Assembly (NCBI RefSeq): GCF_000425285.1
Contig: NZ_AUDD01000004.1
Span: 1-64,000 of the forward strand
Length of the DNA stretch: 64,000 nucleotides
Direction of reading: 5' to 3'
DNA from: Acidipropionibacterium jensenii DSM 20535
Lineage (GTDB): Bacteria; Actinomycetota; Actinomycetes; Propionibacteriales; Propionibacteriaceae
In this document: positions 1 to 64,000 of the stretch, one piece after another
Layout of the letters: each line of letters opens with the position of its first letter
Position numbering within the stretch: the first letter of the stretch is position 1
Position numbers and translations under genes: made by a program
Notes under the pieces: generated by a model
The model's input: the letters and a program-made list of their open reading frames with translations, nothing else
What the model was told of the DNA's origin: nothing
The model's database searches: none

Positions 1-354
1 TTCATGACCCGGGCTCTGACCTTCTTCGAATCCATCGGGGTCGCCGTAAAGGCCGTGATGACCGACAACGGGGCCTGCTACCGGTCCCGGGTCTTCAGCC
101 AGGTCCTCGACGACGCCAAGATCGGTCACAAGTGGACCCGGCCGTACCGGCCTCAGACCAATGGGAAGGTCGAACGGTTCAACCGGTCCCTGGCCGCCGA
201 GTGGGCCTACGCCCGCGACTACACCAGTGAAACTGAACGCGAAGCGGCCTACACGGAATGGTTGCATCACTACAATCACCACAGACCCCACACCGGTATC
301 GGCGGCCAGACCCCCTCAGAACGTGTTCACAACCTCACGGGGAAGTACATCTAG
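1..354 (+). CDS. IS481/IS3-like DDE transposase, 3' part only
   Basis: This is the C-terminal 117 residues of an integrase-core (rve) transposase; the reading frame is open to the left edge, so the start lies outside the window. The second catalytic Asp (in T-D-N-G) and the catalytic Glu (in K-V-E-R-F-N) are separated by exactly 35 residues, the DD(35)E spacing of the IS3/IS481 type. The ending H-H-Y-N-x-H-R-P-H with G-x-x-P is the usual tail of this family. I could not fix the right terminal inverted repeat in the bases after the stop. It is probably an insertion sequence at the edge of the polysaccharide region; whether the element is intact cannot be judged here. Confidence 0.85.
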   Translation, partial: FMTRALTFFESIGVAVKAVMTDNGACYRSRVFSQVLDDAKIGHKWTRPYRPQTNGKVERFNRSLAAEWAYARDYTSETEREAAYTEWLHHYNHHRPHTGIGGQTPSERVHNLTGKYI

Positions 355-418
355 CCCGACCGGCACGCCGCACAGGGGCAAACAGGCGCAGCCTCTGACA
401 GGTGCGGGGACGAACGAC

Positions 419-447
419 GCCGGCCGGACCCTGAGGGTCCGGCCGGC
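419..447. terminator. Perfect 13-bp hairpin between transposase and beta-helix gene
   Basis: The arms at 419-431 and 435-447 are exact reverse complements, G+C-rich, with a 3-base loop. There is no clear T-run on either side. It lies between two convergent genes, 65 bases after the transposase stop and 24 bases after the stop of the minus-strand gene, so it could stop transcription from both. Confidence 0.7.
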
Positions 448-470
448 GTGGCTCGGGTGCACAGCCGAGG

Positions 471-2066
471 TCAGCTGGCGCTGACCGCAGCTCCCCTGGC
501 ATCGGGGGCCGAGGGGCTGTAGCGGTAGTTGTCGCGCCACTCGGCCCAGCCCGGTCCACCCTGAACGGTGGAGGGTCCCCAGCCGGTGCTGTTGAACCGG
601 TTGTTCACGGCCCGGACGTTGCGGTAGCTGCCGTTCTCCGAGGAGGGCTGGTTGAGGAAGAGGTTGTAGCCGCCTCCCTCGATGAGGTTGCCCTCGACGC
701 GCAGGTTGTCGATCCGGTCGCCGAGGGACTGGATGAACAGTCCGGCGGTGACATTGCCATCGGCGATGTTCAGGCGGTTGTTGGTGAACCGCGCCACCCG
801 GTTCGGGTTGTCGCCGGTGACCATGAAGTCGCGCACGGTGGCGGCCTCGTTGTGGGAGCTGCCGTAGGAGCGCAGGTCGGTCACGTAGTTCTGCTCGGCG
901 ATCGCGTCGTGCTTGGTGCCGGTTCCGTAGAAGCAGATCCCGCTGCCCATGCCGTGCATGTAGTTGCGCTGGAGCGTTCCGGTGCCGCGGAAGGCGCAGG
1001 CCGCCGCGATCTGAGAGGCGGGCACGTTGGAGGCGTCGATCTCGGAGTCGCGTATGATGATGCTGCGGTCCGAGATCACCGGGCAGGAGTCCCTCCCGCA
1101 GACGAAGTTGGAGACGATGGCGGCGGTGCCCGAGTTGGAGGCAGAACCGCTGCTCGGCTGGATGCAGGAACGTTCGACGATGATGTCGCCGTTGCGCAGG
1201 TCAAGCTGACCGACGATCCTCACCCCGGAGATCCGGGTGCCCGCCGCCGGGGTCAGGGATCCCTTGTAGACGGGCAGGCTGGAGCAGGTCAGTCCGAAGG
1301 GGGCCAGGCCGACATTGTGGGAGTTCAGCTGCCAGCCCATCAGACCCTTGGCAGCCGTGCTGTTGGTGGTCGTCGAGTTGCTCGGCCTCGGAATGGTGGT
1401 GCTGGGCTTGGGCGCGCTGGTGGCCGGCGACGAGGTCGCGGGGCTCGGTGCCGGGGTGCCGGAGGTTCCCGAGGAGGGGGTGAACTCGGTGTCGACCCAG
1501 TAGTTGCTCGCCCCGTAGGTGCTGGTCGGGAAGGAGGACTTCCAGCCGTTGGTGTAGACCCCGGCATTGCGCGGCATGGTCAGGGTGGAACTCGTCCTGG
1601 CCTGGGAGAAGTAGTTGCGGGTGGTCGGGTACGACCCGGACTTCGCGAAGGCCGAGACCACGTAGCCGCTCCCGGCGGTGAGCTTCACCGGAGAGGTGAG
1701 GCGGACGCTGATCCAGCCGGTGCTGGTGGTGCGGGAGACCCGGGTCTGGGCCAGTCGGTCGCCGTTGGCGGTCCACAGCGAGACGCTGCGGGGGGTCACG
1801 GAGGCATCGGCGCTGGCCTTGTAGAAGCGCACCGAGGAGACCGTTCCATCGGTCGACGGGGTGAACCGCATCCCCAGTTCGACGGGGATGCCCTCGTCGA
1901 TGGACCTGACGTCCTTGGGAGCGGATGCACCGAAGGTGGTGGACGGGGCGGCACTGGCCTGGTTCGGAAGGGCGGCGAGGGCCGCTCCTGCCGCAACCGC
2001 GGCCATCACGATCGCGACCGAGGCGCGTAACGGCCTCCGGTGCGAGGCGGTTGACGTGGACTTCAT
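471..2066 (-). CDS. Secreted DUF4082 + right-handed beta-helix protein
   Basis: A 531-residue exported protein. The ATG at 2066 is chosen because a GGAGAGG ribosome site lies 10 bases before it and it begins a classic signal peptide (R-rich start, Ala-rich core, A-S-A cleavage near residue 38); an upstream in-frame start would spoil this. A DUF4082 domain covers roughly residues 40-190 (V-R-F-Y-K, L-W, G-W-I-S-V, ending in Y-W-V-D-x-x-F). A Ser/Thr/Pro linker follows, then a parallel beta-helix-like region (repeated R-D-S-E-I-D, N-N-R-F/L, V-E-G-N-L). The C-terminal region is clearly paralogous to the lipoprotein at 4138. There is no LPxTG sorting signal. A lyase, hydrolase or polysaccharide-binding role at the exopolysaccharide locus is inference; no catalytic residues could be assigned. 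Confidence 0.85.
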   Translation of the reverse strand: MKSTSTASHRRPLRASVAIVMAAVAAGAALAALPNQASAAPSTTFGASAPKDVRSIDEGIPVELGMRFTPSTDGTVSSVRFYKASADASVTPRSVSLWTANGDRLAQTRVSRTTSTGWISVRLTSPVKLTAGSGYVVSAFAKSGSYPTTRNYFSQARTSSTLTMPRNAGVYTNGWKSSFPTSTYGASNYWVDTEFTPSSGTSGTPAPSPATSSPATSAPKPSTTIPRPSNSTTTNSTAAKGLMGWQLNSHNVGLAPFGLTCSSLPVYKGSLTPAAGTRISGVRIVGQLDLRNGDIIVERSCIQPSSGSASNSGTAAIVSNFVCGRDSCPVISDRSIIIRDSEIDASNVPASQIAAACAFRGTGTLQRNYMHGMGSGICFYGTGTKHDAIAEQNYVTDLRSYGSSHNEAATVRDFMVTGDNPNRVARFTNNRLNIADGNVTAGLFIQSLGDRIDNLRVEGNLIEGGGYNLFLNQPSSENGSYRNVRAVNNRFNSTGWGPSTVQGGPGWAEWRDNYRYSPSAPDARGAAVSAS

Positions 2067-2146
2067 GGGCTTGGGACCTCTCCAGGATGGACGGTGGTGG
2101 TCCACAGCGTGCAGACGGAATGACGCCCGCGACGTTGACTGAGACG

Positions 2147-2175
2147 ACAGTAACAAAATGCTGAGAAACTCTCAA
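2147..2175 (-). promoter_or_regulatory. Sigma-70-type promoter of the secreted beta-helix gene
   Basis: Read on the minus strand: TTGAGA (2175-2170), a 17-base spacer, then TACTGT (2152-2147). It matches TTGACA at 5 of 6 bases and TATAAT at 4 of 6. Transcription would start near 2140, leaving a leader of about 75 bases that carries the GGAGAGG site. Confidence 0.6.
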
Positions 2176-2239
2176 AGTCGCATCAGGTTTGATCGCACGA
2201 GGTCCCTCGCGGTCGGCCGCCACCGTACCGGCTGATCGA

Positions 2240-2245
2240 TATACT
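2240..2245 (+). promoter_or_regulatory. Candidate -10 element of the polysaccharide operon
   Basis: TATACT, 5 of 6 matches to TATAAT, about 67 bases before the first gene of the plus-strand operon. No good -35 hexamer is seen at the right distance, so this is tentative. Confidence 0.4.
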
Positions 2246-2312
2246 GACGGCGCGTCGTGGGCCGCCCGGGCACTTCACACACCGATGAGTGGACTCCCAG
2301 TGAGGACGATCA

Positions 2313-4151
2313 ATGGACACAGCCGAGGCCAGACCGGTCGGACCGCTCGCGTCCGGCCAGGAGCAGGGGGAGCGGCAGTTCTCCGGTCCCGACGGTGAGG
2401 TCGATGTCGCGGCCGTCGTCGTGACCTACAACAGCGCCGAGATGATCGAGGGTCTGGTGGAGTCCCTGCGCCGGGACGCCACCGACATCGCGCTGCGGGT
2501 CGTGGCCGTCGACAACGGCTCCACCGATGACACGGTCGAGCGCCTCAGGCGACTGGGGGACGTCATCGTCATCGAGTCCGGCGGGAACCTGGGGTACGCG
2601 GCGGGCATCAACATCGGGATGAGATCGGTGGGGGCGGCCCGCAGCGTCCTCATCCTGAACCCCGACGTGAGGCTGCTGCCGGGCTGCCTGGCAGCGCTGC
2701 GCGGCCGTCTGGGTCGGGGAGCCGCCTGTGCCGTACCGGCCATCGTCGACGCCGAGGGTCACCTCTCCCACTCGCTGAGGCGCGAGCCGAGTCTGACCGC
2801 CGCGGCCGCAGACGCGGTGCTGGGCAGGCTGTGGCCCACCCGACCGTCCCTCCTGTCGGAGACGGTCCGTTCGCCGGCGGCCTACCGACGACCGCATCGG
2901 ATCGACTGGGCCACCGGGGCGGCCCTTCTGGTGGATCGCCGCACCGCCGATCGGGTGGGCCCGTGGGACGAGCGGTTCTTCCTCTACTCCGAGGAGACCG
3001 ACTTCTTCCGCCGGCTGCGCGACTGCGGCGGCGAGGTCTGGTACGAACCGGAGGCACGGGTCGTCCACTCCGAGGCCGGCTCGGGCCGGACCCCCGAACT
3101 GGTGGCCCTCACCATCGTCAATGCGGTGCGCTACGCCGAGAAGCACCATCGGCGCACCGCCCTGCCACTTCGAGGGATCCTGCTGCTGCACGAGCTCCGC
3201 AGATGGCGGGACCCCGATCACCGAGTGGCCCTCTCGGCGCTGCTCTCGCGTCGCCGCTGGGAGGACCTTCCGCACACGACCTCCGGTGACGCGCAGGGTG
3301 CGATCGACCTGTTGCTGGTAACCCGGTTCAACCTTCCCTCCCGCGGGCCCGAGAGTCTCATCAGGGCCCAGGAGGGCTGGCTGCAGAGCCGCATCGAACT
3401 CTTCGAGCGCTACACCGTGCCGTCGGTGCGCTCCCAGACCGACGAGGGATTCCGGTGGCTGGTCTACCTGGATCCGCAGAGTCCTCAGTGGCTGCTCGAC
3501 AGGCTGAACCCGCTGGTGAGGCAGGGGCTCCTCACCGTGCGCTACAGCGAGGAGGTGAGTTGGCAGGACCTGGCCGCCGACGCCCGCGATGTCACCGGTG
3601 GCCGCGGACGGCTGCTCGTCACCGCCAATCTCGACAACGACGATGCCCTCGCCGCCGACTTCGTGGCACGACTGCGGGACGCGGCGTCCAGAGGACTGCG
3701 CGGAGCCGTCTACCTGGCAGACGGCCTCATCAGGATGGACGGCCGCGTCTATCGGTGGCGGGATCCCGACAACGCGTTCTGCAGCGTCATCGAGACGTGG
3801 GACGCGCCGATGACCGCCTGGCGGGACTGGCACATTCTGCTGCATCGACACATGGCTGCCACCGCACTGGAGGGACCGCCCGGATGGCTGCAGATCGTCC
3901 ACGGCAGGAATGTCAGCAACCGCATCCGAGGACGCCTGGTCGATCCTCTGGCCTTCCGTAGACTGTTCCCGGGAGCCCTGGATGACGTCGCCTCACCGTC
4001 CGGACGAGAACTCATCGCTGACGCTCTGGTGGCCCGACCCGCACGGGAGGGTCGTGAGATGGTCCGCGGAGCTGCCAAGCGGGTGCTGCTGATGGTGCTG
4101 GGAAAGAACGGTCTGGAGAGGCTCAAGGAGAGGTGTCATGGCGGGCGCTGA
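2313..4151 (+). CDS. Fused glycosyltransferase: GT2 domain + rhamnosyltransferase-like domain
   Basis: A 612-residue cytoplasmic protein with two glycosyltransferase halves. Residues about 29-300 form a GT2/WbbL-like GT-A domain (V-V-V-T-Y-N-S, V-D-N-G-S-T-D, N-P-D-V, and W-A-T-G-A-A-L-L with E-E-T-D-F). From about residue 330 (L-L-V-T-R-F-N) to 560 the sequence resembles the putative rhamnosyltransferase family (Pfam Rhamno_transf), with F-R-W-L-V-Y-L-D-P and N-L-D-N-D-D-A. Each domain is usually a separate protein, so this looks like a fusion adding two sugars in succession. It is first in the plus-strand operon and its stop overlaps the next start by 14 bases. Substrates cannot be read from sequence; rhamnose is suggested only by family. 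Confidence 0.85.
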   Translation: MDTAEARPVGPLASGQEQGERQFSGPDGEVDVAAVVVTYNSAEMIEGLVESLRRDATDIALRVVAVDNGSTDDTVERLRRLGDVIVIESGGNLGYAAGINIGMRSVGAARSVLILNPDVRLLPGCLAALRGRLGRGAACAVPAIVDAEGHLSHSLRREPSLTAAAADAVLGRLWPTRPSLLSETVRSPAAYRRPHRIDWATGAALLVDRRTADRVGPWDERFFLYSEETDFFRRLRDCGGEVWYEPEARVVHSEAGSGRTPELVALTIVNAVRYAEKHHRRTALPLRGILLLHELRRWRDPDHRVALSALLSRRRWEDLPHTTSGDAQGAIDLLLVTRFNLPSRGPESLIRAQEGWLQSRIELFERYTVPSVRSQTDEGFRWLVYLDPQSPQWLLDRLNPLVRQGLLTVRYSEEVSWQDLAADARDVTGGRGRLLVTANLDNDDALAADFVARLRDAASRGLRGAVYLADGLIRMDGRVYRWRDPDNAFCSVIETWDAPMTAWRDWHILLHRHMAATALEGPPGWLQIVHGRNVSNRIRGRLVDPLAFRRLFPGALDDVASPSGRELIADALVARPAREGREMVRGAAKRVLLMVLGKNGLERLKERCHGGR

Positions 4152-5232
4152 CAGGACTGGCACGGGAGATGCTCACGTGGATGTCACCGGCTGCGCTGGT
4201 GCGCTCCGTGGTCGGCGCTGGGCCGGTGGGGCGGCACTGATGGTGGGGCTGTGCCTGATGACATCGGGCTGCACTGGCTCCGGACCCGGTCCGGCCTCCG
4301 GTTCGAGCCCGGCATCTGGTAGTTCGAGACCGTCGGCGGTCTCCCCGTCGGCCGGCGCCTCCTCCGTGGCGGCACCGACCTCGGGCTGGGCGATCACCCA
4401 GGCGAATGTCGGTCTCAGGCGCCTCGGACTGAACTGCACGAGCCTTCCCGCCTACCGGGGGCCGAGCACGGTGCTCGCCGGGACGACGATCTCGGGCCGG
4501 CTCATCAGCACCGGTCTGGACCTGTCGTCGGGCAGCATCACCATTGAGCGCAGCTGCATCCGTCCCACCAAGGCCGCACCGGGGATGCCGATCGTGGGCA
4601 CGACGAACTACAACTCGATGCGGCCGGCCGCCGGCAGGGTGATCATCCGCGACAGCGAGATCGACGGCACCCTGCTCGATGCGAGGACCGCGGCCCAGGC
4701 GACCGGTTTCATCGGTGTGGCCGACCTGGCCCGGAACTACATCCATCGCCTCGGCAGCGGTATCGGAATCATGAACGCCGGATCGGAGCTCGACTCGGTG
4801 ATCGAGCAGAACTACGTCACGGGACTGGTGGCCGAGGGCGACCCGGCCAAGGACGGCACCCACTCCGATGCCTTCACGGTCCGTGACTTCGACGTCAGCA
4901 AGAGGGCCGACCGGACCCTGGTCGTGCGCAACAACCGTTTCGACTGCGATTCCGGGTCCGACACCGGTGCACTGTTCATCCAGACCTATTCCGGACGCAT
5001 CGGCAATGTGCTGGTCGAGGGGAACCTGCTGGAGGGGGGCGGCTACCAGCTGGGGCTGAACGGTGCGAACTACCCGTACAGCAATGTCCGCGCCCTCAAC
5101 AACCGGTTCAGCGGGACCGGTTGGGGCCCGGCCTATCTGCAGGGTGGAAAGGGCTGGACCCGGTGGGAGAACAACCATCTCCACGGCGATGGTGACGTGC
5201 GTGCACAGGGTGCCGCGGTGAACCACCCGTGA
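4138..5232 (+). CDS. Beta-helix lipoprotein, paralogue of the secreted protein at 471
   Basis: A 364-residue lipoprotein: a hydrophobic segment ends in T-S-G-C (Cys45), a plausible lipobox, followed by a Ser/Pro-rich linker. The N-region is long if the ATG at 4138 is used; a GTG at 4177 would give a more ordinary signal peptide and is the alternative. The remaining ~280 residues align throughout with the C-terminal half of the 471-2066 product (W-x-I-T-Q-A-N-V-G-L, R-S-C-I, I-I-R-D-S-E-I-D, I-E-Q-N-Y-V, G-N-L-L-E-G-G-G-Y, F-S-G-T-G-W-G-P), but without DUF4082. The two probably act on the same glycan, one released and one anchored on the membrane's outer face. No catalytic residues are assigned. 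Confidence 0.8.
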   Translation: MAGADRTGTGDAHVDVTGCAGALRGRRWAGGAALMVGLCLMTSGCTGSGPGPASGSSPASGSSRPSAVSPSAGASSVAAPTSGWAITQANVGLRRLGLNCTSLPAYRGPSTVLAGTTISGRLISTGLDLSSGSITIERSCIRPTKAAPGMPIVGTTNYNSMRPAAGRVIIRDSEIDGTLLDARTAAQATGFIGVADLARNYIHRLGSGIGIMNAGSELDSVIEQNYVTGLVAEGDPAKDGTHSDAFTVRDFDVSKRADRTLVVRNNRFDCDSGSDTGALFIQTYSGRIGNVLVEGNLLEGGGYQLGLNGANYPYSNVRALNNRFSGTGWGPAYLQGGKGWTRWENNHLHGDGDVRAQGAAVNHP

Positions 5233-5259
5233 CCTCGCCCGGGCGTCACCCGGGGTGGC

Positions 5260-5265
5260 TACGAT
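5260..5265 (+). promoter_or_regulatory. Candidate internal -10 element before the Wzz-like genes
   Basis: TACGAT in the 67-base gap after the lipoprotein gene, the only sizeable gap in this operon. It would start transcription near 5272 and give a leader of about 28 bases carrying the GAAGGG site. No -35 element is evident. Confidence 0.35.
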
Positions 5266-5299
5266 GGCGTCAACATGATGCCGACACGAAGGGCGCGTC

Positions 5300-5968
5300 G
5301 TGAGCTTCCTGACCGTTGCCGGGGTGATGGTGCGTCGGTGGTACGTCGTGCTGGTGGCGGTGCTGTGCGCCTCATCGATCGGATACCTCTGGATGAGAGA
5401 CGGCGGCTGCTACAGTGCGGCGACCACGGTGAGCTTCACCCTTCCGGCACGGGCGGCTCTGCTGCCCGACAGTGGTCGTGACGACGCGAGCGTCATCGCC
5501 TTTGCGGGATCGGTGGCGGGGGAGATCAACAACGGCAGGGAACCGGCGACGTATGCGTCCAATGACGCACCTCTCTACGGGGTGGGGGTTCGGCAGGGGG
5601 TGCTGGTCGCCATCCCGAACACCGGGGGGCAGTGGTCGGCCATGTTCTCCAGGGCCGACATCGAGATTCAGATCGTGGGTCGGACCCGGGAGTGGGTGGA
5701 GAGAACGCAGCGCGAGACCATCCAGAAGGTCTTCGAGGTGTCCAGACAACGCCAGGGCGCGGCCTACACGGATCCGCAGAAGTACATCACCCCGACCGTG
5801 ATGCCGCTGACCGGCGGCATTCAGCAGGTGACGGTCGGCCGCCCGGCCCAGATGATGGCCTTCGCGGCCCTGATGGCGGCCGCTCTGCTGGCCGGCGGAT
5901 GGGGTGCCGTGATCGTTGACAGAGGACTCGCCGGACGGCGTCCCCGAGATGAAAGGTCCGCAGCATGA
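5300..5968 (+). CDS. Wzz-like polysaccharide chain-length/co-polymerase membrane protein (short)
   Basis: A 222-residue protein with one membrane helix near the N-terminus (after M-V-R-R-W) and another near residues 185-208, the two-helix layout of Wzz/polysaccharide co-polymerases with an external domain between. The GTG start has GAAGGG seven bases ahead. It lacks a tyrosine-kinase domain. The last four bases overlap the next gene (ATGA), which has the same R-R-W-Y plus hydrophobic start, so the two probably arose by duplication and may act as a hetero-oligomer controlling export or chain length. The family assignment rests on topology and context more than on strong motifs. Confidence 0.6.
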   Translation: MSFLTVAGVMVRRWYVVLVAVLCASSIGYLWMRDGGCYSAATTVSFTLPARAALLPDSGRDDASVIAFAGSVAGEINNGREPATYASNDAPLYGVGVRQGVLVAIPNTGGQWSAMFSRADIEIQIVGRTREWVERTQRETIQKVFEVSRQRQGAAYTDPQKYITPTVMPLTGGIQQVTVGRPAQMMAFAALMAAALLAGGWGAVIVDRGLAGRRPRDERSAA

Positions 5969-7026
5969 CCGTGACCCAGACCTTGCGCGGGCTTCTGCGC
6001 CGCTGGTACATCCTGGTGGTCGGCCTCGTGGTGGCGATCGCCGTGGCAGCGGGAGTCTGGAGTGCCGTGCCGCCCACCTACACGCGCACCTCGACCCAGA
6101 TTCTTCTGCCGGGATCCGGAATGATCCCGAGCGGCAGCAATCCCTACCTGTTCGTCGGAGGACTGGCACCCGCCGCTGACATCATCGTCCGTGGTCTGGG
6201 CTCGAAGAATGTCATCGAGGAGGTCGTCCAGGGCCGTGCCGGGACCACTGTCCAGGTGGCTCGGGACCAGACCACCTCGGGACCGGTGATCCTCATCACC
6301 GTGGAGTCGACGAGTGACCGGGACGCAGCAGCCGTGCTGTCGGCCATGAACCAGCGCACCGCGAGCTTGCTGGACTCCCTGCAGGCCGAGGAGAACATTC
6401 CGGAGCGGCGACGCATCTCGGTGGTGGCCGTCTCGGTCGACAAGCGCGGCACCGCCGAGCAGAAGAAGCGCCTCATGATGACCGGCGCATCGGGGGCCGC
6501 GGTCCTCGCCCTGTCGGTGCTGGTGGCATCCTTCGTCGACGGCGCCGTGCTGCGACGGCGGCGAGCGCGACGGGCGGCGCAGAGCGATGAGGACACGGCC
6601 TCCGACGAGCCGGCCCTCGACGGGCCGCCGGACTCCGAGAAGGGTCCCGGGCCCGACGGGGCAACACGCTCCGAGGAGTCCGCCCAGGCCGATGACGAGT
6701 CGGGCGAGACCTCCGGTCCCGATGCGACTGCGGCAGCCGGGGAGGAGTCGTCGAAGGGTCACCGCGCCGAGTCCGAGGAGGACTCCTCGACCGATGAGGC
6801 CTCGGACGGTGCCGACGGCTCCGAGGACACCGACGGGGTCGATGCGCAGTCCCTGGGTGACCGGGACCCCGCCCGGACCGACGATCCCGAGCAGACTGCG
6901 GTCCGCCCGCAGGCGGACCAGGGCTCCTCGCTGTCCCGGTCGGCGGCCTCCCCCGTGGATCCCGCCGAGGACACCGATCTTCCGGACCGAAGGGGTGACC
7001 GTGGAGAGCGGGCGCCCATTGGGTGA
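5965..7026 (+). CDS. Wzz-like membrane protein with long acidic tail
   Basis: A 353-residue protein. Residues 1-195 repeat the layout of its upstream neighbour: L-R-R-W-Y before a first helix, P-P-T-Y-T-R-T-S-T-Q-I-L-L (typical of the Wzz external domain entry), then a second helix near 170-190. Beyond R-R-R-R-A-R-R lies a cytoplasmic tail of about 155 residues made largely of Glu, Asp, Ser, Gly and Pro, almost surely disordered. Proteins of this class in Gram-positives often work with a separate tyrosine kinase, but the tail has no Tyr cluster and no Walker motif. It overlaps the downstream polymerase gene by 26 bases. The tail may be a docking segment (inference). Confidence 0.65.
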   Translation: MTVTQTLRGLLRRWYILVVGLVVAIAVAAGVWSAVPPTYTRTSTQILLPGSGMIPSGSNPYLFVGGLAPAADIIVRGLGSKNVIEEVVQGRAGTTVQVARDQTTSGPVILITVESTSDRDAAAVLSAMNQRTASLLDSLQAEENIPERRRISVVAVSVDKRGTAEQKKRLMMTGASGAAVLALSVLVASFVDGAVLRRRRARRAAQSDEDTASDEPALDGPPDSEKGPGPDGATRSEESAQADDESGETSGPDATAAAGEESSKGHRAESEEDSSTDEASDGADGSEDTDGVDAQSLGDRDPARTDDPEQTAVRPQADQGSSLSRSAASPVDPAEDTDLPDRRGDRGERAPIG

Positions 7027-8359
7027 TCCGGGGACGGGCAGGGTCGGCGCCGTGGGAATGCTCACGGTCTACCTGCTCTGTCTGCTGGTGATCCCCTCCA
7101 ACGTCACCATCGCCGGCCTGGGAACCTACGGTCGTCCATCGATGCTCTGGGGACTGGTGCTGTTGGCATGGTGGGTGCTGTGGCGGCTGGAGGGAGGGGT
7201 TCCTCCCGCCGGTCGGGACCGTCAGGTGGTGCGGATCGCGATGGGCGCCCTCGCCTTCGTGATCCTGGTGAGCTTCGCCCACGCGATGCTCAGAGGTCAG
7301 CCCGCCGACCAGATCAGCCCGGCGATCGCGGCCCTGGTGCGGACCGCCTCCTGGGGCGGGGTCTTCCTGGTGGCGGTGGACGGCCTGGTCGACACCGATG
7401 ACGTGGTGCGCCTGACGCGGCGGTTGGTGGTGCTCACCGGCCTGATCGCCTGCTTCGGGCTGGCTCAGTTCGCCACCCGGCGGACGATGCTGTCCTGGGC
7501 CGAGGGGATCCCCGGCCTGGTGTTCGGCGCCGACGACTTCTCGTCGCGGGGCATGTTCGCCCGTGCTGTCGGCACAGCGACCCACCCGCTGGAGTTCGGC
7601 GCCGTGGTGGTCGGCATGCTCCCACTGACCATTGCCGCCGCGGTCTCGGGAGGATTCCGCAGGGATCGGGCACTGCGCTTGCGCTGGTGGATACCCGCGA
7701 CCCTCGCCGCTCTGGTCGCCCTGGTCTCGGTGTCGCGTTCGGCCATCGTGGGACTGGCGGTGGCCATCCTGGCATCGATCCCGGGGATGCCCCGCAAATC
7801 CCGCCGGGTGCTCACGGTGGCAGCCGGAGTCGCCGTCGTGGTGGTGGCCGTCGCGGTTCCGGGAATGGCCAGCACGGTCGTCTCGCTGTTCACCGGGGCC
7901 TCCGACGATCCCAGCACTCTGTCGCGCACCAACGCGCTGGCCAGGGTGCCCGACTTCCTGGCCGCATCCCCACTGCTCGGCGCTGGATTCGGCACCTTCC
8001 TGCCGCGCTACTACATCTTCGACAACCAGTGGGTTCTCACCCTGGTCGAACTCGGCATTGCGGGAGCGGCGGCGCTCGCCGCCGTCGTCGTCTCCGCGAT
8101 ATGGAGCGCCGTCATCGCGGCGAAGGGCCTTGACCCCGCCGGTGCCGTGGTGGCGCGAGGAGCGGCGGCCTCGATGCTCACCCTCGCTGTGCTGTTCGCA
8201 TTCTTCGACGGTCTGGCCTTCCCGATGTCAGCCGGTCTGCTGTTCCTGGTGGCCGGTGTGTGCGCAGCCTCGTACCGGATGAGCGCCCGCCCGGAGACGG
8301 CCTCGCGGTTGCCGTCGATTCCGCTCCCCGAGAGCCGGGCCATGAGAGACTCGGTCTAG
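7001..8359 (+). CDS. Wzy/O-antigen-ligase-family polysaccharide polymerase
   Basis: A multi-spanning membrane protein of about 452 residues with some ten hydrophobic helices. The Wzy_C signature is visible: V-S-V-S-R-S-A at the start of a helix, then a long outer loop ending in P-L-L-G-A-G-F-G-T-F and Q-W-V-L-T-L-V-E-L-G. It should polymerise lipid-linked repeat units, or ligate finished chains, at the outer face of the membrane. GTG at 7001 is preferred because AAGGGG lies five bases ahead, giving a 26-base overlap with the previous gene; GTG at 6995 or 7052 are alternatives. It stands between the Wzz-like pair and the GT4 genes, as in Wzy-dependent clusters. No Wzx flippase is seen in the window. 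Confidence 0.8.
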   Translation: MESGRPLGDPGTGRVGAVGMLTVYLLCLLVIPSNVTIAGLGTYGRPSMLWGLVLLAWWVLWRLEGGVPPAGRDRQVVRIAMGALAFVILVSFAHAMLRGQPADQISPAIAALVRTASWGGVFLVAVDGLVDTDDVVRLTRRLVVLTGLIACFGLAQFATRRTMLSWAEGIPGLVFGADDFSSRGMFARAVGTATHPLEFGAVVVGMLPLTIAAAVSGGFRRDRALRLRWWIPATLAALVALVSVSRSAIVGLAVAILASIPGMPRKSRRVLTVAAGVAVVVVAVAVPGMASTVVSLFTGASDDPSTLSRTNALARVPDFLAASPLLGAGFGTFLPRYYIFDNQWVLTLVELGIAGAAALAAVVVSAIWSAVIAAKGLDPAGAVVARGAAASMLTLAVLFAFFDGLAFPMSAGLLFLVAGVCAASYRMSARPETASRLPSIPLPESRAMRDSV

Positions 8360-8385
8360 CTGAGGAGCCGCCCGGGACACGACCC

Positions 8386-9786
8386 ATGCGGCACCGAGCG
8401 ATGGCAAGCCCACTCACCTGTCGAGAGATAGAGGGAGCCGTGCGGAGAAGTCAGCGAGCAGATGGCCGGGACCGGGACCGGCACGTTCTGATCATCGTGC
8501 AGAACCTTCCCGTGCCATTCGACCGCAGGGTGTGGCTCGAGTGTCGGGCCCTGAGGGCCAATGGCTATCAGGTGAGCGTCATCTGCCCCAAGGGACCGGA
8601 GGACAGTTCCCGCGAGACGATCGACGGTGTGCGCATCTACCGCTACCGTCCGCCCCGTGAGGCCAGGGGAGCCCTCGGCTTCGCCGCTGAGTTCGCCTAC
8701 TGCTGGCTGCGCACCGCCATCCTGTCGGTCGAGGTGGCCAGGGCCCTGCCCTTCCGGGTCATCCAGGCCTGCAATCCGCCCGACACCTACTGGCTCCTCG
8801 CCCTGCTCTGGAGACCCGCCGGGGTGCGCTTCGTCTTCGATCACCACGATCTCAACCCGGAGCTGTTCATCTCCCGGTTCGGGCATCCCCGCACGGCGGT
8901 GCAGAAGCTGGAGTACCGCATCCTGTCCCAACTGGAGCGGCTGACCCATCGGACCGCCGACCGGGTCATCTCCACCAACGAGTCGTACCGGCGGATCGCC
9001 ATCGCCCGCGGAAGGGTGAGGCCCTCCCATGTCACGGTGGTGCGAAGCGGTCCCGACACCCGGGTGATGGCCCCCAGCTACCCCAGCCGGCCACGGCCCA
9101 GCGGCGCTGTCGAACTCGTCTATCTGGGCATCATGGGGCCCCAGGACAACGTCGAGATCGTGCTCCACGTGATGGACGAGTTGGTGCACCGTCGGGGACA
9201 CACCGGGGTCCATGCCACCCTGATGGGCTTCGGCGACTCCCTGGAGAGTCTGCGAAGGCTGGCCCACAGGCTCGATCTCGACGACTCAGTCACCTTCACC
9301 GGTCGGGCGGACCGCAGGATGGTCGCGGAGAATCTGAGTCGTGCCGACATCGGTCTGTGCCCCGATCTCAAGACTCCTCTCAACGACCTGTCGACCATGA
9401 ACAAGACGATGGAGTACATGGCCTTCGCCCTGCCGTCGGTCTCCTTCGATCTGACCGAGAGCATGGTGAGCGGCGGGGACAGCATCCTGGTGGTGCCCTC
9501 GGGTGACGTGAGCGCCTTCACCGATGCGGTGGAGAGGCTGATCGTCGACCCGGACCTGAGGCTGAGGATGGCCAGAGCCGCCCGCTCCCGGGTTGCCCGG
9601 GATCTCGACTGGCGGCCACAGGCTGAGGTTTATGTCGGCGTCTACGACTATCTGCTGGGAGTCGAGCGTCCCAATGGCGCCCTCCACGCCGACCTGCCGC
9701 CTCGCAGCAGGGACGAGTGGGGCAACCGCATCGTCCCGCTCGAGGACGAGCACGAGTTCGACCGGTTCATCCTGGAGCGCAGATGA
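8386..9786 (+). CDS. GT4-family glycosyltransferase
   Basis: A GT-B glycosyltransferase of about 466 residues. N-terminal half: H-V-L-I-I-V-Q-N-L-P-V-P-F-D-R-R-V-W-L-E, an opening common in EPS GT4 enzymes, and F-D-H-H-D-L-N-P-E. C-terminal nucleotide-sugar half: F-T-G-R-A-D, T-M-N-K-T-M-E-Y-M-A and the S-F-D-L-T-E-S segment. The start is uncertain: ATG 8386, ATG 8401 and GTG 8440 are all in frame, and only the last has a purine-rich site (GAGGGAG), placed very close. It is followed with a 4-base ATGA overlap by another glycosyltransferase. The donor sugar is unknown. Confidence 0.82.
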   Translation: MRHRAMASPLTCREIEGAVRRSQRADGRDRDRHVLIIVQNLPVPFDRRVWLECRALRANGYQVSVICPKGPEDSSRETIDGVRIYRYRPPREARGALGFAAEFAYCWLRTAILSVEVARALPFRVIQACNPPDTYWLLALLWRPAGVRFVFDHHDLNPELFISRFGHPRTAVQKLEYRILSQLERLTHRTADRVISTNESYRRIAIARGRVRPSHVTVVRSGPDTRVMAPSYPSRPRPSGAVELVYLGIMGPQDNVEIVLHVMDELVHRRGHTGVHATLMGFGDSLESLRRLAHRLDLDDSVTFTGRADRRMVAENLSRADIGLCPDLKTPLNDLSTMNKTMEYMAFALPSVSFDLTESMVSGGDSILVVPSGDVSAFTDAVERLIVDPDLRLRMARAARSRVARDLDWRPQAEVYVGVYDYLLGVERPNGALHADLPPRSRDEWGNRIVPLEDEHEFDRFILERR

Positions 9787-11006
9787 GACGGCCGGCGCGA
9801 CGCCCTCGCGGTGGAGGACAGGGTGAGGGATTCATCTGGTTCGCGGCCCAGGACTGGTGGTACCACAATCAGGCCCACTCCGACTTCCAGCTGATGCGCC
9901 AGGTAGCCCGGAGCCGACCGGTGCTGGTGGTCAACAGCCTGGGGCTTCGCGCCCCCGGACCCAGAACAAGTACCCGACCCGGCAGACGGATTCTCCGCAA
10001 GCTGCGCAGCATGACCAGGTTCCTCAGGCGTCCTGTGCCCGATCTGCCCGGCTTCCATGTGTACACCCCGGTGATGCTGCCGGCCTACGGCCGCAGCGGG
10101 GCGGTCTACCGGTTCAATGCCTGGCTCATCCGGACTCAGGTGAGAGTGGCCGCCCGACTGGCCGGAATCCGGGGAGTCCCGGCGATCGGAGCGACGATTC
10201 CCACCGCCTGGCCGGTCGTGGCGGGGATGGCCCGATCCACACTCGTGTTCAACCGTTCGGACCTGCAGTCGGCCTTCCCGGAGGCGGACGGGCAGTGGGT
10301 CGCCGGTCTCGAACGGAAGTTTCTGACCCACAGTGACCATGTGCTCTACGTGAGCCACGAACTGATGCGCCGGGACTCCTCGCTGGTGGGGGAGCGGGCC
10401 TTCTTCCTCGACCACGGAGTGGATCTGGACCACTTCAGGGCCGATGGCCCCGTTCATCCCCAGATCCTTGAGATTCCGTCACCCCGGATCGGCTTCTTCG
10501 GCGGGATCGACGACTATGTCGTGGATCTCGATCTGATAGAGCAGACGGCGCGCCGGATACCCGATGCCAGCATGGTGCTGATCGGCGATGCCACCTGTTC
10601 GATGGACTCCCTCACCCGCCTGCCGAACGTCCACTGGCTCGGCAAACGCGACTATCGCGACATTCCGGCCCTGGGCCGAGGCTTCGATGTCGCGATCATG
10701 CCGTGGCTCGACAACGAGTGGATCCGATTCGCCAATCCGGTCAAGCTCAAGGAGTACCTGGCACTCGGGCTGCCCGTGGTGACCACCGAGTACCCCGAGG
10801 TCGAGGGGTGGCGTCACCTGGTTCGGGTGGCGGACTCGCCGGACGGGTTCATCGACGAGGTGAGGAGGGCGCTGGCCGATCCGGGTGACCCCGAGCCGCG
10901 CACCCAGTCCGTGATCCCCTACTCCTGGGCCGGTCGGGCCCGGGCCCTCCTGGACAATGCCGGTCTTCTGGACACTGCCGGTCATCAGGACGAGGGAGGA
11001 CGCTGA
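9783..11006 (+). CDS. GT-B glycosyltransferase (GT4-like)
   Basis: A 407-residue protein starting at the ATG that overlaps the previous stop (ATGA). The N-terminal part has W-F-A-A-Q-D-W-W-Y and lacks an obvious G-G-x-E motif, so it belongs to a divergent group. The C-terminal half has the GT-B donor-side features: I-G-F-F-G-G-I-D-D, L-I-G-D-A, N-V-H-W-L-G-K-R-D-Y-R-D-I-P and K-L-K-E-Y-L-A-L-G-L-P-V-V. Similar proteins often sit in exopolysaccharide clusters. It couples to the downstream AsnB gene through a TGATG overlap with GGGAGG ahead of it. Donor and acceptor are unknown. Confidence 0.78.
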   Translation: MRRPARRPRGGGQGEGFIWFAAQDWWYHNQAHSDFQLMRQVARSRPVLVVNSLGLRAPGPRTSTRPGRRILRKLRSMTRFLRRPVPDLPGFHVYTPVMLPAYGRSGAVYRFNAWLIRTQVRVAARLAGIRGVPAIGATIPTAWPVVAGMARSTLVFNRSDLQSAFPEADGQWVAGLERKFLTHSDHVLYVSHELMRRDSSLVGERAFFLDHGVDLDHFRADGPVHPQILEIPSPRIGFFGGIDDYVVDLDLIEQTARRIPDASMVLIGDATCSMDSLTRLPNVHWLGKRDYRDIPALGRGFDVAIMPWLDNEWIRFANPVKLKEYLALGLPVVTTEYPEVEGWRHLVRVADSPDGFIDEVRRALADPGDPEPRTQSVIPYSWAGRARALLDNAGLLDTAGHQDEGGR

Positions 11007-12862
11007 TGTGCGGAATCGGTGGTGTGCTCACCAGGCGAGGGCCGGCCTCCGCCTCCGGACTGGAGAGGATGACCCACTCGCTGCGCCACCGCGGCCCCGA
11101 CGAGTCGTCGACCTGGGTCGAGGACCGTCTCGGACTGACCCACACCCGGTTGTCCATCATCGACCTCGCCGCCTCTCACCAGCCGATGCACGCCGTCGAC
11201 AGATCGTGGAGCGTCGTCTTCAACGGGGAGATCTTCAACTACCGGGAGCTGCGAGAGGACCTGGACTACCCCTTCCGCACCGAGGGTGACACCGAGGTGC
11301 TGGTCGCCGGACTGGTGCGCCATGGAATCCGGTTCGTGGAGAGGCTGCGCGGTCAGTTCTCGATTGCCGCCTATGACCACACCGGTAGGACCCTGCACCT
11401 GGTGCGCGACCGGCTCGGAGTGCTTCCCCTCTACTACCGTCTCGACCACCGTGGGATCGTCTTCGGTTCGGAGATCAAGGCGATCCACGCCTACCTCGCA
11501 GAACCTCCCGAGGTCGACCCCGACAGTCTCGACGGGTACCTCGCCGGACGGTCGGTGCCCGCTCCGTTCACGCTCTTCGCGGGAGTTTCCAAACTGCCTC
11601 CCGGGCATCGCGCCGAGATCGGAGAGTCCGGGGAGCTCCGGGTGGACCGGTACTGGGCGCCGCCCTCGGTCCGTGCCACGGACCTCGATCCGGCGACGAC
11701 GGTGGACGAGGCCGACCGGAGAATTCGTGATGCGGTCCAGGCGGCCCTGGTGGCAGATGTGCCGGTGGGCTCCTATCTCAGCGGCGGGGTCGACAGCAGC
11801 CTCATCGTCGCGGTGATGAAGGAGTTGCGCGGCACGGCGCCGGTCGACACCTTCGCGGCCGGATTCGGCGATCCGCGCGTGGACGAGCTCAACTGGGCGC
11901 AACTGGTCAGCGACCGGGTCGGCACCCGTCACCACCAGGTCGAGGTCCGTGCCGAGGACTTCCTCGCGCTGTGGCCGAGCCTCACCTGGCACCGCGACGC
12001 GCCCATCTCCGAGCCCGCCGACATCGCCGTGTTCAGGCTGGCCCAGACCGCGCGCCAGCACGTCAAGGTCGTCCTCAGCGGGGAGGGTGGCGACGAGCTC
12101 TTCGGTGGCTACCCCAAGTACCGGTTCGCCTCCTGGGGCGGGCGGGCCCGATGGGTTCCGGCGGGCCCGCGCCAGGCGGTGGGACGGTTCCTGGAGGCTC
12201 GGCTGCCGGCCAGCATGGGCCGTCACCGGATCGCCCTGCGGGCTCTCACCGCGGGGTCGGAGGTCAACCAGCTGGGTACCTGGTTCGCTCCCTTCACCGC
12301 GGCCGAGAGGCGCGAGCTGATCGGGCGTGACCCGGCGCCGGAGCGAGCGCGTCAACTGCCCGACGGGACCGACGAGATCGACCGGATGCTGCGCTACGAC
12401 CTGGCGAGCTGGTTGCCCGACAACCTGTTGGAGAGAGGCGACCGGATGACGATGGCCGCCTCCCTCGAGCTGCGCCCGCCGCTGCTGGACCATCGCCTGG
12501 TCGAGTTCGCCTTCGGACTCCCCTCCAATCTCAAGGTCCGTCGTGGCGTCCCCAAGTGGCTGCTCAAGGAGGTGGCCCGGCGCTACCTGCCCGAGGAGAT
12601 CGTCACCAGGCGGAAGGTGGGGTTCCGAGTTCCCCTGGACAGCTGGTTCCGGACCGGTCTGCGCGAGACCGCCCGGGACCGCCTCACCGGCCCGGGCTCC
12701 TTCGTCGGGTCAGTCCTGGACCGCCACGCGGTGTCGCGACTGCTGGACCGCCACGAGGGTGGCGGTCATGACGAGGAGATCCGGATCTGGACCCTGCTGT
12801 CCCTGGAGGTCTGGCACGAGGTCTGCGTCGACGGTTGGGCGAAGGAATGGCGGGCGGCATGA
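11006..12862 (+). CDS. asnB: Asparagine-synthase-like glutamine amidotransferase (first copy)
   Basis: 618 residues of AsnB type. Met is followed directly by Cys2 (M-C-G-I-G-G), the N-terminal nucleophile of the class II glutaminase domain, with R-H-R-G-P-D and F-N-G-E-I-F-N. The synthetase domain has the pyrophosphate loop S-G-G-V-D-S-S near residue 258 and S-G-E-G-G-D-E-L-F-G-G-Y. The family forms an acyl-adenylate and transfers ammonia from glutamine. Its place among glycosyltransferases, coupled front and back, argues for amidation of a sugar acid or acyl group of the polysaccharide rather than for free asparagine. A second, diverged copy lies at 19576-21549. The role is inferred from context. 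Confidence 0.88.
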   Translation: MCGIGGVLTRRGPASASGLERMTHSLRHRGPDESSTWVEDRLGLTHTRLSIIDLAASHQPMHAVDRSWSVVFNGEIFNYRELREDLDYPFRTEGDTEVLVAGLVRHGIRFVERLRGQFSIAAYDHTGRTLHLVRDRLGVLPLYYRLDHRGIVFGSEIKAIHAYLAEPPEVDPDSLDGYLAGRSVPAPFTLFAGVSKLPPGHRAEIGESGELRVDRYWAPPSVRATDLDPATTVDEADRRIRDAVQAALVADVPVGSYLSGGVDSSLIVAVMKELRGTAPVDTFAAGFGDPRVDELNWAQLVSDRVGTRHHQVEVRAEDFLALWPSLTWHRDAPISEPADIAVFRLAQTARQHVKVVLSGEGGDELFGGYPKYRFASWGGRARWVPAGPRQAVGRFLEARLPASMGRHRIALRALTAGSEVNQLGTWFAPFTAAERRELIGRDPAPERARQLPDGTDEIDRMLRYDLASWLPDNLLERGDRMTMAASLELRPPLLDHRLVEFAFGLPSNLKVRRGVPKWLLKEVARRYLPEEIVTRRKVGFRVPLDSWFRTGLRETARDRLTGPGSFVGSVLDRHAVSRLLDRHEGGGHDEEIRIWTLLSLEVWHEVCVDGWAKEWRAA

Positions 12863-14211
12863 CCGACGATCGGCTGAGACGCCGACTGGCCGGTGCGGGC
12901 TACCGGGGGCTGCTGGGTCTCACTGCGCTCACCGACGCCCTTCCCGCCCGCCTCCGGTTCGGACACTGGCAGTCGGTGCTGGCCCTCACCCGACCTGCCG
13001 ACGATCTGCCCGCCGTGCCACGGCCCCCGGGTCCACCGTCGGACGGTCGCGACGCACCGTCCCCTGATCCGGTGCCACACCAGTCCTGGGGGCCGAGCTG
13101 CATGCTGGTGGCCGGTGAGCTGGACGGCGGAGGGGTCGAGCAGGTGGTCGCCACACTGGCCCTGGGGCTGCCCGGCGAGGGGTTCGAGGTGGAGGTGGTC
13201 ACCTCCCGGTCCGGACGGGTCGGGGCAGAGCTGGTGGCTGCCGGGGTGACCGTGACCGTCTGTGACACCGAGGGGCTGGCCGACCTCATCGCCGGACGCC
13301 ACCCCGATGTGATCGAGTTGCACCGGCCCGACCCCGGTCTGGTCTCGGCGGTCGCCGCTTCGCAGAGGCCCGTCATTCCGGTCTTCCACGCCGTCGAGTC
13401 CTACCTTGACTCCGGCGCACGGGCCACACTCGCCGCCCTGTCAGGGTCCGCACCGGCGTGCATCGCGGTCAGCAGCGGGGTGGCCCGGTACTTCTCCGGG
13501 CTGGCGGAGGGGGCGAGGATCTCGGTGGTGGTCAACGGGGTGGCCCCCGACGGCGTCGCCCACGCCCCCGACCGGGTGGGCGCCCGCACCGTCCTCGGGG
13601 AGACGATCGGCTCTCCGATCCTCGATGAGGACATCCTGGTGGTGGCCCTTCAGCGCTACAGCGACCAGAAGAACCCGGCCGGACTGGTGGACGCCTTCCT
13701 GGTGGCGGCCGAGAAGGATCCCCGGATGCGGCTGGTGGTGGCCGGATCACCCGACAACTGGTTGGAGTACCGCCGGGCAGATCTGCTCCGGAGACGATCG
13801 GCGCTTGGCGAGCGGGTGCACCTTCTCGGTGACTCCGACCCGGCGACGATTCTCGCCGCAGGCGACGTCTACGCTCTGGACTCCTTCGCCGAGGGCGGGC
13901 CGCTGAGTGCGGTCGAGGCGGCACTCCATGGTCTGCCGCTGGTGCTCTCCGATGTCGGTTTCGCCAGGGACCTGGTCGGCCGGGAGGGTGTTGTCGGCGA
14001 GGTCGTCGACGGTCCCTGCCCCGGATTCGGCCAGGCCGATCTGGCCAGGGTGCGCCGGCGCCTGCACCAGCCCAACCGGCGACTGTTCGCCGACGCCCTG
14101 GTGCGGGCGCCCGGGCGTGGACGAGGACGATCCGGTCAGGTCCCGGAGCCCTTCACCGAACGCGCGATGGTCGCCGGCCACGCTGGCGTGCTGCGTAGCG
14201 TCCTGGACTGA
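12859..14211 (+). CDS. GT4-family glycosyltransferase, last gene of operon
   Basis: 450 residues from the ATG overlapping the AsnB stop (ATGA); two in-frame ATGs lie further up. Recognisable GT4 elements are G-G-G-V-E-Q-V-V, V-V-N-G-V-A, L-Q-R-Y-S-D-Q-K-N, and F-A-E-G-G-P-L-S-A-V-E-A-A-L-H-G-L, the E-x7-E donor region. The first ~80 residues, rich in Arg and Pro, are not part of the conserved fold. The 3' end overlaps the convergent deacetylase gene by 59 bases. Confidence 0.8.
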   Translation: MTDDRLRRRLAGAGYRGLLGLTALTDALPARLRFGHWQSVLALTRPADDLPAVPRPPGPPSDGRDAPSPDPVPHQSWGPSCMLVAGELDGGGVEQVVATLALGLPGEGFEVEVVTSRSGRVGAELVAAGVTVTVCDTEGLADLIAGRHPDVIELHRPDPGLVSAVAASQRPVIPVFHAVESYLDSGARATLAALSGSAPACIAVSSGVARYFSGLAEGARISVVVNGVAPDGVAHAPDRVGARTVLGETIGSPILDEDILVVALQRYSDQKNPAGLVDAFLVAAEKDPRMRLVVAGSPDNWLEYRRADLLRRRSALGERVHLLGDSDPATILAAGDVYALDSFAEGGPLSAVEAALHGLPLVLSDVGFARDLVGREGVVGEVVDGPCPGFGQADLARVRRRLHQPNRRLFADALVRAPGRGRGRSGQVPEPFTERAMVAGHAGVLRSVLD

Positions 14212-15769
14212 CTCCTGGACTCACCGGTGTCGAGTCGCGCGGCGGCACTCCTGTGCCACCCACCGCGGGGACGGCCCGGGTGGCATCGGGGTCGATCGCC
14301 GAGGCGGGCACCGCGATCGAGCCGTCGGGCTTGACCACTGGCGCCCGGTACTGCCGCTGGATCCACACAGCCTCGTTGCCGGTGGGGCAGGGCGTGTTGT
14401 CCGGGCACAGCGCGGGGTCGTAGTCGGCATAGCTCACCAGAGCGTCCCTCTTGAGGATCAGAGCCTTCCCTGCAACATTGGCGGGTTCGACGCGGATGCC
14501 GTAACCACGGTAGGCGAGGATGGGTCCCCGGAAACCGGTCAGCGCGCTGACCGCGACCCTGGCGGCCGCCATGTGGTCTGCGTGGTCCTCCTGGCCCGAG
14601 CGGCCGTCCTGGATTCGAACGGTACGGGGGTTGGTGGCCTCGACGATGGCCCGGACCGTGGCGATGAGGCTGTCGCGGTTGTAGCTGGATGATCCGTCGA
14701 GGGAGGAGATCGTGCGGATCCGGCCGTCGAGAAGCTTGCTGAGGGACCGGTGCCCGGTGGTCTCGGTGCCCGTTCCGTCGAGGTCCCCGTCCGGCAGACG
14801 CAGGCTGTAGAGAGTGATGCGGCCCTGTCCGGGGCTGCGGGAGACGTGCAGCCGGTGACCTGCGAAGGTCGCCGATCCCCGGTTCCACTCGGGCCCGGGG
14901 TCCATCGCGGTCATCGTGGCATAGGCCATCTCGGGACCGATCTCACGGTCCTCCCAGTACTGGGTGCCGTTGCCGGAGTCACCGGCCGTCAGGAAGACGG
15001 TGGTGGCGCAGGCTCCCGCGTTGAGATCGTTCTGGAGGTCGGGATTCATGAAGATGATGTCGTCATCCTGATGGGCGACGATCGTGAGAATGTTGAACGG
15101 GCAGCGGTCGGCACCAGGATCGGTGCCCTTGACGCTCACCCCGCCTGAGATCACCGACGGTGCGCCCCGCCAGCCGGTCATCACGGCCCGGTAGTCGGTG
15201 GAGGCCTTCGGCTGCTTGATCGTGACGGTGGCGTGGCCCTGATCGTCGAATGTGCCGGTCTCCGCGTTCACCCAGGTGCTGCCCTTGCGGTACTGGAGGG
15301 TCACCTGGCGGCCGATGCGGATCGGACTGCCGATCGCGGTGAGGGAGACCTGCGATCCTGAGACGGCTGTCGTGAGGCGGACATTCTGGTCGACGGCGCG
15401 AACGGTGACCGGTTCGGTGGTGATCTGCGGGTAGCTCTTCCCCTGATGAGAGGTCTTCGGGGAGAGGGCGCGAAGCGACATGATCCCCTCCGCCGTGACG
15501 TCGAAGCTGAAGGAGCCGTCGGCTCGGGTGCGCGCCGACCCGATCGTCACCCAGTTGCGGTTCTGCGCCTTCTGCAGGACCACGGGACGGGCGAACCGGG
15601 TGGTCTGTGCGGAGCGGAACTCGAACTTCTCGTGCCTCATGGGCACATCGGGAACCACCACGGTGGCCGGTTCGGTCGCCTCGGTCGAGGTGTCACCGGG
15701 CGAACAGCCCACCAGTGAGACCGCCAGAATCGGGGGGAGAATCAATGCCCACAGAATATGTCCGCGCAT
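14153..15769 (-). CDS. PIG-L/LmbE-type deacetylase lipoprotein
   Basis: 538 residues from the ATG at 15769 (a GTG three codons upstream is possible). The N-terminus is a lipoprotein signal ending in L-V-G-C (Cys22). Residues about 45-215 look like two Ig/FN3-like beta domains (V-T-L-Q-Y-R-K-G). The PIG-L domain begins near residue 228 with I-V-A-H-Q-D-D-D (residues 232-237), the variant of the zinc-binding A-H-P-D-D motif, and continues with T-A-G-D-S-G-N and H-A-D-H-M-A-A-A. Such enzymes remove N-acetyl groups from sugars. As an exported lipoprotein it would act on polysaccharide outside the cell. Its 3' end overlaps the convergent GT4 gene by 59 bases, so the true C-terminus (low-complexity, Arg-rich) deserves care. 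Confidence 0.82.
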   Translation of the reverse strand: MRGHILWALILPPILAVSLVGCSPGDTSTEATEPATVVVPDVPMRHEKFEFRSAQTTRFARPVVLQKAQNRNWVTIGSARTRADGSFSFDVTAEGIMSLRALSPKTSHQGKSYPQITTEPVTVRAVDQNVRLTTAVSGSQVSLTAIGSPIRIGRQVTLQYRKGSTWVNAETGTFDDQGHATVTIKQPKASTDYRAVMTGWRGAPSVISGGVSVKGTDPGADRCPFNILTIVAHQDDDIIFMNPDLQNDLNAGACATTVFLTAGDSGNGTQYWEDREIGPEMAYATMTAMDPGPEWNRGSATFAGHRLHVSRSPGQGRITLYSLRLPDGDLDGTGTETTGHRSLSKLLDGRIRTISSLDGSSSYNRDSLIATVRAIVEATNPRTVRIQDGRSGQEDHADHMAAARVAVSALTGFRGPILAYRGYGIRVEPANVAGKALILKRDALVSYADYDPALCPDNTPCPTGNEAVWIQRQYRAPVVKPDGSIAVPASAIDPDATRAVPAVGGTGVPPRDSTPVSPGVSPGRYAARQRGRRPSRVR

Positions 15770-15824
15770 GTCCACCACTTCACGTCAGGGCTGGTCCGAA
15801 CCGGAGGTGCGGAAAGTGCTCAAC

Positions 15825-15830
15825 ATATTA
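15825..15830 (-). promoter_or_regulatory. -10 element of the deacetylase gene
   Basis: On the minus strand TAATAT, 4 of 6 matches to TATAAT, about 56 bases before the ATG at 15769. No clear -35 hexamer. Confidence 0.4.
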
Positions 15831-15892
15831 GCGGTCGATGACGCCCTCAGTGGGACCCGAGCAAGGTGACATCCCACGGACTGAACGCCCGT

Positions 15893-15898
15893 TAACAT
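15893..15898 (+). promoter_or_regulatory. -10 element for a leaderless ligase mRNA
   Basis: TAACAT, then six bases, then the ATG at 15905. There is no Shine-Dalgarno sequence before this ATG, so transcription probably begins at the A of the start codon. Confidence 0.55.
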
Positions 15899-15904
15899 GC
15901 AGCC

Positions 15905-17407
15905 ATGAACACGGCTGAGTATCTGCTCGCCGGCGGTGCGGCCGGTGACATTTCTGTGGTGGACTCCGACGGCGCGCACAGCTACGCCGACCTGCGCGGC
16001 GAGGTCGCGCGCCGGCTCGAACTCCTCGACGAGTCGGGGCTGGGTCCCGGCGGCCGGGTCGGGCTGATCGGCGTCAACAGCTTCGGCTGGGTGGCCAGTT
16101 ACCTCGCGGTGCTCGCAGCCGGCATGGTCGCGGTGCCGATCGCCGCCACCCTGCTGCCCGAGGAGATGTTCTCCCGAGTGGAGTGGCTGGGCGTCGGGGC
16201 GACCTTCCTCGGCCCCATCGAGGCGCGCCGGCTGGCGGGTCGGCTTCCGCACACCCTGGACCTCGGATGGGACGGCACCTCGGTGCCCGCCTCGGAGATC
16301 TCCGTCGTCGAGATCTCCGAGGACCGGGACGCCACACTCGAGTTCACCTCCGGGACCACCGGTCGGCCGCGGGTGGTGCGCATCACCCACGGCAACCTGA
16401 TCGCCAACACCGAGTCGATCCTGGGATACCTGCCGTTGACCAGTCGGGAGCGGGTGTTCGTGGTCCTGCCGTTCAGCTACGTCTTCGGCGCCTCCCTGCT
16501 GCACACCCACCTGAGGATCGGCGCGACCCTCGTGGTGCAGCGCAGCGCTGCCTTCCCCCAGCAGATGGTCGACCGGATGGCGTTGGAGCACTGCACCGGA
16601 CTCGCCGGGGTGCCCTCCACATTCGCCGTCCTGCTGCGCAACAGCACCTTCGGACGACAGCCACTGCCCGATCTGCGCCTCGTGCAACAGGCCGGCGGGA
16701 AACTGGCACCTGCGATGGTCGATGAGTTGAGGAGAGCCCAGCCGCAGGCCCGACTGTTCCTGATGTACGGCCAGACCGAGGCCACCGCACGGCTGTCCTA
16801 CCTGCCGCCCGAGGATCTCGACCGCAAACCGGGATCGATCGGTCGGGGAATCCCGGGAGTGAGTCTCCGGGTGGTCGGCGAGGACGGCGCCGAGGTGGCG
16901 CCCGGCGAGGTGGGTGAGATCAGGGCGCGCGGAGGCAACATCTCGCCGGGCTATCTGGACGACCCGCAGGAGACCGCCAGGCGGATGCCCGACGGCGAGT
17001 TGCGGACCGGCGACCTCGCCACCGTCGACGGTGAGGGATACATCTACGTGGTCGACCGTCGCGAGGACTTCATCAAGTCCTGGGGGGTGAGAATCTCCAG
17101 TCAGGAGATCGAGTCGGCCGCTCTTCAGCTCGACGACCTGGTCTCGGTCGCGGTGGTCGGCGTCCCCGACGACGCGGCGGGGGAGCGGGTGGAGATGGTC
17201 GCGGTCCGCAGGGACGGCTCGACCATCACCGAGCAGGACATCCTGGTGCACTGCCGGGCTCGGCTGGCCAGGCACATGGTGCCGGTGGCGGTCCACCTCG
17301 TGCCATTGATTCCCCTCAACAGCAACGGTAAAGTCGCAAAACAAGATGTCCGCGAACTCTGTGTCGGCTGGGGGAGTGCCGATGCGTCTCCGGAAGGGAC
17401 ACCATGA
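15905..17407 (+). CDS. AMP-forming acyl/amino-acyl ligase of the carrier-protein module
   Basis: A 500-residue member of the ANL adenylate-forming superfamily. The P-loop F-T-S-G-T-T-G-R-P-R is at residues 147-156, Y-G-Q-T-E-A near 288, the hinge region R-T-G-D-L-A-T-V-D-G-E-G-Y-I-Y-V-V-D-R near 375, and the catalytic Lys476 in N-G-K-V. It activates a carboxylic acid as the adenylate and passes it to a thiol, either CoA or a phosphopantetheinyl arm. The holo-ACP synthase two genes on and the ACP at 21687 point to loading of that carrier protein. It overlaps the next gene by four bases. Substrate pocket residues cannot be interpreted by eye. The start is set by the leaderless promoter. Confidence 0.85.
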   Translation: MNTAEYLLAGGAAGDISVVDSDGAHSYADLRGEVARRLELLDESGLGPGGRVGLIGVNSFGWVASYLAVLAAGMVAVPIAATLLPEEMFSRVEWLGVGATFLGPIEARRLAGRLPHTLDLGWDGTSVPASEISVVEISEDRDATLEFTSGTTGRPRVVRITHGNLIANTESILGYLPLTSRERVFVVLPFSYVFGASLLHTHLRIGATLVVQRSAAFPQQMVDRMALEHCTGLAGVPSTFAVLLRNSTFGRQPLPDLRLVQQAGGKLAPAMVDELRRAQPQARLFLMYGQTEATARLSYLPPEDLDRKPGSIGRGIPGVSLRVVGEDGAEVAPGEVGEIRARGGNISPGYLDDPQETARRMPDGELRTGDLATVDGEGYIYVVDRREDFIKSWGVRISSQEIESAALQLDDLVSVAVVGVPDDAAGERVEMVAVRRDGSTITEQDILVHCRARLARHMVPVAVHLVPLIPLNSNGKVAKQDVRELCVGWGSADASPEGTP

Positions 17408-18237
17408 CACGAAAACTTCTCCTCGTCGCCCTGGCCGTCACGCTCGTCGTGGTCGCCGCAGCATCGGCGCGGGTACTCCACGGCAGGTCAGCGACGGTGC
17501 CGGCCGCGGTGGAGAAGAAGACCCCCACCGCCACCGAACTCGCATCCTTCAGCGACAGGAAGATCTTCTTCGGGCACCAGTCGGTGGGCATGAACATCAT
17601 CGACGGGCTCCAGGCGACGTACTCCCCCTCGGGCCGTCCGACCCTCACAGTGGTGGAGTCTCGGACGGCTCCTGCCAGGACCGGTGGCTACCTCGCCCAC
17701 GCGCCGATGGGGGTCAACGGTGATCCGATCGGCAAGTTCGCCGATTTCACGACGGTGATGAACGGTTCGATGGGCAAGGCCGTCGATGTGGCCATGCTCA
17801 AGCTGTGCTACGTCGACGTGACCGCGCAGACCGATGTCGACGCGCTGTTCAAGAAGTACTCCGCGATGATGGCTCAGCTCGAGGCCGCACATCCCGACGT
17901 GACCTTCATCTACACGACCGTCCCGCTGACCACTGATCGCGGGTGGAAGCAGAAGATGAAGTCCTGGCTCGGCCGCGATGACCAGATGGGTCCTGCCGAC
18001 AACGCCGCCCGGGAGCGCTTCAACCAGTTGGTGCGCAAGCAGTACAGCCAGACCGGTCGGTTCTTCGACATCGCCGCAGTCGAGTCCACCATGGACAGCG
18101 CACCGGCCGAACGCAAGCGCGACGGTGTGCCCTACTACGTGCTGAACAACGGGCTCGCCGCCGACCCGGGCCACCTCAACGGGGTCGGCTCACGGGCGGC
18201 CGCGGCGGAGTTCGTCAGCGTCGTCGCGGCTCAGTGA
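17404..18237 (+). CDS. Exported SGNH/GDSL-like protein of unknown substrate
   Basis: 277 residues with an N-terminal signal/anchor helix (residues 4-22). The body starts with I-F-F-G-H-Q-S-V-G (Ser60) and ends with A-D-P-G-H-L-N-G, which resembles the nucleophile-serine block and the D-x-x-H block of SGNH hydrolases. Such proteins in polysaccharide clusters act as esterases or O-acyltransferases on sugars. It is coupled by ATGA to the ligase upstream and by GTGA to the holo-ACP synthase downstream, so it should belong to the same pathway, perhaps acting on the acyl group outside the cell. The SGNH call is from motif resemblance only. Confidence 0.55.
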   Translation: MTRKLLLVALAVTLVVVAAASARVLHGRSATVPAAVEKKTPTATELASFSDRKIFFGHQSVGMNIIDGLQATYSPSGRPTLTVVESRTAPARTGGYLAHAPMGVNGDPIGKFADFTTVMNGSMGKAVDVAMLKLCYVDVTAQTDVDALFKKYSAMMAQLEAAHPDVTFIYTTVPLTTDRGWKQKMKSWLGRDDQMGPADNAARERFNQLVRKQYSQTGRFFDIAAVESTMDSAPAERKRDGVPYYVLNNGLAADPGHLNGVGSRAAAAEFVSVVAAQ

Positions 18238-18644
18238 CGCTGCGCGGAGTGGGTGTCGATGTCGTCGACCTGCTCCGCTTCCGCAGCCTGATCGACAGGC
18301 GGGGGCAGGCCCTCGCCAGGCGCTGGTTCGACACCGAGGAGCTGGACCAGCCGGGTGACCGGGCACTGAACCTGGCGCGGAGCTTCGCCGTCAAGGAGGC
18401 CGTTCTCAAGGCCCTCCGCCCGAGCGCGGTGCACCACCCGGCCTGGCGGGAGATCGTGGCCGTCGGGGATGGCGCCGCGATGACAGTGCGGTTGTCCGGG
18501 CTGGTCAAGAGGGAGGCAGACGCCTGGGGTGTCAGGTCGATCTGCGTCACGACGGCGGCGCGCGACCAGATCCTGATCGCGACCGCCATCGCCGAGGTCG
18601 CTCAGACCTCCGGCACCTCGCCCAGCAGCACCGGCCTGTCGTGA
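18234..18644 (+). CDS. acpS: Holo-ACP synthase (4'-phosphopantetheinyl transferase, AcpS type)
   Basis: 136 residues. It carries the two hallmark blocks: G-V-D-V-V-D-L-L-R-F (residues 7-16, Mg-binding Asp) and F-A-V-K-E-A-V-L-K-A-L (51-61, with the catalytic Glu and Lys). It transfers the phosphopantetheine arm of CoA to a serine of a carrier protein. The GTG start overlaps the previous stop (GTGA). Placement in this cluster, with a dedicated ACP at 21687, suggests the pair serves this pathway rather than, or besides, fatty-acid synthesis. Its 3' end overlaps the convergent NadE-like gene by 43 bases. Confidence 0.9.
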   Translation: MTLRGVGVDVVDLLRFRSLIDRRGQALARRWFDTEELDQPGDRALNLARSFAVKEAVLKALRPSAVHHPAWREIVAVGDGAAMTVRLSGLVKREADAWGVRSICVTTAARDQILIATAIAEVAQTSGTSPSSTGLS

Positions 18645-19579
18645 AGATAGGCGGTGGTGCGCCGCTTCTGCTCGATGTCTCGGACCACACGTCCGACCTG
18701 TTCCTCGGTGAGACCGGTAGCCGCGGCGATCTCGGACGTCGGGACGTCGTTGTTGTGGCCGTACAGGCACAGGTCCATGAGGTTGTACGGGAGGCTGAAG
18801 TAGAACTCCTCCTGGGACTGGGGCATCGAGTAGGTGTCGGTGGTCGGCGGCCTGGTCCGAATGCTCTCGGGTACCCCGAGGTACTCCGCCATGGCGTAGA
18901 CCTGCGACTTGTAGAGGTGGGCGATCGGCTTGAGATCGGCCGCCCCGTCACCGAGCTTGACGAAGAACCCCTGGTCGTACTCGAGTCGGTTCGGGGTTCC
19001 GGCCACCGCGTAGTTGAGGCGGTCGGCGTGGAAGTACTCCAGGACCTTGCGGGTGCGCTGCTTGAAGTTGGTGGCCGCCACGATCTCGAGGTAGGCGTCG
19101 GTGGTCAGCCGGTGCGTCTCCTGGCTGCCGTCCGGGGCCTCCACCACGCTCGAGTAGATCCGGTATCGGTCGGAGTCGACCACACTCGGCAGCACGATCT
19201 TCGACCGGTATCCCGGACCGTACTCGGGAACCACCCGGCGGATCGCGTCATCGCGACGGCGGTAGCAGCCGAAGGCCTCCAGCATCGGGGAGATGTCCTC
19301 GTGGCGGGAGTCCACTCCCAGTGATGCGATGAGTTCGGAGCTGATCGGCAGCGTCTCGTCGGAGGACTCGGACTCCGGCAGCTGCAGGGCGAGGACCCGC
19401 TCGGGGCCGAGCGCCCGCACGCACAGGGCGGCCACCACGCTCGAGTCGATGCCTCCCGAGACCGCGACGACTGTTCCCTTGCGCCGGGCTCTTCGCAGGT
19501 AGCTGCGGATGCCCTCGGAGATCCGGGTGGTCTCCGCGGCCTCATCGATGCGGAGGGTCGCTGGGCCGAATGCGGTCAT
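18602..19579 (-). CDS. nadE: Stand-alone NAD-synthase-like ATP pyrophosphatase
   Basis: 325 residues, NH3-dependent NAD synthase fold without the nitrilase-type glutaminase domain. The ATP loop S-G-G-I-D-S-S is at residues 41-47, with A-G-T-P-N-R-L-E-Y, V-K-L-G-D-G-A-A-D-L-K-P-I and L-Y-K-S-Q-V further on. The ATG is chosen because GGAG lies eight bases ahead; its first bases overlap the AsnB stop (ATGA). It may be the cell's NAD synthase, but it is ~50 residues longer than the usual bacterial enzyme and is coupled to an amidotransferase beside a ligase and ACP. Use of an ammonia-channelling pair to amidate a carrier-bound acid is an alternative. Confidence 0.75.
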   Translation of the reverse strand: MTAFGPATLRIDEAAETTRISEGIRSYLRRARRKGTVVAVSGGIDSSVVAALCVRALGPERVLALQLPESESSDETLPISSELIASLGVDSRHEDISPMLEAFGCYRRRDDAIRRVVPEYGPGYRSKIVLPSVVDSDRYRIYSSVVEAPDGSQETHRLTTDAYLEIVAATNFKQRTRKVLEYFHADRLNYAVAGTPNRLEYDQGFFVKLGDGAADLKPIAHLYKSQVYAMAEYLGVPESIRTRPPTTDTYSMPQSQEEFYFSLPYNLMDLCLYGHNNDVPTSEIAAATGLTEEQVGRVVRDIEQKRRTTAYLHDRPVLLGEVPEV

Positions 19580-21549
19580 GATGTGCTCCTTGATCGGTAA
19601 TCGAACACTGCGGGGTCGACGGGGGACTGGGCGGATCGCCTGGCGCGACGGGCCTGATCGAGCAGCAGCTGGGTCGACAGGACGGCCACCAGGCGCATGT
19701 TGTCGGTGTTGCTCATGCCCCGGCCCAGACGCCTGCGCGCCTTCGACATCAGGGCACTGACCATCGCGGGACGGAACACGCCGCTGCGGGAGAGCGCCTC
19801 GGAGGAGGTGACGTCGCCGACCCAGTCCGGTGTGCCTCCCGCGAAGAAACTCGCCGCATCGGGGGCCCGGTAGGGCTGCTTGGGGCGACTCAGGATCTCT
19901 TTCGGGAGCAGATCCCGGAATGCCAGCTTGAGCAGGTGCTTCTCGTCGAGTCCCTTGATCTTCTGCTCGGCGGGCAGGGTGGCGGCCAACCGGCTCACCT
20001 CGACGTCGAGGAAGGGGAACCGTCCCTCGACGGAGTTGGCCATCAGCATCCGGTCGCCCTGCGAGGCCAGGATGTAGCCGGGCAGCAGGGTCCGCATCTC
20101 CAGCCACTGCGCCCGGCCCAGCATCTCCCACCCGGAGCTGTCGGCCGGCATCGCGGCCACCAGGTCGTGGGCCGCCGTCGAGTCCACGCGCAGCTCGGGA
20201 GTGAGCATGGACTTCATCGTCGAGGCGGTCTCCCATCGCGGGCGGTGGGACATCGCCGGGTCGTGGGGATCCAGATTCTGGCCGAAGAACTGTGCGGCGA
20301 AGGCCGGTGCCCGGCCAGGGGACCGCTCCATCCAGGGGTAGAGCTGCATCACGGCGCGCTGACGGGCGTCCGGATCGGGGTCTGCGGCCCACATCTGACG
20401 GACCTTGGCCTCCAGGAAGATGTCATAGCCGGCGAGCACCTCATCGGCTCCCTCTCCGGTCACCACCACCTTGTACCCGCTCTGGTGCACCAACCTCGAC
20501 AGCAGGAACATCGGGGCGGGGGCGGTGCGCAGCAGCGGGTGCTCGGCGTGCCACACCACCTCGGGGAAGATCTCGGCGATGTCTCGCTCTCCGACCTCGA
20601 CCTCGTGGTGCCTTGTCCCGAGACGCCGGGTGAGCAGGTGCTGGAAGTGTCCCTCGTCGTGCTCGGCCGAGTCGAAGCGCAGCGAGAAGGTGCCCACCTC
20701 GACGTCGGTGAAGGAGGCGATGAGGGATGCCGTCACCGAGGAGTCGATACCGCCCGACAGATAGGCGCCGACCGGCACATCGCTGCGCTCGAAGCGCAGT
20801 CGCACCGCCGCGATGAGCCGTTCCCTCAGTTCCTGGGCGTTCTGCTGCTCCGATCCGCCACGACCCGTCGCGGGTTCGGTGAAATCGGGAGTCCAGTAGG
20901 ACGACGTCGAGGAGTGCTTCCCGCTGACACACATCCAACTTCCCGGTGGAACCTGGCTGACCCCCTTGAACGTGGTGACCGGAGCCACCGGTGCCCAGAA
21001 GGTGAGGATCTGGTCGAGACCCACCGGATCCAGGTCCGGGCCAGCTTCCGCGACGGCGAACAGCGCCTTCATCTCGGAGGCGAACCGCAACTCGCCGTCG
21101 TGCCACGTGTAGTAGAGCGGGCGGACGCCGTAGCGGTCCCGGCTGAGGATCAGCTCGTCGGTGCGACGGTCCCAGATGGCCAGCGCCCACTGCCCGTTGA
21201 ACCGGTCGAAGGCGAGTGGACCCCACTCCTCCCAGGCATGGACGATGACCTCGGTGTCGCACCGGGTGCGGAAGCTGTGGCCGCGGTCGGTCAGCTGGGC
21301 CCTCAGCTCCACGTGGTTGAAGATCTCCCCGTTGAAGGTGACCCACACCTGGGAGTCCTCATTGCACATCGGCTGGACGCCGTGGGCGGTGTCGACGATC
21401 GCGAGTCGGGTGTGTCCCAGGGCGACCCTGTCGTCGACGAAGTACCCGCTGCCGTCCGGACCGCGGTGGCGCAGAGCGACCATCATGGTCTCCACCCGCT
21501 CCGGAGAGGGAGGGCGTGCCATCGAGTAGGTGCCACATATGCCGCACAT
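19576..21549 (-). CDS. asnB: Asparagine-synthase-like glutamine amidotransferase (second copy)
   Basis: 657 residues. M-C-G-I-C-G gives the Cys2 nucleophile; A-L-R-H-R-G-P-D-G-S-G and F-N-G-E-I-F-N are glutaminase motifs. The synthetase loop S-G-G-I-D-S-S is near residue 264, followed by T-G-E-G-A-D-E-V-L-A-G-Y-D. It is distinct in sequence from the copy at 11006 and closer to the amidotransferases seen in exopolysaccharide clusters. Its stop overlaps the start of the NadE-like gene, so the two are made together. GGAG lies 10 bases before the ATG, inside a short upstream ORF. Ammonia transfer to a carrier- or sugar-bound acid is inferred. Confidence 0.85.
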   Translation of the reverse strand: MCGICGTYSMARPPSPERVETMMVALRHRGPDGSGYFVDDRVALGHTRLAIVDTAHGVQPMCNEDSQVWVTFNGEIFNHVELRAQLTDRGHSFRTRCDTEVIVHAWEEWGPLAFDRFNGQWALAIWDRRTDELILSRDRYGVRPLYYTWHDGELRFASEMKALFAVAEAGPDLDPVGLDQILTFWAPVAPVTTFKGVSQVPPGSWMCVSGKHSSTSSYWTPDFTEPATGRGGSEQQNAQELRERLIAAVRLRFERSDVPVGAYLSGGIDSSVTASLIASFTDVEVGTFSLRFDSAEHDEGHFQHLLTRRLGTRHHEVEVGERDIAEIFPEVVWHAEHPLLRTAPAPMFLLSRLVHQSGYKVVVTGEGADEVLAGYDIFLEAKVRQMWAADPDPDARQRAVMQLYPWMERSPGRAPAFAAQFFGQNLDPHDPAMSHRPRWETASTMKSMLTPELRVDSTAAHDLVAAMPADSSGWEMLGRAQWLEMRTLLPGYILASQGDRMLMANSVEGRFPFLDVEVSRLAATLPAEQKIKGLDEKHLLKLAFRDLLPKEILSRPKQPYRAPDAASFFAGGTPDWVGDVTSSEALSRSGVFRPAMVSALMSKARRRLGRGMSNTDNMRLVAVLSTQLLLDQARRARRSAQSPVDPAVFDYRSRSTS

Positions 21550-21553
21550 TTTC

Positions 21554-21589
21554 TCAGTGCTCCAGTACTCCGTTGTGCGTCGATCTCAT
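21554..21589 (-). CDS. Putative 11-codon upstream ORF before the second asnB
   Basis: On the minus strand an ATG lies exactly six bases after TAGGCT and opens an ORF reading M-R-S-T-H-N-G-V-L-E-H and stop. Its stop is four bases before the asnB ATG, and the ribosome site GGAG of asnB is inside it. If transcription starts at this ATG, translation of the short ORF would control access to the asnB ribosome site. Prediction only. Confidence 0.35.
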   Translation of the reverse strand: MRSTHNGVLEH

Positions 21590-21595
21590 TGCGAC

Positions 21596-21601
21596 AGCCT
21601 A
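21596..21601 (-). promoter_or_regulatory. -10 element before asnB (drives upstream ORF)
   Basis: TAGGCT on the minus strand, six bases from the ATG of the short ORF and about 47 bases before the asnB ATG. No convincing -35. Confidence 0.45.
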
Positions 21602-21674
21602 ATGGGTGCAATGGTTCACCGGCAGGCCCTCAAAGAGGTGACATGGAATCGGCCCGGGACACCCCTTCACCGGG

Positions 21675-21680
21675 TATGGT
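21675..21680 (+). promoter_or_regulatory. -10 element for a leaderless ACP mRNA
   Basis: TATGGT followed by six bases and the ATG at 21687, with no Shine-Dalgarno sequence. Same arrangement as the ligase gene at 15905, so both plus-strand arms of the module may be expressed as leaderless mRNAs. Confidence 0.55.
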
Positions 21681-21686
21681 CCAGCC

Positions 21687-21947
21687 ATGCAGATCGACGA
21701 CGCCACACTGCGCGAGAAGGTCCGGGGATTCGTCCTGGAGGACCTACTGCTCGGGGACTCCGAAAGGATGCCCTCCGATGACTCCTCATTGCTGGAGACT
21801 GGAGTGATCGACTCCACCGGAATCCTGGAACTCATCGAGTTCCTGGAGCAGAACTTCGGAATCCAGGTGGCCGACAACGAGACGATCCCGGAGAATCTGG
21901 ACGGGATCGACCGCGTCGTCTCCTATGTGCTCAGCAAGCGATCCTGA
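21687..21947 (+). CDS. Acyl/peptidyl carrier protein of the polysaccharide module
   Basis: An 86-residue carrier protein. Ser43 in the block G-V-I-D-S-T-G-I is the site for phosphopantetheine (the usual D-S-L reads D-S-T here), followed by the helix L-E-L-I-E-F-L-E-Q-N-F-G-I. The protein is acidic, as expected. It lies divergent from the second asnB and six bases before the acetyltransferase gene, far from any fatty-acid genes in the window, so it is probably dedicated to this cluster together with AcpS and the AMP ligase. It would tether an acid as a thioester for transfer or amidation. Confidence 0.88.
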   Translation: MQIDDATLREKVRGFVLEDLLLGDSERMPSDDSSLLETGVIDSTGILELIEFLEQNFGIQVADNETIPENLDGIDRVVSYVLSKRS

Positions 21948-21953
21948 CCTGCG

Positions 21954-22556
21954 GTGACCCCGATGGGCGCACTACGGGAGGACATCGCGCGAGGAATGGC
22001 GGCAATGCTGCCGTCGGCCCCCTCCGCACGCACGCGTCTGCAGTATCTGCTGACGAACTCGGAGTTCCACTGCGTCGCGGCGTACCGGTTCGGTCAGCTG
22101 GCCAACGACCTCAGACGTCGGCACTCACCACTGGCGGTACCGGCGCTCGCGGTGCACCGGTTGGTCAACCGGGTCATCACCCACATCGATCATCTGGAGA
22201 TCGCACCGGGAGCCAGCATCGGACCCGGCCTGCTGCTGATGCACCGGCACGGGGTGATCATCGGACCCGCGGTGATCGGACGCCACTGCGTGCTGCACCA
22301 GAATGTCACCATCGGTCAGCGGGTGGCCGGCGGGGACCAGGGAGTCCCGAGACTGGGCGATGACGTCTGGATCGGGCCCGGGGCCGTCATCACCGGAAGC
22401 GTCACGGTGGGTGACGGGGTGGCGATCTCGGCCGGCTCGGTGCTCTCGAAAGACGTCCCCGACCGTTGTCTGGTGGCGGGCAACCCCGCCCGGGTGATCG
22501 CCAAGGACTACGACAACTCCCGGATGATCGGACTCGGCGGGGAACCCGAGTCCTGA
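21954..22556 (+). CDS. Hexapeptide-repeat acetyltransferase (CysE-like)
   Basis: 200 residues with a left-handed beta-helix in the second half: A-P-G-A-S-I-G-P-G-L-L-L-M-H-R-H-G-V-I-I-G-P then repeats I-G-R-H-C, V-T-I-G-Q, V-W-I-G-P-G-A, I-T-G-S-V-T-V-G-D and V-A-G-N-P-A-R-V-I. The H-x-H-G and G-x-x-A-x-I-G pattern is typical of serine acetyltransferases, although many polysaccharide O-acetyltransferases look alike. It follows the ACP by six bases, so it likely acts in the same pathway, acetylating or acylating an acceptor. Start: GTG at 21954, or ATG at 21963; neither has a clear ribosome site. Confidence 0.78.
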   Translation: MTPMGALREDIARGMAAMLPSAPSARTRLQYLLTNSEFHCVAAYRFGQLANDLRRRHSPLAVPALAVHRLVNRVITHIDHLEIAPGASIGPGLLLMHRHGVIIGPAVIGRHCVLHQNVTIGQRVAGGDQGVPRLGDDVWIGPGAVITGSVTVGDGVAISAGSVLSKDVPDRCLVAGNPARVIAKDYDNSRMIGLGGEPES

Positions 22557-22685
22557 CCTGCGAGCGGCCCGGTCGCCGACTCCGGGTCCGTCCGCAGGAG
22601 AACCAGGACCGCGGAGAGCTCACCGACCCGCGCGGATTCGGCCCCACCGGCCGTTTCGGAGACTGGCCGGAACGATCATCTGTGG

Positions 22686-22691
22686 TAATTT
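22686..22691 (+). promoter_or_regulatory. Candidate -10 element of the ATP synthase operon
   Basis: TAATTT, a 5 of 6 match to TATAAT, about 50 bases before the first gene of the operon. No good -35 element is seen; the 184 bases between the acetyltransferase and this operon hold nothing else I can name. Confidence 0.4.
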
Positions 22692-22740
22692 CCAGCTGCG
22701 AGAAGTGGACAGGCACTCACGATCGACGGGACGGGCACAG

Positions 22741-23295
22741 ATGACCATGGAGATGGCCGTGCGTGAGAGTCCCGGTGGTTCGCAGCAGCCCGAGCGGCCC
22801 GGCTCACAGGCCGGCGGGTCCGACGCAGTCGGGTCCGCCTCGGACCGGCCCCCCTCCCACCGGCCGCCCCGTCGGGACCTGGCCGCCAGCCAGGTGAGCG
22901 CCCTGATGCGCACCGCCCTGGTCTGGGCTGTTGCCGGCGGACTGGTGGGCGCCGGCATGTGGGGTCTGTTCGGCCCCGGTCACCTCGACGACCTGGTGGG
23001 ATCGGTCATCGGTTCCGCCCTCGCCGTGCTCTTCCTGTGGACCGGGAGGTCGGTCCATCTGCTGGTCGACGGCGGATCGATGGCGGGAGCTCTCATCCTG
23101 TTCGTCCTCCAGGTCGCGGTGCTCGGAGTCCTCGGCACCGCCGTCATCTCGGGTGACCTGCTCGCCCGCCTGGGGACCGGCCCGATGCCGGTGGTGACCA
23201 CCCTTGCCGGGGTCGCCGTGACGTGGACCGTCGGAGTGGTGGTCGCGGCACGACGACCGCACCAGCGCATCTACCGGGATCCGGAGGACAGATGA
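22741..23295 (+). CDS. Membrane protein at head of ATP synthase operon (AtpI-like)
   Basis: 184 residues: about 55 polar residues rich in Pro, Ser and Gly, then four hydrophobic helices (roughly 60-82, 88-105, 110-133, 140-162) and a basic end. In actinobacteria a weakly conserved protein of this size and topology often lies ahead of atpB and is called ATP synthase protein I; AtpI in other bacteria helps c-ring assembly. No catalytic motif is present. An upstream in-frame ATG at 22705 is possible but lacks a better ribosome site. The name rests on position and topology. Confidence 0.6.
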   Translation: MTMEMAVRESPGGSQQPERPGSQAGGSDAVGSASDRPPSHRPPRRDLAASQVSALMRTALVWAVAGGLVGAGMWGLFGPGHLDDLVGSVIGSALAVLFLWTGRSVHLLVDGGSMAGALILFVLQVAVLGVLGTAVISGDLLARLGTGPMPVVTTLAGVAVTWTVGVVVAARRPHQRIYRDPEDR

Positions 23296-23375
23296 GAATT
23301 CAGCCCTCGGCCTGTGTCGCGCACCCCGTTGGAACAGCCGCAGCAGGGGTCCGAACTGCTAATGTGAATTCCGTC

Positions 23376-23639
23376 ATGAACAGAAACGCATCGCCGCGCA
23401 GACCCGCGAACCAGGGACACACCGGTTCGGGATCAGATGACGCGATGGGCGTGCTCAGCTATGTTCTGGCCGGCCTACTCCTGTACGGCGGGCTGGGCTG
23501 GCTCATCGGTCACTGGCTTCATCAGAACTGGATCTTTCCGATCGGGATGATCCTCGGCCTGGCCGCAAGTGTCTATGTCATCGTGAAGAGATACGGGTCC
23601 GAGATCCCTGTCTCCGGCGAGAAGAAGGAGAAGAAGTGA
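23376..23639 (+). CDS. atpZ: AtpZ/AtpI-family two-helix membrane protein
   Basis: 87 residues with a helix hairpin (G-V-L-S-Y-V-L-A-G-L-L-L-Y-G-G-L-G-W-L-I-G and F-P-I-G-M-I-L-G-L-A-A-S-V-Y), the topology and G-W-L-I-G signature of the AtpZ/AtpI family, and a Lys/Glu-rich tail. AtpZ-type proteins are thought to aid ATP synthase assembly or Mg uptake. The gene ends in a four-base GTGA overlap with atpB. A TAATGT element 10 bases before the ATG may give a short-leader transcript. Confidence 0.75.
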   Translation: MNRNASPRRPANQGHTGSGSDDAMGVLSYVLAGLLLYGGLGWLIGHWLHQNWIFPIGMILGLAASVYVIVKRYGSEIPVSGEKKEKK

Positions 23640-24418
23640 GCCACGGGCTGTTCGTGCCGCTGGAGTACCACACCCCAGGTCTCGACGACTTCAGGTATCC
23701 GGGGACATTCGGCGTCTCATGGATGGACAAGCCCTTCTGGCAGGCGATCATCGCCACGGTGATCGTGATCGGCCTGTGGCTGTGGCTCAGCCACTCCATG
23801 AAGGTGGTGCCGGGCAAGAGGCAGGTCTTCGCGGAGTACTGCTACAACTTCATCCGCAACTCCTTGGTCCGCGACATCATCGGCACCGGGTACCGCCGGT
23901 GGCTGCCCTATCTCGTGGCCCTGTTCAGCTTCATCCTGGTGAACAACTGGTTCGGGGAGCTGTTCATCTTCATGTTTCCCACCTTCTCGCACGTCGGGTA
24001 CGTCTACGGCATGGCGCTGGTCTCCTGGGTGGTCTACATCGCCGCCGGGATCCAGGCGAAGGGGCCGTTGAAGTTCTTCAAGAACTCGATCCTTCCCCCC
24101 GATGTCCCGGTGGCCCTGTGGATCCTCATCATTCCGTTGGAGATCCTGTCGAACTTCATCACCCGGCCCGTCACCCTGGCCCTGCGACTGTTCGTCAACA
24201 TGTTCGCCGGTCACCTCATCATCCTGATCTTCCTGGTCGGTGGGGGATATCTCCTCACCTATGCCGGCAATCCGCTGTACAACGTCACGGGGGTGGTGTC
24301 GATCATCTTCAGCGTCGCCCTCTTCGGACTGGAACTGTTCGTCGGCTTCCTGCAGGCCTACGTCTTCACCGTCCTGTCCGCGCAGTACGTCTCCACATCG
24401 ATCTCGGCCGAGCACTGA
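23636..24418 (+). CDS. atpB: F-ATP synthase subunit a
   Basis: 260 residues, with about six membrane helices. The conserved proton-channel arginine is Arg184 in L-A-L-R-L-F-V-N-M-F-A-G-H-L. Subunit a forms the two half-channels and works against the c-ring. The GTG start overlaps the AtpZ stop. Length and helix pattern are normal for actinobacteria. Confidence 0.97.
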   Translation: MSHGLFVPLEYHTPGLDDFRYPGTFGVSWMDKPFWQAIIATVIVIGLWLWLSHSMKVVPGKRQVFAEYCYNFIRNSLVRDIIGTGYRRWLPYLVALFSFILVNNWFGELFIFMFPTFSHVGYVYGMALVSWVVYIAAGIQAKGPLKFFKNSILPPDVPVALWILIIPLEILSNFITRPVTLALRLFVNMFAGHLIILIFLVGGGYLLTYAGNPLYNVTGVVSIIFSVALFGLELFVGFLQAYVFTVLSAQYVSTSISAEH

Positions 24419-24500
24419 GATCACACTGAGTTTCGTCCCCAGTCCGGGGACGTAGATGAGAAACGCCCCCGGCGGGGCACAATCCGGAAGGAAACACTCC

Positions 24501-24722
24501 ATGGTTCCCATGCTTATCGGCGGTTCTCTGAACGCCATCGGGTACGGCATCGCCACGCTGGGCCCTGGCATCGGCGTCGCAATGATCTTCTCCGCCGTCA
24601 TCAACGGCACCGCCCGTCAGCCTGAGGCCCGGCCCGCCATGATGACCACTGCCTTCATCGGCTTCGCCGTGGTCGAGGCCCTGGCCCTGTTCGGCTTCGC
24701 GCTGGCGTTCATCGTCTCGTGA
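24501..24722 (+). CDS. atpE: F-ATP synthase subunit c
   Basis: 73 residues: two helices joined by a polar loop A-R-Q-P (39-41 is the R-Q-P signature), with the proton-binding Glu59 in V-V-E-A-L-A-L-F. The Gly-rich first helix (G-P-G-I-G) packs the ring. ATG at 24501 is preferred because AAGGA is nine bases ahead; the frame continues further upstream. A Glu carboxylate rather than Asp, and no Na-type ligand set, suggest proton coupling. Confidence 0.96.
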   Translation: MVPMLIGGSLNAIGYGIATLGPGIGVAMIFSAVINGTARQPEARPAMMTTAFIGFAVVEALALFGFALAFIVS

Positions 24723-25309
24723 CTGCGGCCCTCGTGAGTACAGTCATGACTGCGCCGCCGACGGCTCTGCTGGTGAACCTCGGCCCGCTGATGCCCGAGC
24801 ACCCCATCGAGATCATCCTCGGCATTGTCCTGGTCCTCATCATCACCTGGGCCTGCGCCAAGTTCATCGTCCCTCGCTTCGAGGACATGTACCACGAGCG
24901 TTCGGAGACCATTCAGGGTGGCATCGAGCGCGCCGAGAAGGCTCAGCAGGACGCCCGGGCTGCTCTCGAGCAGTACCAGGCTCAGCTCGCCGGTGCCCGC
25001 GACGAGGCCGCCCAGATCCGTGAGGACGCCAAGACGCAGGGCGCCCAGATCGTCGCCGAGATGAGGACCAACGCGCAGGCCGAGGCCAATCGCATCTCGG
25101 CCCAGGCCAGCGCCCAGATCAAGGCCCAGCGCGACCAGGCGGTCGCCGAGCTGCGACGCGAGATCGGCGGACTGGCGACCAATCTGGCCGGCCGGATCGT
25201 CGGGGAGTCCCTGGACGACGACGAGCGGGTCCGCTCGACGGTCGACCGGTTCCTCGCCGAGCTCGCGGTGCAGCCGGCCAAGTCCTCCCAGGCGGTGGAC
25301 AGGGCATGA
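24719..25309 (+). CDS. atpF: F-ATP synthase subunit b
   Basis: 196 residues, the peripheral stalk: one membrane helix (I-I-L-G-I-V-L-V-L-I-I-T-W) then a long charged coiled coil rich in Ala, Gln, Glu and Arg. The GTG start overlaps atpE by four bases (GTGA). It dimerises and binds delta at the top of F1. Confidence 0.95.
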   Translation: MTAALVSTVMTAPPTALLVNLGPLMPEHPIEIILGIVLVLIITWACAKFIVPRFEDMYHERSETIQGGIERAEKAQQDARAALEQYQAQLAGARDEAAQIREDAKTQGAQIVAEMRTNAQAEANRISAQASAQIKAQRDQAVAELRREIGGLATNLAGRIVGESLDDDERVRSTVDRFLAELAVQPAKSSQAVDRA

Positions 25310-26121
25310 CCTCCGCACCAGCCGACTGGGGTGTCGCCGCAGAGCGCACGGCCACCCTCGATGCCGCACTCGACGGCGTCTCGGTGACCGGTCACCTCAG
25401 CGAGGAACTGTTCGCGGTCGTCGACCTGCTCAACGCCCAGCCGACCCTGTGCCGGGCACTGAGCGATGCCGGCAGTCCGGCACCGGCCAGGCAGAAGCTC
25501 GCCTCGCAGTTGCTGTTGGACCAGCTGAGCGCCGAGGCGTTGACGGTCGTCGAGGCCGCGGCGGCAGTGCGCTGGCCCTCCTCGGCCGGGCTGTCAGGAG
25601 GACTGGAGCGCCAGGCCGTGCGGGCCCTGCTGCTGACAGCTGTCAGCGCCGGGCAGGCCGACCAGGTCGAGGAGGAGCTGTTCCGGCTCCGCCAGACGGT
25701 GCTCGGGGACCTCGACCTGTCGGTCGCCCTGGAGGATCGCGACAGGCCGGTCGCCGATCGCCGCGAACTGGTGAGATCGCTGCTGGCCGACCGGTCGACC
25801 AGCCAGACCGGGGAACTGGCCGCCAGGGCAGTGCCCACCACCGGGCGCGCCCACTACGAGCAGGTCCTGGCACGCTACCTGGAGCTGTCGGCGGACCTGC
25901 GCGGTGCGTCGATCGCGGTGGTGACCACCGCCCGCGCGCTGAGCACCGCCCAGCGCGAGGAGATGGTCAACCAGCTGGAGCGCATCACCGGCCACCACAT
26001 CGACCTGCGCGAGACGGTCGATCCGTCGGTGCTGGGCGGGGCCAGGATCAACCTTCCCGATGAGGTCATCGACGGCACCGTGGCGCGCCGTCTGGACCAG
26101 GCCCGACAGTCGTTGGGCTGA
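25306..26121 (+). CDS. atpH: F-ATP synthase subunit delta
   Basis: 271 residues. The C-terminal part has the family pattern ([11 protein letters not shown], then L-E-x-I-T-G, and [20 protein letters not shown]). It is longer than the ~180-residue delta of E. coli, the extra being N-terminal, as is usual in actinobacteria. ATGA overlap with atpF. It links stalk b to the alpha subunits. Confidence 0.95.
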
Positions 26122-26186
26122 CCAAGAATGTTCTACCCGTGGTCGGGCTGGTGCCGGACCCCCGAGTCAATGCTGAAGGAGAAGCA

Positions 26187-27824
<1,638 letters not shown>

Positions 27825-27827
27825 CCG

Positions 27828-30216
<2,389 letters not shown>

Positions 30217-30217
<1 letters not shown>

Positions 30218-30639
30218 TGGCTCCCAAGCCGTTGCACGTCGACGTGGTGGCCGCAGACCGCCAGATCTGGGAGGGCGATGCGGTCAACATCATCCTTCGC
30301 ACCACCGAGGGTGACATCGGCCTGCTGCCGGGACACACCCCGATCTTCGCGAACCTGGTGCCCTGCGCCGCTCGGATCATCACCGACGACGGTCGCCAGG
30401 AGGTGATCGCCGTTGACGGTGGCTACGTGGCCCTCGACGACAGCGGGCGGGTCTCCATCCTGGCCCAGTACGCCACCCGGTCCGATGAGATCTCCAGCGC
30501 GGACGCCCAGCACGAGATCGACGTCATCTCGCGCAAGATGGACCGCAACGACGAGTACACCGAGGACGACGTCCACCGGTTGCACCTCGCCCAGGCCCAG
30601 TTGCTCGCCGCCAAGCACATCTCGGGGCAGAAGCCCTGA
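30217..30639 (+). CDS. atpC: F-ATP synthase subunit epsilon
   Basis: 140 residues: N-terminal beta sandwich (G-D-I-G-L-L-P-G-H-T-P, V-D-G-G-Y-V-A) followed by the two-helix C-terminal domain that can inhibit ATP hydrolysis. Last gene of the operon; a strong terminator follows 38 bases later. Confidence 0.96.
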
Positions 30640-30677
30640 GATGACACCGTGGTAGTTCCACCAGACGATTCGATCAT

Positions 30678-30722
30678 GCCGTGACGTCCGGACGAGACTC
30701 TCGTTTGGACGTCACGGCTTTT
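30678..30722 (+). terminator. Rho-independent terminator of the ATP synthase operon
   Basis: Arms 30678-30689 and 30707-30718 are exact 12-base complements; inside, ACGAG and CTCGT pair again, extending the stem past a 2+2 internal loop to a 3-base tip. Four Ts follow directly. Confidence 0.9.
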
Positions 30723-30727
30723 CGGTC

Positions 30728-30733
30728 TAGCGT
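30728..30733 (+). promoter_or_regulatory. -10 element for a leaderless DUF2550 mRNA
   Basis: TAGCGT, six bases before the ATG at 30740, just past the ATP synthase terminator, with no ribosome site. Confidence 0.5.
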
Positions 30734-30739
30734 GTCGCC

Positions 30740-31258
30740 ATGGGCCCCGTTCACGTCAGTCTGCAGGTGGCGCTGGTGTCTGTCATCCAGCTGGAACTGA
30801 TGGCGGCCGTGCTCGTGGTGGCGATCGTGGCGATGGCCATGGTGTGGCTGCTGATCCGCCACCAGATTCTTCTGAGGCGGCGCGGGGTGTTCGTGTGCGG
30901 CCTGAGGACCCTGGGTCCCGATGAGTCGGCGGAGGCCAGGCCCGGCAAGTGGATGCTCGGGCTCGCCCAGTACTGCGCCGGAGACTTCGTGTGGTACCGA
31001 CCGATCAATCCCTGTCTGTCTCCCAGCGTGGCACTGCACCGCAGCAGTCTGGAGATGGCCGAGCACCACCGTCCGACCCCGGGGGACCAGATCCCCTTCA
31101 TGATGAGCCAGGAGGTCATCACCTTGGTCACGGCGGCGTCGGGTCAGCGGAGCCGATGTCAGATCGTCGTGGACAAGGGTGTGCTCACCGGCCTGATGAG
31201 CTGGCTGGAGGCGGCTCCCCCGGGGGAGGCCAACCACCTCACCGCGCGCAGCATGTGA
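30740..31258 (+). CDS. DUF2550 membrane-anchored protein
   Basis: 172 residues: one N-terminal membrane helix (about 18-40), then a soluble part with R-R-R-G-V-F-V-C-G-L-R, G-K-W-M-L-G-L-A-Q-Y and D-F-V-W-Y-R-P-I-N-P-C, the pattern of the actinobacterial DUF2550 family. The family is regularly found just after atpC and next to the cobalamin adenosyltransferase, as here. Function is unknown; a cytoplasmic PH-like fold on the membrane has been my reading of the family, not something shown here. Transcription is probably leaderless and separate from the atp operon. Confidence 0.8.
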   Translation: MGPVHVSLQVALVSVIQLELMAAVLVVAIVAMAMVWLLIRHQILLRRRGVFVCGLRTLGPDESAEARPGKWMLGLAQYCAGDFVWYRPINPCLSPSVALHRSSLEMAEHHRPTPGDQIPFMMSQEVITLVTAASGQRSRCQIVVDKGVLTGLMSWLEAAPPGEANHLTARSM

Positions 31259-31433
31259 CCTCCACCGACTGCTGTTGGCCCGCCTGCTGTCTCCCGGACA
31301 ACCATTGCCCCGACTGTCACGGAACCGCTCGTGCCGAACCGTTGAACTCCTGAACCCCCCTCACTGCCCGAACCCCCGCTGTACTGCTGCTCCGGTCACG
31401 TCACCGGGGCATTTCTGCGTTCGGGGACGTGCC

Positions 31434-31468
31434 GGACCCCCGAGTCGGCAACAGGGCTCGGGGGTTCC
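31434..31468. terminator. Hairpin between convergent DUF2550 and pduO genes
   Basis: GGACCCCCGAG (31434-31444) pairs with CTCGGGGGTTCC (31457-31468) with one bulged T. It sits 176 bases after DUF2550 and 45 bases after the pduO stop, so it may serve either strand. The rest of the 254-base gap is C-rich with no gene seen. Confidence 0.6.
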
Positions 31469-31512
31469 CGGACACGCTCGCGGCGCAGCTCTTCGGAGGG
31501 CCTCAGTGAGGC

Positions 31513-32184
31513 TCAGTGGTGGCGCTTGGGGGCCTCGGCGTTGCGTTCCCCACCGGGAACCCACAGCACCTCGTCGCTGGCCCCGTCACTGGCGCGGTTG
31601 GCCGCCCGGGAGAGGATGAACATCAGGTCCGAGAGGCGGTTGAGATAGGTGATCGCCAACTCGTTGACCCCGCCCGGAGTGACCTTCGGGTCCTCGGAGG
31701 TCTGGGTGCCGTAGGTCTCCACCGCCCTCCAGGCGGCCCGCTCGGCGGTGCGCACGGCGGTCCGGCAGACGTGCAGCTGGGCCCCGACCGGATTGCCCCC
31801 CGGCAGGATGAAGGATCGCAGGGTGGGCAGGGCGTCCCCGAACTCATCGCACCAGTGCTCGAGCCGGTCCACACTGGACTGCACGGTGCGCAGCGGCTCC
31901 CACTGCGGATTGGCCACCAGCGGGTTGGCCAGGTCGGCGCCGACGTCGAAGAGCTCGTTCTGGATGATTCCGAGGGCCTCGCGGACCGGCTTGTCCAGGA
32001 CGGTACCGACCTCGGGGTCTGAACCGCGGTCCAGAGCCAGTGCCAGGCCGATCGCGGCATTGGCGGCGTCCACCAGTCCGTAGGCCTCGACGCGGACATC
32101 GGTCTTGGCCGCCACCGAGTTGTCGACCAGCCGGGTGGTGCCGTGATCGCCGGTACGGGTGTAGATACGAGAGAGAGTCACCAT
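31513..32184 (-). CDS. pduO: PduO-type cob(I)alamin adenosyltransferase
   Basis: 223 residues. Family features: R-I-Y-T-R-T-G-D-H-G-T-T near the N-terminus (ATP-binding), V-E-A-Y-G-L-V-D-A-A-N-A, I-Q-N-E-L-F-D-V-G-A-D-L-A, F-I-L-P-G-G and the R-T-A-E-R-A-A helix. It attaches the 5'-deoxyadenosyl group to cob(I)alamin. The product, adenosylcobalamin, is the cofactor of methylmalonyl-CoA mutase, which fits the epimerase gene 3.7 kb away and a propionate-producing host. No cobalamin riboswitch is seen. Confidence 0.92.
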   Translation of the reverse strand: MVTLSRIYTRTGDHGTTRLVDNSVAAKTDVRVEAYGLVDAANAAIGLALALDRGSDPEVGTVLDKPVREALGIIQNELFDVGADLANPLVANPQWEPLRTVQSSVDRLEHWCDEFGDALPTLRSFILPGGNPVGAQLHVCRTAVRTAERAAWRAVETYGTQTSEDPKVTPGGVNELAITYLNRLSDLMFILSRAANRASDGASDEVLWVPGGERNAEAPKRHH

Positions 32185-32191
32185 GGGCCCC

Positions 32192-32197
32192 AGCTTA
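32192..32197 (-). promoter_or_regulatory. -10 element for a leaderless pduO mRNA
   Basis: TAAGCT on the minus strand, seven bases before the ATG at 32184; no ribosome site. Confidence 0.5.
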
Positions 32198-32251
32198 CGA
32201 GGTCACCTCCCGCAGACCCGTGGGCGCGGTGGACAGCCTCAGGGACAGGGG

Positions 32252-33079
32252 TCACACATTCTCGAGGAAGCGGTGGAGCACCTGCACGAAGACCTCCGGC
32301 TGGTCGGCGTGCACCCAGTGGCCGGCGTTCTTGACCCGGACCCGCTGGACCCGTGGGAACAGGGCGGCCATCGCCGCCTGGTGCTCGGGGTGGACGTAGT
32401 GGGAGTCCTCACCGCTGATCCACAGCACCGGTCCGTCCCAGTGGCGTCCCCGGGTGTCGGGCCACTGGGCGACCTGGTCCATCTGGCTGGCGAGCAGGTC
32501 CAGGTTCATCTGCCAGTGCCACTGGTGACCGGCCGGGGCATGGACGTCGTGGCGCAGATTCTGCAGCAGGAACTGGCGGATCACCGGGTCCGGCACGCCG
32601 ACCGACATCTGTGCCTCAGCCTGGGTACGGGTCCGCAACGAGGAGAGATCCAGTGCCTCCATGGCTCGGGTGAGAGGATCGAATCGCAGGTTCAGCGGCG
32701 AGACGACCGGGGCCATGTCCACCACGACGAGACTGGCGAGCAGCTCGGGGAAGTCCAGAGCGGTGCGCATCGCGACCTTGCCGCCCATCGAGTGACCCAG
32801 TAAGTGAACCGGGCGGTCGGGGGAGTGCTCGCGGATGGACCGGGCGACGCTGGCGGCCATCTGCGGATAGGAGATCTCGCTGGTCCATCCGGAACGACCG
32901 TGGTTCGGCAGGTCCAGCAGGACGCAGCGCCACCGGTCGCGATCGGTGGCGACCAGGTCCTTGGCGACCCTGGTGAAGTTCTTTCCCTGGCCGAAGACCC
33001 CATGGCACCAGACGACGGTCTCAGCGCCGTTCCCGATGGTGGTGGCATGCAGCTCGGTCGTGGCGGGTGTGGGTGTCAT
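32252..33079 (-). CDS. Alpha/beta hydrolase (YbfF/ABHD11-like esterase)
   Basis: 275 residues from the ATG with GGAG nine bases ahead. The nucleophile elbow G-H-S-M-G-G has Ser97; the oxyanion strand is H-G-V-F-G-Q-G-K-N-F; L-D-L-P-N-H-G-R-S is the usual second block; the catalytic His is in N-A-G-H-W-V-H-A-D-Q-P. This pattern matches the YbfF/ABHD11 esterase group. It is coupled by ATGA to the small zinc-site protein before it. Substrate unknown. Confidence 0.85.
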   Translation of the reverse strand: MTPTPATTELHATTIGNGAETVVWCHGVFGQGKNFTRVAKDLVATDRDRWRCVLLDLPNHGRSGWTSEISYPQMAASVARSIREHSPDRPVHLLGHSMGGKVAMRTALDFPELLASLVVVDMAPVVSPLNLRFDPLTRAMEALDLSSLRTRTQAEAQMSVGVPDPVIRQFLLQNLRHDVHAPAGHQWHWQMNLDLLASQMDQVAQWPDTRGRHWDGPVLWISGEDSHYVHPEHQAAMAALFPRVQRVRVKNAGHWVHADQPEVFVQVLHRFLENV

Positions 33080-33363
33080 GATCGCGATCTCCAGCAGCCG
33101 GTGTGCCAGTGACGCCGTCGGGAGACCGGTGAGTCGGTGCTGAAACCGGTCGGTTCGTGGGGCCAGGCGACGATGTGAGGGGTCCCCGGGAGGATGGGGT
33201 GGAGGCAACCAGGGCAGGTGTACGTCTTGACCGCCCGGTCGGCTGGGACATTGCGCACCACGTGCGCGCCGTCCCTCTTCTGCTCGCTGTGGGCGTGCGA
33301 GGAGGGCTCCAGGGGCCGGATCTGTCGCAGCCTTCTGCTACTGCGACTCTTGTGACGGCCCAT
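33076..33363 (-). CDS. Small zinc-site protein next to nucS
   Basis: 95 residues: a basic N-terminus (M-G-R-H-K-S-R-S-S-R-R) then C-P-G-C-L-H-P-I and a distal H-W-H-T-G-C-W, giving a plausible Cys/His metal site. Actinobacterial homologues with the same layout sit divergent from nucS and are often mislabelled ATP/GTP-binding protein. The ATG at 33363 is chosen because TATGAT lies seven bases upstream, which would place the start of a leaderless mRNA there; the next ATG up falls within that element. Function unknown; nucleic-acid binding is a guess. Confidence 0.7.
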   Translation of the reverse strand: MGRHKSRSSRRLRQIRPLEPSSHAHSEQKRDGAHVVRNVPADRAVKTYTCPGCLHPILPGTPHIVAWPHEPTGFSTDSPVSRRRHWHTGCWRSRS

Positions 33364-33370
33364 GCCTGCG

Positions 33371-33376
33371 ATCATA
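33371..33376 (-). promoter_or_regulatory. -10 element for a leaderless zinc-site/hydrolase mRNA
   Basis: TATGAT on the minus strand, a 5 of 6 match to TATAAT, seven bases before the ATG at 33363; it also transcribes the coupled hydrolase. Confidence 0.55.
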
Positions 33377-33430
33377 GCGGGGCCGGCAGGGGTCACCTCT
33401 GATGAGCGCCGGGGCGGACGACGGGGGCAG

Positions 33431-33436
33431 TAGTAT
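33431..33436 (+). promoter_or_regulatory. -10 element before nucS
   Basis: TAGTAT, eight bases before the GTG at 33445; no ribosome site, so a leaderless or nearly leaderless mRNA. Confidence 0.45.
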
Positions 33437-33444
33437 CGCCTCTC

Positions 33445-34158
33445 GTGCGACTCGTGATAGCGGAGTGCCAGGTCGACTACACCGGGCGACTGACCGCCCA
33501 TCTGCCCTGGGCCAGACGACTCATCATCGTCAAGGCCGACCACTCGGTGAGCGTCCATGCCGATGATCGCGCCTACAAGCCGTTGAACTGGATGAGCCCG
33601 CCGTGCACCCTCACGGTGCGCGAACCGGCCGCCGACGAGGCCGCCGCCGTGGACTCGGTCGACTCGCGGATCAGCCAGGTGTGGGAGGTGGACTCACCCG
33701 GCGGGGATCACCTGCAGATCCTCATCGGTGAGGTCGATCTGGATGTCACCGAGGACCTCGGCGCGGACCCGGGTCTCCAGAAGGACGGCGTCGAGGCGCA
33801 CCTGCAGGAACTGCTCGCCGAGAACCCGGAGACCTTCGGCGCGGGCTGGACGGTTGTCCGGCGGGAGTACATGACGCCGATCGGCCCGGTCGATCTGCTG
33901 TGCCGTGATGCCGAGGGCACCTACGTGGCGGTCGAGGTGAAGCGCCGCGGTGAGATCGACGGCGTCGAGCAGCTGACTCGATATCTCGACCTGATGAACC
34001 GCGACCATCTGCTGGGGGACCACGTCGACGGAGTGTTCGCCGCACAGCAGATCAAACCGCAGGCCCGGACGCTGGCCCAGACCCGCGGGATCAGCTGCCT
34101 GACGGTCGACTACGACGCCCTGCGCGGGATGGACCACCCGGAGGACCGGCTGTTCTGA
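33445..34158 (+). CDS. nucS: Mismatch-specific endonuclease NucS/EndoMS
   Basis: 237 residues. The N-terminal beta domain begins [21 protein letters not shown]; the C-terminal RecB-like nuclease has [11 protein letters not shown] and V-A-V-E-V-K-R-R-G (the D-ExK metal site) and Q-L-T-R-Y-L. NucS cuts both strands at mismatches and replaces MutS/MutL in most actinobacteria; it is recruited by the beta clamp, and the C-terminal end (D-R-L-F) resembles a clamp-binding tail. Start is a GTG. Confidence 0.95.
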
Positions 34159-34201
34159 CCGGCCCCCCGCACTGGTGGCGACCACTCCCGAACGGTGCTG
34201 A

Positions 34202-35692
34202 CTACTCCAGAACGGTGGTGGGCTCGTCCTCGCCGGCCTGCTGCTTGGCCGGGCGGATCATCGTCTTGTCGGCGTCGCTCTTCGCGGTCCCCGGCTGGTC
34301 CTTGGCGGATCGGTCCGAGGCCGGCGTGCCGGAGGTCTTCCCGGCCTTCGTGTCGTCCTGGCCCTCGGTGTCGAAGGGATCGGTACCCGGGAAGTCCTTG
34401 CCGGCCTCCCCGGCCAGTTCGCGCAGATTGCCGAGCTGGGCGAGGACCGCCTCCCGATGCTGCTGAAGGGCCGCCACCTCGCGCTCGAGCTGCTCCTTGC
34501 GCCACGCGTACTGCTCCTCGAGACGCTCCTTCATCATCGCCGCCTGGCGATGGGCGACCGCGATCCGGTTCTCCGCGTCGCGAGCCGCCTGGGCACGCAC
34601 CTTCTCGGTCTCGGCGAGGGTCTCCTCGCGGATCTTCTCCGCCTTGACGGTCGCCTCCTCCAGGGACTTGGTGGCCGCCTGCATGTGAGCCGCTCCCTTG
34701 TCCTGCAGCTCGTTGAGCTTGGCAACCGCCTGATCGTGGTTCGTCCTGGTCGCGGTGGCGATCCGCTCGGCCTCCTCGTGGGCACTGCCGAGCGTCGCGG
34801 CGGCCTGCTTGTCGGCCTTGGTCGTGGTGGCCGTCGCCTGGTCATTGGCCGCCGAGGTGAGTCGAGCGGCCTCCTGGCGGGCCTTCTCGAGCGTGCTGGC
34901 GGCCTCCTTGCGGGCCTTCTCGACCGCGGCGCCGGCCTCCTGCCGGGCCGCCTCAAGGGTGCTGCCGGCCTCCTGGCGAGCCTTCTCGAGAGTGCTCGCG
35001 GCCTCCTGCTTGGCGGCACCGACGGCCTGCTCGGAGTCTTGGCGGGCCTTCGAGGTGAGCGCGCCCGCCTCCTTCTGGGCTCCCTCGATCATCTGCCGGG
35101 CCTGGGCCTCGGCGTTCTGACGGGTGGCCTCGGCACGGACCTTGGCGTCATTCATGATCGACTCGACATGGGTGGTGGCCTGGGCGACGATGGTGGTCGC
35201 CTGCTGACGCGCCTCGTCGACCGAGGTCCGGGCCTCCTTGGTGGCCTGGTCGCGCAGCTCGCGCTGATTGGCCAGTCCTGCCACCCGGATGTCGTCCGCC
35301 TCGGTCTGGGCGGCGGAGCGCAGGTCGGCGGCGACCCGGCGTCCCTCCTCCTTGATCCGCTCGGCCTCGTTGCCGGCCTTGGCCACCAGATCCTTGGCCT
35401 GGGTCTCGGCGGCGGTGAGGATGCCGGTCGCGTGAGACCCCAGGCGTGCGAAGTCCGACTTGTCGGCCTCCTGCTCGGCCTTGGCGACCTCATGGCGCAG
35501 ATGGCGGGTGAGCTGCTTGAGGGTACTGACCTGCTGCTCGATCTCGCGGACGTAGTTGTCCACGCTGGTGCGGTCATAACCCCACATCGCGTGGGCGAAG
35601 CTGCCTGCGGCGCTCGCGCTGTCGTCGAAGAGATTGAGGCCGGTCTCCTCGTCGCCGGGATCCTCGCTTCCAGGCGTGACTGGATCGCTCAC
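34202..35692 (-). CDS. DivIVA-like long coiled-coil protein
   Basis: 496 residues, GTG start with AAGGAG six bases ahead (an adjacent GTG is possible). Residues 38-60 (G-Y-D-R-T-S-V-D-N-Y-V-R-E-I-E-Q) resemble the membrane-curvature-sensing start of DivIVA/Wag31. Almost all the rest, to about 445, is an Ala/Glu/Lys/Arg/Gln-rich coiled coil. Five 11-residue repeats with the core A-R-Q-E-A-x-S-T-L-E-K run from 227 to 281. The tail is polar and disordered with Thr-rich end. A scaffold for polar growth or septum formation is likely by family; the specific role is not known. Confidence 0.75.
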   Translation of the reverse strand: MSDPVTPGSEDPGDEETGLNLFDDSASAAGSFAHAMWGYDRTSVDNYVREIEQQVSTLKQLTRHLRHEVAKAEQEADKSDFARLGSHATGILTAAETQAKDLVAKAGNEAERIKEEGRRVAADLRSAAQTEADDIRVAGLANQRELRDQATKEARTSVDEARQQATTIVAQATTHVESIMNDAKVRAEATRQNAEAQARQMIEGAQKEAGALTSKARQDSEQAVGAAKQEAASTLEKARQEAGSTLEAARQEAGAAVEKARKEAASTLEKARQEAARLTSAANDQATATTTKADKQAAATLGSAHEEAERIATATRTNHDQAVAKLNELQDKGAAHMQAATKSLEEATVKAEKIREETLAETEKVRAQAARDAENRIAVAHRQAAMMKERLEEQYAWRKEQLEREVAALQQHREAVLAQLGNLRELAGEAGKDFPGTDPFDTEGQDDTKAGKTSGTPASDRSAKDQPGTAKSDADKTMIRPAKQQAGEDEPTTVLE

Positions 35693-35820
35693 CACGGACT
35701 CCTTCCGATGCCATCTGTACGGACCCCACGCTACCAATGTGGACCGCAGGTTCGGCCGTGACGGGCTGGGGTGGACATCATTGACCACACCTGGCCAGGG
35801 AGTCCGTGCAGACGGACAAC

Positions 35821-35849
35821 GGCGGAGGATCCGCGAGGGATCCTCCGCC
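35821..35849. terminator. Hairpin downstream of methylmalonyl-CoA epimerase
   Basis: Arms 35821-35832 and 35838-35849 are exact 12-base complements with a 5-base loop, 28 bases past the epimerase stop (minus strand). No T-run. Confidence 0.75.
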
Positions 35850-35876
35850 GTCGGTCAGATGGCTGCGTCGCCGATC

Positions 35877-36338
35877 TCAGTCCTTGTAGGGCATGCCACC
35901 GGCCGGGGGCTCGGTGATCTCGACGAGGATTCCACCGGTGCACTTCGGGTGGAGGAAGACCACGCGGGAACCGGCGGTGCCGAGCGAGGGCTCATCGGAG
36001 ATGAACCGGGCGCCGCGCTCCTTGAGGGTGGCGATCGTCTTGTCGATGTCGTAGGTGCGGTAGCACACCTGCTGAATCATGTTCTTGTTCTTGGCGATGT
36101 ACTTGGCGATGGTGCTGTCCTCGCCGAGGGGCGCCAGAAGCTGGACGACGGTGCTCTCCTCGCCGCGCTTACCGGTGGCGATCATCGCCTCCTCGACGCC
36201 GTGACCCGGGTTCTTCTCACGCAGCAGCACGTGGAAGCCCAGCACCTCGGTGTGGAACTTGATGGCCTCGTCCATGTCCTTGACGGCGTAGCCGACGTGG
36301 TCGATGCACGCGAAAGGATCGTTGTTGAAGTTCTCCAT
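35877..36338 (-). CDS. mce: Methylmalonyl-CoA epimerase
   Basis: 153 residues of the vicinal-oxygen-chelate fold, clearly like the Propionibacterium shermanii enzyme: C-I-D-H-V-G-Y-A-V (metal ligand His14), E-V-L-G-F-H, E-x-S-T-V-V-Q-L-L-A-P-L, D-E-P-S-L-G-T-A-G-S-R-V-V-F-L-H-P-K and L-V-E-I-T-E (C-terminal metal Glu). It interconverts (R)- and (S)-methylmalonyl-CoA between the mutase and the transcarboxylase of the propionate pathway. It stands alone, not with the mutase genes. Confidence 0.95.
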   Translation of the reverse strand: MENFNNDPFACIDHVGYAVKDMDEAIKFHTEVLGFHVLLREKNPGHGVEEAMIATGKRGEESTVVQLLAPLGEDSTIAKYIAKNKNMIQQVCYRTYDIDKTIATLKERGARFISDEPSLGTAGSRVVFLHPKCTGGILVEITEPPAGGMPYKD

Positions 36339-36556
36339 ATCTCATATCTTTCCACCCTCCCGGTGAAGATCGACACCGGGGTGCGGGCTGGGACAAGGGG
36401 GTGTGCGGGGCCCGCACGGCGGGATGTGCGACACGCCCGGCGTTGCGGCTGGCGCGGGGGCGGGTCGGTAGGTCAGCATGTCTGGGAGAGTGCGTCAGCA
36501 CGTGTGGCGACATGCCTCGATCCCGAGAGCCGGGATCCTCAGCCGAGGAGACGAAC

Positions 36557-36703
36557 GTGAAGAAGTTCCTGACGACGACCATCGCGGTGTTCCTGGTGGC
36601 CTTCGCCCTCTACTACATCTTCACCGACCCCGAGGGCACCGCCGACGTGGTCCGTGGATTCTTCAGTGGGATCTTCGGGTTCATCAGGGCACTGGGACGA
36701 TGA
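36557..36703 (+). CDS. Small single-helix membrane protein
   Basis: 48 residues from a GTG with GAGGAG seven bases ahead: a basic K-K start, one helix (F-L-T-T-T-I-A-V-F-L-V-A-F-A-L-Y-Y-I-F) and a short amphipathic tail (V-V-R-G-F-F-S-G-I-F-G-F-I-R-A-L). It lies 11 bases before a PH-domain membrane protein and may be its partner. No family recognised. Confidence 0.65.
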   Translation: MKKFLTTTIAVFLVAFALYYIFTDPEGTADVVRGFFSGIFGFIRALGR

Positions 36704-36713
36704 CCCTGGTGCC

Positions 36714-37250
36714 GTGCCTTCGGTGCTGAGGACGTTGCGGCGGTTCGTCGATCCCGAGGTGGACCGCCACCTGCTCGCCAGCGAGGGCGAGTTCATCATC
36801 GATGAGGTCGTCAAACACTGGTGGACACTCGTCCTGCCGATCTGCGGACTGGCCGCCAGTGTGGTGTGCTTCCTCGCGATGATTGTCACCGGGGCCGCGT
36901 GGTGGTTGTTCCTGCTGCTGGGGCTGGTGATCGACGTGTGGGCGGTGGTGAGGATGTTCCGGGTCCACATGGATCGATTCGTCATCACCAACATGCGGGT
37001 GTTCCGGGTGCACGGGGTGTTCAACCAACACCTGGCGACCATGCCGATGACCCGGATCCTCGACATCTCGGTCGAGCAGCCCTTCCTCGGGCGACTGCTC
37101 GGGTTCGGTCACTTCATCTTCGAGTCCGCCGCCCAGGACCAGGGGCTGAGGGTGATCCGTTACGTCGGGCGACCCGAGCAGCGGGATCTGATCATTCAGC
37201 GGGTCATCCAGATGGCCGGCCTGCGGACCAATCTGGCCCACCCGCGCTGA
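36714..37250 (+). CDS. PH-domain (bacterial PH, DUF304-like) membrane protein
   Basis: About 178 residues: an N-terminal soluble segment (E-G-E-F-I-I-D-E-V-V-K-H-W), two close helices (about 42-80), then a PH-like beta domain with R-F-V-I-T-N-M-R-V-F-R-V-H-G-V-F-N and M-P-M-T-R-I-L-D-I-S-V-E-Q-P. This is the layout of YdbS/YdbT-type bPH proteins, which bind membranes or partner proteins. GTG at 36714 or 36723; neither has a clear ribosome site, so coupling to the preceding small gene is likely. Confidence 0.78.
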   Translation: MPSVLRTLRRFVDPEVDRHLLASEGEFIIDEVVKHWWTLVLPICGLAASVVCFLAMIVTGAAWWLFLLLGLVIDVWAVVRMFRVHMDRFVITNMRVFRVHGVFNQHLATMPMTRILDISVEQPFLGRLLGFGHFIFESAAQDQGLRVIRYVGRPEQRDLIIQRVIQMAGLRTNLAHPR

Positions 37251-37345
37251 CCCGGCCGTTGCCCGGTGACGACGTGGGGATCGGGTGAACACTGTCGCCG
37301 TCGCTGTGCCCGGCGGGGGAGGGGAGGGACTGCTCCGGGGCAGGA

Positions 37346-37374
37346 GAGAATGATTCTCAGCAGCGGCATAGTGT
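37346..37374 (+). promoter_or_regulatory. Palindrome and candidate -10 before deacetylase lipoprotein
   Basis: GAGAATGATTCTC (37346-37358) is a 13-base palindrome centred on G, resembling metal-regulator half-sites only loosely. TAGTGT (37369-37374) could be a -10 element with a leader of ~36 bases. Both are weak. Confidence 0.25.
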
Positions 37375-37416
37375 GGTGTCGTCATCTGCGTTCAGGTGAC
37401 GGTCAGGAAGGCACAC

Positions 37417-38487
37417 ATGTCACGTCCAGTCCGGTTGCACTCGGTCCAGTCGCACCCAGTTCGCCCCACCCCCTCCCGTCCAGGTCGGGCACGGACTCAG
37501 CTGTCGGCGCTGGTCGGAGCACTCACCGTGGCGGCCCTGGCGCTCACCGGCTGCTCCTCGAGCACCACGGCGACAGCCCCCGCGACCACTCCCGCTGCCA
37601 GCACATCGGCCGGTGGATCCCCCCGTCCCTCCGGTTCAGCCACCGGATCGCCGTCGGTCACGACAGGTCCGCACGGAGTCGGAGCACCGGTGACAGATCC
37701 CTCCTGCGCCGCCCCGCCCTCGCAGTGGAAGACCTTCAGGGCACCCGACAAGGTGGTGGCTGACCTGCCGGAACTGGAGAGCGGTACCAACCACTCCAAA
37801 GTCGCCGACCGGTGGACCTATCCTGCCTCCGAGGTGCACCAGTGGATGACCAGGCCGGCCACCGCCCCCAAGGGTCGCAAGCTGGTCTTCCTCACCTTCG
37901 ACGACGGGCCTGACAAGACCGTCACGGCGCAGGAGCTGACGAATCTCGAGAAGGGCGGAGTGCCGGCCACCTTCTTCATGATCACTCCTCAGATGCAGGG
38001 GGTCCCCGTGGACCTGCTGCGACGGTCCCTGAGGGACGGCAACGGCCTGGGAGTGCACTCCTACAGCCACGACTACCGGTATCTGTTCAAGGGCGACGCC
38101 GCCCAGCGGGCCACCCACGTGGCCTGCGACTACGACTGGGCACTGGCTCAGGCCAGGGCGATTCTCGGGTCGGGATACGCCGAGTCCGGGTTCCGCTACC
38201 CGGGTGGCCACATGTCGTGGAGCCATCTGGGTCAGGCCGATGCGGAGCTGGCCCGTCGGGGTGTCGTTCCCATCGACTGGAACGCCATGAGCGGGGACGC
38301 CGATGCGCAGATGCCGACAACGGTCCCGGGCTATCTGGCGATGGTCAAGAAGTCCATTGCCGAGGCCGGGAACCCGCGGGTCGTCGTGCTGCTCAACCAT
38401 GACAACAAGGAGCGGACCGCCGAGGCGATGCCGAGCATCATCGCCTGGTTGAAGTCCCAGCACTACCAGTTCGGCATCATCAGCTGA
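37417..38487 (+). CDS. Polysaccharide deacetylase lipoprotein (NodB domain)
   Basis: 356 residues from the ATG with GGAAGG seven bases ahead. Signal peptide with lipobox L-T-G-C (Cys46), a Thr/Ser/Pro linker, then a carbohydrate esterase 4 domain: motif 1 T-F-D-D-G-P at 160-165, motif 2 H-S-Y-S-H, motif 3 F-R-Y-P-G-G-H. These residues bind the metal and catalyse N-deacetylation of chitin-like or peptidoglycan GlcNAc. Anchored outside the membrane, it could modify peptidoglycan or the local polysaccharide. Confidence 0.9.
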   Translation: MSRPVRLHSVQSHPVRPTPSRPGRARTQLSALVGALTVAALALTGCSSSTTATAPATTPAASTSAGGSPRPSGSATGSPSVTTGPHGVGAPVTDPSCAAPPSQWKTFRAPDKVVADLPELESGTNHSKVADRWTYPASEVHQWMTRPATAPKGRKLVFLTFDDGPDKTVTAQELTNLEKGGVPATFFMITPQMQGVPVDLLRRSLRDGNGLGVHSYSHDYRYLFKGDAAQRATHVACDYDWALAQARAILGSGYAESGFRYPGGHMSWSHLGQADAELARRGVVPIDWNAMSGDADAQMPTTVPGYLAMVKKSIAEAGNPRVVVLLNHDNKERTAEAMPSIIAWLKSQHYQFGIIS

Positions 38488-38543
38488 GACGGACTCGTTC
38501 CCCGGGGGGCGGTGTCGGGCCACCGGGGCAAAAGAGGAGACGG

Positions 38544-39225
38544 GTGGTGCACTCGCAACAGGGCCGTGAGCCCGTCGGAGCCCACGGGGCGGTGTCCCGG
38601 ATGGTGGCGGCCGTGGTGGCCGGCCTGGTCGTCGGAGGGCTGACCGGATGGCTCGGGGGCGGGCCTGGGGGCTGCTGTGGGGGCTCACGGCCCAGTCGGT
38701 CTGGTTCGCCGTGGCGAACTGGCTGGCGCTGTGGCCGATCGGGCCAGCAGGCACCAGGGAGCATGCCCGTCGCGAGGAGTTCCGGCCGGTGGCCGAGGAG
38801 ATCGTGATCGTGGCCCTCATCGTGGCCGGTGTCACAGCGACCCTTCTGCTGGGACGGGTCGGAGACCCGGTGGCAAGCGGGTCGCAGCGGCCGCGCTGAC
38901 CCTGGCCGTGGTCTTCATGCAGTGGTTCGGTCTGCACGCGATGTACGCGGCCCGGTACGCCTACGAGTACTACCGGACAGGACCGGACGGCACCCGCGAG
39001 TCCGGCGGGATCGACTTCAACCAGGACGACCCTCCGTCCTACCGCGACTTCTACTACTTCAGCTACAACTTGGGGATGACCTACCAGGTCTCCGACACCG
39101 CCGTGACGAACTCGCGGGTCTGGGCGGTGGTCCTGAGGCACTGCCTGCTGTCCTATCTCTTCGCCCTGGTCATCCTCGCCAGTGCGATCAATGTGGTCAC
39201 CGGGGTCTTCACCTCCGGGCTGTGA
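38544..39225 (+). pseudogene. DUF1345 membrane protein gene broken by two frameshifts
   Basis: Pieces of one DUF1345-type protein occur in three successive frames. Frame of 38601: [18 protein letters not shown]. From about 38655 the frame of 38648: [12 protein letters not shown] and [13 protein letters not shown]. From about 38875 the frame of 38677: [40 protein letters not shown] and the last helices. Each step fits one lost base in a G-rich run. Either the gene is dead or the assembly has two indel errors. Confidence 0.7.
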
Positions 39226-39497
39226 GGACGACTCAGGCCATCACGAGGTCCTGGACTCCCGGGATTCCTGCGCGGCCTGACATTCCGAACACCGTTCGGG
39301 ATCGCGTTTCCGGCAATCGTGCTTCGAGCATGATGCGGATCTCTGAGTTGTCCGCGCCCCCGGTCGCACTGGAGGGAGAGCATCACAAGAAGAATGCCAC
39401 CAGTCCAGCAGAAACACTTGTCCCCCGATGAGGGGATCGACGTGCGTTCGGGGGGCGCTCACGATGTCCTCAGGAACTCAACCCACAGGAGGACATT
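39226..39497. other. Intergenic region with weak inverted repeat, no gene seen
   Basis: CCGAAC-acc-GTTCGG at 39285-39299 resembles a LexA-type GAAC/GTTC pair but with three instead of four central bases; it may simply end the DUF1345 transcript. A CCCC/GGGG mini-hairpin lies near 39424. No c-di-AMP riboswitch pattern is recognisable although the next gene is a possible wall hydrolase. Confidence 0.3.
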
Positions 39498-40550
39498 GTG
39501 AGACAACTGCATTCTCATCGTTCGTCATCGGCAGTGATCATGCTGGTGAGCCTCGCCCTCGGACTGATCGGCTTTCAAGCCGTCGGCGCATCCCCGGCCA
39601 GGGCCGCCACCACCAACAACACCGTGATGACCACGACCCAGAGCATGTCGGCCGCGACGCTGAACTCTCGACAGGTCGGCACCTACGCGGCGGGAAGGCA
39701 TCTGAACCTCATCTGCTATGCCCACGGGCAGTCTGTGAAGGGTTACTTCAGCAGGTGGATCCCCGGAGGGTGGGACAGTCTGTGGTACCTGGTCGACGAC
39801 GGACACTGGGTGGCCGACGTCGACATCCAGACCTACTCACAGAACCCCGTCACCTCCGAGTGCCCCTCCGGGCCCGTGGGGGTACCGATGGTGACCACCC
39901 AGCGGATGGCCGGGCCGGGCCTCAACACTGGTCAGGCCGGGACCTATCAGCAGTACAGTGCCCTGGGGCTCGTCTGCTGGGCCAGAGGTCAGTCGGTGAA
40001 GGGATACTTCAGCAGGTACATCTCTGGTGGCTGGGACAGTCTGTGGTACCGGACCAGAGATGGCTACTGGGTCGCCGATGTCGATCTTCAGACCGGTAGT
40101 TCCGGCCAGGTCGGCCCTCAGTGCGGTCAACCCGGCACTCCCGCCTCCTCTTCGAGAGAACAGCGCGCCGTGTCCTGGGCTCTGAGTCAGGTCGGCTCTC
40201 AGCAGTACGACTTCCTGTGCGGGGCCTTCGTCGCCAATGCCTACGGAAAGAGCGCCCTCGGATACTCGAATGCGATCTCCTTCTACTCCGCCCTGCGCGG
40301 TGCCAATCAGATTCACGGCGGCACTGCCCCAGCGGGTGCTTTGGTGTTCTCTCGCAGTTCGACGGATCAGGGCAATGGTCACGTCGATATTGCTGTCGGT
40401 AACGGCACCTTTGTGAGTGGCGGGGTCTCTCGGTCCTATCGAGGGTTGAGAGGCGGTGGAAGCACCGTGCAGCTGATGCCGACGCTGAACCCATCCCACG
40501 GAGCCGTGTACCTCGGCTGGGCCTACGCCCCGACGTCCTGGCGCGGTTGA
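39498..40550 (+). CDS. Secreted protein: two SH3-like repeats + NlpC/P60- or CHAP-like peptidase domain
   Basis: 350 residues, GTG start with GGAGG ahead. Signal peptide to about residue 36 (A-R-A-A). Two repeats of ~78 residues follow (each with T-T-x-x-M, G-Q-S-V-K-G-Y-F-S-R, G-G-W-D-S-L-W-Y and W-V-A-D-V-D), resembling bacterial SH3 wall-binding units. After a Ser-rich linker, residues ~215-345 look like a papain-fold amidase: Cys241 in F-L-C-G-A-F-V-A-N-A and His295 in N-G-H-V-D-I-A-V-G. A peptidoglycan hydrolase is the best reading. Its G+C content is somewhat lower than that of its neighbours, which may mean recent acquisition. A strong terminator follows. Confidence 0.75.
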   Translation: MRQLHSHRSSSAVIMLVSLALGLIGFQAVGASPARAATTNNTVMTTTQSMSAATLNSRQVGTYAAGRHLNLICYAHGQSVKGYFSRWIPGGWDSLWYLVDDGHWVADVDIQTYSQNPVTSECPSGPVGVPMVTTQRMAGPGLNTGQAGTYQQYSALGLVCWARGQSVKGYFSRYISGGWDSLWYRTRDGYWVADVDLQTGSSGQVGPQCGQPGTPASSSREQRAVSWALSQVGSQQYDFLCGAFVANAYGKSALGYSNAISFYSALRGANQIHGGTAPAGALVFSRSSTDQGNGHVDIAVGNGTFVSGGVSRSYRGLRGGGSTVQLMPTLNPSHGAVYLGWAYAPTSWRG

Positions 40551-40592
40551 TGACCCCCCAGGGGTCTGACCGGTAGGTCGTGACCAGCACAA

Positions 40593-40633
40593 CCGGGCAG
40601 GTGACCGGTCCGCAGGACCGGTCACCTGCCCGG
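40593..40633. terminator. Perfect 19-bp hairpin after the secreted peptidase gene
   Basis: Arms 40593-40611 and 40615-40633 are exact complements with a 3-base loop. No T-run. The remaining ~200 bases before thrS hold a GCGGGTACCCGC palindrome near 40756 but no T-box signature. Confidence 0.8.
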
Positions 40634-40829
40634 ACGGCCCCATCGTCGGGGATGACGTGCGCACCGATGCCAGCCGTGTCATCGCTGTCGGGGGATGACC
40701 CAATGAGCATCCTTCTGGTGGTTTCGGGCATGATAGACAAGGTCGGTCCGGGCCGCGGGTACCCGCGGGCCCGCCGATGTCACATTCCACCCGGCCCTGT
40801 CCGGGCGCGTCGAGAGAGAGAACGTCATC

Positions 40830-42896
40830 GTGTCCTTCACCATCACCGTTCAGCGATCCGGAGATTCCGAGGAGCGACAGGTGGACACTACGACGACCGG
40901 CCTCGACCTGTTCGGATCTGATCGTTCCGTCGTCGCGATGAGGGTCGACGGCGAGCTCGAGGACCTTCAGCGCCCGATCAGCCAGGACGCCACCGTCGAG
41001 GCGGTGGAGGCCACCAGTCCCGACGGCCTCAACATCATCCGTCACTCGGCCACCCACGTGATGGCCCAGGCCGTCCAGCAGGTCTTCCCCGAGGTCAACC
41101 TGGGGATCGGCCCCTTCATCACCGACGGCTTCTACTACGACTTCGGAAACATCGATCCCGTGACCCCCGAGCTGCTCAAGGATCTCGAGAAGCGGATGAA
41201 GAAGATCGTCAAGGAGAACCAGCGGTTCGTGCGGCGTCCGGTGACCGAGGAGGAGGCCCGCCGCGAGCTCGCCGACCAGCCGTACAAGCTGGAACTGGTC
41301 GACTCCAAGGGCGGCCACGAGGCCGAGGGCGCCTCGGTGGAGGTCGGCGGCTCCGAGCTGACGATCTACGACAACGTGCGGCGCGACGGCGAGACCGCCT
41401 GGAAGGACCTGTGCCGCGGACCCCATGTGCCCTCCACCAAGTACCTGGGCAACGGGTTCGCGCTCACGAAGTCCTCGGCGGCCTACTGGAAGGGCGACCA
41501 GGCCAACGATCAGCTGCAGCGGGTCTACGGCACCGCCTGGGCCTCCAAGGACGATCTGGTGGCCTACCAGACCCAGATGGCCGAGGCGGCCCGCCGCGAT
41601 CACCGCAAGCTGGGTGCCGAGCTGGACCTGTTCAGCTTCCCCGAGGAGATCGGGCCCGGGCTGGCGGTGTTCCACCCCAAGGGAGGGATGCTGCGCCACA
41701 TCATCGAGGACTTCATCATCTCCGAGCACCTCAAGCGCGGATTCGACATCGTCTACACCCCTGAGATCACCAAGGGCGGCGTCTTCCACACCTCGGGTCA
41801 CCTGCCCCACTACGCCGAGACGATGTTCCCCCCGATGAACGTCGATGAGGAGCGCGACGACCAGGGCAACATCACCCGCGCCGGCCAGGAGTACTACCTC
41901 AAGGCGATGAACTGCCCGATGCAGAACCTCATCTACAAGTCCCGGGGTCGCTCCTACCGGGATCTGCCGATCAAACTGTTCGAGATGGGCCACGACTACC
42001 GCTACGAGAAGTCCGGGGTGGTCCAGGGGCTGACCCGGATGCGCGGGTTCACCCAGGACGACTCGCACATCTACTGCACCCCCGAGCAGGCTCCCGAGGT
42101 CATCAAGAACCTTCTCGGGTTCTTCGACGAGGTGCTCTCGGCCTTCGGACTGGGGGAGTTCTACCTCGAGCTGTCGACCCGTGACGCCGAGGGCAAGAAC
42201 CAGGACAAGTTCATCGGCTCGAACGAGGACTGGGCCGAGGCCACCCGGATCCTGCAGGAGGTCTGCGAGTCCAGCGGACTGGACCTGGTGCCCGACCCGG
42301 GCGGCGCGGCGTTCTACGGCCCGAAGGTCTCGGTCCAGGCCAAGGACGCCATCGGACGCACCTGGCAGATGTCGACGGTCCAGTACGACTTCAACCAGCC
42401 GGAGCGGTTCAAGCTGGAGTACACCGCTCCCGACGGCAGCCGCCGGCGTCCGGTGATGATCCACTCCGCCAAGCTCGGCTCCGTCGAGCGGTTCATCGGA
42501 GTCCTCACCGAGCACTACGCGGGAGCCTTCCCGGTGTGGTTGTCGCCGGTCCAGGTCCACGCCGTCCCGGTCGCCGAGGAGTTCGACTCCTACCTGGACG
42601 GACTGGCCGCCCGGCTGCGCGCCGCCGAGCTGCGTGTGGAGATCGACAAGTCCACCGACCGGTTCGGCAAGAAGATCCGCAACGCCACCCAGACCCGGTC
42701 GCCGTTCATCGTGATCGCCGGCGGCGAGGACGTCGCGGCGTGGGCGGTCTCCTTCCGCTTCCGCGACGGCTCGCAGCTCAACGGGGTCCCGATGGACCGG
42801 GCGGTCGCCATCATCGACGGCTGGGCCAGGGCCAGGCGCAACGACGACCCGACCGCCGGCAACGCGGAGTCGGTGCTCGGCCAGTCCGAGGCCTGA
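40830..42896 (+). CDS. thrS: Threonyl-tRNA synthetase
   Basis: 688 residues, GTG start. Order: TGS domain (1-65), the editing/second additional domain ([11 protein letters not shown], the H-x3-H site), class II core with motif 1 near [11 protein letters not shown], zinc Cys in K-A-M-N-C-P-M-Q, motif 2 [19 protein letters not shown], motif 3 G-S-V-E-R-F-I-G, and the anticodon domain. It charges tRNA-Thr and clears Ser-tRNA-Thr. First gene of a run leading into the phosphatidylinositol-mannoside genes, an order conserved in actinobacteria. Confidence 0.98.
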
Positions 42897-42899
42897 GGA

Positions 42900-43475
42900 A
42901 TGGCGGCAGACCACGACGCCGACCAGGTCCGGATCGAGTTCGACGACGACGAGGTCGGTGTGCCCGATCCCTTCCGTCGGCTGTGGACACCCCACCGGAT
43001 GGCCTACATCGGCGGGCAGGACAAGCCGGCCAGCGCCCGGGCCGGCCAGGATTGTCCGTTCTGCCGGGCCCCGTCGCACCGTGACGAGGAGTCCCTCATC
43101 GTCCACCGCGGCGAGTTCTGCTATGTCGTGATGAATCTGTACCCGTACTCGCCCGGACACCTGCTGGTGTGCCCCTACCGCCACGTCGCAGGGTATGTGG
43201 ATGCCACTGCCGAGGAGACCCGCGAGATGGCCGAGCTCAGCCAGTCGGCGATCCGCGTGCTCACCGCCACCTCCCACCCGCAGGGATTCAACCTGGGGAT
43301 GAACCAGGGGGCGCCCGGTGGCGCCGGGGTGGCCGCCCACCTGCACCAGCACGTCGTCCCGCGGTGGATCGGGGACACGAACTTCCTGCCCATCATCGGT
43401 GGCACTCGGGCGGTGCCCCAGCTGCTGGGGGACGGGCGGGCGCTGCTCGCCGAGGCCTGGGAGACCCATGCTTGA
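42900..43475 (+). CDS. HIT-family hydrolase (Ap4A phosphorylase/hydrolase-like)
   Basis: 191 residues; the histidine triad H-L-H-Q-H is at 147-151, followed by V-V-P-R-W. C-P-F-C at ~56-59 with a downstream His suggests a zinc site found in this subgroup. In actinobacteria this gene always follows thrS; the family acts on nucleotide phosphates such as Ap4A or ADP-ribose-type substrates. It overlaps the lipid gene by eight bases. Confidence 0.9.
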   Translation: MAADHDADQVRIEFDDDEVGVPDPFRRLWTPHRMAYIGGQDKPASARAGQDCPFCRAPSHRDEESLIVHRGEFCYVVMNLYPYSPGHLLVCPYRHVAGYVDATAEETREMAELSQSAIRVLTATSHPQGFNLGMNQGAPGGAGVAAHLHQHVVPRWIGDTNFLPIIGGTRAVPQLLGDGRALLAEAWETHA

Positions 43476-44091
43476 GCACTTCAGAGCCAGCTGGCAGAAG
43501 GTCATGCACCCGATCGGGGCGCTGCTGATCCGCCTTGGCGTCACCCCGGACATGGTCACCTGGGCGGGAACCATCGGGGCCATCGCGATGGCCCTGGTCT
43601 TCTTCCCTCTGGGCATGCTGTGGCAGGGCTCCCTGCTGGTCGCCCTGTTCATCTTCTCCGACTCCCTGGACGGGAACATGGCCCGCCAGATGGGTCGGCA
43701 CTCCCAGTGGGGGTCCTTCCTGGACTCCTCCCTGGACAGGCTCGCCGACGGCGCGATCTTCGCCGGACTGGTGCTGTACTACACCGGCCCGGGCGACTCC
43801 AGGCTGTGGGCCGGGGCCGGACTGGTGGCGCTCATCCTCGGCCAGGTGACCTCCTATGTGAGGGCGAAGGCCGAGTCCCTGGGAAAGACGGCGTCGATGG
43901 GTCTGGCCACCCGTTCCGACCGACTCCTGGTGACCCTGTTGGGGGCCGAGCTCACCGGTCTGGCGAGTGTCGGCGTCCTTCCTCACTGGTTCACCTGGGC
44001 ACTGCCTGTCGGGCTGTGCTACCTCAGTCTGGCAGGAGCCGTGACGGTCGGACAGCGGATGGCCGCGGTGCGCCGACAGGTCACCTCGTGA
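43468..44091 (+). CDS. pgsA: Phosphatidylinositol phosphate synthase
   Basis: 207 residues from the ATG overlapping the HIT gene. Six membrane helices with the CDP-alcohol phosphotransferase signature: D65, D68-G69-x2-A72-R73, G82, D86, D90. It joins inositol phosphate to CDP-diacylglycerol, the first step of phosphatidylinositol and PIM synthesis in actinobacteria. The assignment to the inositol-phosphate type rather than glycerol-phosphate type comes from the neighbours (PIM acyltransferase and PimA-like mannosyltransferase). Confidence 0.92.
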   Translation: MLEHFRASWQKVMHPIGALLIRLGVTPDMVTWAGTIGAIAMALVFFPLGMLWQGSLLVALFIFSDSLDGNMARQMGRHSQWGSFLDSSLDRLADGAIFAGLVLYYTGPGDSRLWAGAGLVALILGQVTSYVRAKAESLGKTASMGLATRSDRLLVTLLGAELTGLASVGVLPHWFTWALPVGLCYLSLAGAVTVGQRMAAVRRQVTS

Positions 44092-45047
44092 CCCCTGGCC
44101 ATCGATCCGACTCCGGCCGCGGCCGGCTGTCGGCCGCCACGCTGGGCCTGGCCGGCCATCTCCCCGACTCTGTCTGGCGTCCCGGGGCCCAACTCGCCGG
44201 GTCGGTGCTGGCCCGGTTCCCCACTGCCGGGGTGCAGCGGTGGCGGGGCAATGCGCAGACCATGACAGGGCAGCGCCCGTCTCCCGCCCAGACCCGCCGC
44301 GCGGTCGTGTCGTGGATGCGCACCACCGTCACCTCCATGCAGCTGCCCCGCTGGTCGGGGGAGCGCATCGATGCCACGGTCGACCATGATCCGGCCCAGC
44401 TGCAGGCGCTGCGCAGGGCCTGTCGGGACCGGGGCGCGCTGGTGGCCCTGCCTCACATGGGATCCTGGGACCTGGCCGGAGCCTGGGTGGCCCGGCGCGG
44501 CATGCCGGTGACCACCGTCGCCGAGCACCTTCCCGAGGCCGAGTTCCGGCTGTTCGTGCGAACCAGGGAGCGTCTGGGAATGCGGGTCCTCGGCTACCGC
44601 GAGCCAGGAACGGTGCGCCATCTGGTCGAGGACCTGTCTGGCCACCGGCTGGTCTGCCTGGTCGCCGACCGCGACCTGTCGGGTGGCGGTGCCCCGGTTC
44701 ACTGGGCGACCGCCGACGGCCCGGTCCCCGGTTCGATGCCCCCCGGGCCCGCCCACCTGGCGGTGCTCACCGGCGCCGCACTGATCGGTGCGGCGTGCAG
44801 CTACCGGGGCCCCGACCGGATGCACATCGAGCTCTCACCGATCCTGGAACCAGCCGCCGGAGAGACCAGCAGGCAGCGGGTCAGCCAGCTCACCGAACGG
44901 CTGGCAGAGTGGTTCAGCGCCCAGATTCGCGACCAGGTGTGCGACTGGCACATGTTCCAACCCTTCTTCCCAGACCCTGTGATCCCAGGCCCTGTGATCC
45001 CAGACAATAGGGCCATGCATCCGGACTCGGCCGGGACCGGCCAGTGA
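44088..45047 (+). CDS. Phosphatidylinositol mannoside acyltransferase
   Basis: 319 residues from a GTG overlapping pgsA (GTGA). It belongs to the LpxL/HtrB-like acyltransferase group: H-M-G-S-W-D gives the H-x4-D motif (His123, Asp128), with V-A-D-R-D-L and G-P-A-H-L-A-V-L-T-G later. The actinobacterial enzyme adds a fatty acid to the mannose of PIM. The C-terminal end contains a 15-base tandem repeat (44973-45002) coding P-V-I-P-[DG]-P-V-I-P, probably a recent slippage product outside the fold. It overlaps the next gene (GTGA). Confidence 0.9.
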   Translation: MTPGHRSDSGRGRLSAATLGLAGHLPDSVWRPGAQLAGSVLARFPTAGVQRWRGNAQTMTGQRPSPAQTRRAVVSWMRTTVTSMQLPRWSGERIDATVDHDPAQLQALRRACRDRGALVALPHMGSWDLAGAWVARRGMPVTTVAEHLPEAEFRLFVRTRERLGMRVLGYREPGTVRHLVEDLSGHRLVCLVADRDLSGGGAPVHWATADGPVPGSMPPGPAHLAVLTGAALIGAACSYRGPDRMHIELSPILEPAAGETSRQRVSQLTERLAEWFSAQIRDQVCDWHMFQPFFPDPVIPGPVIPDNRAMHPDSAGTGQ

Positions 45048-46201
45048 CAAGGGCCGACGACTGGCTCAGCATCGGACTGGTCTGCCCCTACTCCTTCACC
45101 CGGCCCGGAGGGGTCCAGAACCATGTCCTCGGGCTGGCGCGCTGGCTGCGCCGACGCGGACATGTCGTGGCCCTGCTCGGCCCGGGTCATCCCGACCGCC
45201 GGACCCTGCGGAGCCTGGGACTGCCTCCGGAGTGCTTCACCAGCACGGGCCGCAGCGTGCCCGTCCCGGCCAACGGATCGGTCGCCCGCCTGAACTTCGG
45301 GGCGGCATCGGCTGTCCGGGTGAGGTCGTGGATGAGCGACCACTGCTTCGACGTCATCCACCTCCACGAGCCACTCACCCCGTCCAGCTCGCTGCTGGCC
45401 CTCTGGAACGCAGACCGGCCGCTGGTCGCCACGTTCCACTGCTGCTTCGAGGACTCCAGTTTCGCCGACTCGACACTGCTGCGGGTGGCACGAAGGCTGG
45501 CCCCCTCCTCGTTGGCCCGCATCGACGAGGCGGTCGCCGTCTCGCAGGCGGCGGCCGAGGCGGCGCGACGCGCCTGGCGGGTGGACCCGGTCATCATCGG
45601 CAACGGGGTGGACACCGCCGAACTGTCGACGGTGTGGACCGCCCCGGCCCCCTGGCGCGGCGGGGAGCATCCCAGGGTGTGCTTCCTGGGCCGCTTCGAG
45701 GAGCCCCGCAAGGGCTTCTCCGCCTTCCGCAGGGCGGTGCACCGGGTGCGTCTGAGCCATCCCGATGTGGACGCCGTGGTCATCGGGCCGGGCGCGGTGC
45801 CCGGCGACACCGACGGCCTGCGGTTCCTGGGCCCGCTGTCCGATGCCGATCGCGACCGGGTGCTGGGATCCTGCGATGTCTACGTCGCCCCCAACAGCGG
45901 GGGGGAGTCCTTCGGGATCGTGCTGGTGGAGGCCCTGGCCGCCGGGGCGAGAGTGGTGGCCAGCGATCTGCCCGGGTTCCGGGAGGTCCTCACCGACGAT
46001 CGCGGACTGGTGGGATGGCTGGTTCCTCCCGCCGATGCCGCTGCTCTGAGCCGGGCCATCAACCAGGCCCTCGGCAGTGGGGACAGCGGTCTGGCGGCAC
46101 GAGGTCTGAGACGCGCCCGGCAGTTCGACTGGGAGTCGGTCGGTCCCCAGCTCGAGGACCAGTACCGGGCGGCCATCTCGTCGCGGCGCAACCGTCGGTG
46201 A
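45044..46201 (+). CDS. pimA: PimA-like GDP-mannose:phosphatidylinositol mannosyltransferase
   Basis: 385 residues, GT4. N-terminal P-G-G-V-Q-N-H-V-L-G-L-A-R-W-L binds acceptor and donor, with H-L-H-E-P and F-H-C-C-F-E; C-terminal V-C-F-L-G-R-F-E-E-P-R-K-G, Y-V-A-P-N-S-G-G-E-S-F-G-I-V-L-V-E-A (E-x7-E). It transfers the first mannose from GDP-mannose to phosphatidylinositol on the cytoplasmic face. Translationally coupled to the acyltransferase. Confidence 0.9.
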   Translation: MTRADDWLSIGLVCPYSFTRPGGVQNHVLGLARWLRRRGHVVALLGPGHPDRRTLRSLGLPPECFTSTGRSVPVPANGSVARLNFGAASAVRVRSWMSDHCFDVIHLHEPLTPSSSLLALWNADRPLVATFHCCFEDSSFADSTLLRVARRLAPSSLARIDEAVAVSQAAAEAARRAWRVDPVIIGNGVDTAELSTVWTAPAPWRGGEHPRVCFLGRFEEPRKGFSAFRRAVHRVRLSHPDVDAVVIGPGAVPGDTDGLRFLGPLSDADRDRVLGSCDVYVAPNSGGESFGIVLVEALAAGARVVASDLPGFREVLTDDRGLVGWLVPPADAAALSRAINQALGSGDSGLAARGLRRARQFDWESVGPQLEDQYRAAISSRRNRR

Positions 46202-46211
46202 CTCCGCTCAC

Positions 46212-46217
46212 TATTCT
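46212..46217 (+). promoter_or_regulatory. -10 element driving an upstream ORF before the DUF881 gene
   Basis: TATTCT, seven bases before a GTG at 46225. Confidence 0.45.
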
Positions 46218-46224
46218 GGGACAC

Positions 46225-46272
46225 GTGGCGAGACCGATCGAGACATCCGGGCCGGTCGGGCGGCGACCATGA
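46225..46272 (+). CDS. Putative 15-codon leaderless upstream ORF coupled to DUF881 gene
   Basis: GTG at 46225 opens V-A-R-P-I-E-T-S-G-P-V-G-R-R-P and ends with a TGA that overlaps the ATG of the next gene (ATGA at 46269-46272). No ribosome site precedes the DUF881 ATG, so ribosomes ending the short ORF may be its only source. Prediction from layout. Confidence 0.35.
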   Translation: MARPIETSGPVGRRP

Positions 46273-47072
46273 GCAGCCCCACCCCCGAGCATGCGCCGCG
46301 CCCGGACGCCAGCATGGATCTGCTGCGCCAGGTGCGTCAGGAGGCGATGGAGCCCGAGTACCTCACGGCCGAGGACCGCCATGGCCGGGAACGGCCGCAC
46401 GGACGGGGTCTGATCGGAACCCTCACCATGCTCGTGCTGGCCGGCCTGCTCCTGGGCGGCGCCTGGCGCGCTACCACGGTGGCGCGGCCGGCCACGGTGG
46501 CCGAACGCGACGACCTCATCAACCGTGTCCAGTCCGCCCAGGCGCACCGGGCCAGCCAACAAGCGGCGGTCGGTCGACTGCAGCGCCAGGTCGATGCGAT
46601 GCGAGCCTCCCAGTCGGCCGCCGGCACCGCCGCGGCCCGGATCTCGGCCGCGGGCATGGCGGCAGGTCAGGTCGCGGTGGTCGGTCCCGGCGTCCAGGTG
46701 CTCCTGGACGACTCACCGGACGGCTCCGACGAGGGACGGGTCGGCGACCAGGACCTGCGCCAGCTCATCAACGGGCTGTGGCAGGCCGGTGCCGAGGCGA
46801 TCTCGGTCAACGGTCACCGGATCACCACCCGCACCGCGGTCCGATCCGCCGGATCGGCCATCACGGTGGACTACGTCTCGCTCACCCGGCCCTACCGGGT
46901 CAGTGCGATCGGCGACCCCAATGTGATCCCCGGGAAGCTCTCCCAGAACGGCGGGGGGCAGTGGATGGCCTACATCGCCGACAATTTCGGCGTGCGCTGG
47001 TCGATCACGACTGCCAGCACTCTCAAGCTGCCGGCCGGGGCAGGATCCGTCAGCCTCGCCACCCCGCGGTGA
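46269..47072 (+). CDS. DUF881 protein (first copy)
   Basis: 267 residues: cytoplasmic start, one helix (about 44-65), a coiled-coil segment (R-V-Q-S-A-Q-A-H-R-A-S-Q-Q), then the DUF881 domain with V-V-G-P-G-V-Q-V-L-L-D-D, L-R-Q-L-I-N-G-L-W-Q-A-G-A-E-A-I-S-V-N-G-H-R-I and Y-R-V-S-A-I-G-D-P. The family is widespread in Gram-positives and related to the divisome protein FtsL/DivIC in layout; the function is unknown. The arrangement DUF881, small basic protein, DUF881 is conserved in actinobacteria. Confidence 0.88.
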   Translation: MSSPTPEHAPRPDASMDLLRQVRQEAMEPEYLTAEDRHGRERPHGRGLIGTLTMLVLAGLLLGGAWRATTVARPATVAERDDLINRVQSAQAHRASQQAAVGRLQRQVDAMRASQSAAGTAAARISAAGMAAGQVAVVGPGVQVLLDDSPDGSDEGRVGDQDLRQLINGLWQAGAEAISVNGHRITTRTAVRSAGSAITVDYVSLTRPYRVSAIGDPNVIPGKLSQNGGGQWMAYIADNFGVRWSITTASTLKLPAGAGSVSLATPR

Positions 47073-47172
47073 ACCCCGTGGTGATTCGCCCACTGATGGT
47101 GGGCACACCGCCCCGGGACGCTGCCGGTGGCGCGCCATGGCAGGATGGTGCCCATCGAGGAAGGGAACGGAC

Positions 47173-47505
47173 ATGATTGCGGTCGCTGGCCTGATCATCG
47201 GAGTCATTCTCGGCCTGGTGCTCAATCCAGCCCTCCCGGTGACCCTTCAGCCCTACCTGCCGATCATGATCGTGGCCGCCCTGGACGCCCTGGTGGGTGC
47301 CGCCCGCGCCTATCTCGGGCACACCTTCTCCGACAGGGTCTTCGTGGTGTCCTTCCTGTCGAATGTCCTGATCGCGGGGCTGATGGTCTGGGTCGGGGAT
47401 CAGATCGGCGTCGGCTCCCAGCTGTCGACGGCCGTCGTGGTTGTCCTGGGAATCAGGATCTTCACCAACGTCGCAGCCATCCGACGGGCCCTGCTGCATG
47501 CCTGA
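47173..47505 (+). CDS. sbp: Small basic protein (DUF1290)
   Basis: 110 residues, three membrane helices, with the family pattern L-P-I-M-I-V-A-A-L-D-A-L-V-G-A-A-R-A and F-L-S-N-V-L-I-A-G-L-M-V-W-V-G-D-Q-I-G-V. GAGGAAGGG precedes the ATG. Function unknown; always beside DUF881 genes. Overlaps the next gene by eight bases. Confidence 0.93.
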   Translation: MIAVAGLIIGVILGLVLNPALPVTLQPYLPIMIVAALDALVGAARAYLGHTFSDRVFVVSFLSNVLIAGLMVWVGDQIGVGSQLSTAVVVVLGIRIFTNVAAIRRALLHA

Positions 47506-48331
47506 TCCGCACCAGAACCCCGAACAACAGGACATCCGCGCGCCTCAGGACAGCCCTTCACCGCGGGCGAGTTCCGGGACGCAGGACGGCCCCGGCACCG
47601 ACCGGCAGAAGCCCTCGCACCGCGCCAGAATCCTCCACGACCTGGCTCACCCGGCGTCCGGACAGCTCATTGTCGCCATCATCCTGTGCCTGTGCTCCTT
47701 CGCGGTGGTCACCCAGGTGCGGTCTCGGGCCGACGAGGATCCGTTCGCCTCGATGCGGCGGGCCGATCTGGTCACCATGCTCGACTCGCTGTCCACCTCC
47801 TCCCGGCAGCTCGACTCCGAGCTCGCCGAGCTGCGCGACACCCAACGGCAGTTGCAGTCGGGGGCCGATTCCCGGCAGGCCGCCCAGAAGCAGGCCGCGA
47901 CCCGGCTCTCCCAGCTCCAGGTGCTCTCCGGAACCGTGCCGGTCCAGGGCCCCGGCATCACCATCAGGATTGCCGATCCCGGCGCCAAGGTGACCTCCGA
48001 CATCCTGCTGGACGCCGTCGAGGAGCTCCGCGACGCGGGGGCCGAGGCGATCTCCCTCAACGGGAAGGTCCGCGTGGTCGCGAGCACCTGGTTCGCATCC
48101 GGTGCCGACAGCGTGATCGCCTCAGGCACCCCGATCAGCCGACCCATCACCATCCAGGCCATCGGCGATCCGCACTCCCTCGAGGAGGGCGCCAGGTTCC
48201 GCGGCGGTCTGGTCTCCCAGGTCCAGGCGCCTCAGGTCGGGGGCAGCGTCCAGATCACCTCATCCACCCTGATCAGGATCACCGCGGTCGCCACCCCGGC
48301 GCCGATGACTCACGCCAGCCCCGTCCGCTGA
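47498..48331 (+). CDS. DUF881 protein (second copy)
   Basis: 277 residues, same layout as the copy at 46269: polar N-terminus, one helix (about 58-75), coiled coil, then V-P-V-Q-G-P-G-I-T-I-R-I, V-E-E-L-R-D-A-G-A-E-A-I-S-L-N-G and I-Q-A-I-G-D-P. The ATG overlaps the small basic protein by eight bases, so the two are co-translated. The pair probably forms one membrane complex with the small basic protein (inference). Confidence 0.9.
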   Translation: MPDPHQNPEQQDIRAPQDSPSPRASSGTQDGPGTDRQKPSHRARILHDLAHPASGQLIVAIILCLCSFAVVTQVRSRADEDPFASMRRADLVTMLDSLSTSSRQLDSELAELRDTQRQLQSGADSRQAAQKQAATRLSQLQVLSGTVPVQGPGITIRIADPGAKVTSDILLDAVEELRDAGAEAISLNGKVRVVASTWFASGADSVIASGTPISRPITIQAIGDPHSLEEGARFRGGLVSQVQAPQVGGSVQITSSTLIRITAVATPAPMTHASPVR

Positions 48332-48351
48332 CACCTGAGGCCGTGGGCGGC

Positions 48352-48357
48352 TAGTCT
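48352..48357 (+). promoter_or_regulatory. -10 element of the gcvH-like/garA operon
   Basis: TAGTCT in the gap before the gcvH-like gene, giving a leader of about 73 bases that carries AGGAGG. No -35 seen. Confidence 0.4.
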
Positions 48358-48436
48358 GGGTGACAGCACGGCCGACACCGTGCCGCGGCAGACCTGCGAC
48401 AGGCGCCGATGACACCACGCTCAGGAGGTTTCTGCG

Positions 48437-48826
48437 ATGGCCGGTGCCCCCGAGGATCTCCAGTACACCGTGGACCACATCTGGGTACGCCCGGGCAACG
48501 GCGACGAGGTGCGGGTCGGTCTGACCGCCGAGGGCCTCTCGGGAATCGCCGAGATCCTCGACGTGACGCTGCCCGAGGTCGGCGAGCAACTGGCCCGGGG
48601 CGATGTCGCGGCCGAGATCGACACGGGCGATGAGCCCGTCGACGTGGAGACGCCGGTGAGCGGGGTGGTGGTCGCTGTCAACCAGGTGGTCGCCGACTCG
48701 GCACAGACCCTGGCGGCCGACCCCTACGGGGACGGTTGGCTGATGTCGGTCGAGCTCACAGCGCCCTCCGAGCTGGACGACCTGCTCGACGCCGACGCAT
48801 ACGATGCTCTCACCGACTCGTCCTGA
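48437..48826 (+). CDS. gcvH: GcvH-like protein with no lysine residue
   Basis: 129 residues of the glycine-cleavage H/lipoyl-carrier fold (Y-T-x-D-H-I-W-V, V-R-V-G-L-T, I-A-E-I-L-D-V-T-L-P-E-V-G, T-P-V-S-G-V-V-V-A-V-N, Y-G-D-G-W-L). In a true H protein the lipoyl lysine sits in E-S-V-K-A-x-S-D; here the aligned stretch reads D-T-G-D-E-P-V-D, with Asp65 at the lysine position. The whole protein contains no Lys, so it cannot be lipoylated. AGGAGG lies eight bases before the ATG. It keeps the actinobacterial position ahead of garA and ftsR, suggesting a structural or signalling role rather than glycine cleavage. No gcvT, gcvP or lipoate genes are present nearby. Confidence 0.88.
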   Translation: MAGAPEDLQYTVDHIWVRPGNGDEVRVGLTAEGLSGIAEILDVTLPEVGEQLARGDVAAEIDTGDEPVDVETPVSGVVVAVNQVVADSAQTLAADPYGDGWLMSVELTAPSELDDLLDADAYDALTDSS

Positions 48827-48931
48827 TGCGGCGGGAGTGGTGAGGATCCGACAGACTGCAACAGGCAGACGTCCCGCTGCAGGACGGGTGGGAAAACAGG
48901 CCCCGGAAGGGGCCGGGAGTGAGGATGCGAG

Positions 48932-49438
48932 ATGAACAAGTGCCTCAGGTGCGGGCAGGACAACGCGGATGACGCCAACTTCTGCTCTCGCTGCGGAGCT
49001 CGTCTGGGCGCCGCGGCGGGCATTCCAGGGGACAACACCGGGGTGATCCCGGTGATGACCGACGAGGTCGTCGCCGACACCCCGGAGCTGTCGGGGGAGG
49101 CGCTGTCCGCCATCGCGGACCTTCCCGAGGGGGATGGACTGCTGGTCGTCCAGCGCGGGCCCAATGTCGGCACCCAGTTCGTTCTCGACCAGGACGTCAC
49201 CACGGCAGGTCGCAGCACCCACTCCGACATCTTCCTCGACGACATCACCGTTTCGCGGCACCACGTGAAGTTCATCCGCAGGGATGGCCGGATCTACGTG
49301 GAGGACCAGGGCAGCCTCAACGGCACCTACGTCAACCGCACCCTGGTGGATGGATCGGCCCCGCTGCGCGAGGGCGACGAGGTGCAGATCGGCAAGTTCC
49401 GGATGATCTTCCACCTCGGCGGGAGCGGACTGCGCTGA
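48932..49438 (+). CDS. garA: GarA/OdhI-like FHA protein with zinc ribbon
   Basis: 168 residues. An N-terminal zinc ribbon has C4-x2-C7 and C18-x2-C21; the FHA domain runs about 70-160 with the phospho-threonine-binding blocks T-A-G-R-S-T-H-S-D-I, V-S-R-H-H-V and G-S-L-N-G-T-Y-V-N. In mycobacteria GarA is switched by kinase phosphorylation of a E-T-T-S-V motif and then inhibits 2-oxoglutarate metabolism. Here the linker has D-N-T-G-V-I-P instead, so Thr regulation is possible but not certain. It overlaps ftsR by one base. Confidence 0.85.
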   Translation: MNKCLRCGQDNADDANFCSRCGARLGAAAGIPGDNTGVIPVMTDEVVADTPELSGEALSAIADLPEGDGLLVVQRGPNVGTQFVLDQDVTTAGRSTHSDIFLDDITVSRHHVKFIRRDGRIYVEDQGSLNGTYVNRTLVDGSAPLREGDEVQIGKFRMIFHLGGSGLR

Positions 49439-50130
49439 TGGCTGGCCCGGTCTGGAGCATTGGGCAGGTGATGAAGCTCCTCAAGCCGGATTTCGCCGAC
49501 CTCTCCATCTCGAAGATCCGATTCCTGGAGACCGAGGGTCTGCTGAGTCCCGAGCGCGCACCCTCCGGGTACCGAAAGTACGCCGAGTCCGATGTCGAGA
49601 GACTGCGCTACATCCTCACCTGCCAGCGCGACAACTTCCAGCCCCTGAAGGTGATCCGCGAGCATCTCGAGATGCTCGACCGGGGGGAGGAGCCTCCCAG
49701 TGTCGATCAACCCGCACCGCCGGGAGCCGGTTCCGACAAGGAGCCCGGAGTCCAAGGTCCGGTGATTCCCCAGCCCCGGGCGCCGATCAGGATGAACCGG
49801 CGGGAGTTGGTGAGGGCCAGTGGGATCACCGAGGCACACCTGGTCGAGCTGGAACGCCATCAGCTGGTGCGCACCAAGCGCGGTCACGACTGGTACGGCC
49901 AGGAGGCGCTGATGGTGTGTGTGGCGTCCCGCAGGCTGCGCGAGTACGGGATGGACACCCGTCACATCCGGGCGATGAGACAGGCCGCCGAGCGGGAGGC
50001 CGGGATGATCGAGCAGACGGTGCTGCCGCACGCCCGGCACCCCCAGCGGGCCAATCAGGTCGCCACGGAGATCACCTCCCTGGTGCTCCACGCGCATGCG
50101 GCGATGGTCTACGACCTGCTCCAGCACTGA
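49438..50130 (+). CDS. ftsR: MerR-family regulator (FtsR-like)
   Basis: 230 residues. N-terminal winged helix: W-S-I-G-Q-V-M-K-L-L, I-S-K-I-R-F-L-E-T-E-G-L-L-S-P, R-A-P-S-G-Y-R-K-Y, D-V-E-R-L-R-Y-I-L. A second, weaker helix-turn-helix-like segment lies at about 120-165 (M-N-R-R-E-L-V-R-A-S-G-I). This is the Rv1828/FtsR type described as an activator of ftsZ in corynebacteria. Its place between garA and the DUF151 gene is the conserved order. Coupled to garA by TGATG. Confidence 0.85.
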   Translation: MAGPVWSIGQVMKLLKPDFADLSISKIRFLETEGLLSPERAPSGYRKYAESDVERLRYILTCQRDNFQPLKVIREHLEMLDRGEEPPSVDQPAPPGAGSDKEPGVQGPVIPQPRAPIRMNRRELVRASGITEAHLVELERHQLVRTKRGHDWYGQEALMVCVASRRLREYGMDTRHIRAMRQAAEREAGMIEQTVLPHARHPQRANQVATEITSLVLHAHAAMVYDLLQH

Positions 50131-50158
50131 CGTCGTTCTGTCGGCCATCGACCGCGGG

Positions 50159-50164
50159 TAGGCT
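50159..50164 (+). promoter_or_regulatory. -10 element for a leaderless DUF151 mRNA
   Basis: TAGGCT, six bases before the ATG at 50171; no ribosome site. Confidence 0.5.
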
Positions 50165-50170
50165 GGCCCT

Positions 50171-50638
50171 ATGGTGGTCGCACTGGAGGTTGTCGGGATC
50201 CGGCTGGACCAGATCTCACAGTCGCCCATCCTGCTGCTCAAGGAGTCCGAGGGACGCCGCCATCTGGCGATCTGGATCGGCGCCTCCGAGGCGGCATCGA
50301 TCGCCCAGGCCATCGACGACGTCGAACCCCCACGACCGCTGACCCACGACCTGTTCGTCACCGTGCTGGGCGAGCTGGGCTGTCCTAGCCCGCAGATGGT
50401 CATCACCAGTGTCACCGATGGCGTGTGGGAGGGCGAGATCCGCCTGCGACCGGGCCATGTCGTGCAGGCCAGACCCTCGGACATGGTCGCCCTGGCAGTG
50501 CGGCTCGGGGTCACCGTCGGCTGCCACGAGGAGGTCCTCGAGGAGTTCGGCATCCTTCTCGACGAGTCCCCCCAGGATGAGGTCGAGAGGTTCAAGGAGT
50601 TCCTCGACCATGTCAGCCCGGACGACTTCGAGGACTGA
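50171..50638 (+). CDS. DUF151 bifunctional-nuclease-family protein
   Basis: 155 residues with the DUF151 blocks: L-L-L-K-E-S-E-G-R-R-H-L-A-I-W-I-G-A-S-E-A, P-L-T-H-D-L-F, and A-R-P-S-D-M-V-A-L-A-V-R. Members have been reported with DNase/RNase activity in plants and some bacteria; the actinobacterial role is unknown. It sits between the two MerR genes, as in mycobacteria, with its own leaderless promoter. Confidence 0.9.
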   Translation: MVVALEVVGIRLDQISQSPILLLKESEGRRHLAIWIGASEAASIAQAIDDVEPPRPLTHDLFVTVLGELGCPSPQMVITSVTDGVWEGEIRLRPGHVVQARPSDMVALAVRLGVTVGCHEEVLEEFGILLDESPQDEVERFKEFLDHVSPDDFED

Positions 50639-50665
50639 GCCCGGCAACCCTAGAGTGTCACTTGA

Positions 50666-50700
50666 CCCTCTGATCTCATCTGAAATGCCTTGTCAGAGGG
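50666..50700 (+). terminator. 8-bp inverted repeat after DUF151 gene
   Basis: CCCTCTGA (50666-50673) and TCAGAGGG (50693-50700) with a 19-base loop, followed by TTCTT. A terminator or an operator for the MerR regulator downstream. Confidence 0.5.
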
Positions 50701-50773
50701 TTCTTCGAGGAGATTCCTGGGGTATCCTTGAGACCCCACGGCGTGGCAGCGGTTCGCTCGGACGGCGGCCACG

Positions 50774-50779
50774 TAGCGT
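50774..50779 (+). promoter_or_regulatory. Candidate -10 element of the second merR gene
   Basis: TAGCGT, ~50 bases before the start; no clear -35. Confidence 0.35.
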
Positions 50780-50830
50780 CTGTGGGACAGGGACGGTACC
50801 GAATCGGCCCAGAGACAGAGGGTGATCGAG

Positions 50831-51400
50831 ATGGTCGAGAGTGCGGCTCAACAGGCCTCCTCGCCCAGATGCGCACAGAGCGCGCTCTTCGACGGGGACT
50901 TCTTCCCCCTTCCCGATGACATCGGGTTCCGCGGCCCGGTGGCCTCCGGCGCTGCTGGGATCACCTACCGTCAACTCGACTACTGGGCCCGCACCGGTCT
51001 GGTCCGCCCGGAGATTCGTGGCGCCTCGGGGTCGGGCAGTCAGCGGCTGTACTCCTTCCGCGATATCCTGCTGCTCAAGGTCGTCAAGCGGCTGCTGGAC
51101 GCCGGTGTGGCTCTCCAGCAGATCCGGATCGCCCTCGATCACCTGCGCGCCAATGGCGTCGAGGAGCTCTCGACGGTGACCCTGATGAGTGACGGCGTCT
51201 CGGTCTACGAGTGCACCCGTGACGAGGAGGTCATCGATCTGCTGCGCGCCGGCCAGGGCATGTTCGCCATCTCGCTGGGGGGAGTCTGGCGCGACGTCAA
51301 CGGCTGCCTGTCGACACTTCCGCACGAGAAGGTCGGTGGCGCCGCTCATCATGCCGAAGATGAGCTGTCGCGCAGAAGGGCCACCCGCCGGGTGTCGTGA
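50831..51400 (+). CDS. MerR-family regulator (Rv1830-like)
   Basis: 189 residues from ATG 50831 (GTG at 50822 also possible). The winged helix reads I-T-Y-R-Q-L-D-Y-W-A-R-T-G-L-V-R-P, G-S-G-S-Q-R-L-Y-S-F-R-D-I-L-L-L-K-V-V-K-R-L-L-D-A-G-V-A-L-Q-Q-I-R. The C-terminal part (Y-E-C-T-R-D-E-E-V-I-D-L-L-R-A-G-Q-G-M-F) is specific to this actinobacterial group, whose ligands and targets are not known to me. Position after DUF151 is conserved. Confidence 0.87.
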   Translation: MVESAAQQASSPRCAQSALFDGDFFPLPDDIGFRGPVASGAAGITYRQLDYWARTGLVRPEIRGASGSGSQRLYSFRDILLLKVVKRLLDAGVALQQIRIALDHLRANGVEELSTVTLMSDGVSVYECTRDEEVIDLLRAGQGMFAISLGGVWRDVNGCLSTLPHEKVGGAAHHAEDELSRRRATRRVS

Positions 51401-51430
51401 CACTGACGTCCTGAGCCAGGGAGCCGGCCG

Positions 51431-52654
51431 ATGAGGGAGGCGCTGAGGAGTGCCGCGGACAGGGCGCTTCGTCGTCCTCCCATTGCCCACCTGGTGCGTG
51501 CCCAGGCTCGCTACTCCAGCCGGCTGGGGAATCACTTCGCCGCCTCCATCACCTTCTTCACGGTGCTCGCGGCGGTCCCCGTGGTCGCCTTCTCCTTCGC
51601 CACCCTGAGCGTGGTGCTGACTCATCTGCGTCCTGACATCTTCGATGCCGTCAAGGATCTGGTCATCCGGTCGCTGGGGTCGACCGGCGGCGCCCACAAG
51701 GTCACCGAGGTGATCGACTCGTCGGTGCGCAGCACGGGATCCTGGGGGACCCTGGCCACCACCATTCTGGTCACCCTGTGGACCGGCGTCTCATGGATCG
51801 GCGATGTCCGCTCGGGGGTGCTGGCCCAGTGGGAGCCCTCCTTCAGCATGGTCAAGGAGGACAAGAACCCGCTGGCCTCCAAGGCCCGAGACATGCTGTC
51901 CTTCATGACGGTCCTGGTGGTGCTGCTGGTGGTCTTCGCCACCGCCCAGGCTGGCTCGGCCCTGTCGGGGGCGCTCGGACGGCGTCTGGGCCTGGATCTG
52001 CTGCCGGGTCACACCGTCATCGTGACGATCTCCGGGCTGGTCGTCTCCACCCTCGCCGGGGCGCTGTTCTTCGTCTTCCTGTACGGCATCCTGCCGCGAT
52101 CGCGGCGCAACTGGTCGGCGATCCTGCGCGGTTCACTGGCTGCCGGGGTGTGTCTTGCGGCGGTGCAGACCGGCGCCGGAATCGTGGTCCGGGCGGTCAG
52201 CGTCAACCGCGCCGTCCAGGCCTTCGGATCGATTGTCGTGGTGATGCTGGTGCTCAACCTGCTGGCCCGGATCATCCTCTTCGTGGCGGCCTGGATCGCC
52301 ACCGCCGATCAGCCCGCGGTGGCGTTCCGGTGGCATGACGCCGATGCTCCCCTCGAGGAGCGCGAGGGAGCTTGGACCGCGGAGGGCCACTGGCAGGCCG
52401 CCCACGCCGACCGGGAGGCTCAGCGGCGCGAAGCCGAGGGGTCCGGCCCGGACACGACCCACGAGGAGGAGCAGGGCAGCGGAGAGGGCCAGGAGGTGGT
52501 GGCGACCGTCGCCGAGGACGGCCGCCGGGTGCGTGCCGGACTGACCGGCTTCCTGGCCGGGGTCGCGGTGAGTGCGGTGGCACTGCTCGGGTCGGTTCTG
52601 GTGTGGGCCGGGCTGCGTCATCGAAACCGTGACCGCCAGGACCAGACACCCTGA
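51431..52654 (+). CDS. YihY/BrkB-family membrane protein with extra C-terminal helix
   Basis: 407 residues. The YihY/virulence-factor-BrkB domain fills residues 15-300 with six helices (F-A-A-S-I-T-F-F-T-V-L-A-A-V-P, T-G-V-S-W-I-G, S-G-L-V-V-S-T-L, P-R-S-R-R-N-W, R-G-S-L-A-A-G). Older annotations as ribonuclease BN are wrong for this family; its transport or envelope role is unsettled. An acidic cytoplasmic linker of ~60 residues leads to a seventh helix near 375-395 that is not part of the family domain. GGGAG lies eight bases before the ATG. Confidence 0.85.
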   Translation: MREALRSAADRALRRPPIAHLVRAQARYSSRLGNHFAASITFFTVLAAVPVVAFSFATLSVVLTHLRPDIFDAVKDLVIRSLGSTGGAHKVTEVIDSSVRSTGSWGTLATTILVTLWTGVSWIGDVRSGVLAQWEPSFSMVKEDKNPLASKARDMLSFMTVLVVLLVVFATAQAGSALSGALGRRLGLDLLPGHTVIVTISGLVVSTLAGALFFVFLYGILPRSRRNWSAILRGSLAAGVCLAAVQTGAGIVVRAVSVNRAVQAFGSIVVVMLVLNLLARIILFVAAWIATADQPAVAFRWHDADAPLEEREGAWTAEGHWQAAHADREAQRREAEGSGPDTTHEEEQGSGEGQEVVATVAEDGRRVRAGLTGFLAGVAVSAVALLGSVLVWAGLRHRNRDRQDQTP

Positions 52655-52667
52655 GCCCAACGAGAGC

Positions 52668-52695
52668 AGCGCCCGACCCCGCAGGGTCGGGCGCT
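52668..52695. terminator. Perfect 12-bp hairpin, first of two
   Basis: Arms 52668-52679 and 52684-52695, 4-base loop, 13 bases after the brkB-like stop. Confidence 0.8.
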
Positions 52696-52702
52696 GATGT
52701 GA

Positions 52703-52746
52703 GCACTCGGGCCACCAGCGACCCGAGTCGCTGGTGGCCCGAGTGC
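52703..52746. terminator. Perfect 20-bp hairpin, second of two
   Basis: Arms 52703-52722 and 52727-52746 are exact complements with a 4-base loop. It lies between convergent genes and 60 bases past the phosphofructokinase stop on the other strand, so the two hairpins probably insulate both. Confidence 0.85.
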
Positions 52747-52806
52747 CTTGTGGTACGAGCTGGTGGTCCGTTGGCGTCGGTGCCCGCCGGGCTCCGACGC
52801 CAACCC

Positions 52807-54030
52807 TCAGTGCTGGAGCGGCTTCGGCGCGCCCTGCCCGATCTCGTCGAGCATCGAGGTGAACCAGGGCTGGGTGAGATCGAAGGGCTTTCCGCCCTTG
52901 ATCCGGTCGAAGTCGATGTTGGTCAGCACGTCGCCGGCCTCCTCGTCCTGGCCGATGACCCCGGAGCGTCCCGACAGGGCGCACTCCACGGCCAGCTCGG
53001 TGCAGCGACCGATGAGCTCCAGATCGGCCTCGTTGGAGGCGGCCGAACGGGAGAAGTAGCCGGACTTCTGGACCATCGTCTTCTCGGCGGACAGCCTCTT
53101 GGCGAACTGCTTGCCGAACCACGCCCCGGGGTTGATCTTGTCGAGCTTGACGTGGCCGAAGGGGTCGCGCGGGACCTCCTCGCCGGACTTCTCCAGCTCG
53201 GCGATGATGGCGTCCAGGCCGGCCCCCTCGGACAGGAAGATGGTGACATTGCCGACGGTGTCCATCACCTTGTTGAGGCGCTCGGCCTCGGCGTCCAGGT
53301 CGATCTCGGCCTCGGGGAGGTAGACCGCGTGGATATCCCACGCCTCGCGCGACAGACCGATCTCGGGGACCCACTCCTGGGCGTCGAGCCACTCCCGGTA
53401 CTTGGCGGCGGTGGCTGCGGTGAGATATCCGCAGTTGCGGCCCATCACCTCGTGGACGATGAGCATCCGCGAGCCGGAGTTGTGCTCGGCCACCACATTG
53501 GCGGCGAACTTCGCGCCCTGCTCGGCGGCGGTCCAGGCGCCCAGCGACTGGCGGATCGGGATGATGTCGTTGTCGATGGTCTTCGGCAGTCCGACGACGG
53601 TCAGGCCGTAGTCGTGCTCGGCGAGATAGGCGGCCAGGTCGGCCGCGGTGGTGTTGGTGTCATCGCCGCCGATGGTGTGCAGGACGTCGACCCCGTCGGC
53701 CACCAGCCGGTCGGCGGCCACCTTGAGAGGATCCTCGCCCTCGGCCACCAGGCCGCGACGGACCAGATCCTCCTTGTTGGTCAGCTTGACCCGGGAGTTG
53801 CCGATCGGCGAGCCGCCGAAGCGGTGCAGCACATCGGCCTTGGCACGCACCTCGTCGGTGACCGTCAGGTAGTCGCCCTTGAGCAGCCCCTGGTATCCGT
53901 ACCGGTAGGCGATGATCTCGACGTCTGGGGCTACCTCGGTGTAGTGCTTGACCAGCCCGCCGACCGCCGTGGAGAGGCAGGGGGCGAAGCCGCCCGCCGT
54001 GAGCAGGGCGACCTTCTTGACCTGGGCCAT
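52807..54030 (-). CDS. pfp: Pyrophosphate-dependent 6-phosphofructokinase
   Basis: 407 residues, like the Propionibacterium freudenreichii enzyme. It converts fructose 6-phosphate and PPi to the bisphosphate and Pi, reversibly. The two residues that mark PPi use are present: Asp124 in G-G-D-D-T-N (ATP enzymes have Gly) and Lys150 in P-K-T-I-D-N-D. Also G-R-N-C-G-Y-L-T-A and P-E-x-x-x-D-L. The ATG at 54030 has AAAGG about ten bases ahead. It stands alone. Confidence 0.95.
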   Translation of the reverse strand: MAQVKKVALLTAGGFAPCLSTAVGGLVKHYTEVAPDVEIIAYRYGYQGLLKGDYLTVTDEVRAKADVLHRFGGSPIGNSRVKLTNKEDLVRRGLVAEGEDPLKVAADRLVADGVDVLHTIGGDDTNTTAADLAAYLAEHDYGLTVVGLPKTIDNDIIPIRQSLGAWTAAEQGAKFAANVVAEHNSGSRMLIVHEVMGRNCGYLTAATAAKYREWLDAQEWVPEIGLSREAWDIHAVYLPEAEIDLDAEAERLNKVMDTVGNVTIFLSEGAGLDAIIAELEKSGEEVPRDPFGHVKLDKINPGAWFGKQFAKRLSAEKTMVQKSGYFSRSAASNEADLELIGRCTELAVECALSGRSGVIGQDEEAGDVLTNIDFDRIKGGKPFDLTQPWFTSMLDEIGQGAPKPLQH

Positions 54031-54068
54031 GGTGTGGAGACCTTTCTTCGGGTGAGATGTCGCGCACC

Positions 54069-54074
54069 AGCCTA
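54069..54074 (-). promoter_or_regulatory. -10 element of the phosphofructokinase gene
   Basis: TAGGCT on the minus strand, ~38 bases before the ATG, leaving a leader that holds the ribosome site. Confidence 0.4.
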
Positions 54075-54130
54075 GGCCACCGTGGCCAGAGTCTTCCCAA
54101 CAGGTGCCCGGACGTGCTGAGCTTGTCCCC

Positions 54131-54547
54131 ATGACCACCACCGCTCTGCTCGGGACGCGCTGCCGGGAGCGCGGAGCCAGCATGTCGGTGGCGGCCGCCC
54201 TGCTGATGCCCTGCCTCATCCTGGCCGGGGGACTGGCGGTCGACGGCGCCCAGCAGGCCCGCGCCCGTCGGGAGGCCCACACCCTGGCCGCCCAGGCCTC
54301 CCGGGCGGGCTGCGATGAGGCCTCGGCCGCCCAGCTGGTCGGGATGGCGGGGGATGGCACGGCCCGCGCCCGGCAGGTGGCCGCAGTCGCCCCGGCGGGG
54401 GTGACGATGAGTGCGACGGTGAGCCGGCAGGGTGATCTGCTCACCGTGCGGGTCAGCGTCACTCGGGCGACCATCGTGCTCTCGGCGATCGGTGTTGACG
54501 CGGTGCACGGGCACGCCCGGGCCAGCTGCCGGCTGGTCCCCCGGTAG
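54131..54547 (+). CDS. TadE/TadG-like pilus-assembly protein
   Basis: 138 residues: R-E-R-G-A-S-M-S-V-A-A-A-L-L-M-P-C-L-I-L-A-G-G-L-A-V-D-G-A-Q-Q, the R-G-x-x-x-V-x-x-A prepilin-like helix of TadE/TadG proteins, then a small beta-rich domain with two Cys that could pair (C-D-E-A-S and A-S-C-R-L). No other tad gene is near, so it may be an orphan or a partner of a distant Flp/tad cluster. The start is ATG at 54131; an upstream in-frame start exists. Confidence 0.6.
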   Translation: MTTTALLGTRCRERGASMSVAAALLMPCLILAGGLAVDGAQQARARREAHTLAAQASRAGCDEASAAQLVGMAGDGTARARQVAAVAPAGVTMSATVSRQGDLLTVRVSVTRATIVLSAIGVDAVHGHARASCRLVPR

Positions 54548-54681
54548 TCGGCACCGGTAGTCGGCACCAGGGTTCGGGGCCCTCAGGGATGGCTCGGACG
54601 CCAAGGAGGGTTCAGGGGTTCCGCGAGAGTACGGCGGCTCCGTGAGATCCGGATTGGCGGCCGCCCGGGGCCCTCCACCGA

Positions 54682-54687
54682 TAGCAT
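54682..54687 (+). promoter_or_regulatory. -10 element fixing the start of the YciO-like gene
   Basis: TAGCAT, six bases before the ATG at 54694. This favours that ATG over an in-frame GTG at 54688, which would lie before the transcription start. Confidence 0.55.
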
Positions 54688-54693
54688 GTGGCA

Positions 54694-55320
54694 ATGGCCC
54701 ATTCCCACTACTATCCGGTCCACCCCGTCAACCCCCAGCGCCGCTCCCTCAACCAGGTGGTCGCTCTGCTCCGGGACGGGGGACTGATCGCCTACCCGAC
54801 GGACTCGGGATACGCGTTCGGGTGCCGACTCGGCAACAAGGACGCTCTGGAGAGGATCCGCCGGATCCGCGATCTCGACGAGAAGCACCACTTCACCCTG
54901 GTGATGAGCGAGTTCGCCCAGGTCGGCCAGTACGTGCAGATGGAGAACTGGGTGTTCCGCACCATCAAGGCGGCGGTGCCCGGGCGCTACACCTTCATCC
55001 TGCGAGCCACCCGTGACGTCCCCAAGGTGATGCTGCACCCCAAGAAGCACACTGTCGGGGTGAGGGTCCCCGACCACGTCACCAGCCTGGCGCTGCTGGA
55101 CGCCCTCGGCGAGCCGATCGTCTCGTCGACCCTCATCCTTCCCGATGCCGAGCAGCCGATGGACGACGGCTGGCAGGTCCAGGAGACCCTGGGCCAGGAG
55201 CTGGACGCCGTGCTGGACTCCGGAGACTGCGGCACCGAGCCCACCACGGTCGTCGACTTCAGCTCCGGGGAGGCCGAGATCACCCGGATGGGCGCCGGCG
55301 ACCCGACACCCTTCCAGTGA
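54694..55320 (+). CDS. YciO/Sua5-family protein
   Basis: 208 residues of the YrdC fold: L-I-A-Y-P-T-D-S-G-Y-A-F-G, D-L-D-E-K-H-H-F-T-L-V-M-S, R-Y-T-F-I-L-R-A-T, V-G-V-R-V-P-D and S-S-T-L-I. The family makes threonylcarbamoyl-AMP for the t6A37 base of tRNA; YciO-type members, to which P-T-D-S-G-Y points, have weaker or undefined activity. The 3' end abuts an 18-base triple repeat leading into the nucleosidase gene. Confidence 0.85.
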   Translation: MAHSHYYPVHPVNPQRRSLNQVVALLRDGGLIAYPTDSGYAFGCRLGNKDALERIRRIRDLDEKHHFTLVMSEFAQVGQYVQMENWVFRTIKAAVPGRYTFILRATRDVPKVMLHPKKHTVGVRVPDHVTSLALLDALGEPIVSSTLILPDAEQPMDDGWQVQETLGQELDAVLDSGDCGTEPTTVVDFSSGEAEITRMGAGDPTPFQ

Positions 55321-55367
55321 GCGGGGCAGGGCCAGTGAGCACGACAGGGCCAGTGAGCAGGACGGGG
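55314..55367 (+). repeat. Three tandem 18-bp repeats at the nucleosidase start
   Basis: Units 55314-55331, 55332-55349 and 55350-55367, each C-C-A-G-T-G-A-G-C plus a G-rich end. The first contains the stop of the YciO-like gene. Each carries an in-frame GTG preceded by a G-rich tract. Confidence 0.85.
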
Positions 55368-55370
55368 ACG

Positions 55371-56084
55371 ATGGACCCGTCCGAGCAGATCCTCGGGCTG
55401 CTGGGCGCGATGGACGAGGAGGTCCGTCTGATCCGCTCCGACCTCGTCGGGGCCCGGGTGGTTCCCGGCCCCTGCGAGATGATCGCCGGCCGACTGGAGG
55501 GCCGACCGGTGATCCTGGCGCGGTCGGGGATCGGCAAGGTCAATGCCGCCCTGGCGGCCGCGGCGATGGTCTCGGCCGGTGCCTCCTCGATCGTCTTCAC
55601 CGGTGTCGCCGGCGCGGTGGCCGAGGGACTGGGGGTCGGCGATGTCGTGATCGGGGACCGATTCGTCCAGCACGACGCCGATGGCACGGCCTTCGGCGAC
55701 CCGATCGGTCAGGTGCCCGGAGAGCCGCAGTTCTGGAGGCCCGACGAGGCCCTGAGCGATCGGGCGCACGCCGCCGCGGCCTCCCTGGCGGGCCGTGCGG
55801 ACGGCGCGGGCCATGCGGTGGTGCGGGGGACCATCGCCAGTGGGGACCAGTTCATCGCCGACCCCGTCAGAGTGCAGTGGCTGCGTGAGACCTTCGACGC
55901 GTCGGCCGTCGAGATGGAGGGAGCGGCGCTGGCCCAGGCGGCGAGCCATCTGGGGGTGCCCTTCGCGGTGGTGCGGATCCTCTCCGACTCCGCCGACGGG
56001 GACGCCGTCCAGGACTTCCCGGCATTCCTGGCCGAGGCCGCCGAGCGGGACCGTCAGCTGGCCCGGATGCTGGTCGTCGGCTGA
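55371..56084 (+). CDS. mtnN: 5'-Methylthioadenosine/S-adenosylhomocysteine nucleosidase
   Basis: 237 residues. Family blocks: L-G-A-M-D-E-E-V at the N-terminus (catalytic Glu), S-G-I-G-K-V-N-A-A, F-T-G-V-A-G-A-V, A-V-E-M-E-G-A-A-L-A-Q and I-L-S-D-S-A-D-G (general-acid Asp). It removes adenine from MTA and SAH. The ATG is after three 18-base repeats that stay in frame, so the GTG at 55317 or the ones inside the repeats could also serve, giving up to 18 extra residues. Confidence 0.9.
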   Translation: MDPSEQILGLLGAMDEEVRLIRSDLVGARVVPGPCEMIAGRLEGRPVILARSGIGKVNAALAAAAMVSAGASSIVFTGVAGAVAEGLGVGDVVIGDRFVQHDADGTAFGDPIGQVPGEPQFWRPDEALSDRAHAAAASLAGRADGAGHAVVRGTIASGDQFIADPVRVQWLRETFDASAVEMEGAALAQAASHLGVPFAVVRILSDSADGDAVQDFPAFLAEAAERDRQLARMLVVG

Positions 56085-56102
56085 AAGGACCGCAGCAAGC
56101 TG

Positions 56103-57014
56103 TCAGGCGCGCACCAGCAGCGCCCCGACGTCGACCCGGACACGCATGGTGGTCGCCCTGGCGACCGGGTCCCCGTCGATCTCGGTGAGCACCGGACGGT
56201 CGGCCCTCACCAGACAGGTGCGACTCGGGTCGTGCCGGATGATCCGGTGGCCGCGCCGCCGGGCGGTGACCGCCCACAGGGTGGCGGCCGCCCAACCGAC
56301 CAGCCCCGAGGGGGAGAAGGTCATCAGGTCCAGGTGGCCGTCGTCGATCTGCGCCTCGGGAACCAGCTCGATGCCGCCGGGCAGCAGTCCGCAGTTGCAG
56401 GCCAGCACCATCCGGCAGCGGCTGGTGAACGGCCGTTTTCCCTCGACGGTGGTCTCCACGCTGAAACCCCGTTGGGCCAGCACGGACAGCCCGGCCAGGA
56501 TGTAGGCCGGCCAGCCGATCCGGTCCTTGGTCCGCGGCTCGGTGCCGGCCAGCGCCTCGGCGTCGAGCCCCATCCCGACGATGACGGTGAAGCACCGCTC
56601 CGGACCCTCGTCGAAGCGCACCCTGCCCAGGTCGACACGGCGCTCGGACCCGTCGAGCACGGCGGCCAGGGATGCGGTGAAGTCGTTGTGCGGCAGGCCG
56701 AGATTGCGCGCCAACAGGTTTCCGGTGCCCAACCCGAGAACACCCAGGGCGACATCGGTGCGAGCGAGCGCGGAGGCCACCTCGCGCACCGTTCCGTCGC
56801 CGCCGAGCACGCACACCAGATCGACCCCCGATGCCACGGCATCACGGGCCTTGCCGCAACCGTGGTCCTCGGCGGTGGTGGCCATCCACTCGGGATGGCG
56901 CCATCCTCGTGCGGCGCACAGCGCCTCGGCCGTGTGCTCGAGGGAGTCGATGTCGTCGACCTTGTGCGGGTTGTAGATGATGACCAGCCGTCCGGTGGAG
57001 GTGCTCGGGGCCAT
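56103..57014 (-). CDS. Diacylglycerol kinase-family lipid kinase
   Basis: 303 residues of the DAGK catalytic fold: I-Y-N-P-H-K, G-G-D-G-T-V-R-E-V near residue 72 (ATP site), G-T-G-N-L-L-A-R-N, and E-I-D-G-D-P near the C-terminus. It phosphorylates diacylglycerol or a related lipid such as a sphingoid base. TAGGGT seven bases before the ATG suggests a leaderless mRNA, although the gene also follows the GH3 gene on the same strand with no gap beyond this element. Confidence 0.85.
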   Translation of the reverse strand: MAPSTSTGRLVIIYNPHKVDDIDSLEHTAEALCAARGWRHPEWMATTAEDHGCGKARDAVASGVDLVCVLGGDGTVREVASALARTDVALGVLGLGTGNLLARNLGLPHNDFTASLAAVLDGSERRVDLGRVRFDEGPERCFTVIVGMGLDAEALAGTEPRTKDRIGWPAYILAGLSVLAQRGFSVETTVEGKRPFTSRCRMVLACNCGLLPGGIELVPEAQIDDGHLDLMTFSPSGLVGWAAATLWAVTARRRGHRIIRHDPSRTCLVRADRPVLTEIDGDPVARATTMRVRVDVGALLVRA

Positions 57015-57021
57015 GTTCTCG

Positions 57022-57027
57022 ACCCTA
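57022..57027 (-). promoter_or_regulatory. -10 element for a leaderless lipid kinase mRNA
   Basis: TAGGGT on the minus strand, seven bases before the ATG at 57014. It includes the TAG stop of the GH3 gene. Confidence 0.45.
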
Positions 57028-58227
57028 TCCCGCCAGTCGGCCGATGAGGGCCTCGACCCGGGCGGCGGACCTGGCCACCCTGGCGGGACTCCGGTCGACG
57101 CGCAGTCCCTCGACCATCGCCGGCACCAGGGAGGGGTCAGCGCACAGCGCCAGATCCCCACCGGCGTCCAGGAAACGCCGTGCGCGCTCTGCGGCGGGCA
57201 CCTGGGCGACCGCTCTGGCGGCACCCAGATCGTCGGAGACCACCACACCGGAGAAGCCGAGCCGGCCCCTCAGCAGGTCTGTCACGACGGCGGTCGAGAA
57301 GACGGCCGGCCGTGCCGGATCGATCCTCGAGTAGACCGCCGAGGAGACCATCACGGTCTGGCTGCCGGCGGCGATCCCGGCGCGGAAACTCTTCAGCCCC
57401 GGCGATGTCACCGATGTGGTGGTGTCGGTGGCCACCGCCAGATCGGTGTTGGCCCGCACCGCTCCCAGACCCGGGAAGTGCTTGACGCTGGTGGCCACCC
57501 CGCCCTGCCGGAACCCGGTGACCGCCGCGGTGACGAACCGGGCCACGGTGTCGGGGTTGGTGCCGTACCCCCGGTGCAGGGCCCCGATCGGTGCATTGGC
57601 GGAGCCCAGCCGAGGGTCGACGACGTCAGCCACCGGCGCCAGCACGAGATTGAGGCCGGCCCGTCGCATCTGCGATCCGGCGGTGCTGGCCAGACTGCGA
57701 CAGACCGCCGGGTCCCCGGCGCCGAGGCGTTCGGCCGAGGGCATCGGGGTGAACGCGGGGGAGGTGAGGTTGTGGACCAGCCCGCCCTCCTGGTCCGCGG
57801 CGATGATCGCCCGCGGAAGGCCGGCGGCCCGTGCCGCGCGGTGAATGGCGGCGGTGGCCTCCCGGATCGCGCTGGTCGAGGTCCAGTGGCCCAGCATGAA
57901 GACCCCCGCCAGCCGGTGACGGGTGACCAGTGTGGCGACCCGTTCCAGATCGGATCCGGCGGGCAGCCCCACCATCAGGCAGTGCCCGGCCACGGGCTGG
58001 CGGGCGGAGGTGCGGGTGCTGGAGGCGGGGGCTGCCGATGGCGTGCCGGGATGGCGTGCCGTGGTGGTGGCCGGCGTCCGGGACGTCGATGAGGACAGTG
58101 AGGAGGACCGTGAGGTCGAGGCCGATCCGGTGACCGGATCGGCCCCGGACGGTGCCCGACCGGCGCATGCGGACAGGGTGGGTGCCAGTGCCCCGCAGAC
58201 CAGCAGCGCTCGTCGAGAGATGGACAT
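57025..58227 (-). CDS. GH3 (NagZ/LpqI-like) lipoprotein with altered catalytic dyad
   Basis: 400 residues. Lipobox L-S-A-C (Cys21), Ser/Thr linker to ~80, then a GH3 barrel: A-D-Q-E-G-G, L-A-P-V-A-D-V, K-H-F-P-G-L-G (249-255) and V-V-S-D-D-L-G (nucleophile Asp). In E. coli NagZ the loop reads K-H-F-P-G-H-G-A-V-T-A-D-S-H, with the Asp-His dyad as acid/base. Here the aligned end is A-N-T-D (259-262): Asp becomes Asn and His becomes Asp. The enzyme may use Asp262 or have another substrate. Exported and anchored, it could process peptidoglycan fragments. TAGGTT before the ATG gives a leaderless start. Confidence 0.85.
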   Translation of the reverse strand: MSISRRALLVCGALAPTLSACAGRAPSGADPVTGSASTSRSSSLSSSTSRTPATTTARHPGTPSAAPASSTRTSARQPVAGHCLMVGLPAGSDLERVATLVTRHRLAGVFMLGHWTSTSAIREATAAIHRAARAAGLPRAIIAADQEGGLVHNLTSPAFTPMPSAERLGAGDPAVCRSLASTAGSQMRRAGLNLVLAPVADVVDPRLGSANAPIGALHRGYGTNPDTVARFVTAAVTGFRQGGVATSVKHFPGLGAVRANTDLAVATDTTTSVTSPGLKSFRAGIAAGSQTVMVSSAVYSRIDPARPAVFSTAVVTDLLRGRLGFSGVVVSDDLGAARAVAQVPAAERARRFLDAGGDLALCADPSLVPAMVEGLRVDRSPARVARSAARVEALIGRLAG

Positions 58228-58234
58228 GGCCCCA

Positions 58235-58240
58235 AACCTA
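58235..58240 (-). promoter_or_regulatory. -10 element for a leaderless GH3 mRNA
   Basis: TAGGTT on the minus strand, seven bases before the ATG at 58227. Confidence 0.5.
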
Positions 58241-58254
58241 GTCACCGGAGCCGC

Positions 58255-58914
58255 TCACAGGTCCAGCCAGGATGATCCAGCGGGGCTCAACCGGACCGGG
58301 CGCCCCAGCAGGCCTGACATCGTCGCCCCCAGATCAGCTGCTCCCCGGCGAGGATCCGCTGCCTCCTCGGCGGTGCGGCCGACGGTGAGATCGACCCCCG
58401 TGGCGTGATAACTCAGGTCGAGTACCGGAATCCCGGCCGCGCGCAGCACGGCCTCCTCGCGGCCGGCATCGGCCATGGCAAGGGTGGTGGTGAACCTTTG
58501 CTGACGGACCCTGCGGGTCAGTGCGGCCTCGTCCAGGGCCCGGCCGACCGCCTCGGAGTAGGTGCGCAGCAGTCCCGAGGCGCCCAGCTTGATCCCCCCG
58601 AACCAGCGGGTGGTGACGGCGACGACGTCTGACAGCCGGCCGTCGCGGTACTGCATCAGTGCCTGGAGGGTGGGGATGCCGGCGGTGCCGGCTGGTTCCC
58701 CGTCGTCGCTGGACCGTTGCACATCGCGGCCCGGCCCGATCAGGAAGGCGCTGACGTGGTGGCGGGCGTCATGGTGGGCCCGGCGCTGCTCGGCGATGAC
58801 CCGACGGGCCCGGTCCTCGTCGTCGACCCGCACCAGCCTGGTGAGGAAGACCGACCTGCGCACCTCGATCTGGTGGCAGAGGTCGGTCCCGGCGGCCAGA
58901 ACGGTGTACCCCAC
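58255..58914 (-). CDS. YigZ/IMPACT-family protein
   Basis: 219 residues from a GTG at 58914; upstream ATGs in frame would run into the divergent gene. Family blocks: F-L-T-R-L-V-R-V, H-H-D-A-R-H-H-V-S-A-F, S-D-D-G-E-P-A-G-T-A-G-I-P and T-R-W-F-G-G-I-K-L-G-A-S-G-L. The IMPACT family is linked to translation control in eukaryotes; the bacterial function is not established. CAGTGT seven bases before the GTG could be a weak -10. Confidence 0.88.
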   Translation of the reverse strand: MGYTVLAAGTDLCHQIEVRRSVFLTRLVRVDDEDRARRVIAEQRRAHHDARHHVSAFLIGPGRDVQRSSDDGEPAGTAGIPTLQALMQYRDGRLSDVVAVTTRWFGGIKLGASGLLRTYSEAVGRALDEAALTRRVRQQRFTTTLAMADAGREEAVLRAAGIPVLDLSYHATGVDLTVGRTAEEAADPRRGAADLGATMSGLLGRPVRLSPAGSSWLDL

Positions 58915-58996
58915 CCGGACAACACTGCCACACGGGTGCGCAGTGCTGTTCTCCGGTGGATTTCGAATGGGTGTTCCGTTCGGCGGCGAGCTGTTA

Positions 58997-59002
58997 CAGA
59001 AT
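58997..59002 (+). promoter_or_regulatory. Weak -10 element before the 1134-residue protein
   Basis: CAGAAT six bases before the ATG at 59009, keeping the A and final T of the consensus; no ribosome site. Confidence 0.35.
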
Positions 59003-59008
59003 GGGGCC

Positions 59009-62000
59009 ATGGCTGAAGCAAGGATGCTCAATGCTGCAAATCTGAGACTTGCGATCAACGGTCTGCCGCTTCCCAGCGGCGGCGCGTCGACCGACATCGA
59101 GGCCGTCGCGCCGGTACTGGCGCGACAGCGCGAGCTGCGACGAGAACTGCCCGACGCGCTGTGCCCGGCCGACCGTCGGATCCAGGGCTTCATCAACCGC
59201 TACCTGGCGACCGCGGGGGTCGACGACGTCTCCCCCCGGCTGCCCGAGACCACCCTGGTGCTCGACGAGGCCGGGCTGGCACGCACCTTCTCGCTGCCCG
59301 TCGACGCCGACGAGTTCTCCTCCGGGCTGCTGTCGAGCTACCGGGTGGCCAACGGCGTGCTGCACAACCCGCGCCATGACCGGCGCACCACAGCTGGGGT
59401 GTTCCACATCGCCGAGGGGGGACTGGCCGTCCCCGACGACAAGAAGGCGGTCCCCGCCAGAGTCTTCGCCCTGATGCTGGAGCGCGCCTTCCAGGCCCCT
59501 GATGCCGACACCCTGCTGCCCTACAGCGCCACTCAGGACCCGGAGCACCAGGCGCACACCTATGTCTCCCTGCTGATGCGACCCATCGTCGTGCCACAGG
59601 TGCCCGGCCTGGTCTCCGAGCGTCGGATGGAGACCAGGTTCTTCACCCCCGGCGGCCTGGTCTCGAACCTCGACTTCGTGGAGGGAATCTTCGGAAACGC
59701 CGGGGACCCGCTGCTGCCCGCCAACGACGCCGCCCTCGCCCCGACCTCCTGGACCGGCCACACCGGATGCGTGATCCTCGCCCCGCACCTGAGCCTGCTC
59801 ACCAAGAAGGAGCTCGGGCTGCCGCACGTCGACCAGGCCACCGAGCGCCAGCGTCGCGACGGGATGTGCTGGTCGAGCGAGGAGGAGTGCTACAACGAGG
59901 GCAAGGCCTTCAAGCTGTGTGCCCGCGACGAGTCCGGGGTGATCGTGACGATCATCGCCGACAACTACTACGGCTACTGCAAGAAGGAGGTCAAGACCCA
60001 GATCGGCTACTCCGCCAACCTCTTCGGGATCAGCGAGGAGGAGCACTCCGGAGGAGCCCGGGCCTACACCGCCTACAACGAGGGCGCGGAGTACACCACC
60101 GAGTCCCAGCCCGGTGATCCCAGCGTCGAGGAGGTGGTGGCCGCCAATCCGAACCGGTTCACCCGCCACCCCGAGGGATACGCCAGCGACAATGAGCTGG
60201 ATGCCGTGGTCATCGTGCCCGGGCAGGCCCGGTTCTCCCTTCTCAAGGGGACCGTCGCGTGGACCGACGGGGAGGGCGTCGAGCAGGAGCTGCGGTTGCG
60301 GGTGGGCCACGAGTACCTGTCCACCACCGGGACCCGGATCCGGATCGAGCACTCGGAGATCGACAACCAGTGGGCGCTGATCCTGGTCGACGGTGCCTCC
60401 ACCACCCTGCACAAGCAGTGCACCGTCTCCGGCGGCGGCAAGTCGGAGATCTCCAAGGCGATCTCCGACGCCTTCATCCCGGGCAGCGCCTACACCCCCG
60501 ACTTCGACGCCGACATGGCCGCGGTCGACCAGATCCTGCACCGCGACTACTCGATGAGATTCGCCGACCCCGCCCTGGCCGGGACCGACCACCGTCTCAT
60601 CCTGTCCCGCGAGAGGTCGGTGGGCTCGGTCATCAAGCTGCTCACCGTCTCCCGTGACTTCACCGACGACTACAACGCCTGGGTGTCCTCGATACCGCAG
60701 TTCCGCAAGGAGCTGGTGTTCACCATCAAGCGCTACTACAAGCCGGAGTGGGGGGCGAACTGGGCGTCCCACTTCTCGGTCTCACCGACCAATGGGAGAC
60801 ACGGCACGATGGTGCGCCTGGACGGCGAGAAGATTCGCGTCGACATGCTGAGGGTCGGTTTCGACGAGAGCGGGGCATGGCGGCTGTTCACCCTGCGACA
60901 CGACTACGCACCCGACGTCAAGGTGCAGACCGAGGACGACATGACGGCCTCGGCCGTGGTGCCGGCGGGGCTGACGGTGGGCCCCGAAGACCTGTCGAGC
61001 AAGGTGGTCGCCAACTGCGAGGCCCTGCTCTTCCAGCGCCCCGACGATGCGATCCACCGCGGCTACGACCGCCAGACCGAGCGGGACATGTCCGGCACCG
61101 GACTGTTCATCTCGAACTACCAGCCGCTGACCCGCGAGGACGTCCGCGAGATGCGCGACGATGTGGTGGCCTTCAGCCAGTTCTCCACGCCGATGCGCCG
61201 GTTCCTCTCGGAGTTCGCCGACTCCGATCCCGCTGCCGGCCCCAAGTACGTGGTCTCCAGTGCCAACCCCCGGCTGATCGACGGGGTGGCCTCGAAGAAC
61301 CCGCGCTACCTGCAGGTCCGCCCCGACATCTCGCACCCCCGCCAGACCCGGATCGCCGATCTCGCCTCCCACCTGTACCACCGCCGGCCGGTCGACGAAA
61401 CCCTTCTCCTGCCGGTCGACGTGGTGGCCGCGGGACGGCGCAACAACCCGCCCGAGGAGCGCGTCCCGGCGCTGTGCTCCTACAACCCGCTGCACTACAT
61501 GGAACTGCCCGAGCTGTTCATGGAGTTCATCTCCTCGATGACGGGCAAGAGCCCCTCCACCACCGGGGCGGGATCCGAGGGAGCCCTCACCAAGGGGCCC
61601 TTCAACGCGATGCCGGCGGTCTTCGACCTCAATGCGTCATTCCTGTCCTTCGTGCTGTCGGGATACGACGGCTGGCTCTCCTCGGCCGGCTGCATCGGCC
61701 CGAAGGTTCAGGTGGCCCACGACATCTCTCTGCTCATTCCCGAGCTGTTCTCCCGGATGTCGCCCACCGAGAGGGACGCCCGGACGCTCATCGCCGGCGG
61801 CTACCTGGAGAAGCTGGAGGACTACCAGTACCAGGGGGAGACGATCCTCGCCTCGCGGCTGGGCTACCGGATGACCGAGAAGTTCATGACGATGTACTTC
61901 GGCCGGATCTTCCTGCATCCCGACACGATCTTCACCCCCGAGATGCTGCGTCCCGAACTCCAGGACGAGCATGTCTTCGCAGACTCGGTGCGCACCATCG

Positions 62001-62413
62001 CCGCCACCCATGCCAGGGTGGCCAGGGCGTACTTCGACGACCAGACGGTGGCGATGGCGGTGCCGCCGATCCGTGCCCTGCTGGAGATCATGGCCGAGGG
62101 CAGGTCCTCGAAGGGGCTGACCCTGGGATCGGCAGAGCTGCGCCAGATGTTCACCCGCGAGTCCGTGCTGGCCTCCGACTGGTACGCCGCCCGGCTGGAT
62201 GCCAAGCAGGCCGAGGACATCAGACGGTCCGAGGCCGCGCTGGCTCATCTCCAGGAGTTCATCGACGATCCGCGCAACGGGACCGCCGCCGCCGAGATCG
62301 GCGCCGCCGACCGGGTGGCGGAGGTGAGGGCCTCCCACCAGAAGGTGACCTCTCCCCAGTACCGTCAGCTGCTGGTCGGCACCCTGGGACGGCAGGTCGA
62401 CTTCCGGTTCTGA
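59009..62413 (+). CDS. Large protein, probably PPi-dependent PEP carboxykinase (PEP carboxytransphosphorylase)
   Basis: 1134 residues, soluble, no signal or repeats. I place it in the PPi-type PEPCK family from its size (~1130 residues, as in propionibacteria and Entamoeba), host type, and a kinase-like loop S-G-G-G-K-S (G475-S479). Other distinctive stretches: C-W-S-S-E-E-E-C-Y-N-E-G-K-A-F near 290, T-S-W-T-G-H-T-G-C near 250, and G-C-I-G-P-K-V-Q-V-A-H near 895. PPi-PEPCK interconverts PEP, CO2 and Pi with oxaloacetate and PPi, linking glycolysis to the propionate pathway, and would fit the PPi-phosphofructokinase 5 kb away. The ATG at 59009 is the first reasonable start; 59024 is an alternative. 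The family call is from memory of length and context, not alignment. Confidence 0.6.
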   Translation: MAEARMLNAANLRLAINGLPLPSGGASTDIEAVAPVLARQRELRRELPDALCPADRRIQGFINRYLATAGVDDVSPRLPETTLVLDEAGLARTFSLPVDADEFSSGLLSSYRVANGVLHNPRHDRRTTAGVFHIAEGGLAVPDDKKAVPARVFALMLERAFQAPDADTLLPYSATQDPEHQAHTYVSLLMRPIVVPQVPGLVSERRMETRFFTPGGLVSNLDFVEGIFGNAGDPLLPANDAALAPTSWTGHTGCVILAPHLSLLTKKELGLPHVDQATERQRRDGMCWSSEEECYNEGKAFKLCARDESGVIVTIIADNYYGYCKKEVKTQIGYSANLFGISEEEHSGGARAYTAYNEGAEYTTESQPGDPSVEEVVAANPNRFTRHPEGYASDNELDAVVIVPGQARFSLLKGTVAWTDGEGVEQELRLRVGHEYLSTTGTRIRIEHSEIDNQWALILVDGASTTLHKQCTVSGGGKSEISKAISDAFIPGSAYTPDFDADMAAVDQILHRDYSMRFADPALAGTDHRLILSRERSVGSVIKLLTVSRDFTDDYNAWVSSIPQFRKELVFTIKRYYKPEWGANWASHFSVSPTNGRHGTMVRLDGEKIRVDMLRVGFDESGAWRLFTLRHDYAPDVKVQTEDDMTASAVVPAGLTVGPEDLSSKVVANCEALLFQRPDDAIHRGYDRQTERDMSGTGLFISNYQPLTREDVREMRDDVVAFSQFSTPMRRFLSEFADSDPAAGPKYVVSSANPRLIDGVASKNPRYLQVRPDISHPRQTRIADLASHLYHRRPVDETLLLPVDVVAAGRRNNPPEERVPALCSYNPLHYMELPELFMEFISSMTGKSPSTTGAGSEGALTKGPFNAMPAVFDLNASFLSFVLSGYDGWLSSAGCIGPKVQVAHDISLLIPELFSRMSPTERDARTLIAGGYLEKLEDYQYQGETILASRLGYRMTEKFMTMYFGRIFLHPDTIFTPEMLRPELQDEHVFADSVRTIAATHARVARAYFDDQTVAMAVPPIRALLEIMAEGRSSKGLTLGSAELRQMFTRESVLASDWYAARLDAKQAEDIRRSEAALAHLQEFIDDPRNGTAAAEIGAADRVAEVRASHQKVTSPQYRQLLVGTLGRQVDFRF

Positions 62414-62420
62414 CCGGGAG

Positions 62421-63800
62421 TCAGTCCACCCTGACCACCTCGTCGGCACGGGGCACCACCGCGGTCCACCCGAGTTCCTGGTGGATCCGGTCCTGCAGCG
62501 CCAGGGCGGACTCCTTCTCGCCGTGGACCAGATAGATCGTCTCAGGTTCGCGACCCAGGTCGCGCAGCCAGCCGATCAGGTCGTCGGCGTCGGCGTGCAC
62601 CGAGAACTCGTCGTCGCTGACCACCCGGGCTCCGACCTTGACGTAGCGGCCGAACAGTTTGATCCGGCGGGCCCCCTCGGACAGGTCGCTGCCGCGGGTC
62701 CCGACCGCCTGGTAGCCGGTGAGGACCACCGCGTTGCGCGGGTCGGGGAGCAGCCGAGCCAGGTGGTGCAGGACCCGGCCGCCCTCGCACATCCCCGAGC
62801 TGGAGACGATGATCATCGGTTCGCGACGACCGCTGAGGGTCTTGGACTCGGCGGCGCTGCGCGTCTCCCGCAGATCGGGGATCTGGTCGAGCCACTCCAT
62901 CCCGGCGCCGGGGAGCAGTTCGCCGGGCTCGGCCCGGTAGACGTCCAGGACCCGCAGCGCCATCGGCGAGTCGACCACCACCGGGACCTGCGGAATGCGC
63001 CCGTCGGCCATCATGTCGGCCAGCACGTGGAGCACTCCCTCGGTGCGGTCCACCGCAAAGGCGGGAATGACGACCTGGCCGCCGGCAGCCACCGCGCGCC
63101 GCACCGCCTCGGCCATCTCCTCGTGACCGGGGCCGGCCGGCTCGGGGTGGAGTCGGCCGCCGTAGGTGGACTCCATCACCACGGTGCGCGCCGGTGGGGG
63201 AGTCTGACGCGGTCGCAGGATCGGATGGGTGGGCCGACCCAGGTCCCCGGAGAACAACACGGAGGAGTCGTCGGTGGCCACATTGATGCTGGCCGATCCG
63301 AGGATGTGGCCGGCCCGCGTCCAGCGGGCCACCGCGTCGCGTCCGACCTGGACGTCCTGGCCCAGCGGGACTGGTCTGAACAGCGGCAGGGTGCGTTCGA
63401 CATCGGAGGAGTCGTAGAGCGGGGTCGGACTGGTGTGGCGGGAGTACCGGCCCCTGATGGCGTCGGTGGTGGCCAGCTCCTGGAGGTAGGCGGAGTCGCG
63501 GAGCACGATCTCGGCCAGTTCCAGGGTGGGGCGGGTGGCGCGGATCGGCCCGCGGAACCCGAGCTTGACCAGGGCGGGCAGATACCCGGTGTGATCGGCG
63601 TGGGCGTGGGTCACCAGCACCTCGCCGATCCGTGCCGGGTCCATCATGAAGGGCGCCCGGTTGCGCAGTCGCAGGGTCTTCAGGCCCTGGAACATGCCGG
63701 CGTCGACCAGCAGGTGCTGGCCGGCGCTGCTGAGAAGGAATTTTGACCCGGTGACTGTTCCCGCGGCACCGAGGAAGGTCAATGTCACTGGTGTACTCAT
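62421..63800 (-). CDS. Beta-CASP metallo-beta-lactamase-fold RNase/hydrolase
   Basis: 459 residues. MBL motifs: F-L-G-A-A-G-T-V-T-G-S, H65-A-H67-A-D69-H70, A-G-H-I-L-G-S-A, F-S-G-D-L-G, then the beta-CASP part with M-E-S-T-Y-G-G, V-V-I-P-A-F-A-V-D-R, S-S-G-M-C-E-G-G-R and F-S-V-H-A-D, ending in L-V-H-G-E. This is the CPSF73/YSH1-like group, which processes RNA; bacterial members are annotated as exonucleases. The stop is 7 bases from the convergent gene, with no terminator between. Confidence 0.88.
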   Translation of the reverse strand: MSTPVTLTFLGAAGTVTGSKFLLSSAGQHLLVDAGMFQGLKTLRLRNRAPFMMDPARIGEVLVTHAHADHTGYLPALVKLGFRGPIRATRPTLELAEIVLRDSAYLQELATTDAIRGRYSRHTSPTPLYDSSDVERTLPLFRPVPLGQDVQVGRDAVARWTRAGHILGSASINVATDDSSVLFSGDLGRPTHPILRPRQTPPPARTVVMESTYGGRLHPEPAGPGHEEMAEAVRRAVAAGGQVVIPAFAVDRTEGVLHVLADMMADGRIPQVPVVVDSPMALRVLDVYRAEPGELLPGAGMEWLDQIPDLRETRSAAESKTLSGRREPMIIVSSSGMCEGGRVLHHLARLLPDPRNAVVLTGYQAVGTRGSDLSEGARRIKLFGRYVKVGARVVSDDEFSVHADADDLIGWLRDLGREPETIYLVHGEKESALALQDRIHQELGWTAVVPRADEVVRVD

Positions 63801-63831
63801 GACACCACTGTGCCCGCCCTCGGCGGCGCTG

Positions 63832-64000
63832 TCAGCCGGCTGGCGGAACCGGGACCCGCCGGGCGCTGGGCGGCAGGATGACCGGGCGGTCGCGTCCCAT
63901 CGTGGTGGAGACGCTCCAGCCGGTGTCCAGGTCGGTGATCGCCGCCCCGACCATCCCGGAGGAATCGATGGTGTAGGTCTCCTCCACCCAGTGACCCTGG
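63832..64000 (-). CDS. C-terminal part of an unidentified protein
   Basis: The frame is open to the window's right edge and gives 55 C-terminal residues, including W-V-E-E-T-Y-T-I-D-S-S-G-M and D-T-G-W-S-V-S-T-T-M, ending in a Pro/Arg-rich tail. Codon use (third-position G/C) looks like real coding. It is 31 bases from the hydrolase start and on the same strand. No family recognised. Confidence 0.5.
   Translation of the reverse strand, partial: QGHWVEETYTIDSSGMVGAAITDLDTGWSVSTTMGRDRPVILPPSARRVPVPPAG

Follow-up and report, generated by a model that had tools for sequence, protein, structure and literature searches.

A putative carrier-protein tailoring module with a NadE paralogue beside a polysaccharide operon of Acidipropionibacterium jensenii

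The window analysed here (the first 64,000 nucleotides of contig NZ_AUDD01000004.1 of Acidipropionibacterium jensenii DSM 20535) contains seven genes that adjoin a Wzy-type polysaccharide operon and are followed by an ATP-synthase operon. An open reading frame check of the window recovered all seven intact, in the order and at the coordinates given in a preliminary description of this DNA (Table 1), and the second AsnB, which had been placed in the glycosyltransferase operon, was located at 11006-12862. The start of the SGNH gene overlaps the stop of the ligase gene (ATGA), the start of the AcpS gene overlaps the SGNH stop (GTGA), and AsnB overlaps the start of the NadE paralogue (ATGA); no Rfam RNAs were found in positions 1-26000 of the window.

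Table 1. Features of the locus, with positions in the window, strand and basis of the assignment.
Feature	Positions	Strand	Basis
Neighbouring EPS operon: Wzz-like, Wzy, three GT4, second AsnB	5300..14211	+	
AMP-forming ligase (adenylation enzyme), core	15905..17407	+	PF00501 and PF13193
Membrane-anchored, putatively exported SGNH hydrolase/transferase	17404..18237	+	predicted structure, conserved Ser/Asn/Asp/His
AcpS-type phosphopantetheinyl transferase	18234..18644	+	PF01648
NadE paralogue, core	18602..19579	-	NF002048/PRK00876, motif differences, insertion, structure model
AsnB-type glutamine amidotransferase, core	19576..21549	-	PF00733, PF13537, MCGI start, SGGIDSS motif
Divergent intergenic stretch, AsnB/ACP	21550..21686	.	
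Acyl carrier protein (ACP), core	21687..21947	+	NCBIfam ACP models
Hexapeptide (left-handed beta helix) acyltransferase, companion	22005..22556	+	PF00132

The ligase matches PF00501 with 199 bits, its best NCBIfam models being PRK06187 and TIGR03098, each below cut-off (for TIGR03098, the exosortase-EPS ligase, 298 bits with a cut-off of 592), and its catalytic Lys is kept in all aligned homologues. At the putative counterpart of the amino-acid-binding Asp of DltA the ligase has Val, and its homologues have V, D, C or G there. AsnB matches PF00733 and TIGR01536, with its MCGI glutaminase start and SGGIDSS motif intact, and scores below the cut-offs of both TIGR03108 (393 bits, cut-off 817) and the N-acetylglutaminylglutamine amidotransferase model (390 bits, cut-off 570). 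The ACP is recognised by NCBIfam ACP models (best E 1.9e-12) and by Pfam PP-binding at a sub-threshold level only; its predicted pantetheine site is Ser43 (IDSTG), and the DST/DSx serine is conserved among the homologues listed. The AcpS matches PF01648 with 43 bits, while the hexapeptide acetyltransferase matches PF00132, with EpsC/CysE nearest, below cut-off.

For the SGNH protein, the assignment is weak by Pfam and a sequence search against solved structures gave no match, but fold comparison of the structure model (pLDDT 91) did match SGNH hydrolases; the Ser, Asn and Asp-x-x-His of the SGNH fold are present, and Ser60, Asn105, Asp254 and His257 are conserved. Because the protein (start 17404) has an N-terminal membrane helix, it is reasonable to read it as exported. 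An AMP ligase, a small carrier and a membrane-anchored SGNH protein together are also what the Dlt system comprises (DltA, DltC and DltD), which would suit a Dlt-like D-alanylation, in which the SGNH protein would receive, across the membrane, an acyl group from ligase and carrier. We regard this as very improbable, since no DltB-type MBOAT (PF03062) was found in this genome or in four congeners, and since AsnB and the NadE paralogue, which the locus has along with the hexapeptide transferase, have no role in Dlt. The XrtA EPS loci offer the closest polysaccharide-linked models for the ligase and AsnB (TIGR03098 and TIGR03108), although both scores are under the cut-offs and the exosortase is missing: none had been seen earlier, and the PF09721 search likewise gave no match in genomes G000, G001, G002 and G004. 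With exosortase and MBOAT both lacking, the locus is neither XrtA nor Dlt, and both candidates were rejected.

The fourth gene encodes a NadE fold with the SGGxDS PP-loop (PF02540, NAD_synthase, 171 bits), and in structure comparison its model matches NadE best (Z 28, rmsd 2.8 over 238). Judged by its sequence, however, it is a member of a separate subfamily and not the housekeeping NadE. It matches NF002048/PRK00876 with 503 bits (cut-off 313); the NaAD-site motifs of ordinary NadE, TDHAAE and PTADL, are absent, with TPNRLE and PTTDT instead, both invariant or nearly so among homologues of the paralogue; and the subfamily has an insertion of approx. 45 residues, in the 104-165 stretch, which is beta in the model. 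A further NadE was found in 23 of 23 genomes checked and also on contig 11 of this genome, which has two other AcpS domains as well, so the concern that the AcpS and NadE of the locus might be the only copies in the genome falls away. Although databases file the gene as an NAD synthase, it is very likely not one. A second functional NAD synthase that merely shares the location would agree with the fold, the PP-loop, the kept GFFxKxGDG and the annotation, but ordinary NadE identity was set aside as unlikely on the grounds of the other NadE copies and the changed motifs, and together with the insertion and the linkage to AsnB, ACP and ligase that is conserved across phyla, these make such a reading highly unlikely. 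In Francisella, a NadE homologue has a shifted substrate (NMN synthetase), and a two-subunit NadE is supplied by a separate glutaminase (PMC3376133); the likeness lies in the altered substrate of a NadE homologue and in the pairing of NadE and glutaminase genes, whereas here the paralogue is partnered by a full-length AsnB, which includes a synthetase domain of its own, and by ACP and ligase.

The paralogue retains the GFFxKxGDGxxD stretch of ordinary NadE, and because of this a nucleotide-like substrate is possible for it. The NadE paralogue or AsnB might then amidate a nucleotide sugar (e.g., a uronic acid to a uronamide), with ligase and ACP working apart from this in the N- or O-acylation of that sugar, so that the locus would host two tailoring reactions. 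The kept stretch is part of the dinucleotide-site motif and UDP-uronate would be, like deamido-NAD, a dinucleotide-type carboxylate; also, uronamide formation is the role commonly given to AsnB enzymes of O-antigen clusters. We nevertheless find this quite unlikely, because the glycosyltransferase operon already holds a second AsnB and because the NadE paralogue, AsnB, ACP and ligase lie in tight operons even without adjoining sugar genes.

The AMP ligase, ACP, AsnB and NadE paralogue form a four-gene core that is found in many phyla. All four are together in 47 of 64 long loci, at least one being missing from the remaining 17 by the thresholds used, and AsnB is present in 74 and ACP in 67 of 87 loci, against none in either of two control sets of 20 loci (40 in all, one set around ordinary NadE). 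The linkage is thus far beyond chance. The presence of the ligase alone is not specific, because generic AMP ligases match the ligase model in 8 of the 20 ordinary-NadE control loci. Pairwise divergence of the NadE paralogue tracks that of AsnB, ACP and ligase, with none of 300 permutations as high (all loci). In rhizobia the core is a compact operon, asnB-ACP-ligase-nadE, and annotated four-gene operons of this order show 4-bp overlaps between ligase and nadE. The NadE homologue had been taken for an actinobacterial addition and the whole set for one actinobacterial system, neither of which can be kept: the NadE paralogue belongs to the cross-phyla core, and this core is a widespread module. 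It is AcpS, the exported SGNH protein and the hexapeptide transferase that are companions, mainly actinobacterial; AcpS recurs in 18 of 23 long actinobacterial loci and is the dispensable part of the set, which three congeners (G001, G002 and G004) lack at this site. The contrast drawn with exosortase EPS clusters is correct for the locus itself, but elsewhere an exosortase does accompany the core (8 of 87 loci).

Surface-polysaccharide markers were found in 40 of the 64 long loci (controls 0/20 and 2/20), and in the genus a genome has either both the EPS operon and the module or neither. The view of a thioester-type module at a polysaccharide locus is right as regards its reality, its co-inheritance with the EPS operon and the lack of an exosortase, but the module is not confined to such loci, since in Sinorhizobium and Nitratireductor the core is a stand-alone operon with no adjoining glycosyltransferase genes, and because of this the product is not necessarily a polysaccharide substituent everywhere. 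The core could make a free small amide metabolite (e.g., an osmolyte or a signal), with polysaccharide loci as mere hosts and the SGNH and hexapeptide genes serving ordinary glycan O-acetylation, for which the stand-alone operons speak, as does the score of AsnB, under cut-off, against N-acetylglutaminylglutamine amidotransferase, an osmolyte enzyme. This seems unlikely to us given how strongly surface-polysaccharide genes are enriched near the core, the co-inheritance with the EPS operon, the presence of SGNH in exactly those 6 of 57 relatives that carry the NadE paralogue, and the dedicated ACP, which suggests transfer from the carrier.

ACP-borne acyl tailoring is a kind already known, and the locus would be a variant of it. 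In Vibrio cholerae O1, the AMP ligase RfbL, encoded in the O-antigen cluster, activates an acid, 2,4-dihydroxybutanoate, for transfer to CoA or the carrier RfbK (PMC12208996); an AMP ligase and a dedicated carrier within a surface-polysaccharide locus are likewise found here, while the source describes RfbL/RfbK without AsnB, NadE paralogue or AcpS. In glutarimide polyketide biosynthesis (ChxD/ChxC, GdsD/GdsC), an AsnB homologue is proposed to amidate a carrier-bound dicarboxylate, converting malonyl-ACP to malonamyl-ACP (PMC7756379). AsnB adjoins ACP here too (divergently, and co-directionally in many other loci), but in those starter enzymes the acid comes from an acyltransferase and not from an AMP ligase, there is no NadE paralogue, and the product feeds a polyketide synthase.

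The analysis establishes the genes, their family membership, the intact catalytic motifs, the conserved linkage and the separateness of the NadE paralogue from housekeeping NadE, while ACP loading by the ligase, the amidation steps, the sequence in which they occur, and the nature of acid and acceptor are inferred. The ligase would adenylate a carboxylic acid and load it onto the ACP, for which the AcpS of the locus is the probable priming enzyme here; AsnB would free ammonia from glutamine and amidate either the acid held by the carrier or the acceptor, and the NadE paralogue may form a second ATP-dependent amide or use AsnB-derived ammonia. The companion acyltransferase (hexapeptide here, GNAT-like or other types elsewhere) would pass the product to a polysaccharide precursor, and the SGNH enzyme could edit or transfer it outside. 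In several loci a PrmC-like NPPY methyltransferase lies next to or near the core, which would fit N-methylation of the amide. Two amide-forming enzymes are one beyond what the simplest model needs, and this counts against the pathway, as do the GFFxKxGDGxxD stretch kept by the NadE paralogue, the stand-alone operons and the 17 long loci with an incomplete core.

We slightly favour the seven genes being a carrier-protein tailoring module around the widespread four-protein core, in which AsnB, the NadE paralogue or both would amidate an acid on the ACP before its transfer to a polymer, and the amidated substituent proposed earlier is plausible. Full-text searching, by which subscription papers are poorly covered, found no description of the gene set, which is weak evidence of novelty. 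To hypothesize, in many phyla the NadE paralogue and AsnB may act jointly on a carrier-bound acid, in a widespread and undescribed module whose NadE gene is annotated as NAD synthase, and the resulting amide, new in kind, would be either a substituent of bacterial surface polymers or a metabolite; we put this forward tentatively, as a little short of an even chance. If this is right, many genes named NAD synthase and asparagine synthase would belong to a common carrier-protein pathway with an amide product, often linked to cell-surface polymers, and the paralogue would join the NMN synthetase of Francisella as a further example of a NadE fold that has taken on a new substrate.

We rate the seven-gene set as ACP-borne acyl tailoring, a known chemistry, to which two amide-forming enzymes have been added, and it is this addition that sets it apart from known systems; no description of the set was found in the open-access papers searched. 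All chemical steps are deduced: the ligase would load an ACP that AcpS has primed, amidation of the bound group would fall to AsnB, the NadE paralogue or both, the companion acyltransferase would transfer the product and SGNH could edit it outside the cell. Precedents are RfbL/RfbK (PMC12208996), an AsnB whose suggested substrate is malonyl-ACP (PMC7756379), and both a specificity shift in NadE and NadE with a separate glutaminase (PMC3376133). The preliminary description saw no exosortase, and none was found in this genome or in G001, G002 and G004 (congeners), so an exosortase locus was rejected.

Alignment with the NadE paralogue gave at least 568 coding matches from many phyla, of which 80 loci were kept; five loci of relatives and two of a phylum sample brought the test set to 87, from which the profiles were built. 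Profile searches matched the ligase in 74, AsnB in 74, ACP in 67, SGNH in 33 and AcpS in 22, counts that are descriptive and not proof of linkage, since the loci were picked by the NadE paralogue and are phylogenetically non-independent, and the AsnB profile also matches second AsnB genes. At 20 control loci around ordinary NadE the ligase was matched in eight and the other four in none; 20 arbitrary loci had none of the five. Of 23 actinobacterial loci longer than 14 kb, 11 have all seven genes and 20 the four-gene core (ligase, ACP, AsnB, NadE paralogue). AcpS and NadE had both been thought additions relative to proteobacterial exosortase clusters; AcpS is mainly actinobacterial (18/23 vs 1/41 other loci), but NadE is not, as the core is complete in 27 of those 41. 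Correlation in divergence with the NadE paralogue was seen for AsnB (rho 0.42), ACP (0.29) and ligase (0.20), at values that 0 of 300 permutations reached in each case. That two separate sugar-tailoring reactions are encoded seems rather improbable. Among sampled actinobacteria the paralogue is rare (3/396 genomes, counting the present one).

A bare asnB-ACP-ligase-nadE operon lies on annotated plasmid records of Sinorhizobium medicae, Nitratireductor, Mesorhizobium and Shinella, and translation search gave the same order in S. meliloti GR4. A free amide metabolite as the product is unlikely, though worth keeping in mind. The paralogue occurs in 76 Sinorhizobium plasmid records.

Features in the window (forward-strand coordinates) and in compared loci (L-numbers)
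Feature	Position	Context	Basis
Integrase-core transposase-like fragment	4-354	window edge, upstream of EPS genes	translation
Related beta-helix-like pair, one with N-terminal DUF4082	471-2066; 4471-5232	either side of GT2 gene	
GT2 fused to putative rhamnosyltransferase domain	2313-4151		PF00535 + PF11316
Second AsnB	11006-12862	among three GT4 genes	gene calling
PIG-L de-N-acetylase, lipoprotein-like	14153-15778	minus strand	Pfam
GNAT-like family, ~370 aa	L184:22046-23161; L187:10027-11142; L188:4105-5214; L123:4804-6003	Alphaproteobacteria	mostly without significant Pfam match
PrmC/HemK-like NPPY methyltransferase	L094:6491-7321; L084:14547-15374; L187:11139-11864	beside core	
Serine-less ACP-like protein	L048:7783-8001; L053:7771-7989; 11 other loci	directly before AsnB	
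Stand-alone asnB-ACP-ligase-nadE	L184:8168-12978 (S. medicae plasmid pMl3); L185, L190 (S. meliloti)	near minCDE	

By NCBIfam the NadE paralogue belongs to NF002048/PRK00876. It shares the PP-loop and GFFxKxGDG with ordinary NadE, but TDHAAE has become TPNRLE and PTADL PTTDT, and it carries a ~45-residue insertion near 104-165, modelled as three short beta strands; the best structural matches of its predicted model are NadE structures (Z 28). Neither it nor AcpS is the only genome copy: two more AcpS domains were found, and on contig 11 a separate NadE whose long frame resembles that of glutamine-dependent NadE. Another NadE was present in 23/23 further genomes, and a genuine second NAD synthase is very improbable. 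Two Phycisphaerales genomes (G459, G460; L069, L085) and a Geobacter (G464, L121) apparently have two paralogue copies as well as an ordinary NadE.

The SGNH fold and catalytic residues were confirmed, behind an N-terminal membrane helix. Because no MBOAT was found to feed it in this genome or four congeners, the Dlt system was rejected, a Dlt-like one is hardly credible, and the protein more probably edits the product, or transfers it from another donor, than serves Dlt-type export. In non-actinobacterial loci the core has different acyltransferase-like neighbours, namely the GNAT-like family in Alphaproteobacteria (in L045, too, a homologue is next to it), and elsewhere GNAT or Acetyltransf_6 genes. 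Known NPPY-motif enzymes methylate amide or amino nitrogens. The PrmC/HemK-like methyltransferase beside the core (five loci and Mesorhizobium) fits an amide product, which it possibly N-methylates. The serine-less protein (~70 aa; 13 loci, mostly actinobacterial) matches the ACP C-terminal half (profile probability 96%) and is absent from the window.

The window, bases 1-64000 of contig 4 of a 3.03 Mb draft, reads by gene calling, with names backed by Pfam and NCBIfam, GT2/rhamnosyltransferase, beta-helix gene, two Wzz-like genes (weakly assigned), Wzy and three GT4 genes amid which the second AsnB lies, then reverse PIG-L, the module, a small membrane protein and atpI-atpB. Four-bp overlaps join ligase/SGNH (ATGA), SGNH/AcpS (GTGA) and AsnB/NadE (ATGA); AcpS and the NadE paralogue converge with a 43-bp overlap. 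Amino groups freed on the polymer by PIG-L could be acceptors.

G001, G002 and G004 have the EPS operon and module, with AcpS absent at the site. In G003, judged by position and sequence, apparent prfA, prmC, tsaC and wecA come first, then the small membrane gene and atpI-atpB; the operon and the module are both missing there, and GT4b and SGNH homologues were found nowhere in its genome. SGNH occurs in exactly those relatives with the NadE paralogue (6/57), two of them from other genera and without GT4b of the present operon; the module therefore looks like a unit able to adjoin different polymers.
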